IMG/VR virus record: IMGVR_UViG_3300032011_000052
Span: 1-35,261 of that record
DNA: 35,261 nucleotides
Source of the DNA: a virus
Reading direction: 5' to 3' (one strand)
The notes beneath the pieces are model-generated. The model saw only the letters and a list, made by a program, of their open reading frames with translations. It did not search any database and was not told the DNA's origin. This document shows positions 1 through 35,261 of this stretch, piece after piece. Every line of letters starts with the position of its first letter. The stretch's first letter is position 1. A program made the position numbers and the translations under genes.

Positions 1-130
1 CGCTTTCCTCGTTTTCTGTCCAGAAATATAAATCAGATTTATTACAAGTTGCAACATCTTCTCCTGACTTAGATACATATAAACCATAACCGCCTGTTGC
101 TCTGTTGCCTATTAGTATACGATTTGCCAT
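1..130 (-). CDS. Small tail/fibre-associated protein, second tandem copy (3' end outside window)
   Basis: The reading frame starts with ATG at 130 and runs off the left edge, leaving 43 codons. It begins MANRILIGN, continues through GYGLYVSKSGEDVATC, and is clearly a paralogue of the gene just upstream, which starts MANRVLIGN and carries GYGMYVSKAGKDVLTC. The start overlaps the upstream stop (TGATG), so the pair is probably translationally coupled. The function is not recognised. Its place at the end of a fibre cluster suggests a virion-surface or fibre-accessory role, which is inference. The shared N-terminus suggests a common attachment module with divergent distal parts. Confidence 0.75.
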   Translation of the reverse strand, partial: MANRILIGNRATGGYGLYVSKSGEDVATCNKSDLYFWTENEES

Positions 131-678
131 CAGTCCGTCTCCTCAAAATAAGTGCTGTTCATATAACCATAGGCACAAGGTATTTTTAATACAACAAAAC
201 CAATATTTGTACACGCTTGGCTTGAGCCTAGCCCAACGTCTGTGTTTGAAGTTCTTCGACCGTCAGAAGGAAGACAAGCGTTAGCCCCATATCCCATTTT
301 AATAGGAGTTATAGTAGAAGCAGTTGTTTTTATAAGATCCATGCGAGTTGAATAATACTCCTCTGTTTGGTTTCCCGCTGACCAAGTCCAATTGTGCGAC
401 TGCTGCATGTCTTCAGCGTGTATGACAAGAGGTATATAACCAAGAGCGTCTTTTGAATTAGTTGTTAAAAAATTTAAAGCAGAGCTTAACAGTAACTTCT
501 GCCCCTCAGCGTAGATAAAACCAGAAGCTCCTGTGCCTTGGCTAGAATCAAACAGTAAATCTTTTCTGCCACAAGTAAGTACATCTTTACCGGCTTTTGA
601 TACGTACATGCCGTATCCGTAATTAGTTCCGGGGGAAGCCGAAGCTGATTTATTTCCTATTAATACTCTGTTTGCCAT
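130..678 (-). CDS. Small tail/fibre-associated protein, first tandem copy
   Basis: This 182-residue protein starts MANRVLIGN and has a Gly/Tyr/Ser-rich first 50 residues, then a mixed region with Trp and Cys residues (HNWTWSAGN around residue 95, two Cys in the last third). There is no signal peptide or membrane segment. The first 45 residues are repeated in the next gene downstream. The start codon overlaps the stop of the gpJ-like fibre gene (TAATG). I recognise no named family. Its neighbours make a fibre-tip, adhesin or decoration role plausible. Confidence is high that it is a gene and low on function. Confidence 0.8.
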   Translation of the reverse strand: MANRVLIGNKSASASPGTNYGYGMYVSKAGKDVLTCGRKDLLFDSSQGTGASGFIYAEGQKLLLSSALNFLTTNSKDALGYIPLVIHAEDMQQSHNWTWSAGNQTEEYYSTRMDLIKTTASTITPIKMGYGANACLPSDGRRTSNTDVGLGSSQACTNIGFVVLKIPCAYGYMNSTYFEETD

Positions 679-2189
679 TACGATGAATCATCCACTACTA
701 ATATTCTGTTATATTGAGCACTAATTTCAATCCTCTGATCTGTAGCTCCTGTGCCATCAGAACCAACAGTTATTCTTTGGTTAGCGTTAAGATTACCTGA
801 CGATATTTTAGCTGCAGTTAATGAAACAACCTTAGCTGATTCAATTGTAGCATCTGCTATCTTAGCGTTTGTTATCGCTGCATTTTGAATCATGGCGTTA
901 GCCATATACACGGTGTTACTACTAACAATAAACGGGGCTGTATTCGCATTGCTTCCGTTCCATATGGCAAACTTATCAGCTTGAAATTGCACATAAGACT
1001 GGGCCCCAGAACCATCACTTGAATTAGATCCAATAACCATCCCTGCTGCTGACTTACTGCCATTACTTTCTGTTGCTACTGTCAACACATACATAGCATT
1101 TAAGTCGCCTGTGTGAGAAGCCGTAGTCGTATTTAATGTGCTTATGGAACTTGTATGCCCACTTACCGTACTTGTTAAGTTAGTTATGGAAGTAGCATTT
1201 GCAGAGTCTCCATTTGCTCTGGCTGTTGCTTCTGATGAGATTGCAGCTGCAACTGTACTAGAGTTACTGTAGCCAGTAACCGTGGCTTCTAGCTCAGTAA
1301 TTTCACTAACTCTGGCAGTGTTTGCAGAAGTTAAAGTCGCAATGTTCGTGTTTGCTGTAGCAATATTGCTGGTGTTGGTTGTAACAGTAGAGCTCAAACT
1401 GCTTACTGTAGTAACTAAAGTAGCGTCACGAGCTGCCACCCAAGCGTTATTAGCAGTGTTCCTTGTGTAAAGTTGACCATCATCAGTATCAAACCAGAGG
1501 TCATTTGGTTGTAGTGCATCTCCATTTGACCTAGTGCTTGGAGAAGATGCGGCTTTTATAACCGTAGCTGATGTAGTGCTTGTAGCTAGCAAGCTATACC
1601 CTGGCATGTCTGCTAAAGTTTCACTTAAAGCTGTCATAACGGCACTAATGTTTTCAGCCGTTGTAGCACTTGCTGCTGGTGATGAGAACTCACCGAAGGT
1701 TTCATTGCCACTAACAGAAGTCGCACGCTGTACGAACCGTACCCAGTAGTACATGGTCGTGTCGTAATCTACCGTGTCTGTAAATACTGAGCCATATACA
1801 GACCCTTGCATTGTTGCAGCGTTAAGATCATCTATGCTTGCTCGCCATATTTCAGCTCGTGCAAACAAGCTGCCCATTTGGTGATTGTTCCATGTCACAA
1901 GTATTTTAGTAAATGCCCCACTAGCCTGTACGTTTTGAGGAATAGTGTTGAAGGGCATAGAAGGAGTAGGCTCTTCAATCATAGGCTCAACCACTCGATT
2001 AAGTCTAGAGGCCCTCTGAGCTAGATTGGAATCAATTAGATCTCTGTAGGTAACAGCTTGGTCAAGTTCGTCTCCACGACGTCCTAGACGCACCTCTAAT
2101 GCTTCTTGTACAGATTCTAAGTATCGTTTTAGTTCGGGTTCTGTGCTAGAAGGGACTCTATAAATAGCAGGTATTTTAGTTTCTGCCAT
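678..2189 (-). CDS. Tail fibre / tip protein with lambda gpJ-like C-terminal modules
   Basis: This protein has 503 residues from ATG 2189. That start is preferred over an in-frame one 13 codons upstream because it has AGAGGTG before it and overlaps the previous stop (TAATG). Around residues 80-185 is a fibronectin-III-like region (ILVTWNN, EIWRASIDDL, YYWVRFVQ). A low-complexity Thr/Ser/Asn coiled section follows at about 255-370. The C-terminal third holds a block typical of the distal region of lambda gpJ-type host-specificity proteins (YVQFQADKFAIWNG, then an AxITNAKI repeat). It probably mediates host contact. Only the C-terminal part of gpJ is present; the large N-terminal tail-hub part is missing, which suits a podovirus that has borrowed an adhesin module. 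The family call rests on motif memory. Confidence 0.75.
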   Translation of the reverse strand: MAETKIPAIYRVPSSTEPELKRYLESVQEALEVRLGRRGDELDQAVTYRDLIDSNLAQRASRLNRVVEPMIEEPTPSMPFNTIPQNVQASGAFTKILVTWNNHQMGSLFARAEIWRASIDDLNAATMQGSVYGSVFTDTVDYDTTMYYWVRFVQRATSVSGNETFGEFSSPAASATTAENISAVMTALSETLADMPGYSLLATSTTSATVIKAASSPSTRSNGDALQPNDLWFDTDDGQLYTRNTANNAWVAARDATLVTTVSSLSSTVTTNTSNIATANTNIATLTSANTARVSEITELEATVTGYSNSSTVAAAISSEATARANGDSANATSITNLTSTVSGHTSSISTLNTTTASHTGDLNAMYVLTVATESNGSKSAAGMVIGSNSSDGSGAQSYVQFQADKFAIWNGSNANTAPFIVSSNTVYMANAMIQNAAITNAKIADATIESAKVVSLTAAKISSGNLNANQRITVGSDGTGATDQRIEISAQYNRILVVDDSS

Positions 2190-4255
2190 TACACACCTCT
2201 TAGTTCGTCTATGGACTCCGCAATACAAACTTCATTTACTACTTTAGCTGCTTCAATTTGAATTGAAAAAGAACTAGCAACAGTGGCGGGCAGCCTAACT
2301 ACAGGCTCTGGTATGTCTGTTGCACTAAAACTTGGAGTCGAGCCTGTTACTGCATAAGCATTACCAGAGGTACTAATTGTAGCGTGATAATAAAGAGTAC
2401 CGTCTCCGTACACTTTAACTGTTACAGGCCAAGCCTCAGCATCTACTTTTACAAAACCCATGCTTGTAGGTTTAGGCGGCACAAACTCTTTACTTTTCCA
2501 AGTAAGAGTTTGATAGGTAGCGCCACCCTGAAACTTTTTGATTGTGTTATCAATAATAAGGTACAGCTCGTTATCGTCTGGGTCAGTAAACCCGCCAGCT
2601 GCATCTGTAGAACTAGTTTGTGTAAGCAAAGCAAGAGTATTTTTACCGCCCCTTGGGTCAAATATAAATCCACCATAGTTACTACCACTTGTGTATAGCC
2701 CTACGTATTTACCTTCCCACCTAAAACCTTTTAAAACTGTTGGGTAGTAGTCTGTTCTCCATTGTTGTGGAGAAATAACACCCTCAGTAATGACTTGCAC
2801 ATCTGTACCAGCGGCGGCTACAAGTCCATCGGCACCCGCGTACATAACCATGTTACCCATGTCCACGAGCGATGCTTTATTTAAACACGCTTGAGCTGCT
2901 TCAATACGTAGAACCTGCATGGCTCTTGGGTCTGTACCTGAAACCAAGTACGGTGTACCTTTAGTCGTGACGATAAGACCGTTTCCTGCCATACCTATCG
3001 CTACAATCTCCTCTTCAAGTGTAATGCGATAGCTAACGGGCCACGCGTGTGGCATGTAAGCGTCAGAAAAACAAAGTCTTTTACCTCTGAACCCTGCAAA
3101 AATACCATTTGGCATAGCAGTTAGCCCAATCATCGGTCCTTCGGGATACGTACTGGTGTCCTCGTTTGGCGGTCCGATCCAATAAGTTGATGGTATAACT
3201 TCTGCTAGCTCATCGTTGTCAAGAGCATCGTCGTATGTTCCAGTACCAAGAGACATGTCAGCGACATACTGAAACGCCGTAGTGTTAGAACCGGTGTTAG
3301 ATCTGTACAGGCGTTTGTGTGTAATATTATTATTTCCTCGCCCAGTACCACTTACACTTGCCGCAGGTAAAGTTACTTGTACAGTTTGGCCATCCACTTT
3401 GTCAAACACAGCTGAAGCAAGAGAAGGCGGCCCTTCTTCCCCGTATGCGGACACAAACGTGTACACGTAGGATGTACTGTACTTAGTTTGCGAACCATCG
3501 TCTAAAGGAGTTAAAATATGAGCCGAACCTGCACCAACACCTGTAAGGTTAATAGCACTTCCAGCAATTGCGTTCGCAAACGTAGTTGCTAATTGTATTT
3601 TAGGAGAAGTGCCTTTAATAACATAGTAGGTTGTGTTATCTGTAAGCCCTGTAATAACAGTGCCTCCACTACCTTTACCATAAATAACAGCATCTCCATT
3701 AGCTAAGGCTGTATATTGATCAGCGGTAACAGTTATAGTCTCATCATCAACGAGTACAATACTTGCACTAGACCCATCAAACGTGATTGCGTTACCTTGT
3801 ACTGAGCTTGCAGTAATAATTGAACTCGGTGTTTCACTAGAAGTAGGGGCAGGTATACCAAGTCTATATGAAGTTGTAGGATAAGGCGCACTACCCGAAG
3901 TAATCAAAGAGTCAATACTCATACGCGGAAAGCCAGAACTTCCTCCCTGTCCTGTCCAATACAACCTGTCTTGTGTGTTACCCGCAACAGGTCCAGGAAC
4001 AACATCAACGTCCTCGTCCCACTCTAACCAAGTTTCAGAACCGTCGTCTTCTTCGTACTTATAAATAGTAGTTCTACTAGAAGCTGTTGGAGCTTGACTA
4101 CTGTTAATTGTACTGGTGCTGTTATCGGTAATAGGTACAAGACGGCTACTATCTAGATTAACATCCTGTGCTGTTTGTGCGATATCATTCCCAAGAAGCC
4201 GTGGGGATATTTGTGGAGCCATTCCAGCAAAAGTGATTAGTTTAAAATATGCCAT
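2189..4255 (-). CDS. Tail nozzle / beta-propeller-like tail protein
   Basis: This 688-residue protein is rich in beta-strand-type sequence. It starts MAYFKLITFAGMAPQISPRLL, continues with an A..AQDVNL motif, and contains many Tyr/Trp-Gly repeats (YTFVSAYGEEGPPS, RLCFSDAYMPHAW, GLIVTTKGTPYLVSG). The opening pattern (aromatic-Gly-x-x-P, then a Leu-Leu and an Ala..A.N element) is what I associate with podoviral nozzle or tail-tubular-B/gp10-type proteins that cap the tail and contact the fibres. It lies between two small proteins and the gpJ-like fibre, and its stop overlaps the fibre start. No membrane segment or catalytic motif is visible. A generic tail protein is the fallback call. Confidence 0.65.
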   Translation of the reverse strand: MAYFKLITFAGMAPQISPRLLGNDIAQTAQDVNLDSSRLVPITDNSTSTINSSQAPTASSRTTIYKYEEDDGSETWLEWDEDVDVVPGPVAGNTQDRLYWTGQGGSSGFPRMSIDSLITSGSAPYPTTSYRLGIPAPTSSETPSSIITASSVQGNAITFDGSSASIVLVDDETITVTADQYTALANGDAVIYGKGSGGTVITGLTDNTTYYVIKGTSPKIQLATTFANAIAGSAINLTGVGAGSAHILTPLDDGSQTKYSTSYVYTFVSAYGEEGPPSLASAVFDKVDGQTVQVTLPAASVSGTGRGNNNITHKRLYRSNTGSNTTAFQYVADMSLGTGTYDDALDNDELAEVIPSTYWIGPPNEDTSTYPEGPMIGLTAMPNGIFAGFRGKRLCFSDAYMPHAWPVSYRITLEEEIVAIGMAGNGLIVTTKGTPYLVSGTDPRAMQVLRIEAAQACLNKASLVDMGNMVMYAGADGLVAAAGTDVQVITEGVISPQQWRTDYYPTVLKGFRWEGKYVGLYTSGSNYGGFIFDPRGGKNTLALLTQTSSTDAAGGFTDPDDNELYLIIDNTIKKFQGGATYQTLTWKSKEFVPPKPTSMGFVKVDAEAWPVTVKVYGDGTLYYHATISTSGNAYAVTGSTPSFSATDIPEPVVRLPATVASSFSIQIEAAKVVNEVCIAESIDELRGV

Positions 4256-4535
4256 TTCTTGCTCCGAAGTAAAACAACATACTTATTCCTGAAGTAATAA
4301 CAATCCAGATAAACCGTTCCGCTATGCTAATAGCGTTTCGATTCATCATGCTTTTGCTTTCTACAGTTTCAACTCGTGCTTCGAGCCTATCTAAACGGTG
4401 AAAGAACCTATCGTGATGTTTAAGTACAGTATTAACGCGCTCCTCAATACGAGCAATAGACACAACGGCTTCCGCCAGTTTGTCTAGCTTTTCTTCAACT
4501 CTTTCAAGTCTACGTTCACTCTGTGCTTGTGTCAT
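4242..4535 (-). CDS. Coiled-coil protein with C-terminal membrane segment (XhlA/holin-like)
   Basis: This 97-residue protein has residues 1-70 as a charged heptad-rich coiled coil (RRLERVEEKLDKLAEAV, RLDRLEARVETVE) and one C-terminal hydrophobic stretch at about 78-93 (FIWIVITSGISMLFYF). It has no signal peptide. This is the layout of XhlA-type haemolysin/holin accessory proteins. The start lies inside the preceding gene (20-nt overlap) and the end overlaps the nozzle-like gene by 14 nt, so it is embedded in the tail operon. It may help lysis, or it may be a membrane-anchored virion assembly factor. No endolysin is next to it. The topology is clear; the function is an inference from architecture. 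Confidence 0.6.
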   Translation of the reverse strand: MTQAQSERRLERVEEKLDKLAEAVVSIARIEERVNTVLKHHDRFFHRLDRLEARVETVESKSMMNRNAISIAERFIWIVITSGISMLFYFGARNGIF

Positions 4536-4776
4536 CTAAAGGGGTTTCTTCTTGCAATGGTTTTATTTTATCCTCTTGTATCATAGCTTTAAGCTCACCA
4601 GACACAGAGTTTTGAGCGCTCTGCGACTTTTTGAGCTGATAAGCTTGCTCTTGCACATCTTGTTGCAAGCGTACTAGGGTATTAAACCCATCGACTACAC
4701 GACTAGTTAAATCCTCTACCGCGTAGGCTTCTCCGTCAAAGTTAACGGTTTCTATTTTTGGGCTATCTTCTGCCAT
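4516..4776 (-). CDS. Small acidic protein, DUF6447-like
   Basis: This 86-residue protein starts after AAGGAG with good spacing. It opens with an NFDGEAYAVEDL element followed by a predicted helix (VVDGFNTLVRLQQDVQEQAYQLKKSQSAQNS). The pattern 'gene product with (D)G..Y...DL then a helical bundle' matches small phage proteins annotated as DUF6447, usually found in tail or lysis neighbourhoods. The C-terminus is acidic. It overlaps the XhlA-like gene by 20 nt in another frame, which suggests co-translation and possibly joint action. The biochemical role is unknown and the family assignment is tentative. Confidence 0.55.
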   Translation of the reverse strand: MAEDSPKIETVNFDGEAYAVEDLTSRVVDGFNTLVRLQQDVQEQAYQLKKSQSAQNSVSGELKAMIQEDKIKPLQEETPLDDTSTE

Positions 4777-4816
4777 TTTTATTCTCCTTAATTAAAAAAT
4801 TCATCATAACAAATTA

Positions 4817-5083
4817 TTATGCGTCTTGTTGTTCTTGATAAGCTGTTTTAACTGCATTAGTCCATACTGCATTACAGACTGCCTGTACTCTTGCATCTTC
4901 ACCAGATATATCCGTATCTCCCCAAGTATCACCTGTCTTGGTGCTTGGTGTTAGAATATGACGATGAAATGTACGAGTCAACTCTACGCCATCTTCTTTA
5001 ATTATAGTCGCTGTTCTTACTTGTACGATTCCACTTTCAAGAGTTTCAATCTTGTCTGCTGTTGTTGTTTTTGTTATTGCCAT
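4817..5083 (-). CDS. Small hypothetical tail-region protein
   Basis: This 88-residue protein has an ATG at 5083 preceded by GGAG. An N-terminal half of beta-type sequence (IVQVRTATIIKEDGVELTRTFHRHIL) is followed by a short DTWGDTDISGED acidic turn and a C-terminal helix (ARVQAVCNAVWTNAVKTAYQEQQ). I recall similar small proteins beside fibre genes of marine phages but know no function. It could be a fibre chaperone or adaptor. It stands in its own gap of about 40 nt on each side and does not overlap its neighbours. Confidence 0.7.
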   Translation of the reverse strand: MAITKTTTADKIETLESGIVQVRTATIIKEDGVELTRTFHRHILTPSTKTGDTWGDTDISGEDARVQAVCNAVWTNAVKTAYQEQQDA

Positions 5084-5123
5084 TTTTTTCTCCGTGCCTA
5101 GAATCCACTAGACATAATTATTG

Positions 5124-6794
5124 TTAAGCTATTTGATAAGTAAAACCAAAATTAAAGTACGCATTAGCGGGAGGTGCCGCACCATTTGTTGCCTTTATAA
5201 CAGCCGTACTTGCATTGTTACCAACACTAATAAACATACTTTTTCCTGTTTGTGCGATTTCTTGACCAGAACCATTGCCCGCTTGACCACCTATTAAACC
5301 AGCAGCAAAAGGTAAAGTCATGTTGTAAGCAGTTGGTACTGTTCCTGACGTTGGCACATAATGGGATTGAACCGCAACAGTAACCATTCTGCCAACTTTT
5401 GTATAAAAACCAGTATTTGTGCCTGTCACAGTACCCGCACTACCTCCACCCGCTACAGTATAAGTAGGGGTAAATGTGCCTTCTTCATAATCGTCAAGCG
5501 CGTTAGCTCCTGCTGTATCACTATTGAATATAAGACCATCTTGATTTACTCTTAATCTTCTAGCACCACCAGTATAAACATCTACTTCATTACCAGAAGA
5601 CTCTACTATATAAGTATCTCCACCTGCATCTAAATAAAGTTTTGCTTGTGGTTGCAATAATAAATCACCACCTGATCCACCAATTCCAATATTGATATTA
5701 CCATTTGAATTAATACGCATATGTTCTGTTGCATTTGCGTAAAACATCATATTATTAGTGCTGTTGTTATATTCAATCTGACCTATATTGTCGTCACCTG
5801 AATCTCCAAACTGTAATTGAGCTGATGCACTAGTACCTGCAACGATTGCTACATCTGTTTGACCCGAAGAGCTTACGACTAAATTTCTAGCAGGACTCAT
5901 GGTGCCGATTCCTAGCCTATTGTTTGGTATATCAAAAGCAAATGAATCAGCATTGGTTCCACCTGATCCACCATAAATTATAAGTTTTCCAGCTGCGTTA
6001 TATATTTCAGCGACATCGTTAGCTGTAGAGTCTTTTAATACTATGCCGGGATCACCACCTTCTACATATAAATACTTTGAAATCCCTGCAGCAGTTGCAG
6101 GAGTTGCACCAATTCCAACTTGGTTATTAAAGATAGCTGTACCTGCATCTGACATATCAAAAGTACAAGCAGTTATTGTTGAGCCACCATCATTTCCGAT
6201 AATGTATATATCTTTGTCTGATACGAAAGACTTCAAAGCGAAATTATTAGATGAAGTAGTTAATGCACCTACTTGTGTACTACCTGCATAAACTCGTACT
6301 ATGCCACCACCTTGTTTAAGTATCATTTCTCCTGCAGATTCTATTGTTAAATCTCCACCATCAGAAATAGTAGAACCATTAATTGTAATATCATCTACAG
6401 TAAGGGTCGTTAGTGTTCCAAGACTTGTAATAGCCGATTGAGCCGCCCCTGTGACTGTAGCGGCTGTTCCACTGGCATTACCTGTAACATCACCTGTTAG
6501 TGGCCCAGCAAACGCGTCTGCTGTAACTGTTCCGTCAAAATAACCATCTTTAAATTCTAAAGACGATGTTCCTAAATCTATTTGATTATCTGTGACAGGA
6601 GATAAGGCTCCGTCACCTATTGTTAATCTACCAGAACCACCTGTAGCGATAGTGATTACATCTGAACCACTGAAAGTAATGGACGTATTAGCATCAGCGT
6701 CTCCTTGTATAGCATCCAAAGAGATAGTGCCAACATCAGAGATGTCGATATCACCGATGTCTATAAATTCGCCTGTTACTTTTGTTAGTGCCAT
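5124..6794 (-). CDS. Tail fibre protein without C-terminal chaperone
   Basis: This 556-residue fibre is rich in Gly, Ser, Thr and Asp, with repeated GIG(T/A)xxP and 'TITGSTISDGGDLTIESAG'-type strands expected of a trimeric beta-helical shaft. A central block (DMSDAGTAIFNNQVGIGATP) is paralogous to one in the fibre encoded at 8807-11503. The C-terminal about 120 residues begin DDYEEGTFTPTYTV and contain GFYTKVGRMVTV, a distal head domain common in aquatic phage fibres. Unlike its two upstream paralogues it lacks an intramolecular S74 chaperone. It probably forms the receptor-binding tip or one of several alternative fibres. The start follows the previous stop by one nucleotide. Confidence 0.8.
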   Translation of the reverse strand: MALTKVTGEFIDIGDIDISDVGTISLDAIQGDADANTSITFSGSDVITIATGGSGRLTIGDGALSPVTDNQIDLGTSSLEFKDGYFDGTVTADAFAGPLTGDVTGNASGTAATVTGAAQSAITSLGTLTTLTVDDITINGSTISDGGDLTIESAGEMILKQGGGIVRVYAGSTQVGALTTSSNNFALKSFVSDKDIYIIGNDGGSTITACTFDMSDAGTAIFNNQVGIGATPATAAGISKYLYVEGGDPGIVLKDSTANDVAEIYNAAGKLIIYGGSGGTNADSFAFDIPNNRLGIGTMSPARNLVVSSSGQTDVAIVAGTSASAQLQFGDSGDDNIGQIEYNNSTNNMMFYANATEHMRINSNGNINIGIGGSGGDLLLQPQAKLYLDAGGDTYIVESSGNEVDVYTGGARRLRVNQDGLIFNSDTAGANALDDYEEGTFTPTYTVAGGGSAGTVTGTNTGFYTKVGRMVTVAVQSHYVPTSGTVPTAYNMTLPFAAGLIGGQAGNGSGQEIAQTGKSMFISVGNNASTAVIKATNGAAPPANAYFNFGFTYQIA

Positions 6795-6795
6795 A

Positions 6796-8814
6796 TTATC
6801 CCTCTAGTGCTGTGATCTTGGCTTCCGCAGCTTCTAATCTTGTTATGAGTTGTTGAATTACTGATACATACATTGCATCTGTTTCTGATAAAGGTGTAGC
6901 AAAAGTTAATAAGTCTGCATCAACTAAAGGTACATCTTTTGAAGAAGCGTGTAATTGATCTTGCATTACCCACCTTGAATCTACTGCATCTACTTCTTGT
7001 GCTATAAAGCCAATTACATCATCTTTATTACCGTGTAATTCTTTATTTTCCCAATCAAACTTTCTTGTTCTTAAAGACTTAAATTTTGATAAGTCATAAG
7101 TGTAGTCAACAATATTTTTCTTTAATCTTCTATCTGATAAAGAACTAGTGTTACCGTTATTAGTAAAGCAAGTTCCATCATTTCTAATTCTAAACTGTTG
7201 GTCTGCAGTTGAGCCATCTTGAGAGTTGTTCCAACATGAAATAATAGAGTTGTTTCCTGATGCTTGAGAGTTTACATGGAAAGCGGCTCCTACAGCATCT
7301 GCGTTTATAGCTCTAACTGTAAACATTGGAACACCTGCTTGATCTCTCTCTACAACCATAACTCCCGCATATGTTGGAGCGGTTATTCCTCCAACGTACA
7401 TACGACTACCAGTAATTGCAACAGTTCTACCAGTTGACGAACCTGCTTGTAATTCCATCCTATCCCCGTTGTGGTGATAGTCTATTCTTCCAACGTGAGA
7501 ACCGTTGTCAAAGAATTTAATTATGCCATTTCTATTTGCCGCGGCACTGTCCAAGTGTATTTCGGGATCACCGCCAGCACTTGTTTTAAGTTTCAACGAA
7601 CAGTTACCACTACTACCTCTATAAATATTTAACTTATGTCCTTCGTCATCGTATGTACCGATGGCTACTCCCGGATCATTTCCCGGCATAAGTGCTAACG
7701 CATTATAGTTTGAAGTAAATCGCATTAGGGTTGTGGTGTTCCAAACAAAGTTTACTGTGTTGGAAGCATCGTATCTGTTTTCAATATAGAACTTGTATGA
7801 ACTGCTGTTTGTTGTTTCTAGTTCAAGTATTGTTGGGCTTGCTGTGAGGACTCTGGTCTTTTGTTTCATGTTGACCATTCCTGAGCCACCATCAAGGGCT
7901 ATGTATTCTGCTAACCCACCGCTTTGATCGTCACATCTGAAAATCATGTTGCCATCGTCTACATGCTGGTCAAAATACCAAGCACCATAGTAACTGGATA
8001 TATAAGAATTAGAGCCGTCATGGATTAATCCTAGATCATTACTAGCGCCTAAAGTAAGCCATTTATCATCTGGAAGCCTAACGCCATCATTAATTCTCAG
8101 CATCTCCATTGATCCTGTTGGAGCCTGTGTGTCTGCTTTAGTAGTAGTAAATATTAAACCACCATCAGAAGAGCCATCACTCGCATCAGCAATATAAGCG
8201 TGTATTCCCGCATAAGTAGTTTTATTTCCACCATCATCATTGCCATAAAAACGAATCAGACCTATATTGTCATCATCAGCAGGAGAGCTTGAGTTTCTAT
8301 AAAAAGATAAATCAGGGGCTGTACTAGAACCTGCATCTGTAGATATAAGCTCTACTAAATTACCAGTACCTGAGTATGAAACTGTAAGAGGTGCTGTAGG
8401 TGATGCGGTTCCTATGCCAATTTTATCGGCACTACCATCAACAAAGAAGAGGTTTTGTTCAGTATCTCCTTCAATTCGAAAATCTACATCTGCACCACTT
8501 TCATTAAAAACAGCTGCTCCGTCTCTATCATTAGAAGAATCAGTACCCCAAGATATATCAGTACCATCAGATTTAAGTACCTGGCCATTTGAACCTACAG
8601 CGAGCACAGCAGGATTACCACTACTATCACCATAGATAATCTTACCTCTGGCAATGCCTGCCATTTTAGCTAAAGTAACTTGATCGTCTGCAATATGAGC
8701 AGTGTCTATACTTCCATCAGTATAGTGCTCACTATTGATAGCATCGTCTGCTATCTTAGCGCCAGTTATAGCATCGTCTGCTATTACGTTCGTTGTTATC
8801 TTAGTGTTAGCCAT
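6796..8814 (-). CDS. Tail fibre with C-terminal S74 autoproteolytic chaperone
   Basis: This 672-residue protein has an N-terminus made of short repeats (VIADDAITGAKIADDAI; 11-residue period, also visible as a repeated 16-nt DNA unit near 8737-8785). The middle is a Gly/Ser/Asp-rich fibre shaft. The C-terminal about 115 residues form a peptidase S74 / endosialidase chaperone domain: SDRRLKKNI with the Ser560-Asp561 dyad, then GFIAQEV, ending in a coiled coil (LITRLEAAEAKITALEG). The family assists trimerisation of the fibre and then cleaves itself off before the Ser, so the mature fibre should end near residue 559. The start overlaps the previous gene by 8 nt. Confidence 0.88.
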   Translation of the reverse strand: MANTKITTNVIADDAITGAKIADDAINSEHYTDGSIDTAHIADDQVTLAKMAGIARGKIIYGDSSGNPAVLAVGSNGQVLKSDGTDISWGTDSSNDRDGAAVFNESGADVDFRIEGDTEQNLFFVDGSADKIGIGTASPTAPLTVSYSGTGNLVELISTDAGSSTAPDLSFYRNSSSPADDDNIGLIRFYGNDDGGNKTTYAGIHAYIADASDGSSDGGLIFTTTKADTQAPTGSMEMLRINDGVRLPDDKWLTLGASNDLGLIHDGSNSYISSYYGAWYFDQHVDDGNMIFRCDDQSGGLAEYIALDGGSGMVNMKQKTRVLTASPTILELETTNSSSYKFYIENRYDASNTVNFVWNTTTLMRFTSNYNALALMPGNDPGVAIGTYDDEGHKLNIYRGSSGNCSLKLKTSAGGDPEIHLDSAAANRNGIIKFFDNGSHVGRIDYHHNGDRMELQAGSSTGRTVAITGSRMYVGGITAPTYAGVMVVERDQAGVPMFTVRAINADAVGAAFHVNSQASGNNSIISCWNNSQDGSTADQQFRIRNDGTCFTNNGNTSSLSDRRLKKNIVDYTYDLSKFKSLRTRKFDWENKELHGNKDDVIGFIAQEVDAVDSRWVMQDQLHASSKDVPLVDADLLTFATPLSETDAMYVSVIQQLITRLEAAEAKITALEG

Positions 8815-11503
8815 CTTTCAATGCCTCTATTTCTTGTTTCATTTGTTCAATCTGTTCTTGTTGTTCTTGTACCGCTTTGATGAGTGGTGCTACAAATTGA
8901 TCGTAGGACATACCATGAAAATCATCATATTCATCAGTTTTTTGTATATCTAAACCACCAAACTTGTTTTTATCAATACCATGCTTTTCAACTGTTCTAG
9001 CGACTTGTTGTGCTATCAACCCTTGATGTTCTCTTTCATCTTTGCCTTTGTCTTGTTGCTCTCCATCAATCCATTTATAGCTTATTGGCTCTAAATCTTT
9101 GATAAAATCAAGCCCTAATGATGTTGGTTTTATTTCAGTTTTCTCTCTTTCATCTGAAGTTTGTATTGAGCCATTAACTGCATATAACGCTTGCCATCTA
9201 TAGTTTCCCTCACCCACATAACCAACGTTATCTGTCATTGGCAATATTCTAGCTGTACCGCCAGTCCCTCCTACTACTAAATTAACTGCTCCCGGATTGG
9301 AGGTTCCTCCTATCAATAATCCACCCGTTGAGTCTATTCTCATGGCTTCATCAAGCGTTGCATCATTTTGAGAGGTGCTAAAGACCAGTGCTGTACTGCT
9401 TATGCCATCATCGCCATTTTCTTTTACTCCATCAATAGATGCACCTACTTGTGGATTAGTGCTGTCATCAGGAATTTTAAATAAAAGCCTAGCTCCTGAA
9501 CCAGCAGCACCATCTACTCCTGTGCTTGTATATTTTGCAGCAAGAGTTAAAATTGTTTCTGGTGTTGATTGAGTATCACTTGATAATGCTTTTTCACAAT
9601 GCAAAATTGAGCTAGGACTCGTGGTGCCGATTCCAACATTTCCACCATTAAAGTAACTATCTCCGGCTGCGTAAATTTGATTTTTTAATACTCCTTCTGA
9701 GTATTGTGCATAATACCCATAATCAACACCTACACCGCTTGATCCGCCAGCACCGAAAAAATGTAGGCTTTCATCTGCTGATTCAATTCTAAATCCATTG
9801 GTTGAGCCTTCTGTTACAAGAACCATGTCTCTTGCTGGACTTGTGGTGCCGATACCGACTTTTCCAGAGGAGTCTATTCTAAGTCTTTCGCTTCCGGCAG
9901 TTTCCATCTTAATAAAGCCATCAGGGTCAACTTCAATATCTTCATTGCCATCGTGGGTTTGCATTTGAACAGGTGCCGTTGAGCTTTTTCCTTTCATTAT
10001 AAATGCGCCACTATGTATTCTTAGGGCACCGACATCTGTTCCACTATTGTCTTCTAGTAAAATTACATCTTCTTCGTTTGAAGTACCTGTTATCTGAAGC
10101 CTAGTTGTCGCGGTAGTATTTCCAATACCTAAGTTTCCACCATTCTTAAGATACATTCTTGAATCACTTGCCTCACCAAACTGTAATCCGTCTGAGACTC
10201 TTATCCAATAATCGTTTGCACTAGAAGAAGTATCAACAAAGTTAAGCTCTGGAACAGTACCGCTTATTGATAATACAGGGCTTCCTGCTGTTGAAATTCC
10301 ACCATTTGTAGGAGCTGCACCAATTCCAACATTTCTATTGAAATAAGCATCTCCTGCTTCTGACATATCTAGGGTAAGTGCAGTTATATCAGAACTACTG
10401 TCTGTACCTTTAAAGATAATGTCTTGGTCTCCAGTTACAGCATCAATATAGTTATGTGAACCGTCGTGATAAATCTCTAAGTCGTCCCCTGTACCTAGTT
10501 TTATCTTAGCGTTATCTGGCATATCCAGATGAGAAGTTAGATCTAAAGTAGAGGACATCTTCACATCTCCAACAATATCTACAGGCACAGACGGGCTCGC
10601 CGTACCCAAACCCACCCGCGAGTTTGAGTTATCGACTACGAAGGTAGGAGAATCGAAAGCAACATCATAAGAGCCTACAGTTAGTGTACCTGGCGTTGTA
10701 ATGTTGCCTGAGAGTTTTGCTGAAGTAACAGTACCATCACTAGGAGTACCGATATTGACGGGGTTGATAATGTAGACAACCACCTTCCTGTTCGTCGTAA
10801 CGCCCGCAGACATTGTTAAAGTGTTAGTAGAAATACTATATGAATCTTGATTCTGGAATACACCTTCAATGAACACAATCAAGTTGTCTTCGGCTGCTGG
10901 TGTATCGCTTAAAGTAAAAGCTGTTTGCCCGTTGGTTGCAGTAAACGTGTCTACTGTCAAGTTAGAGCTTTGTAAATTGATAAGGTTATCTATGATAACT
11001 TCGAGTTTTAAACCGTTCGATGGAGCAGCATCAAACGTCAGTGTTGAACCACTAAATGAGAAAGTGTCGTGGTGTTGCATGACACCATCTAAGAACACCA
11101 TCGCGTTTGCTTCGTTCTGTGGGTCAGTACCAACATTATAAGTTGTTGCACTACTGGCTGTGGTTGCGTTGTAGACTGTTTGGTTAGCTGATTTAGCCGC
11201 GATATTCTGTTGAATATCAGTTAGCAACGCAGCTGCAGCACGCAGCTGTATTGTAGTGCCATTCGCAAACGTAGCAGCGCTCGTGTTGTCCGATGCACGA
11301 ACCACGGTCCACGTTGTACCACTCACCGCTGTGACTTTGACTATTTCAATATTAGTGCCGTCATCTATTGTGGCGTAGAAGTACTCCCCCGCCCCCGGAC
11401 TGGGGAAGGTTGAGCTACTCGCCACACTAATACTTGTAGCACTTGTACTACTAATCGCAGCAGAAAGAGTAGTGCTGGCGTTATTTGTAAACAGTACGCC
11501 CAC
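8807..11503 (-). CDS. Long tail fibre with C-terminal S74 autoproteolytic chaperone
   Basis: This 898-residue protein begins with GTG at 11503 behind a strong AGGAGGAG ribosome site. Residues 1-110 resemble the virion-attachment domain of phage fibres (SSTFPSPGAGEYFYATIDDG, VVRASDNTSAATFANG). The middle has several GIGTTSP-type repeat units and an LDMSEAGDAYFNRNVGIGAAP block shared with the fibre at 5124-6794. Residues 779-898 are an S74 chaperone: SDEREKTEI with Ser783-Asp784, HQGLIAQQV, and a terminal coiled coil (EQQEQIEQMKQEIEALKDG). Self-cleavage before Ser783 is expected from the family. It is the longest of the three fibres and may be the main shaft. Confidence 0.88.
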   Translation of the reverse strand: MGVLFTNNASTTLSAAISSTSATSISVASSSTFPSPGAGEYFYATIDDGTNIEIVKVTAVSGTTWTVVRASDNTSAATFANGTTIQLRAAAALLTDIQQNIAAKSANQTVYNATTASSATTYNVGTDPQNEANAMVFLDGVMQHHDTFSFSGSTLTFDAAPSNGLKLEVIIDNLINLQSSNLTVDTFTATNGQTAFTLSDTPAAEDNLIVFIEGVFQNQDSYSISTNTLTMSAGVTTNRKVVVYIINPVNIGTPSDGTVTSAKLSGNITTPGTLTVGSYDVAFDSPTFVVDNSNSRVGLGTASPSVPVDIVGDVKMSSTLDLTSHLDMPDNAKIKLGTGDDLEIYHDGSHNYIDAVTGDQDIIFKGTDSSSDITALTLDMSEAGDAYFNRNVGIGAAPTNGGISTAGSPVLSISGTVPELNFVDTSSSANDYWIRVSDGLQFGEASDSRMYLKNGGNLGIGNTTATTRLQITGTSNEEDVILLEDNSGTDVGALRIHSGAFIMKGKSSTAPVQMQTHDGNEDIEVDPDGFIKMETAGSERLRIDSSGKVGIGTTSPARDMVLVTEGSTNGFRIESADESLHFFGAGGSSGVGVDYGYYAQYSEGVLKNQIYAAGDSYFNGGNVGIGTTSPSSILHCEKALSSDTQSTPETILTLAAKYTSTGVDGAAGSGARLLFKIPDDSTNPQVGASIDGVKENGDDGISSTALVFSTSQNDATLDEAMRIDSTGGLLIGGTSNPGAVNLVVGGTGGTARILPMTDNVGYVGEGNYRWQALYAVNGSIQTSDEREKTEIKPTSLGLDFIKDLEPISYKWIDGEQQDKGKDEREHQGLIAQQVARTVEKHGIDKNKFGGLDIQKTDEYDDFHGMSYDQFVAPLIKAVQEQQEQIEQMKQEIEALKDG

Positions 11504-11516
11504 TTATCTCCTCCTA

Positions 11517-11948
11517 TTAACTAACAGTTACAGTCCAAGTGACAGTCATGGAGTCATTAGCGCCTTTGTTTACCACAGAGAAAACTGTTCTACATAACAT
11601 AGTACCACCCGAACTTGCGTTCAAAAGACCTGCTTCTGTAACGGCTCCTGTACCTGTACCTGCTGCAAACGTTGCTACGTAAGTAACAACAGCTGCTGAA
11701 GCAGCACCAGAAGTTAAAGACACACGTCCTAACTCTGTACCAAGTGCAGTATTACCCGCCGCTGCAGCTGTAGTACCAGATCCAATAGCCATGTGACTCA
11801 TGACGTCTGAACTGGTTCCTACTAGCCTTGAAGCAACGAGATTTTTACCCGCGGTGACTACTAAGTTATCTATATCCTGTACAAGTTCATCATTAAGATG
11901 AATTTGTAAGTGTCCTTTTAACTGTAGTTGATCATTTATGCCTGACAT
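11517..11948 (-). CDS. Conserved small tail structural protein
   Basis: This 143-residue, Ala/Gly/Thr/Val-rich, all-beta-looking protein has ATG at 11948 preceded by AGAGGT. The order MAIGSGTTAAAAGNTALGTE, then TEAGLLNASSGGTMLCRTVFSVVNKGANDSMTVTWTV is a pattern I have seen in many phage tail genes and that has no assigned enzymatic role. It sits directly before the long fibre genes and may be a collar, baseplate or fibre-connecting protein. No signal peptide or membrane segment is present. Confidence 0.75.
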   Translation of the reverse strand: MSGINDQLQLKGHLQIHLNDELVQDIDNLVVTAGKNLVASRLVGTSSDVMSHMAIGSGTTAAAAGNTALGTELGRVSLTSGAASAAVVTYVATFAAGTGTGAVTEAGLLNASSGGTMLCRTVFSVVNKGANDSMTVTWTVTVS

Positions 11949-11957
11949 AATTACCTC

Positions 11958-12986
11958 TTATGCATTTAACATGGAGTTGTTTAGAGCCGTGGTATTTAAC
12001 GGCCCGCCTCCAATAGTTAATTCTACCGATATTGAATCCGATAATGAAGCAGTATCTGCATAAGTGGGGCTAAATAGCGCCGTTAATGCTTCTGACATCG
12101 TTACCGAATCCGCCTGAGTACCTCTACTAAAGGACCAGCTTGAAGATTCAGCTAGACTAGCTGTTTCCGCAATTGTTCCTGGAGAAAAGGCGTTCACAAA
12201 ACTCTCTGATATTGTAACACTTTCAGAGGTTGTTGTGCTAAACGCATATGAAAGAGCTTCAGACACTGATACAACGTTGCCTTTATTCAACGTTACGTCG
12301 GTCTGTAGCTCATCATCTACACTGGCTGCGTCATCCAATGTAAATGAATCCGAGAAAGTACGCGCAAACTGCACGACTCTGCTGAAGGAATCTGAGAAAG
12401 AAAAACTATCCGCTATGGTGTAGTCAAGAGAATACAGTAGCGAATCTGAGAATGAAAAAGTTTCCCCTGTAGGTTGTATAGAAACACTAAACGTTGGGGC
12501 ATCTGAGAAGCTAAACGAGTCAGCTGCTGCTTTACCTAAACTATACGACAGTTGTTCTGTTATGGCTGGGGTATCCGCAAAAGACCTATTAAACTGCATC
12601 GCTTTAGATAGAGACTCTGCAATAGATACAGAATCAGACTTGGCAGTGCTAAGCGCTTTAGCCACAACTTCGTTTTCTGCATCAAAGGTTGTCGTATCTG
12701 ACTTAGCTAAACTAGTTGCCAACGAAGATATAGCATCAGACATAGTGACTTTAAAGTCAGCTTCGTCCTGCCCAAAGTAATTATGCTCAGCAGTAAAGTA
12801 CATGTTCTTACTGTCTGCATCTGTAATGATGTCTGCAGCAGTTAAGTTAATGTAATCTAAGGTGTTTTGAAGAGCAACATAAGTAACAGTGGATTTTGCA
12901 AATATAAAAGTAGACACCGACTCCACAGAGTCAGTATCAATCGTTAATGCAAGCTTAACGTAATCAACTGTTAACTTTAATGCCAT
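11958..12986 (-). CDS. Ser/Asp-repeat fibre-like protein
   Basis: This 342-residue protein starts by overlapping the previous stop (TAATG). Residues 1-90 look globular; residues 90-330 consist of degenerate repeats built on (A/S)DSFSFSDS, alternating Phe/Leu with Ser/Asp, with repeat units of roughly 18-25 residues. The composition is strongly skewed to Ser, Asp, Ala and Thr and almost lacks Lys and Arg in the repeat part. Such repeats suit an extended, acidic, beta-stacked stalk; Asp/Ser-rich repeats can bind Ca2+, but I see no strict RTX nonapeptide, so ion binding is only a possibility. It lies between a BppU-like protein and a small tail protein. Confidence 0.75.
   Translation of the reverse strand: MALKLTVDYVKLALTIDTDSVESVSTFIFAKSTVTYVALQNTLDYINLTAADIITDADSKNMYFTAEHNYFGQDEADFKVTMSDAISSLATSLAKSDTTTFDAENEVVAKALSTAKSDSVSIAESLSKAMQFNRSFADTPAITEQLSYSLGKAAADSFSFSDAPTFSVSIQPTGETFSFSDSLLYSLDYTIADSFSFSDSFSRVVQFARTFSDSFTLDDAASVDDELQTDVTLNKGNVVSVSEALSYAFSTTTSESVTISESFVNAFSPGTIAETASLAESSSWSFSRGTQADSVTMSEALTALFSPTYADTASLSDSISVELTIGGGPLNTTALNNSMLNA
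12040..12590 (-). repeat. Degenerate tandem repeats encoding SFSDS/ESVSISES-type units
   Basis: Within the Ser/Asp-repeat gene, units such as gaatctgagaaagaaaaac (near 12390) and gaatctgagaatgaaaaag (near 12443) recur in imperfect form about every 55-75 nt, each encoding a short FSFSDS, VSVSEAL or VTISES motif. Copies have drifted, so this is an old or continuously edited array and not a fresh expansion. Boundaries are approximate. Confidence 0.6.
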
Positions 12987-13360
12987 TAATCAAAATCATC
13001 TCTAACTACAAACTTAATAAGATCTTGAACCGTTTGTACTGCAGAAGCAGACGTCGTATATTCAAGTTCGCCTTCATATGTTCCTGACGTCGTCCATGTA
13101 CCACTGGGGAATGTACATGTACATGTACCACCAGAAGCAGAAACAATGGCGCAAGTGATTGTAGAAGAGACGGTAGTTGAACCTACACTACGGATTCTAA
13201 GTTTTACTGTGCCTCCAGTTAGGTTTATAGCTGCCCAAGTGTCTGAATCTTCGGCATCTAAAGTACTTCCAGATGCAGCAGTATTACTATCCTTTAGCGT
13301 AAAGTTCAAAACGGGGAGAGTATCCCCTACTACTAATTTGATTGTCGATGAATATGCCAT
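12986..13360 (-). CDS. BppU-like N-terminal-domain baseplate/tail protein
   Basis: This 124-residue protein contains VVGDTLPVLNFTLKDSN near its start, INLTGGTVKLRIRS in the middle, and SGTYEGELEYTTSA then QTVQDLIKFVVRDD at the end. This order matches the small immunoglobulin-like domain found at the N-terminus of BppU-type baseplate proteins and as stand-alone phage tail proteins. The domain usually tethers fibres or receptor-binding proteins to the virion. It is the first gene downstream of the giant ejected protein and opens the tail-fibre block. Its stop overlaps the next start (TAATG). Confidence 0.7.
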   Translation of the reverse strand: MAYSSTIKLVVGDTLPVLNFTLKDSNTAASGSTLDAEDSDTWAAINLTGGTVKLRIRSVGSTTVSSTITCAIVSASGGTCTCTFPSGTWTTSGTYEGELEYTTSASAVQTVQDLIKFVVRDDFD

Positions 13361-13379
13361 ATTAATTCTCTATTATATA

Positions 13380-16300
13380 TTATCTTTTGGGTAATTGACT
13401 ATAAATTGGAACTAGGCTAGTCGCATTAAAATCACCTTTGGCCAAATCTTCAAACCTTTCCACACTAGGCCCTAATAGAGGAGTCATAAAAGAGTCTCCC
13501 CAAAGGTTGTTTTGCCTCATTTGAGCAAGCATTGTCCAGGGGCCCAATACACCAGAACGATCAAACACTTCAAACCAATAAGTACCCCAATCCATATCTC
13601 CTACTTTAGAAGGAACAGGCTCTATAAAAGGAAGCCCCGCAGCTAAAAGATATTTTGTTCTTTCTCTAAATTCCCAACCCAACATAGTTAAAGGTAAAAC
13701 AGTAGTGGCAAACAACATTAAAGGAGGAACCATTGCTCCTAATGTACCTGTTTCTCGTTTTCTAGAATAAGCTTCTCTTGCAACTCCACCTACAATATTT
13801 TTACCGTACGCGTAGAAAAAGGCTTTAAGTTGCCAAATTAAAGCATACCTAGGATCAGATGCCCAATAAGGACGCTCCGCTGCGTTCGGTCTAATCACAG
13901 ACTCTTCAACAAATCTACCCAAAGCGTCACGTACCTTACGCCCATCTTGCCCCGAGAAGCTATAGTCATTTGCTTCCCATCTTTTAGCTTCCTGCCAAGT
14001 AAGCCCATCAAGCTCAGCCAGATATCGAATAGATCTCTGGTTGCCTTGTTTTGCTAACTCTGAATGCCGCATTATAAACTGCTTACCCATAGAAGCAGCA
14101 AACTGTCGCATAAACCGAGTATATCCTTCTGTTAACGTCCACTTAAAGAATTTATCTGACCATTGTCTAGGAGTGTCAAGCATCCAATCTGCATCTACAC
14201 TATGGATATACATATTGTCCATAGCTTCTCGAGTAGCAACTCCAATCTCTTCTGCCATACGTGCCGCTTCTTGTGGGTTATTCCACATGTCTCGCCCAGT
14301 ACGAACTGCCGTCATTAAAGCTTTAAACTCTTTAGACCTAAGTACTGGTCCAGCAAGGTCAGGGAAAGAGGCGAACACAGCAAAAGCGAGCAAAGTTGAA
14401 ATATTTAAGAACAACCCCCAACTGTTAATTTTTCTAAGGGCAGAACTCATGTCTACATCGTATTTGCCTAGTGTGTTTTTAACCGCAGTTCTTGCCATTC
14501 TTCTTTCAGCTGGGTCTTCTACCATCTCAATTAAAGCAGAAGCTCGTTTCCAGCCTCCTCTTTCTTCCCATTCTTTTTTCTTTATTGTATTTCCAATGTA
14601 CCTATCTACCGTAATGTCTGGGCCTTCCAAGAGTCCGGCTTTACGTAATTCTTGAGTAGGAATAAAAGAAAAGATTTTACTTCTGTGTGGAAGTAAACCA
14701 ACAGCAAGATCCCTAGCATCTGTAGCAATAGCGTTCGGGTCAGTGTTCGCATGTTCTTCATCAGATAAAGCAAGATCAATAAACGCTTGGTCTGGAGAAG
14801 TTACAAGGTCTGAAACTATTTTGTCTGCAAGCTCTTTGTTAACTTCAAATGTTTCCCAATATTCAATCCTTGGGTCGCCTTCTGGGTTTTCTGGTGTTTT
14901 TGTAAAAGGGTCTATTTCAATGTTTCCTTGTAGGTCTCTCACAACCGTTGAAAAATAACCATCTTTAACAATAAACCCTAAGTCTTCTTGGACTTTATAA
15001 GTTTTTCCATCTTTTCTTGTTATGGTTTTCTTCCCGTCTCGTAAAGCTTCAAAAAGTTGTTTGTTTGTAACCCTATAATCAGGCGATTGAATAAGGCGCC
15101 TGTGCTGAACCCCTTTATTAAATTTAACAATAAGATCAGAAAGAGCTTTACGTAAAGCTGGAGTCTCTGCAATTTCCTCAATGTTAAGCATTCTTGGAAT
15201 AAATTCATTTATAAAACGAACACCGTATTTAGAAAGGTTTTCTTCCCCGTGAAAATATCTAAACAGTTGCCTAATACCAAAAGCTGTTTCTGAAAGTTGC
15301 CCTTTTTCTGTACCAATGTTTGGTACATACGTTGAGTTGTGTCGAAGGTTTTCTGTATCTTGTAAAACTTTTACAAGCTCTGGGTTTTGTATCGTTCCAA
15401 TAACCTGTTGCCTCATAGCAGGATCAAGCTTAGGTAATTTTCTATCTAGCTTTCTTTTACCCCCCAACCGTTTTTGTATAGCTAAAGGGGTTTTAACAGG
15501 AACAAGGTACTGACGTCTATTTGCAGCTCTAACAACTTCTTTTACCCAAACATGATCAAGTCCTTTTTGAGACATTACTTCTGCAGGAGGAATAATTGCA
15601 ACGTTATCTATTATATACTCTCTAGCTTGTGCAAACACCATAGGGGGCTTTTTGCCCTGTTTTTCTAAAGTTTTAGGGTCTGGAACTTTTATTTTTAAGT
15701 TGTTTGCCGTTGCTTCATCTATTACAAAAATAGCTTCCTGGCGTTCTTTCATATACTTAGCTGTCATTTCTGAGGGCACATCTTCCATTACATAGGTTGG
15801 TGTTTTGCTTTCAGCTTCTACAAAAGCCTTCTCTCGTATTTCTTCTACAAACCCTGCAAGTTTTCCATATAGGTCTTTTGAATATATTCTCTTTTTTGTT
15901 TGCCACGTCTGTGAAAAGCCACGTTTGTCATAAGATTGACTAGCGCCATATATCATCTTACGTAAAAGTTCCATAGGCGTGCGAAAACGCGAATGTTCAG
16001 CAGGCATTTCTTCTTTAAATCTTTTTATAGTCGCTTTGTCTTGTCCTAATTTACCTATGAAGTTATCCGTTGGCATAGCCAACCCCATCAGCTTTTTCGG
16101 GAAAGATTTAGCGTTTCCTTTTAAATAACGCATAAGGCTAGAAATCAAACGTGCGTATTCTTTTCTTTGCTTAGGAGGCATTTTCTTAGCCGTATCATCA
16201 ATCATATTCTCGATATGAATTATCTTATCGTCTCCAAGATACCCCGCGTCAACTTTTTGTTTAGCCCCGTCCTTGTACGCCTGTACAACACCGTTTGCCC

Positions 16301-19300
16301 ACTGATCAAACGTCTCTTGTCCAACCGCTGGCTCAGCACTAAACCGTGTTTTAAAAGCAGCGTGCATTTTATTAAAAGCATCGCGTAGTTTGTTAGCTAA
16401 AGCTTTAAGCCAAGAGTCTGCACCATTTTTTGCTTTTAAAGTTTTGTCAAACAAGAATCTTGACGCACGGTCCGAGGCCCACTCTTCAAGTCCATTCTCA
16501 TCAAACCATTGTTTAGGAGCATTTGGTTGTTTCTTTGCTTTTTCAAAAGCTTTTTTCATCATTTTCTTCTGGGCTAGAGTCATGCCTTCCCATTCTTGTC
16601 GCCATAGAATGTGACCAAACTCATGTCCAAGAACAAAAACGTTAAGAATATAATCTTGTGTGAGCGTTTCTTTTTTCCTTTTTGTTCTAAGCATAATAAT
16701 TTTTTTATTTCCCATATGAAGAACTCGTCCTTTATTCGTAGGGGATTCTTCCATTTCTTTTCTGCTCTTTTCAATGTTTATTACATCATTTTTACTTAGC
16801 TTAGCGTTTTTGGATAAGTTCTCTCTTTGGTCAACTACAATAATTTCTACGTTCGGATCTATCTTAAAAGCATTTCTTGCTAGTTTCGCCATTTGAATAG
16901 GGATTGTTCTTGCGCTTCTTCCTGCTGCACTAATAGGAGAGTCATCAAAATACTTTTGAACACTTGGAGAGAAGAAAGTATTAGTAGCTACTTCTTGTTC
17001 TTGTATCTGCGCCTGCATTTCTTCATAAGCAGCATACTCTTCTGCCGGTGTCTGCTGTTGTTTAGCCGGAGCTGGGGCTGGGGCTGGGGCTGGGGCTGGG
17101 GCTGTAGGGGCAGCTTTTACTTCTTGGCCAACTGATTTTTTATAAAGGTCTTCTATTGCCTGTCGACCAGCCTCGTTTATGCTTCGAGTACCTATTCCAG
17201 CAAAAGACGGCGTCAAGGTTGGTGTTTCTGTAAGTTCTTCTAGTTGTGGCATCATGCCTTCTCGTAGCATTGGTTCACCAGGCCCATCGCTCTCGAAAGT
17301 AGTTTGCAGTTTGTACCACTTTTTAACATCCTGAACAAAAACATAAACTGGCTTACTGTCTCCTTCGTTGTAGCCTTCTCTTGTTTTTTCCCCAATACCA
17401 AACTCTGTTGGAAATATAGAAGAAGGATCAAACGTATTAAGCGCCATTTGTATAGCCCACCCAGTACCGCCACCTTGTTTTTTAAAATACATGGCCGTTT
17501 CACCTAGGTTAGGATTTGCGGCGAATATTTTATCGGGGTCTGCGTTAAGCCCTTCAACAATTGCAAAAACAGCATCAGAGTTTTTTATCTGAAACCAGTT
17601 TCTATGTATAAGCGAAACCGTGCTTGGGTTTGTTGGTGCGTTCTTCCCTAAACCTCTAGCAGCTTCTTCAACAGCAGGTTTTGCTTCTTTCTTTTGTTCT
17701 TCTGTTAATAAAGTATTTCCTCGTGGTGGTTTTCTTCCTCCTTTCATCCAATAGTGTTTAACGTTTTGTTCTTGCAATCCGTAGCGTTTCCCAATCATTT
17801 CAAACTGAGTGTCTGCTCCTGCCGCACCGCCTGAATTAAGAACGGCTGTCTGTATATTAAAAGCTCCAGGAGCAGTAGGTTCGGGGGCAGTGGGGGCAGA
17901 GCTTAATTCATCCCTAACTTCCATTAAGAGCCTAGGAAAAGCTTCTCTCCAATGTCCAGTTTCTGGTATGTGCGTAATCCTTTGGTTTCCAGTATCTAAT
18001 AAAAGTTTTAAAGCTTCTGGGTTTTGTTCAAAAGAAGCTTTCATTACTTTTTTCATTACTTCTTCACTTTTTGTTTTATTACGAAGGGCGGGAGAAACCG
18101 CTTTTCTAGGGTCTGCTTTCTGCCATTTTTTATTTACATAAGTAGCATTATCAAAAACACCATTCTTATTTGTTTGATAAGCATGTTCTACGCTTCTATA
18201 AGATCGACCTTCATACTCAAAAGGTCTAACTGCGAAATTGCTTAGTTCTTTATTTTCTCCTCTTCCATAGTAAACATTAATAGAAGCAGTAGGTTCGGGG
18301 GCAGTGGGGGTAGATCTTAAAGCTTCTACTTTACTGTTTAAATAAGCAAAAGTTTTAGGGGCTGTTTCTTTTAGTCTAGCTCGCCCTGTGCCAAGCCCGT
18401 CTTTTGGTATAACTATAGTTTTTCCTTTTGGGATTTTATCAAAAGCTTCATCTATAGCTTTTATGTTAGAGTCATATTCTGCATCTGTAAAAAAAGCACT
18501 CTTTATTATAGAAGGCAATTTTTTAGTAGGGATACCAACCGCATTAGGTTCATCTCTAATAATAGCTTGTCCCCCTTTGCCTCGGCCTACGAGATTATCT
18601 CCAAAAAGATAAACTTTGTCTGGATTATTTTTTAGTGTAGAAACAGAAAGACGAGAAATTGTTTCTACAGCTCCAGGAGCAGTAGGTTTAGTAGCAGCAG
18701 GGATCTTACTGCTTGCAACATGTCTAAAAGTTACACTTACACGGTTTTCGGCAGACGCTCCAACGGCATGTTTTTTCTCTGTTTGAAACTTGCCATCTGG
18801 CATAACATAAATATCACCGTTGTTAATAACAAAAGAGTTTTCTTGTTTTCTTGTTTTTTTATCTGTTATGGTAATACGAGCAGAGCCACCTAAACTTAGG
18901 GTTGCAACTGCGCCAATTGTTCTATCCTTCCTGACAAAAATATTTTCATCGTCACTATGTGCTCCAATTTTTTTCCCTGGAGGAAAACTATTAGCTAAAA
19001 CACTGTTAAAATAATTTTTTGGATAGCCTAATATGCTTTCTAAAGCTCTAGCTAATTCAGAATAACGCTCTGGCATCGGCTGAGCTTTATGTTTTGCGCC
19101 TGTATATTCATAATCTACTGGCCCAAACCAAACTACAGACCTACCTGCAGTTAGTTTAGATAAAGGGTTGTTAGAAATTTCATCAATAATTTCATCAATA
19201 TTAACCATTCCAGCCCAAGAGTTTTTTAGAAGCGGCATTAACTCATCAATTTGAATGTTGTTTTGTGGGTCATTAAGAAAATCTTCTCTAAATATTTGTA

Positions 19301-22300
19301 TTCCTTCTGGCGGTCTTACTTCTGAAGTGCTTGTAGTTTCTCTTTGTTGCTGTTGCAACTCTTTAAGGCTTTTGGGTTTAGCTTTTTCCTTTGATTCGAT
19401 AGCTAGATTACGTTTGAGCTCTTCATTTCTACGCCTTGTAATATCAATAGAAAGTTTTTCTTCTTTTTCTTTTTCAACTTTCCGTTCTTTTTCAAACTGT
19501 TTAAATGTTTGTTCGCTTTTATAGTCTTTTATAATACCTTCTATTCTTTCTGCACTACTTAGCCCCAGTCCTCCATAATCCCTTATTAAAAGGTTTCTAT
19601 TAAGTTCGGCATCTGAATATGAACCTTGTTCTACTTCATATATGTTGTCCCTTCTTTCATCCATAGCTTCTTCTATAGCAAAGTCATCTAAAGAGATATC
19701 TCCATAGTCTGCTCTTTCAGGGTCTGCATCTAAGCCAAAAAGATAGTCTCTGCTTTCTGCAAGTCTTTCATCAATTTCTTCTTGGAGAAACTGCTCATCT
19801 CGACGTTGGTCTGGTTTGGTCCACATGTCTTCGTATACTGAAAGTTGATATTCAATCGTACTAAGTCTTTTTAAATCTCTTTCAATAAGTGGCTCTGTGT
19901 ATAAAGTTTGATTTTTCCCTAAAGAAAATTCTTCTGGGGCTTGGGCATCTTCTTGTCTTATTTGATCAATTTCCGAATTACTAAAAAAAACTGTTGGGGC
20001 AATAGGAGCACCCGGTTGATTTGCTCTAAATCTAAAAAAGTTGGCGAGTTGATCTTGTCTCTTTTTAATGTTTGACCGTTCTTTTAATAGTAAAAAATCA
20101 GGTACATACGCAGAAACAATATTTTTAAGTTTAATAGTTTTGATAGATGTATCTTTTACATCGTACTCTGCTCTGGCGGTTCGTTGTTCGGGGTCTTTAA
20201 TGTTTAAATAATTTTTTTCGGCTTGTTCAAGTTCATATTGGTTTGTGCCCTTTAAAGCAGACTCATAAATAACAAGGTTATCTATTCTGTTTCTTTTTGT
20301 TTTTTGTTCTTTAGTCTCTTTTCCAACAGCAACGTCTTCTTCAATCATTTTATTAAGAGGGCCAAGGAACGAATCATCAGTAATTTTTGTATACTTCTCA
20401 GCTGCTATACGATCAATTCTTCCCTCTTTCCACGTGTATTGATGCACAGCTGCTTCAATGTCATATCCTAGTCTGTCTAATTCAACCATAGCTGTCATAA
20501 AGCCATCTGCCATATGTACTTCAAATCTTTTCTTTTCGCTCGTGTATGTAGACTCATACATAGACGCTTGACCACGAAGTTTATTAATTTGAGCGCCACG
20601 AAGTGTGAGTCGAGACATACTAATAGGTACTCTTTTTTCTTTTGCAACAGCAGGTAAAACACCATCAGATACTTCTCCTGCTGCATTTTTTCTTGCAACT
20701 AAAAGCCAACCAGAACCCCCTGTGTTGTCATAGTTGGGGTTTTCATTTGACTTTCTTTTATCTGTGGCTATAGCTTCTCTTATACCCGCATTTATTAGCT
20801 GCGCGCTTGTAACAAAATTAATTTCGTCAAGAGTAGCAGTTTCAAAAATTTTAAATTGCCCATAACCATCGTTATCAGGGTTTGTTTCAAGGTGTACTTC
20901 AAAAAGAGAGCCTGGTCTTTCCTGAACTAACTCATCTATCTTATTCATAAGAGCATCAGAGAAAAGAGTATACAAAGGCTGGCCTATAAGTTCATTTCCA
21001 AATGTTTCTCTAGGTCCTGTTGTAGTTGTTCCTGCATAGACATCTTGTGCAAAAGTTTGAATGGGGTCTTTTACGCCGTATGGTTTAGCTCCTTCGGGTA
21101 AAACAGAATTGACCGCGGCTAAATCTTCTTCAGTTATGGGTCTGTTTCTATCGGTCTGCGTCGTAGGTACTCTTTCACCCGTGTAACGACCAAGAACCGA
21201 AGCAAAAACTTTATTTTTTGGTTGGCCTATATGGCTTTCATTAATAATGTTTTCGATGTTTTTATTTTTTGCGTTTAGTTTATTAAACTCTTGTAGATAC
21301 TCTCCAAGCGTATCAATATTTTTTAGTTCTGTTTGCAGCCTTGCCACTTCGGTTTGTCGATCCGCTAACGTAAATTGCCACTTGGTAAGGTCTTCTCTAG
21401 TAAATATTGGCCCACGCTCTGACAAATTTCTATCGAACTCGCCTCTATTTCTTTGTATGTTTGGATTAGCTGTAGGTTTAAAAATAAGAGCATAGTCTTT
21501 AAACCATTTGTCGTTTCCTCTTTTTTGAAGCTCTGAAACTACGTTTGTTGTACTGTTTACATCGTCTGGTAAAAACTGATAACCCAAAGGCTGCCCATAT
21601 TCATCTACAGGAATGTTTGCTTTTGTTGTCTGTGTTTCTTTTTTTGCGTCTTCATTAAAATTTGTTACTTCATAAGCTTCAATTATTTGTTCATCTGTTA
21701 TGCCTTCTTGCTTTTTAAAAATTTCTAAATATTCTTCTGTAGTCATTGGCTTTAACGTGCCATCAGCGTTTCTTCCTTCTGCTGTATCTTGAAGAAATCT
21801 AAATTCAGATTCGGGTGTCCCTACATCGGGAACTTGATTTTTTAGTTGGGTTTCGGCTTCTTTTATGTTGTTTTCGTTGTGTGGTATTCCAGTAACAATT
21901 TTTCCCTCTTTGTCCGCAACAGCCATAACGTAGGGTTCGGTTATTCCAATTCTTTCTTTTAAAGAAATGTTTTCTTCGTCTTCTCCCACAATTCCTTTAA
22001 AAAGATCTGTGTTTTGTGCAGCATCAACAAACTGCTTTCTAGCCATTCTATTAATATTACCTAAAGAACCCCCTGCAGCCCCTAACCCAAATCCACCTAC
22101 AACGCCAGCAAAAGCAGCTTGTACAGCATCTAGTTTTGCTTGGTTTACTGAATAGTCAGGGTCGGTTCTAAGTTTTTGTTTAATGTTAAGCCCTTCTTGT
22201 GCTGTTTCTGCAGCTCCTTCACTAAGCGCCCCCATTATTCCCAAACCAAACATAGTATCTTGGGCTAAAGCTTTCTTAAACTGGCCTTTGCTTCTGTTTA

Positions 22301-23147
22301 CCATTCTAGTAAAAGCAGTAACAACCGCAGATTCACCTGCGACACCAATAGCAGCATAACCAAGGCCTGTTCCAAGAGCATACGTTCGTGCGTACCTATC
22401 ACGTTGTCCCAAGTCTTCAAACTCCCCGTAAGAAATACCAGAGCCTTGAATAAGTTCTTGAGAAGCTGCTCCTGCTATAAAGCCGGGGTTATATGACCCT
22501 GTAGGAGTTCTACCTTTAAGTACTTCAAACCAAGCTGTTAAAAATCTTTCTTCGTCTGGGTTAACAACTCCCCCTTGCATTTTCTTTTTTGAAACTTGTT
22601 TTGCAGCTTGGCTCATTGCTTGCCTAGTAGCTGTTGCCCCAATACCTGCCCGAGCTAAAGCAAAAGCACCGCCACCTGCAAAAGCAGAAGCAATACTAGC
22701 AATAGCGGAAGGAGTAAATTGCCCTATTGCAGATACAGCTTGTGTAAGAAATCCACCAACGGTTGGCTCATTTAAAAATTCTGTAAAGTCTGGAACAGTT
22801 GCCATAGCTTCAGCTGCTTGGCTTTGAAGTCTTCTTGCTTCTTGTATCTGTTTATCCGCTTTTTCTGTCTCTCCCATAGCGTCATAAAACAAAGAATCAA
22901 AAAGATCTTTGTTTGCTAAAAGATTTTTTACTCCGGCTTCAAAGGCATTTCCAAAAGTACTGCCTCGCTCCCGCCGTAGCTCGGGAGGCAAATACGTATC
23001 TCTAGGGTTAACCTCTAAACGGTCTTCAAATAAGGGAATATCTGGTCGCGCTCTACTAGGAGAAGGCTTAAACAAAAGGTCTTCAAGCGTTGTCTCTTGT
23101 TGTTGAGGGGCAAACAATTCGTCAAATAATTTAGTATCTTTAGCCAC
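13380..23147 (-). CDS. Giant multidomain ejected virion protein (polyvalent protein)
   Basis: The protein has 3,255 residues. The start is GTG at 23147, one base after the previous stop, with a weak GAGAG site. Order: 1-390, Ala/Gly-rich segments that could insert in membrane (about 127-172, 255-270, 342-362); 390-1280, unrecognised, partly coiled coil and very charged at the end; 1280-1480 AlkB-type dioxygenase; 1497-1610 macro-like domain; 1623-1748 NADAR; 1764-2003 SLOG-type; 2011-2026 Ala-Pro linker; about 2100-2240 HEFGH zincin; then a long helical region with hydrophobic stretches at 2912-2937 and 3137-3158. It is last in a block placed like the T7 core proteins, so ejection into the host with the DNA is likely. 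Similar fusions of counter-defence enzymes are known as polyvalent proteins. No phage RNA-polymerase or transglycosylase motif was found. The enzyme domains are confidently seen; their targets are inferred. Confidence 0.9.
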   Translation of the reverse strand: MAKDTKLFDELFAPQQQETTLEDLLFKPSPSRARPDIPLFEDRLEVNPRDTYLPPELRRERGSTFGNAFEAGVKNLLANKDLFDSLFYDAMGETEKADKQIQEARRLQSQAAEAMATVPDFTEFLNEPTVGGFLTQAVSAIGQFTPSAIASIASAFAGGGAFALARAGIGATATRQAMSQAAKQVSKKKMQGGVVNPDEERFLTAWFEVLKGRTPTGSYNPGFIAGAASQELIQGSGISYGEFEDLGQRDRYARTYALGTGLGYAAIGVAGESAVVTAFTRMVNRSKGQFKKALAQDTMFGLGIMGALSEGAAETAQEGLNIKQKLRTDPDYSVNQAKLDAVQAAFAGVVGGFGLGAAGGSLGNINRMARKQFVDAAQNTDLFKGIVGEDEENISLKERIGITEPYVMAVADKEGKIVTGIPHNENNIKEAETQLKNQVPDVGTPESEFRFLQDTAEGRNADGTLKPMTTEEYLEIFKKQEGITDEQIIEAYEVTNFNEDAKKETQTTKANIPVDEYGQPLGYQFLPDDVNSTTNVVSELQKRGNDKWFKDYALIFKPTANPNIQRNRGEFDRNLSERGPIFTREDLTKWQFTLADRQTEVARLQTELKNIDTLGEYLQEFNKLNAKNKNIENIINESHIGQPKNKVFASVLGRYTGERVPTTQTDRNRPITEEDLAAVNSVLPEGAKPYGVKDPIQTFAQDVYAGTTTTGPRETFGNELIGQPLYTLFSDALMNKIDELVQERPGSLFEVHLETNPDNDGYGQFKIFETATLDEINFVTSAQLINAGIREAIATDKRKSNENPNYDNTGGSGWLLVARKNAAGEVSDGVLPAVAKEKRVPISMSRLTLRGAQINKLRGQASMYESTYTSEKKRFEVHMADGFMTAMVELDRLGYDIEAAVHQYTWKEGRIDRIAAEKYTKITDDSFLGPLNKMIEEDVAVGKETKEQKTKRNRIDNLVIYESALKGTNQYELEQAEKNYLNIKDPEQRTARAEYDVKDTSIKTIKLKNIVSAYVPDFLLLKERSNIKKRQDQLANFFRFRANQPGAPIAPTVFFSNSEIDQIRQEDAQAPEEFSLGKNQTLYTEPLIERDLKRLSTIEYQLSVYEDMWTKPDQRRDEQFLQEEIDERLAESRDYLFGLDADPERADYGDISLDDFAIEEAMDERRDNIYEVEQGSYSDAELNRNLLIRDYGGLGLSSAERIEGIIKDYKSEQTFKQFEKERKVEKEKEEKLSIDITRRRNEELKRNLAIESKEKAKPKSLKELQQQQRETTSTSEVRPPEGIQIFREDFLNDPQNNIQIDELMPLLKNSWAGMVNIDEIIDEISNNPLSKLTAGRSVVWFGPVDYEYTGAKHKAQPMPERYSELARALESILGYPKNYFNSVLANSFPPGKKIGAHSDDENIFVRKDRTIGAVATLSLGGSARITITDKKTRKQENSFVINNGDIYVMPDGKFQTEKKHAVGASAENRVSVTFRHVASSKIPAATKPTAPGAVETISRLSVSTLKNNPDKVYLFGDNLVGRGKGGQAIIRDEPNAVGIPTKKLPSIIKSAFFTDAEYDSNIKAIDEAFDKIPKGKTIVIPKDGLGTGRARLKETAPKTFAYLNSKVEALRSTPTAPEPTASINVYYGRGENKELSNFAVRPFEYEGRSYRSVEHAYQTNKNGVFDNATYVNKKWQKADPRKAVSPALRNKTKSEEVMKKVMKASFEQNPEALKLLLDTGNQRITHIPETGHWREAFPRLLMEVRDELSSAPTAPEPTAPGAFNIQTAVLNSGGAAGADTQFEMIGKRYGLQEQNVKHYWMKGGRKPPRGNTLLTEEQKKEAKPAVEEAARGLGKNAPTNPSTVSLIHRNWFQIKNSDAVFAIVEGLNADPDKIFAANPNLGETAMYFKKQGGGTGWAIQMALNTFDPSSIFPTEFGIGEKTREGYNEGDSKPVYVFVQDVKKWYKLQTTFESDGPGEPMLREGMMPQLEELTETPTLTPSFAGIGTRSINEAGRQAIEDLYKKSVGQEVKAAPTAPAPAPAPAPAPAKQQQTPAEEYAAYEEMQAQIQEQEVATNTFFSPSVQKYFDDSPISAAGRSARTIPIQMAKLARNAFKIDPNVEIIVVDQRENLSKNAKLSKNDVINIEKSRKEMEESPTNKGRVLHMGNKKIIMLRTKRKKETLTQDYILNVFVLGHEFGHILWRQEWEGMTLAQKKMMKKAFEKAKKQPNAPKQWFDENGLEEWASDRASRFLFDKTLKAKNGADSWLKALANKLRDAFNKMHAAFKTRFSAEPAVGQETFDQWANGVVQAYKDGAKQKVDAGYLGDDKIIHIENMIDDTAKKMPPKQRKEYARLISSLMRYLKGNAKSFPKKLMGLAMPTDNFIGKLGQDKATIKRFKEEMPAEHSRFRTPMELLRKMIYGASQSYDKRGFSQTWQTKKRIYSKDLYGKLAGFVEEIREKAFVEAESKTPTYVMEDVPSEMTAKYMKERQEAIFVIDEATANNLKIKVPDPKTLEKQGKKPPMVFAQAREYIIDNVAIIPPAEVMSQKGLDHVWVKEVVRAANRRQYLVPVKTPLAIQKRLGGKRKLDRKLPKLDPAMRQQVIGTIQNPELVKVLQDTENLRHNSTYVPNIGTEKGQLSETAFGIRQLFRYFHGEENLSKYGVRFINEFIPRMLNIEEIAETPALRKALSDLIVKFNKGVQHRRLIQSPDYRVTNKQLFEALRDGKKTITRKDGKTYKVQEDLGFIVKDGYFSTVVRDLQGNIEIDPFTKTPENPEGDPRIEYWETFEVNKELADKIVSDLVTSPDQAFIDLALSDEEHANTDPNAIATDARDLAVGLLPHRSKIFSFIPTQELRKAGLLEGPDITVDRYIGNTIKKKEWEERGGWKRASALIEMVEDPAERRMARTAVKNTLGKYDVDMSSALRKINSWGLFLNISTLLAFAVFASFPDLAGPVLRSKEFKALMTAVRTGRDMWNNPQEAARMAEEIGVATREAMDNMYIHSVDADWMLDTPRQWSDKFFKWTLTEGYTRFMRQFAASMGKQFIMRHSELAKQGNQRSIRYLAELDGLTWQEAKRWEANDYSFSGQDGRKVRDALGRFVEESVIRPNAAERPYWASDPRYALIWQLKAFFYAYGKNIVGGVAREAYSRKRETGTLGAMVPPLMLFATTVLPLTMLGWEFRERTKYLLAAGLPFIEPVPSKVGDMDWGTYWFEVFDRSGVLGPWTMLAQMRQNNLWGDSFMTPLLGPSVERFEDLAKGDFNATSLVPIYSQLPKR
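16428..16850 (-). other. Domain: zincin metallopeptidase (residues ~2100-2240 of giant)
   Basis: VFVLGHEFGHILW carries the HExxH zinc site (His2175-Glu2176-His2179). A downstream helix GLEEWASDRASRF (Glu2221/Glu2222, Asp2226) probably supplies the third ligand, as in gluzincin-like peptidases. The preceding strand NVEIIVVDQ and the KIIMLRT strand fit the fold. Possible roles are cleavage of a host protein, self-processing of the giant polypeptide, or peptidoglycan-crosslink cleavage; the sequence does not decide. Confidence 0.8.
17071..17100 (-). repeat. Five perfect gctggg hexamers (Ala-Pro linker; G-rich on + strand)
   Basis: Five tandem gctggg units (+ strand) encode an (AP)n linker at about residues 2011-2026 between the SLOG and zincin modules. 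On the + strand this gives consecutive GGGG runs separated by CT, a strong G-quadruplex-type motif. Short perfect units imply copy-number instability by slippage; each unit is 6 nt, so frame is kept. Confidence 0.9.
17139..17858 (-). other. Domain: SLOG/DprA-like Rossmannoid with rearranged motifs (residues ~1764-2003 of giant)
   Basis: LNSGGAAGADTQFE (Gly1773-Asp1779) is the SGGAxGAD nucleotide-binding loop of SLOG/YspA-type domains; IKNSDAVFAIVEGL, GGGTGWAIQMALN and KPVYVFVQD follow in the expected order. FAGIGTRSINEAG (Gly1984-Arg1988), which normally is the first strand-loop of the fold, comes last. The domain is therefore either circularly permuted or belongs to a permuted subfamily. SLOG domains bind nucleotides, including NAD-derived signals. 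Confidence 0.65.
17862..17904 (-). repeat. Linker repeat copy 1 (PTAPEPTAPG-encoding), after NADAR
   Basis: The + strand sequence agctccaggagcagtaggtt (17862-17881) recurs exactly at 18669-18688. Its continuation from 17871 matches 18285-18318 at 32 of 34 bases. It encodes the Pro-Thr-Ala linker between the NADAR and SLOG modules. Confidence 0.9.
17904..18281 (-). other. Domain: NADAR / YbiA-like (residues 1623-1748 of giant)
   Basis: The domain begins INVYYGRGENKELSNF, continues FEYEGRSYRSVEHAYQTNK (Glu1654-His1655) and ends HWREAFPRLLMEVRDEL (Trp1733, Arg1745). The LSNF, SVEHAYQ and LM.VR elements define NADAR, a family of N-glycosidases acting on ADP-ribose-linked substrates; members have been shown to remove ADP-ribose from guanine bases modified by DarT-type toxins. 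The C-terminal part lacks the usual WG...GkN.LG string and has W..AFPRLL instead, a variant form. Confidence 0.85.
18285..18318 (-). repeat. Linker repeat copy 2, between macro-like domain and NADAR
   Basis: The first 26 bases are identical to 17871-17896, with two mismatches in the next eight. Offset to copy 1 is 414 nt (138 codons, in frame). It encodes STPTAPEPTA. Confidence 0.9.
18318..18659 (-). other. Domain: macro-like / DUF7831-type (residues ~1497-1610 of giant)
   Basis: The segment KVYLFGDNLVGRGKGGQA (GDN at 1516-1518), then NAVGIPTKK, and IPKDGLGTGRARLKETAP near its end form the pattern of a small phage/plasmid domain I know as DUF7831. The layout (FGDN, G-rich loop with GGQA, GLGTG loop) resembles macro-domain ADP-ribose binding loops. 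Ligand and activity are not established. Similar Pro-Thr-Ala linkers border it on both sides. Confidence 0.65.
18669..18688 (-). repeat. Linker repeat copy 3, between AlkB and macro-like domain
   Basis: Twenty bases are identical to 17862-17881. The offset is 807 nt (269 codons, in frame). It encodes the KPTAPGAVE linker. Confidence 0.88.
18708..19310 (-). other. Domain: AlkB-type 2OG-Fe(II) dioxygenase (residues ~1280-1480 of giant)
   Basis: The signature is complete: His1397-x-Asp1399 in IGAHSDDE, distal His1460 in KKHAVG, and Arg1469-x-Ser-x-Thr-x-Arg1475 (RVSVTFR), equivalent to the RxNxTxR of AlkB with Asn replaced by Ser. Upstream elements VVWFGPVDYEYTG and NSVLANSFPPG match the substrate-lid region and core strand of the family. 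AlkB proteins use 2-oxoglutarate, O2 and Fe(II) to remove alkyl groups from DNA or RNA bases; some phage versions may act on other modified nucleic acids. The module follows a charged coiled-coil linker. Confidence 0.85.
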
Positions 23148-23148
23148 A

Positions 23149-26085
23149 TTAATTATCTCTCAAGGGTGAGGTATAAGTAAAACCCGGACGCTTTAAAGTT
23201 CCAAGGGCGCCAGTTACAGTTGGTTCAGCCCCTTGGCTAACTGTACCATATGCTTTTCTCATTTCTTCATACCCCCTAGACGCTTTCCATATTTTATATC
23301 TTTGAAAGTCTTTTTCCGGAATCATTTTTTGTAAAGCTGCTTCTGCCATCTCAGGGTCTCCAGAGTAACTATTAAAAATCATAGACATTAAAGGAGTAGA
23401 CGCAGTCGTTTCCTTCCCGTCACTATTAAACACAGCCACTCTTGGGAAATTATTCCCGCCAATATCAGCTCCACCGTCTTTTGCTAAACCCTCTCCTATA
23501 AGAAGCCTAATGTCATCTACTCTAGGGTTAACTGTATCCCCTTGAAAGTGTGGGTTTCCTCCTAAAGCTTGAAATATGTTATCTCTTATGGCATCAGATT
23601 TAAACATTGGTTCATTACCAAACCAACCAAAAGGAGCAACCCGCCCCAACCAATTTTTTTGTCCAGCTATAACCATTTCTCCTAAATGCGCTTGTAAAGT
23701 TGCATCCTGAAGTGCTTGTCTGCCAAACCTATAGTTAGGGTTTGTTCCGGTTGGGTCAGCTGTTTTTATTTCATAGGCCAAAGTTCTAATTGCTGTTCTT
23801 GCGTCAGTAGGACTTAAAACCCCCACTACTGGTGTTACTTTGCTGCCAAGCCACGACGCTTCGGTCTCTCCTGTATTATATTCAAATCCGCTTCCTGTAG
23901 GGCGGGCGCCTATAAGGTTCTGTACCATTTCTAAATTCTGCTTATAAACGTCAGAAGGTGCGGGTGCTGTTCCTGTGCCCGTCGGAGTTGACATAAACCC
24001 TGTACGAACCGCTGACTCCATTCTTTCAATTGCTGCGTCTGGATCGCTTGTAAGCCCTGCAATGGCTCTTATTGCCACTGCTCGATTATAAGGATTAACC
24101 TTTTCAAGTTCTTTAATCATAGCGTCAAAAGTTTCAATACCTTTGCCCGCAAAATAGTCTCTCATTATATCTTTATCATTGGTTTCCGCAGCTGCTTGTG
24201 CTCTTTGTACAAGGTTAGTACTTAAAATATTACTTCTAAGTTCTGCTTGACCAGAAGCTGTTTCTTCATCCTCATAAGATTCGATAACATCTCCTGTAAT
24301 AGGGTCTTTAATTCTGCCACCAAAATTATCTTGTATTTGTTGTTCAGCGTAATCTTCTAACTGAGATTGAGGAATTGGCATTCCTTTTTCATCTATAGAT
24401 GGCATGTTTATCCACCTTCCGTTTGACAATTGGAAAGTTACTGTTTTTTCAGAGTATTGCTCTCCTGTATTTGAATTTTCCCAAATAGGTCTACCGTACC
24501 GAGTTTTCCTGCCTGTGTCAGTTGGTGTACCTCCAGCTGAACCAGACCCACCTATTGAAGCTCCTTCCGGTATTACCTCTTCTTCTAAGTCTAAAAGCTT
24601 AATAACTTCTTCTCTGGTTCCAATGTAATTGTCGATGTCTTCGGGGTTGCTGTGTTTGGCAATAATTTCTTCTGTTGTTGCCTCTCCTTCAGGGTCTAAT
24701 AGCTCTTCTTCAGTAAACCTGAAATCTGGCCCACGATCATCTACTGTGCCTGTTGGTTGTGGTACAGGATCAAGATAATAAGATCCTGTTTTTATCGCGG
24801 CTTCTATTTGATCTGGCTTCATTACGCCCCATTCTAAAACCGTGCCTACAATATCATTTGCAGTAAACCCTTCGTTCAATTGTCCCGTTTCAAGATTTAT
24901 TGGATTGCCTAACCTTTCATTCTCTGCCACTAGTTTTTTATACATAGGAGAAGTTTTTTTAAGTATTTGGTTTGTTTCCCTAACCTTTGAGCCATCTCCT
25001 TTAAAACCATCAGAAAAAGTTGTTTTCATAACGCGGTCTTGTCTTACAGCCTCTTTAAGAAGTTGGTCTGCTTCTTTGTCAGTCAACCCAGGAGGCTTAG
25101 TTCTTGTAAGATTTCCCGAAGTTTGAAGTTTCCCCGTTTCTGTTAGAGTGTATTCTTGTTGCACTTCTTCAGCTGCTTGTTGCAATTCTTCAGCTGCTTC
25201 TGTAATTGTAGGAATATTATCACCACGCATAACGCTTTCTGAGCCGCCAAGAGCAGTCCAAAGGTCTTCGGCTTCGTCAAGAAACTGAAAAAAAGCGTCT
25301 GACCCTCGTAAATTTGGATCATTTGCCAAATCAGCTATCATTTCTAAAAACTTTATTTTGTCATTTCCTGCCTGTTCTTTAATTTTTTTAACTCGCCTTA
25401 TATTAGAAAGCTGTAAGTCTCTCTGATTTTTTAACCTCTCTTTTTCGCCACCCCCACCACCTCTTCTTAGAAAACCTCCTTCTGCTGCTGCATCAGCTAA
25501 TGCTGTTCTTTCCGCATCAGGTTGTCCTCTCATTAAATTATACAAAGCCGAATTAAAAGCTATATTCATTGTAGTACCATTAAAGCTGGCCGGTTTTGCG
25601 CCTTCTGTCGCGCTCGAACCTTTTGAACGATCTCCACGAGTAAAATAAACAGGTTTTCCTTCTGGATTTACACCGCCGATTAAATACTCTACAGTACCAT
25701 CCGCCTTGGTGTTAGAAATAAGAGTGCCGTTTCCTCCAGAAAGATCTATTTTTTCGTAACCGACAATTTTGTCATTTTCTGTAACTGGATATTCCATTAG
25801 CCCGTCATGAAATGATAGAAGTTCTAACATAATTTGGTTGTGTTCGCCATTTGCATTAGCTGTAGGGTTTATTTGCCACAAACCGCCACCATCTAAATCT
25901 TCTACAATAAGATCTCTCATAATTAAAGAATCCCAAAGCTCCTCGTTGCGTTCTTTTTTTTGATTCATACGCGCGTTTTCAAGTTCTATTTGTCGCGCTT
26001 CTCGTAGTTGACGAGCCTGTATAATATTAGAACCTATAGCTCTACCAGAAGGAAATTGAACTCCGCCATATTTGCTAGCTGTCAT
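23149..26085 (-). CDS. Large internal/ejected virion protein
   Basis: This 978-residue protein has a start overlapping the previous stop (ATGA). It is mostly hydrophilic and helical: a charged N-terminal coil (QLREARQIELENARMNQKKERN), a Gly-rich hinge GGGGGEKERLKNQ near 215, a coiled stretch AAEELQQAAEEVQQE near 310, and a central element TVTFQLSNGRWINMPSID followed by an acidic region that I have seen in other podoviral internal proteins. No catalytic motif is evident. It lies directly upstream of the giant gene in a four-gene block comparable in position and size gradient to T7 internal core genes 14-15-16, so it probably helps form the ejection conduit. The role is inferred from context. 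Confidence 0.7.
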   Translation of the reverse strand: MTASKYGGVQFPSGRAIGSNIIQARQLREARQIELENARMNQKKERNEELWDSLIMRDLIVEDLDGGGLWQINPTANANGEHNQIMLELLSFHDGLMEYPVTENDKIVGYEKIDLSGGNGTLISNTKADGTVEYLIGGVNPEGKPVYFTRGDRSKGSSATEGAKPASFNGTTMNIAFNSALYNLMRGQPDAERTALADAAAEGGFLRRGGGGGEKERLKNQRDLQLSNIRRVKKIKEQAGNDKIKFLEMIADLANDPNLRGSDAFFQFLDEAEDLWTALGGSESVMRGDNIPTITEAAEELQQAAEEVQQEYTLTETGKLQTSGNLTRTKPPGLTDKEADQLLKEAVRQDRVMKTTFSDGFKGDGSKVRETNQILKKTSPMYKKLVAENERLGNPINLETGQLNEGFTANDIVGTVLEWGVMKPDQIEAAIKTGSYYLDPVPQPTGTVDDRGPDFRFTEEELLDPEGEATTEEIIAKHSNPEDIDNYIGTREEVIKLLDLEEEVIPEGASIGGSGSAGGTPTDTGRKTRYGRPIWENSNTGEQYSEKTVTFQLSNGRWINMPSIDEKGMPIPQSQLEDYAEQQIQDNFGGRIKDPITGDVIESYEDEETASGQAELRSNILSTNLVQRAQAAAETNDKDIMRDYFAGKGIETFDAMIKELEKVNPYNRAVAIRAIAGLTSDPDAAIERMESAVRTGFMSTPTGTGTAPAPSDVYKQNLEMVQNLIGARPTGSGFEYNTGETEASWLGSKVTPVVGVLSPTDARTAIRTLAYEIKTADPTGTNPNYRFGRQALQDATLQAHLGEMVIAGQKNWLGRVAPFGWFGNEPMFKSDAIRDNIFQALGGNPHFQGDTVNPRVDDIRLLIGEGLAKDGGADIGGNNFPRVAVFNSDGKETTASTPLMSMIFNSYSGDPEMAEAALQKMIPEKDFQRYKIWKASRGYEEMRKAYGTVSQGAEPTVTGALGTLKRPGFTYTSPLRDN

Positions 26086-26795
26086 GTTAAATCCCCGAGC
26101 ATTCCAAAAAGAGTGTTATAGACGCCTGTTTTCCAACTTGTTCGTGCATTGTCATACTCTGCTTTTCTTTTATACCCTTCCGCACCACCAGCAGTAACTG
26201 CAGCAAGTCCTTGTAGATATTCTTCATTTTCAATACCGTATAGCTGCATTTGTAGCTGCCGTTTTAAATCTTGTTCTTGGATTCTTCCGGTAGTAAGGTT
26301 ACCAGCCAAAGCAGAAGCTTCTCCACGTTGAAAACCTCTTTCCATCTCTTGTTGTTCTGCGGCAGTTAAATTTTGTCCATACCGCGTCAAATTACGCTTA
26401 TTTGTGCCTTTGCTAATTTCATAAGTTTTAGCTACGTCTTTACGTGTATCTTTAGTTAAATCAAGGTTTTCTATTCTATCTTTAAGATATTGTTGTGTAG
26501 GCCTCGTCCTGCTTGTATAATTATTCCACTCTTCTCTAAGCGTACTTTCAGCTATTCCAATAGCCCCATCTGCCGTCATGTTCATAGGGGTTCCAGTTCT
26601 TTGGTTTCCATACTGTTTTTTATAGTCATCATATGTTGAAGAAGAACCTAGGTTGTAAGAAGATTTTTGAGTTGTTTTAGGGGTTCGGGGTGTACTCGAA
26701 CGGTGTGGTTTTGATTTTCTATAAGACGTGTTTCCTGTAGAGAGCATAGAAAATTCTCCAGGTTCTTGTTGTCTTAATTGATCTAAAATACCCAT
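26082..26795 (-). CDS. Internal virion protein candidate, basic and helical
   Basis: This 237-residue protein has a basic, Ser/Thr/Pro-rich disordered first 60 residues (RKSKPHRSSTPRTPKTTQKSS) followed by helices (TAAEQQEMERGFQRGEASALAG, RIQEQDLKRQLQMQLYGIE) and a Gly/Ala patch (GLAAVTAGGAEGYKR). No known domain is recognised. It is tightly linked: 2 nt after the previous gene and overlapping the next by 4 nt (ATGA). The ribosome site is weak, so translation may rely on coupling. The place in the block suggests a small core or ejection protein that may contact DNA through its basic N-terminus. Confidence 0.65.
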   Translation of the reverse strand: MGILDQLRQQEPGEFSMLSTGNTSYRKSKPHRSSTPRTPKTTQKSSYNLGSSSTYDDYKKQYGNQRTGTPMNMTADGAIGIAESTLREEWNNYTSRTRPTQQYLKDRIENLDLTKDTRKDVAKTYEISKGTNKRNLTRYGQNLTAAEQQEMERGFQRGEASALAGNLTTGRIQEQDLKRQLQMQLYGIENEEYLQGLAAVTAGGAEGYKRKAEYDNARTSWKTGVYNTLFGMLGDLT

Positions 26796-26797
26796 AG

Positions 26798-27424
26798 TTA
26801 AATACCGGCTCCCCTACCCCCGCTAGTACTAGGGCCGGTATTAGAACTATTAGAACTATAAGAAGGTTTACTACCTAAACGTAACTCATCCGCCCCATGG
26901 GCAATTTCTCCAACAAAGTTACCAAAAGCGCTCCAAGAATAAGCTTTATTTGCGAGTTTTGTTTTATCAAGTTGTCCTTGTGCTTGTCCCAAACCGTATA
27001 TATTAGAGGTAAGAGGAGAAACTTGTTTCTTTTGTGCCGCATACATAGACACAAGCATATTGTTATCTAATTCTTCTGCCCTAAGTGTAATATCATTTGC
27101 TAGTTCTGCTTCTCCCTCAGCTCCGGCTACAGCAGCCCTTACATTTTTAACCTTTTCATAAGACAATTCTTGATTAGCTTGAGCAGCGTCTGCCCTAGAA
27201 AGTCCAGCTAAGTATGATTTAACAGACCCCTCTTTGTGTACCACATCATCTATCATACCTTGTAACATAGCGTGATAAGGCACCATAGCTTTAATTTGCT
27301 CTCTGCCTATATTTAAACTGAGACCTTGAAGCGGAGAAAATGCCTCCATTTTACTTCTGCTAGGTTTAGACTTAACAGCCCCAACAACTTTAGCGATTGT
27401 TCCAATTGTAGCTAACCAACCCAT
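26798..27424 (-). CDS. Internal virion protein candidate (T7 gp14-like position)
   Basis: This 208-residue protein starts MGWLATIGTIAKVVGAVKS, a hydrophobic/amphipathic N-terminal helix, then an Ala/Glu-rich helical middle (GLSRADAAQANQELSYEKVKNVRAAVAGAEGEAELANDI) and a Ser/Gly/Asn-rich disordered tail. This composition, a membrane-active N-terminus plus Ala/Gln-rich helices, is typical of the small ejected protein of podoviruses. The start overlaps the previous stop (TAATG). There is no detectable enzyme motif. The functional call rests on composition and order only. Confidence 0.65.
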   Translation of the reverse strand: MGWLATIGTIAKVVGAVKSKPSRSKMEAFSPLQGLSLNIGREQIKAMVPYHAMLQGMIDDVVHKEGSVKSYLAGLSRADAAQANQELSYEKVKNVRAAVAGAEGEAELANDITLRAEELDNNMLVSMYAAQKKQVSPLTSNIYGLGQAQGQLDKTKLANKAYSWSAFGNFVGEIAHGADELRLGSKPSYSSNSSNTGPSTSGGRGAGI

Positions 27425-28107
27425 TAGTAATCTATCTCCGTGCCATATGTTTTATAACGTTTGCGTGGAGTTAAACCCACACCTTTATATTTAACAAGTC
27501 TACGAACTCCCAAGTCTCCGCCTCTGCCTCTAAGCTCAGCGTCTTTAACTTCTTGTTGAAACAGCATGTAGTAATCATTTGCTGCCGCGGCATCGCTCCA
27601 ATCTTTAGAAGGGATCCTTAATAAACGAAACAACGTGCCATAAATAATGGCATCTCTGTAATCCGTTGAAAATGCTGTGTTTATATTATTCGACGTTCTT
27701 GTAGGTTTAAGTGCAACACTTAGGTTTATCGCGTTTGTTTTTGAACTTGAAGGAACAGGAACTAACCAGAATGTGTCTGGAGTTTTTTGTAAGTAAACCC
27801 TAGGAATACTAGAACGGTTTCTCCAATCTGGAAAATTAAGCTCTAGGCTTCTTGGACTAATTGGGTCTAGATCATTACCGTCATGTATCATCCAAAGAAT
27901 TTGATGAACTTGTGTGCCAACAGGTTGACCAAAGTCATATTCATAGATATCAGCTACAGTGCTTACAGGATCTAGATCGTGTACATATGCTTGGCTTTTT
28001 TCGCACGCTTCAATTGTAGCCGCGCGCAGGTGGTTAATTACCAACGAATCAGGACATCCTGGAACGTAAGGTAATATTTCTTTAACCAATGAATCATATG
28101 TTGCCAT
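27424..28107 (-). CDS. Head-tail adaptor-like protein 2
   Basis: This 227-residue protein opens MATYDSLVKEILPYVPGCPDSLVINHLRAATIEACEKSQ, the helical pattern (xLvxxvxxxxpgcpxxxixxalrxAxxefcxxt) of podoviral adaptor and connector proteins. Beta strands follow around PRVYLQKTPDTFWLVPVP and a C-terminal helix around YMLFQQEVKDAELRGRG. It lies two genes after another adaptor-type protein and before the ejected-protein block. It is expected to sit under the portal ring. An RBS-like AAGAAG ends in the upstream mini-gene. Confidence 0.7.
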   Translation of the reverse strand: MATYDSLVKEILPYVPGCPDSLVINHLRAATIEACEKSQAYVHDLDPVSTVADIYEYDFGQPVGTQVHQILWMIHDGNDLDPISPRSLELNFPDWRNRSSIPRVYLQKTPDTFWLVPVPSSSKTNAINLSVALKPTRTSNNINTAFSTDYRDAIIYGTLFRLLRIPSKDWSDAAAANDYYMLFQQEVKDAELRGRGGDLGVRRLVKYKGVGLTPRKRYKTYGTEIDY

Positions 28108-28110
28108 TTT

Positions 28111-28257
28111 TTACTTCTTTGTTTGTGGTAACTTACCAAGACTAGATGTTTGTGGAGTATATAAAGGATGTGCCATCGAATGGTTAGGTACATTCGGCAC
28201 ACGTTTTACATGCTTCACGCCGTTAATAACTTTTTCTACTGTTTTTCTTGTTCCCAT
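28111..28257 (-). CDS. 48-residue basic mini-protein between the adaptor genes
   Basis: ATG at 28257 begins 3 nt after the previous stop, with AAGGA overlapping that stop; the TAA at 28111 is 4 nt before the next ATG at 28107. The product starts MGTRKTVEKVINGVKHVKRV and ends in a Thr/Gln/Lys-rich tail (LGKLPQTKK). The tight spacing, the ribosome site and the fact that it fills an otherwise empty 150-nt gap support a real gene. The family is unknown. A small positively charged protein in the connector region could bind DNA or a neighbouring ring protein; this is a guess from charge and position. Confidence 0.7.
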   Translation of the reverse strand: MGTRKTVEKVINGVKHVKRVPNVPNHSMAHPLYTPQTSSLGKLPQTKK

Positions 28258-28260
28258 TGT

Positions 28261-28980
28261 TTATCCTTGAACTGCGGGAGCCATCGGCTGCGCTGCTTTT
28301 GCAGCGTCCATATTAGGGCTCGCCATTAAATTAATCTGAGCTCCAGCCCCTACACTATTTGCAAAAAGCTGAAAATGGTTGTTTGCTCTTTGTGCATTAC
28401 CTGCAAACTCTGCATCTTTCATGTATGCCCTATAAAGAACATAATCAATAATTGCGTTTGCATATATGTCATCTAAATAACTTACAGCACTACTCGTGTT
28501 TGCAAAATCTGTTGGGCTTCTGGAAAAAACAATCTCTACATACGCATTACCCGCAACTCCAGGGTATACATAATATTTACGGGGGTCATCTTCATCAAAC
28601 ACATAATGTTTAACTACTGTTGTGTGCGCCGCATCGCCTGAAACGGTTGGGTCATGCCAATTTGGTTCTTGAGAATCTAAAATCTCGCGGTCAACGATAC
28701 GAATAACTCTTTTGCCCGTTGCGCTACCTCCAGCTGCAGACATATTACGAACTACTTTTATTAGCCTTAACCCTACGTCTGGTATAGCTTGTTCAGTACC
28801 AGTAGCTAATTGCACATTAGCATGATCCGCGGCTGCGTCTGGTCTTAGATTAACAATCTCTCGTTGTGCATCATTCATATAACGCAACAACTCAGCGTCA
28901 AGCCATCTGACGCCTGTTGTATCTTGTAACGTGTCTCTTATCCTTAAAAGAAGGTTAGCGGCTGTAATTGTGCCTGCCAT
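28261..28980 (-). CDS. Head-tail adaptor protein 1 (SU10-type phage adaptor)
   Basis: This 239-residue protein starts at ATG 28980 behind GAGGT that lies in the end of the previous gene. The N-terminus (LLLRIRDTLQDTTGVRWLDAELLRYMNDAQREIVNLRPDA) is the hallmark helix pair of the podoviral adaptor family. A VKHYVFDEDDPRKYYVYPGV beta segment and a helical DDIYANAIIDYVLYRAYMKDAEFAGNAQRANNHFQLF end follow. The family forms a ring joining portal to tail. It is followed by the 48-residue mini-gene. Confidence 0.8.
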   Translation of the reverse strand: MAGTITAANLLLRIRDTLQDTTGVRWLDAELLRYMNDAQREIVNLRPDAAADHANVQLATGTEQAIPDVGLRLIKVVRNMSAAGGSATGKRVIRIVDREILDSQEPNWHDPTVSGDAAHTTVVKHYVFDEDDPRKYYVYPGVAGNAYVEIVFSRSPTDFANTSSAVSYLDDIYANAIIDYVLYRAYMKDAEFAGNAQRANNHFQLFANSVGAGAQINLMASPNMDAAKAAQPMAPAVQG

Positions 28981-28985
28981 CTACT

Positions 28986-29231
28986 TTATACCTCAATAAT
29001 AATGTCTTTTGCTTTCTTCTTCGCTGCTTTCTTTTTTGGAGCAGCTTTTTTAGGTTCTGGTTTAGGTTCCGGTTTGGGTTCAGGTTTTACATCTTTTACT
29101 TCTGTGCAACCTGCGTGTATACATTCGTATCCTAAATCGTCACCGACTTCTCTAATTTCTCCCGCCATAACGGTAATGGCTGCGCCCCAAGGTGTAGAGA
29201 CGTATGTGTCAACTTGCGCTGTAATTTTCAA
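28986..29231 (-). CDS. Small capsid-region protein with KPEP repeats and Lys/Ala tail
   Basis: This 81-residue protein starts with TTG at 29231, 8 nt after AAGGAG; no in-frame ATG exists nearby. Residues 1-47 form a compact beta-type part (MKITAQVDTYVSTPWGAAITVMAGEIREVGDD, Cys near 37 and 42). Residues 50-60 are KPEP repeats and 60-75 are KKAAPKKKAAKKKAK, a histone-H1-like Lys/Ala tail. It is the first gene after the terminator behind the capsid gene. It may be a head decoration protein or a DNA-contacting head component. No specific family is named with confidence. Confidence 0.75.
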   Translation of the reverse strand: MKITAQVDTYVSTPWGAAITVMAGEIREVGDDLGYECIHAGCTEVKDVKPEPKPEPKPEPKKAAPKKKAAKKKAKDIIIEV

Positions 29232-29243
29232 TTTTCTATCTCC

Positions 29244-29280
29244 TTAAAATAATGTGGGTAGCCCCGAAGAACTACCCACA
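29244..29280 (-). terminator. Strong intrinsic terminator after the major capsid gene
   Basis: On the minus strand a 9-bp perfect stem (TGTGGGTAG / CTACCCACA) extends inward by two G·U pairs and one C-G pair to close a UUCG tetraloop, then runs into TTATTTTAA. It begins 10 nt after the capsid stop and lies before the next gene's AAGGAG. The position matches the T7 late terminator behind gene 10, which is known to raise capsid dose relative to downstream genes by partial readthrough. Confidence 0.9.
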
Positions 29281-29289
29281 AGACTCAAC

Positions 29290-30435
29290 TTAGTATGCCA
29301 CGTCTAAGCGGATAACACCAAAGTCTTCAACAGCACCGTTGTGGTCACTGTTGTACTTAGGCTTCCTAAAGCCAAGGATCTTACCAATTGAGATACCATT
29401 TTGGTTCCCGTAGTCGAAAGAATCTTCAACTATTTCAGGGAGACCGATATCAGCCATAGCAAGAGCTTGTGCTCCACAGAATAAGCAAGCTGCGCCATTA
29501 ATATCAGCATCAGCACCCCACTTATATCCGGCAGAACCAGCATTAGATGATGTTCCAGTAGTTGCGCCAGATGTGTTAAACACATGTCGGAACTCATGGA
29601 TCATAACGCCATCAACCATAAGGCTTGAAGAACCTGAGAACAATTCGTTACTCGGTCCTCTTACTCCAGCATTCCTGACGTTAGCTAGGAAGTCTGAATC
29701 AAGTTTAAGGTCAGCCATAACTTGAGGAGTCACAAATAAGTGATAAACCTCGTCGCCGCCTGAACCTCTCAAACCACGGATATAGTTATCCTTAGCATAG
29801 GCTTTAAGAGCAACGATAGTTTTGTACTGAATGGTGTCAGCAGCTGCTACTAAGCTAGTATTACCTGCTACAAGACCATCAGATACATCCCATCTTCTAT
29901 GCCTGTTGGTTGTTGGTGATGAAACGTCACTTGCAAAAGCAAGGTCACCTAGGTTCTGACCAGTGTTCATAACTGATCTTAGGGCACCGTTGTTTTTGTT
30001 AGTGTACGCTATTCCAGATAGCGTCATAAACGCTACTTGGTCTATACGATCTGCCATTGCATACGCAAGGGCGTCTCTTGAATGCTCACGAAAGTTGACA
30101 ACTGATTTTTGATCAGCAAGACGTCCAGCAAGACGGTTTGCGAATCTCATTTGATCAAGTTGTACAACAATATCGTATGCTCTCAATGACTCTTCATTAC
30201 CTTCGAGAGTGTAGTCTCCAATGATACCATCTCCGGTCATGTCAGCTAGAAGGGTAATTACCGCTCTTGCTCCTTTCTCAGATTTGGTAAGTTCAGAAAT
30301 AGACTGAACCATAGCATTAGGGCCACTGCCCGCGAATTGGTTAATGAAGGACATATTCCGAGCAACACGCCAGAAATCACGTGACCAAATAGTGAGCTGT
30401 TCACTGGTCAGTGATGCAAAGTTAGTATTTGCCAT
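29290..30435 (-). CDS. Major capsid protein, N4-gp56 family
   Basis: The protein has 381 residues from ATG 30435, chosen because GGAG lies 7 nt upstream and MANTNFASLTSEQ matches a typical start; an in-frame start 11 codons earlier has no ribosome site. LTIWSRDFWRVARNMSFINQFAG, GARAVITLLADMTGDGIIGDYTLEGNEE, VVQLDQMRFANR and an LSGIAY element form the signature of the N4-gp56-type HK97-fold capsid family. It follows scaffold and portal in standard order and is followed at once by a terminator. It forms the icosahedral shell. Confidence 0.9.
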   Translation of the reverse strand: MANTNFASLTSEQLTIWSRDFWRVARNMSFINQFAGSGPNAMVQSISELTKSEKGARAVITLLADMTGDGIIGDYTLEGNEESLRAYDIVVQLDQMRFANRLAGRLADQKSVVNFREHSRDALAYAMADRIDQVAFMTLSGIAYTNKNNGALRSVMNTGQNLGDLAFASDVSSPTTNRHRRWDVSDGLVAGNTSLVAAADTIQYKTIVALKAYAKDNYIRGLRGSGGDEVYHLFVTPQVMADLKLDSDFLANVRNAGVRGPSNELFSGSSSLMVDGVMIHEFRHVFNTSGATTGTSSNAGSAGYKWGADADINGAACLFCGAQALAMADIGLPEIVEDSFDYGNQNGISIGKILGFRKPKYNSDHNGAVEDFGVIRLDVAY

Positions 30436-30473
30436 TTGAATACTCCAAATTAATAGATTTAAAACCAATCGAC

Positions 30474-30630
30474 TTATTTGGGGCGATATTTACCCGTATA
30501 CCCTTTATCGTTGGGGTACGCTCTCGTAATTTTACGAATACGACCTCGCGCAGTTTTACGTCGGATGCGAGACGAAGAACGATTTTTTACGGGAACGACC
30601 CCGACTAGCTATCGTACTAGCAGACGAAAT
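30474..30630 (-). pseudogene. Cryptic Arg/Lys-rich reading frame between scaffold and capsid (frameshift, no ATG)
   Basis: The 218-nt gap between scaffold and capsid is not ordinary spacer. Read from an AUU-type codon at 30630, one frame gives ISSASTIASRGRSRK up to an A6 tract (+ strand T6 at 30583-30588); skipping one base there continues as NRSSSRIRRKTARGRIRKITR and ends GYTGKYRPK, stop at 30474. The composite is 51 residues, extremely basic and rich in varied Arg codons, unlike the AT-rich spacers elsewhere. There is no ATG, GTG or TTG, and stops in all frames separate it from the scaffold. It is a decayed small basic gene, a sequencing-error gene, or chance. Confidence 0.35.
30524..30537. 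promoter_or_regulatory. 14-nt inverted repeat upstream of the capsid gene
   Basis: TCGTA / TACGA arms separated by four bases lie about 90 nt before the capsid start, inside the cryptic basic frame. It could be a small hairpin or an operator-like site, or simply part of a former gene. Function unknown. Confidence 0.25.
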
Positions 30631-30653
30631 ACTCTTTTATCTTACCTTAACTT

Positions 30654-31769
30654 CTAACCAAAGTCACCACGCATTCTACGTAATGTATCTTCAGGTAATG
30701 CCATAAATTCATCATCAGACAAAATATCAACGTTAACGTTCTTTTCGCCGCGTTCTCCTGCGCCTTCCCCTTTCATTGCGGGGGGTTGTGCTTTAGCTGC
30801 AGCTACTTTTTTCTTAACTGTATTCTTCTGTTTACGCTGTTGTACTTGCTCTTGTGTAACAACATTCTCGTTGCCTTGCAAACTACTATCGCCTGCGGTT
30901 GATAAAAGCTCAGGTTGTTTTGCAGCGATTGTATATTCCGTTGCTCTCGCCAAAGCATCAGCAGGTTCATACCCTTGAATAATAAAAGCGTCTCGCAAAT
31001 CTACCACCTCTTTTGCAAGGTCTTCATTAAAAGTAGTACTGTTTTGGTCCAGTATAGGAAAAGTCTGTTCAATTTCCGCGGCTTTTTTAAGTAAGTGTTG
31101 TTCTTCTGTACCTTCTCTAACCGATTGTTGCATCTGTTGTTGAACTTCAGCCATCATTGCTTCTTTTTCAGCTATGCGGATTTCATTTCGTACAACAGCG
31201 GCTTGATTCATTTCTCCATCCAACAATAGTTGTTGATACTCTTGCTCTTTAGTCGCAAAGTCATATTGAGGGATGTCGGCTTTAGCTGCTGCTTCTGCTT
31301 GTTCTATTTCATTAATTCGTTTTTGCATCTTTTTATTTTTAGCAAGAACTTCGTCAAGTCGAGACTTAGGAACCATCGGTGCTTTATCTTTTTTAGCTAC
31401 CGGTTCTTCGACCATCTCTTCTTCAACTCCTCCATCGTCTGGTCGTGCAGTGTTTTCATCTGCGTCAGCCATTGCTTCTTCGACCACCTCTTCTGAGCTA
31501 TTTTCTGCCTCTGGTTCTGTTTCGCTTTGTTCTTTTGTCTCAAGCTCTTCTGGGCTCGTTTCAAGATTAGTCTCGTCTCCAAATGTGTCTTCTTGCGCGG
31601 TTTGTGTTTCTTCATCGGTCCCTCCTTCGTCCTCTGATGAAAGTTCAAAATTCAAATCTACACCAAAGCCTTCGGCGTCTTCTTTAGTAATTGCGTCCGC
31701 ACCGGGCATTCTGTCGTATATAATATCTCCTTGGATATCTTCATTTGGGTTTGCTTTTTTCTTAGCCAT
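30654..31769 (-). CDS. Capsid assembly scaffolding protein
   Basis: This 371-residue protein is very acidic in its first about 125 residues (Glu/Asp/Ser/Thr-rich, low complexity), has a helical coiled middle (SRLDEVLAKNKKMQKRINEIEQAEAAAKAD and EIRIAEKEAMMAEVQQQMQQSV) and a Lys-rich section near 310 before a short C-terminus (LPEDTLRRMRGDFG). Position between portal and capsid, length, helix content and charge are typical of phage scaffolds, which direct shell assembly and then leave or are cleaved. A strong AGGAGG lies in the last codons of the portal gene. Sequence homology cannot be claimed by eye; the call is from context and composition. Confidence 0.78.
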   Translation of the reverse strand: MAKKKANPNEDIQGDIIYDRMPGADAITKEDAEGFGVDLNFELSSEDEGGTDEETQTAQEDTFGDETNLETSPEELETKEQSETEPEAENSSEEVVEEAMADADENTARPDDGGVEEEMVEEPVAKKDKAPMVPKSRLDEVLAKNKKMQKRINEIEQAEAAAKADIPQYDFATKEQEYQQLLLDGEMNQAAVVRNEIRIAEKEAMMAEVQQQMQQSVREGTEEQHLLKKAAEIEQTFPILDQNSTTFNEDLAKEVVDLRDAFIIQGYEPADALARATEYTIAAKQPELLSTAGDSSLQGNENVVTQEQVQQRKQKNTVKKKVAAAKAQPPAMKGEGAGERGEKNVNVDILSDDEFMALPEDTLRRMRGDFG

Positions 31770-31771
31770 TT

Positions 31772-33877
31772 TTAGTTACCTCCTGGTTTCATAGCCATTG
31801 CTGCTAGTTTTGTAGCTGCTTGTGTTTCAGATTGTAGTTGACGTTGGTTATTTGTCAAACCTGCAAGTTTTTCACGTACTGCAAGTTCTTCTCTCTTCAT
31901 CTGTATCTTACTTTGAATTTCTGCCATTTTTAATTGTGGGTCCATTTTATTCTCTTCCGCTTTAGACATATTAAGTTCTGTTTCAGACTGCATGCTTGCA
32001 ATTTCTGCTTCTAACTTTTGAAGTTCTAGTTCTATACTTTGAAGTTGTGCTTCCTGCTGATACTGCATAATTGCCATTTCTTCTTCGCCTGGCGGTTCTG
32101 TACCTTGCATTTGTCGTATTCTTTGTGCTATTTCGCCTTTACGAGAAAGGTGTGAAAAATCAACTACAATATCGTCTGGTACGGGAACTCCAACCTGTCG
32201 AAGTTGTAGTGCCTCTGCAAATTGCATTTCATCGAAATTATCTCTAGCTGGGCTTGTAGCAACAACTACATCATACTCACCAAGCGTTAAGTCATTTACA
32301 ATAATGCCTGAAGGGGTAGGCTCATTTAATACAATTTCTTCGCTCGCTTTCATTGGGTCTGCTTCATCTGTAATCTGAATAACGCGAGCTTCCGTATAAT
32401 AAGATTGAACAAGGTTTAAAACTTTTTCCGCTAGGTACTGCCGTGTTTTAGCTAGGTTATCCAAAGGCACTTGAATCATCATTGCGCCTCTGCTTTGTTT
32501 CGCTTGGATCGCTACCCCTGAAACTTCTGGGCTATCTGTACCCAACATTGAGTCACTAATACCACTAATCTGTTTTATGTTAATGGCTGCTTTTTGGCTG
32601 ATACGATCTAAACCTGTAGGAATCTGGTTTGGTGGAATTTTAGCTGGAGGGTTTGAACCACGATTAAACTCAAGTACGAGACCTGTTTCAGCTCCGTGTT
32701 CCTCTAAGTCATCTGCATCCATACCGCTCAAAGAACCAGATTCTACAATCCACCCACTGTTGGCTGTTGTATTAACAATATGTAGTTCTTGAGAAGAGAT
32801 CTTGTTCAACTGTTCTTGAGGGGATATCAGATTGCGAACCATACCAAAAGGCCGACCTCTTCTCCAGAAAGGAAAGTAAGGAACTAATGTAAAATGATTA
32901 TATGGAGACCAACCGTCGTGTAGTACTGTTAAGTCAGCTGTTACTGTCCAACGTACTTTACGAACCAATTTCTCAATAATATCTAGGTCATACTCATCGG
33001 CAAACTGTTCGCGTTTTTTCTTTGTCCAATTATAAGGCACTTCCCGCATATCGCCCGTAAGCCTATCTATATAGAACATGCATTCTTTAAGTCTATAATA
33101 CTGGCGCTCTATTACTCGAACCGAGCGCAGCGCGCGATTTTCTTCTGGGTTAGTTGTATTACCCTGTTGATATTCGACACCGCTATATGTATCTCCGTAT
33201 CGAACTTCCTCAAACTCAATTGAGTCTGTTCCCAAAACAGAGCCTTGTTCCACAGTAATACGTAGTTTGTCTGCTTGCTTCTGCCCATAGGTCTCTTCTA
33301 TCTCATCAAGACTCATCCACCGCGTTTCAAAAATCTCGTTCCACGTTCTAGGGTCATAGTCTTTTGCGTCTGGGTCAATAAGGATGTCCAACGGATCTTT
33401 GGCAGTTATACGAACTTCGCCTTGTATGTGGTCGTCAAAATCTATACGAACATCAAACCACCCTCGATCTTGAATCAGCCCATCCGAAAATACTTGTGCT
33501 TCTACCCAATCCAACTTGTTGTTATCAGAAATCTGTAGAAATAGTTTAGTAAGCGTGTCGGCTACCTCTTGTTGCCCTTTTCCTCGTGGCTTAAACGTAA
33601 CGTCCATTCTACGTGTACTTTGTTCCCCTATAACTGTGTTGATAGTGGGTAATATGGTATTAATAGTAAGAGCCGGCCTACCTTGGTCATCTAATGTAGA
33701 TAAATCAGCCGCGTCCCACTGTTCTCCTCGATAAAAAGCATCGCATCTTTTTGCGACCGCTATGTAATCTTGATGCCCATTGTCACGGGCTCGCGTGTAT
33801 GCGTCCCACTGGTCACGTGCAAGTTGATGTTCTTTTGCCTTACTTAACCTTTTAGGTTTGTCGGATCTATATGCCAT
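31772..33877 (-). CDS. Portal protein, P22-like
   Basis: This 701-residue protein has an N-terminus with ARDQWDAYTRARDNGHQDYIAVAKRCDAFYRGEQWD, then RPALTINTILPTINTVIGEQ and DPLDILIDPDAKDYDPRTWNEIFETRWMS, all in the order seen in P22-type podoviral portals. ISGISDSMLGTDSPEVSGVAIQAKQSRG is the conserved core helix region. The C-terminal about 100 residues are a Gln/Glu/Lys coiled coil (LQSIELELQKLEAEIASMQSETE), the likely barrel. Twelve subunits form the DNA-entry vertex and receive the terminase. The start overlaps the terminase stop (TAATG). Confidence 0.9.
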   Translation of the reverse strand: MAYRSDKPKRLSKAKEHQLARDQWDAYTRARDNGHQDYIAVAKRCDAFYRGEQWDAADLSTLDDQGRPALTINTILPTINTVIGEQSTRRMDVTFKPRGKGQQEVADTLTKLFLQISDNNKLDWVEAQVFSDGLIQDRGWFDVRIDFDDHIQGEVRITAKDPLDILIDPDAKDYDPRTWNEIFETRWMSLDEIEETYGQKQADKLRITVEQGSVLGTDSIEFEEVRYGDTYSGVEYQQGNTTNPEENRALRSVRVIERQYYRLKECMFYIDRLTGDMREVPYNWTKKKREQFADEYDLDIIEKLVRKVRWTVTADLTVLHDGWSPYNHFTLVPYFPFWRRGRPFGMVRNLISPQEQLNKISSQELHIVNTTANSGWIVESGSLSGMDADDLEEHGAETGLVLEFNRGSNPPAKIPPNQIPTGLDRISQKAAINIKQISGISDSMLGTDSPEVSGVAIQAKQSRGAMMIQVPLDNLAKTRQYLAEKVLNLVQSYYTEARVIQITDEADPMKASEEIVLNEPTPSGIIVNDLTLGEYDVVVATSPARDNFDEMQFAEALQLRQVGVPVPDDIVVDFSHLSRKGEIAQRIRQMQGTEPPGEEEMAIMQYQQEAQLQSIELELQKLEAEIASMQSETELNMSKAEENKMDPQLKMAEIQSKIQMKREELAVREKLAGLTNNQRQLQSETQAATKLAAMAMKPGGN
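31779..31784 (-). promoter_or_regulatory. Strong Shine-Dalgarno for scaffold, embedded in portal C-terminus
   Basis: A consensus AGGAGG overlaps the codons for the portal's final Pro-Gly-Gly, nine bases before the scaffold ATG. It supports the scaffold start and implies high translation of scaffold relative to portal from one mRNA. Confidence 0.85.
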
Positions 33878-35261
33878 TAAGCGCTCATTGATGTTTTCTT
33901 GTTATCCCCTCTCGCAAGGTTTTTTAGTCTATCTCTCCAAGATGGCTCAGGTGCAATATTCTCATAGAACGTCGCAAACTCAGTCATCATAAGACCAATC
34001 CACGCCAAGGCGTCGACCTGGTCATCATGCGTACCATTAGGAAACCGTAAAAGTTCTGCGACAAGAGGCCCAGTCCACACAGCATCCTTTGGAAAGTATA
34101 CCATGCCTTGTTGCATTCGTCCTTGAATTGCGCGCGCTCTTGCTTCTTTATCTCGTCGTCCAACTTTTAAGTCTTTAAAATACGCCTCATGTAGTCTACG
34201 CTCTCGGACTCTTTTTTCCAAGAACGGACCAATTGCCATCTCTATATGACCCTTCTCTATGCCAACAATTCCCGGCCTCCAAGTCTCATATAGATCTAAA
34301 ATTTGTTCTACCAGTTCAAAGCCATCGAACTTGCCACGAACAGTATCAACAATATACATGCTATCATACTCATCGACCCCGACCATAAGCCCAACAGAAT
34401 AATCATTTCTATCTCTTTGGCCAATCGCGAGATCCCACGCGCAATAATATCGTAGCTGCGACAAATCAACGTCTTCATTCTCATAATAGCGTATCATATC
34501 TCGATTAAAATAATCACCTTCATCAGCTACTGGGTTTTGCTGATAAAGTGCAACCCAATCTCTCGGACCTACCGCTTTTTGAATTTGTTGTAGTGCATCT
34601 ATGTTATATCTTTCTGGATGCAACGCTTCGCCGGTTTTTCTAAACTCTTCGTCTTTTTCCGCAATCGCAGGATATTTTACAACTTCCCACTGGTCAGCGC
34701 CACTTTTCGCTGCGGTTAATAGCCGTCCTGCCAAATCATCATCATGCCACCGCGTAAGAATAATAAGTACACCACCCCCGGGGGCCAAACGTGTGTATGC
34801 AGTAGAAGTGTACCAATTCCACACAGACTCCCGATTAAATTCGGATTCGGCGTCTTCCCGGTTTTTCACAGGGTCATCAATTACTAGAATGTTCGCACCT
34901 TTACCCGTGATACCACCGCCAACACCCGCGGCTACATAACCACCTCCTTTGCTAGTGAGCCACGCTTCGACGGACTGACTTGTTCGATCCAAAAGTGTTC
35001 CAGCAAAAATGTTTCTATAGTTAGGTTCTCGAAGCATCGCCCGCACTTTTCTAGAGAAAGTCATAGCAAGAGAGCCCGAGTACGAACAACTTATAAATTC
35101 GTGTTTGGGGTTTTTACCTAAATGCCAGGCAGGGAACGCAACACTAGCCAAGGTCGATTTCCCATGCCGCGGAGGCATAAACAGCATTAATCTAGGTGAT
35201 TCGCCATCTTCTACCGCTTGACTAAACTTTTCGAGCCTTTGGCAAATATCTTTATGCACCC
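33877..35261 (-). CDS. terL: Terminase large subunit (5' end outside window)
   Basis: At least 460 residues; the frame is still open at the right edge, so the apparent GTG at 35259 is probably internal and the true start lies beyond. Walker A is PPRHGKST (residues 29-36 of the visible part), Walker B is ILVIDD (124-129), and the coupling region is LIILTRWHDDDLAGRLL. The RNase-H-like nuclease follows, with acidic residues in YYCAWDLAIGQRDRNDYSVG, GIEKGH and RFPNGTHDDQVDALAW. It is the motor and nuclease that packages DNA through the portal encoded next. No small subunit is visible within the window; it may lie to the right. Confidence 0.93.
   Translation of the reverse strand, partial: VHKDICQRLEKFSQAVEDGESPRLMLFMPPRHGKSTLASVAFPAWHLGKNPKHEFISCSYSGSLAMTFSRKVRAMLREPNYRNIFAGTLLDRTSQSVEAWLTSKGGGYVAAGVGGGITGKGANILVIDDPVKNREDAESEFNRESVWNWYTSTAYTRLAPGGGVLIILTRWHDDDLAGRLLTAAKSGADQWEVVKYPAIAEKDEEFRKTGEALHPERYNIDALQQIQKAVGPRDWVALYQQNPVADEGDYFNRDMIRYYENEDVDLSQLRYYCAWDLAIGQRDRNDYSVGLMVGVDEYDSMYIVDTVRGKFDGFELVEQILDLYETWRPGIVGIEKGHIEMAIGPFLEKRVRERRLHEAYFKDLKVGRRDKEARARAIQGRMQQGMVYFPKDAVWTGPLVAELLRFPNGTHDDQVDALAWIGLMMTEFATFYENIAPEPSWRDRLKNLARGDNKKTSMSA

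Follow-up and report, generated by a model that had tools for sequence, protein, structure and literature searches.

Polyvalent proteins combine disparate domains in one giant polypeptide, most commonly including a zincin; their genes lie among virion genes, and they are predicted to be injected together with the DNA (Iyer 2017, PMC5512222). The virion RNA polymerase (vRNAP) of N4-type phages, the one giant of such a kind described as ejected, is about 3,500 aa long and consists of an N-terminal part, cargo, an HExxH motif and a helical C-terminal domain (PMC12633501). The N4 vRNAP is packaged uncut, and P1 DdrB provides a precedent for cleavage (PMC5512222). Phages also encode NAD/ADP-ribose fusions of Macro, NADAR, SLOG and DUF4326, which are typically standalone, although some are probably packaged, and phage Macro, NADAR and SLOG domains have been proposed to counter ADP-ribose signals (PMC9503650).

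We analysed the IMG/VR virus record IMGVR_UViG_3300032011_000052, whose contig of 35,261 nt is called the window here. It encodes a giant protein that resembles polyvalent proteins in joining AlkB, DUF7831, NADAR, SLOG and zincin domains in one polypeptide, and in the location of its gene near those for the large terminase subunit (TerL), portal, major capsid protein (MCP) and adaptor-like proteins, all on one strand. It differs from the polyvalent proteins of Iyer 2017 in its content, as the main text of PMC5512222 does not mention AlkB, macro, SLOG or DUF1768/NADAR. With the N4 vRNAP it shares the order of N-terminal part, cargo, HExxH and helical C-terminal region, and the vRNAP of Klebsiella phage Pylas (L006:6058-17517) carries a SLOG domain related to that of the window (tblastn 8e-20); SLOG or DUF7831 also occur in N4-like vRNAPs. 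Unlike the N4 vRNAP, however, the window giant gave no RNA polymerase family match in Pfam or PHROG. NADAR and SLOG are combined as in the fusions of PMC9503650, but here they lie inside one giant together with AlkB and DUF7831, the latter of which fold searches do not identify as a macro domain. The window giant adds to the polyvalent-protein theme (Iyer 2017), with an N4-vRNAP-like layout.

The gene and its surroundings contain the following features:

33877..35259, minus strand: terminase large subunit (family match)
31772..33877, minus strand: P22-like portal (match 9.5e-119)
29290..30468, minus strand: major capsid protein, Phage_capsid_3 (family match)
26082..26795, minus strand: 237-aa neighbour, conserved in sister phages (best 1.6e-18)
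23149..26085, minus strand: 978-aa gene directly upstream of the giant (gene context)
13380..23147, minus strand: giant ORF, 3,255 aa, with a GTG start 1 base past the stop of the preceding gene

From its GTG, the minus-strand frame at 13380-23147 runs through 3,255 codons without a stop, and the plus strand has many stops over the same interval; such an open frame is not a product of chance. A preliminary description of this DNA had reported an uninterrupted frame at these coordinates, which we confirm, placing it on the minus strand. The start of the giant (VAKDTKLFDEL...) fits the start region of a sister protein (MAKKTFDEIAG...). Gene order on the minus strand runs from terminase, P22-like portal, scaffold-like protein and MCP to two SU10-type adaptor-like proteins, followed by proteins of 208, 237 and 978 aa, the giant, a 124-aa gene and putative fibre/tail genes. 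The nearest counterparts of the portal are found in Podoviridae sp. ctwe8250, KPP25 and Acidovorax phage AP1, at 39-40% identity. In four of four sisters examined, a gene of 726-905 aa without sequence similarity stands in place of the 978-aa gene. The window belongs to a P22-portal-type (KPP25-like) podovirus, in which the giant directly follows the internal-protein block. Six relatives are genome contigs in MAGs of Marinimicrobiota, Gammaproteobacteria, Endozoicomonas and others; judging from its relatives, the phage probably has a marine origin.

Kochitakasuvirus KPP25, phiR18 and Aeromonas phage phiA008 have a P22-like portal and giants with a homologous C-terminal domain, which is annotated as a virion structural protein in KPP25 and phiR18. 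The giants of phiA008 and phiR18 also share the zincin-type motif with the window giant. These three giants differ from it in cargo: that of phiA008 has an SNase at its N-terminus, and no AlkB, DUF7831 or NADAR was seen in any of them. Comparison with relatives divides the window giant into a frame and a variable middle:

21948..22997, minus strand: frame N-terminal Ala/Gly-rich domain, aa ~51-400 (BLAST, column occupancy)
22653..22709, minus strand: hydrophobic segment 1, aa 147-165 (segment scan)
22071..22127, minus strand: hydrophobic segment 2, aa 341-359 (segment scan)
16968..21800, minus strand: variable cargo region, aa ~450-2060 (occupancy mostly 0.05-0.6)
14364..14420, minus strand: hydrophobic segment 3, aa 2910-2928 (segment scan)
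13695..13751, minus strand: hydrophobic segment 4, aa 3133-3151 (segment scan)
13383..14600, minus strand: frame C-terminal all-helical domain, aa 2850-3255 (phrog_30152, IMG/VR relatives, AF2)

The C-terminal domain, whose AF2 model has mostly pLDDT 70-96, matches phrog_30152 (virion structural protein) over aa 2886-3141 (1e-23); the N- and C-terminal frame has no Pfam match, and the C-terminal profile found nothing in the PDB. With the C-terminus or the cargo region as a single-sequence query, scans of viral contigs returned no relatives, but a scan of IMG/VR viral contigs with a C-terminal alignment of the window, phiA008, phiR18 and Roseobacter phage CRP-810 as query found the domain in at least 249 contigs. 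In the ranked sample from which relatives were judged (80 loci kept of at least 249), the C-terminal domain is present in 80 of 80 loci and the N-terminal Ala/Gly domain in 72 of 80 (BLAST). Column occupancy among 65 aligned giants is 0.8-1.0 over aa ~51-400; aa ~2050-2350 and ~2850-3255 are likewise occupied in most of them, and aa ~450-2050 in few. The shortest of these 65 proteins have 1,787 aa; the longest is the window giant (3,255 aa), and its relatives reach up to 3,230 aa, with a variable region of 565-1,946 aa. No cargo was recognised in the minimal members (1,787 aa). The hydrophobic segments, which had been described as lying near both ends, were found there. All of the five relatives checked have the C-terminal pair; only some have the N-terminal pair at that threshold.

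At the sequence level, the frame is conserved and the cargo is swapped among relatives. NADAR occurs with SLOG in G003 and with YAcAr-SLOG in G027, and lies downstream of the zincin in L072, L074 and L075; a lysozyme was found in 4/37 and cpYpsA-SLOG in 3/37 sister giants. Together with the N-terminal SNase of phiA008, these positions indicate that most additions are made in the middle of the protein, with others at the N-terminus or behind the zincin. The gene adjoining the CRP-810 homologue contains an ART-PolyVal domain. In L175:5622-13223 (sister phage G003), two SLOG matches enclose the NADAR.

Five modules follow one another from the variable region into the zincin region of the window giant:

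18717..19160, minus strand: AlkB-type 2OG-Fe(II) dioxygenase, aa ~1330-1477 (Pfam, NCBIfam, PDB chains, motifs)
18336..18650, minus strand: DUF7831 domain, aa 1500-1604 (Pfam 1e-36)
17931..18266, minus strand: NADAR domain, phage-type, aa ~1628-1739 (Pfam, phrog_1017, YbiA 2b3w)
17406..17837, minus strand: SLOG / DprA-like domain, aa ~1771-1914 (phrog_768, tblastn)
16404..16868, minus strand: zincin-like metallopeptidase, aa ~2094-2248 (HEFGH 2175-2179, third ligand Glu2222)

The preliminary description had named five modules, with motifs for some of them. The motif positions are exact (HSD 1397, RVSVTFR 1469, FGDNL 1515, SNF 1636, EHAYQ 1654, NSGGAAGAD of SLOG 1771, HEFGH 2175), and AlkB, NADAR, SLOG and zincin stand as sequence assignments; the macro-like label does not.

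AlkB enzymes take alkyl adducts off bases. The AlkB-type assignment holds on family and motif evidence: Pfam 2OG-FeII_Oxy_2 matches aa 1343-1474 (3.8e-14), supplemented by NCBIfam alkb (2.9e-5), AlkB PDB chains (E ~0.01) and the PHROG for alkylated-DNA repair (4e-6). The iron triad H1397, D1399 and H1460, the last placed by the start of RVSVTFR at 1469, is present together with the 2OG-motif arginines R1469 and R1475; the RxNxTxR motif reads RVSVTFR, with Ser for Asn.

The NADAR domain matches Pfam at aa 1631-1725 (8e-8; 33.1 bits, slightly below the cut-off of 35.1), phrog_1017 (7e-12) and E. coli YbiA 2b3w (3e-7), and has the YbiA-type SNF and EHxYQ motifs. In the alignment it shows T-H at the E-H of YbiA, so that the catalytic Glu of the last strand in the YbiA subfamily is absent. 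Since phage NADARs have been reported with His replacing this Glu (PMC11125620, PMC11543638), the domain looks phage-type. NADAR removes ADP-ribose from guanine, as established by biochemistry that includes a phage NADAR (PMC11125620, PMC11543638), and for some NADARs, hydrolysis of guanine-ADPr in vitro is not accompanied by protection of cells against DarT1 (PMC11125620). The SLOG domain matches phrog_768 (DprA-like) at aa 1762-1902 (6e-5) and DprA-like phage proteins by tblastn (9e-15), and contains the SGGAxGAD motif; a PDB search with it gave no match.

The supposed macro-like FGDN/GGQA domain is Pfam DUF7831. Its AlphaFold model is confident (pLDDT 96, 64 homologues) and matched no PDB structure with E under 0.001; dual-specificity phosphatases and rhodaneses, at a TM of about 0.3, head the weak matches. 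As the 50 best PDB matches include no macro domain, and viral macro proteins match the model only at E 0.4-2.4, the label is unsupported, though a very remote link between DUF7831 and macro domains may exist. The viral models that it matched belong to other DUF7831 proteins or, in a few cases, to giant phage proteins; Tupanvirus, Hyperionvirus and crAss-like phages are among the sources. DUF7831 is also present in the protist viruses Tupanvirus, Hyperionvirus and Yasminevirus (A0A6N1NMG5, A0A3G5ADK8, A0A5K0U977) at 41-44% identity.

A scan for DUF7831 yielded 346 relatives, and among the best 80 of these 346, 65 are part of ORFs 600 aa or longer and 15 are standalone. Judged by these occurrences, DUF7831 is a recurrent cargo. 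The giants that contain it reach 3,000-4,900 aa and carry cpYpsA-SLOG, AlkB, NADAR, and N4-like vRNAP or internal-virion-protein families; a P22-like portal was found in 5 of 11 such records examined. Two of them, G042 and G045, have a distant version of the C-terminal domain of the window giant (2e-49 and 3e-60); G045 (L274:1815-13925; 4,037 aa) has two HExGH motifs, at about residues 1483 and 3122. Free-standing DUF7831 genes adjoin RtcB/tadA, a tRNA splicing ligase or a CCA-adding enzyme, and another adjoins a DNA ligase and a molybdenum-carrier-like gene. In L201:2-3232, a nested DUF7831 splits the NADAR match into two halves.

The zincin region shows a small sheet, an HExxH helix and a downstream Glu helix in sequence and model, as expected of a zincin metallopeptidase. 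HExGH is present in 56/65 giants, with an invariant downstream Glu in 52, and the AF2 model of aa 2060-3255 places strands, the HEFGH helix and the Glu helix in succession (zincin local pLDDT about 60-85), the order of elements described for polyvalent zincins (PMC5512222). Foldseek with the zincin/C-terminal model gave no significant match, and its non-significant top matches, mostly membrane proteins, were not counted as evidence. Nor was homology of this region to an N4-type vRNAP found, as hhalign against the C-terminal region of the Pylas vRNAP was not significant; since neither search succeeded, the ejection analogy is one of layout. Some relatives have a degenerate zincin or none at all, so cleavage by it, though plausible, is not obligatory. 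In G027 (L174:2999-12688; 3,230 aa), HELGE replaces HExGH, and this peptidase is thus probably dead.

The domain combination had been put forward as possibly new. Among the sequences fetched, the full set of AlkB, DUF7831, NADAR, SLOG and zincin occurs only in the window, and among the 65 aligned giants local profiles found AlkB and DUF7831 only there; the order AlkB-DUF7831-NADAR, however, recurs in other giants. AlkB directly precedes DUF7831 in G033, G034 and G035, with NADAR next in two of the three, and no homology of their frames to that of the window giant was detectable. The full cargo was not found again in another contig, as records nearly identical to the window may be masked; the match to L088 covers no more than the first 461 aa of the giant, at 100%.

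BLAST connects the window AlkB with the free-standing AlkB of the phage's sisters (E ~1e-15), and gave no match to those of G033 and G035. The AlkB of the other giants thus appears to belong to a different subfamily, which suggests, at the level of sequence comparison, that the AlkB-DUF7831 fusion was assembled independently; a single inherited AlkB-DUF7831-NADAR cassette is not favoured. The free-standing AlkB genes of the sisters lie on the strand opposite the portal (L091:4276-4875, L143:4874-5407, L167:5069-5599; reverse-complement coordinates of the locus). A suspected AlkB beside DUF7831 in Sinorhizobium phage Phosso was discarded, the neighbouring genes there not being AlkB.

The best-supported reading of our analysis is that of a virion protein ejected together with the DNA, to which the late-gene location, the virion-annotated homologues, the sister lysozyme, the hydrophobic ends and the N4 vRNAP layout point. 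The initial proposal of a polyvalent-type giant in a virion block agrees with the virion-structural PHROG match and the KPP25 and phiR18 annotations, and is also backed by the sister lysozyme and by SLOG and DUF7831 in N4-like vRNAPs. We consider it probable, if far from assured, that the protein is packed and ejected as a frame with cargo, cut by its zincin, and that the cargo targets nucleotide signals and the genome as it enters. The helical N- and C-terminal domains with their hydrophobic segments would pack the giant among the capsid internal proteins, and at DNA ejection the frame would move the protein, as small folded domains on a string, into the host envelope or through it, for which the N4 vRNAP offers a precedent. 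The zincin, which lies before the C-terminal domain, could then cut the chain, either after ejection or already at virion maturation, and free the cargo. Within the cell, NADAR would strip ADP-ribose from guanine, a mark made by DarT1-type toxins, and AlkB would strip alkyl adducts from the bases of the incoming genome. SLOG may bind or cleave ADP-ribose or nucleotide derivatives (cf. PMC9503650), and DUF7831 would be an unassigned enzyme that accompanies NADAR, SLOG, AlkB and RNA-repair genes. In this counter-defence role, the unusually large enzyme set would reverse damage or marks that defence systems of the host put on nucleic acids and nucleotides. More tentatively, and here we see a possibility rather than an expectation, the ejected AlkB, NADAR and DUF7831 could form a kit that erases base alkylation and base ADP-ribosylation from the entering genome ahead of any phage gene expression and has been assembled repeatedly on unrelated frames, with DUF7831 as a new de-modification enzyme acting on nucleic acid or ADP-ribose.

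The conservation of the frame alongside variable cargo, and the existence of 1,787-aa members without recognised cargo, would also fit a frame that serves as an ejection conduit, like T7 gp16 or N4 gp51/52, with a middle that is a tolerant insertion site under little selection for a function at entry. The hydrophobic segments agree with such a role, and the sister lysozyme fits envelope crossing. We nevertheless regard this explanation as rather unlikely, because the catalytic motifs of the cargo are intact, its domains recur in coherent combinations for NAD/ADP-ribose and nucleic acids, and AlkB has apparently been placed beside DUF7831 more than once. The free-standing AlkB of the sister phages, encoded on the other strand, implies that this enzyme is useful inside the cell too, so that the modules might work inside the producing cell while particles are assembled, where they would repair packaged DNA or process NAD metabolites, and never be delivered. 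This strikes us as improbable, as it leaves the fusion to a virion-type frame, the co-occurrence with lysozyme and the presence of DUF7831 and SLOG in vRNAP relatives unexplained.

Delivery could alternatively serve an attack on the host, in which the zincin and SLOG or DUF7831 would act on host proteins or NAD pools during takeover. Polyvalent zincins have been proposed as possible effectors as well (PMC5512222), and the ART-PolyVal domain next to the distant relative's gene would suit this role; but no transferase or toxin domain was recognised in the window giant, and NADAR and AlkB are removal and repair enzymes, which makes such an attack very improbable. Giant phage proteins with odd domains, so far a vague class, become a testable system: a recognisable frame is present in hundreds of mostly marine phages, and the sequence beyond it is a readable inventory of the cargo that each phage may bring into the cell. 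DUF7831 is singled out as a recurrent cargo beside NADAR, SLOG and AlkB that has no fold match, and base de-modification activity is predicted as the genome enters. If the giant is delivered, its cargo regions would be a place to look for new counter-defence enzymes.

Elsewhere in the window, two consecutive fibre-like genes (6796-8814 and 8807-11503) have C-termini, reading SDRRLKKNI... and SDEREKTEI..., that by eye resemble S74-type intramolecular chaperone domains. A 342-aa protein encoded at 11958-12986 consists of repeated Ser/Ala-rich units (SFSFSDS, SVTMSEAL).
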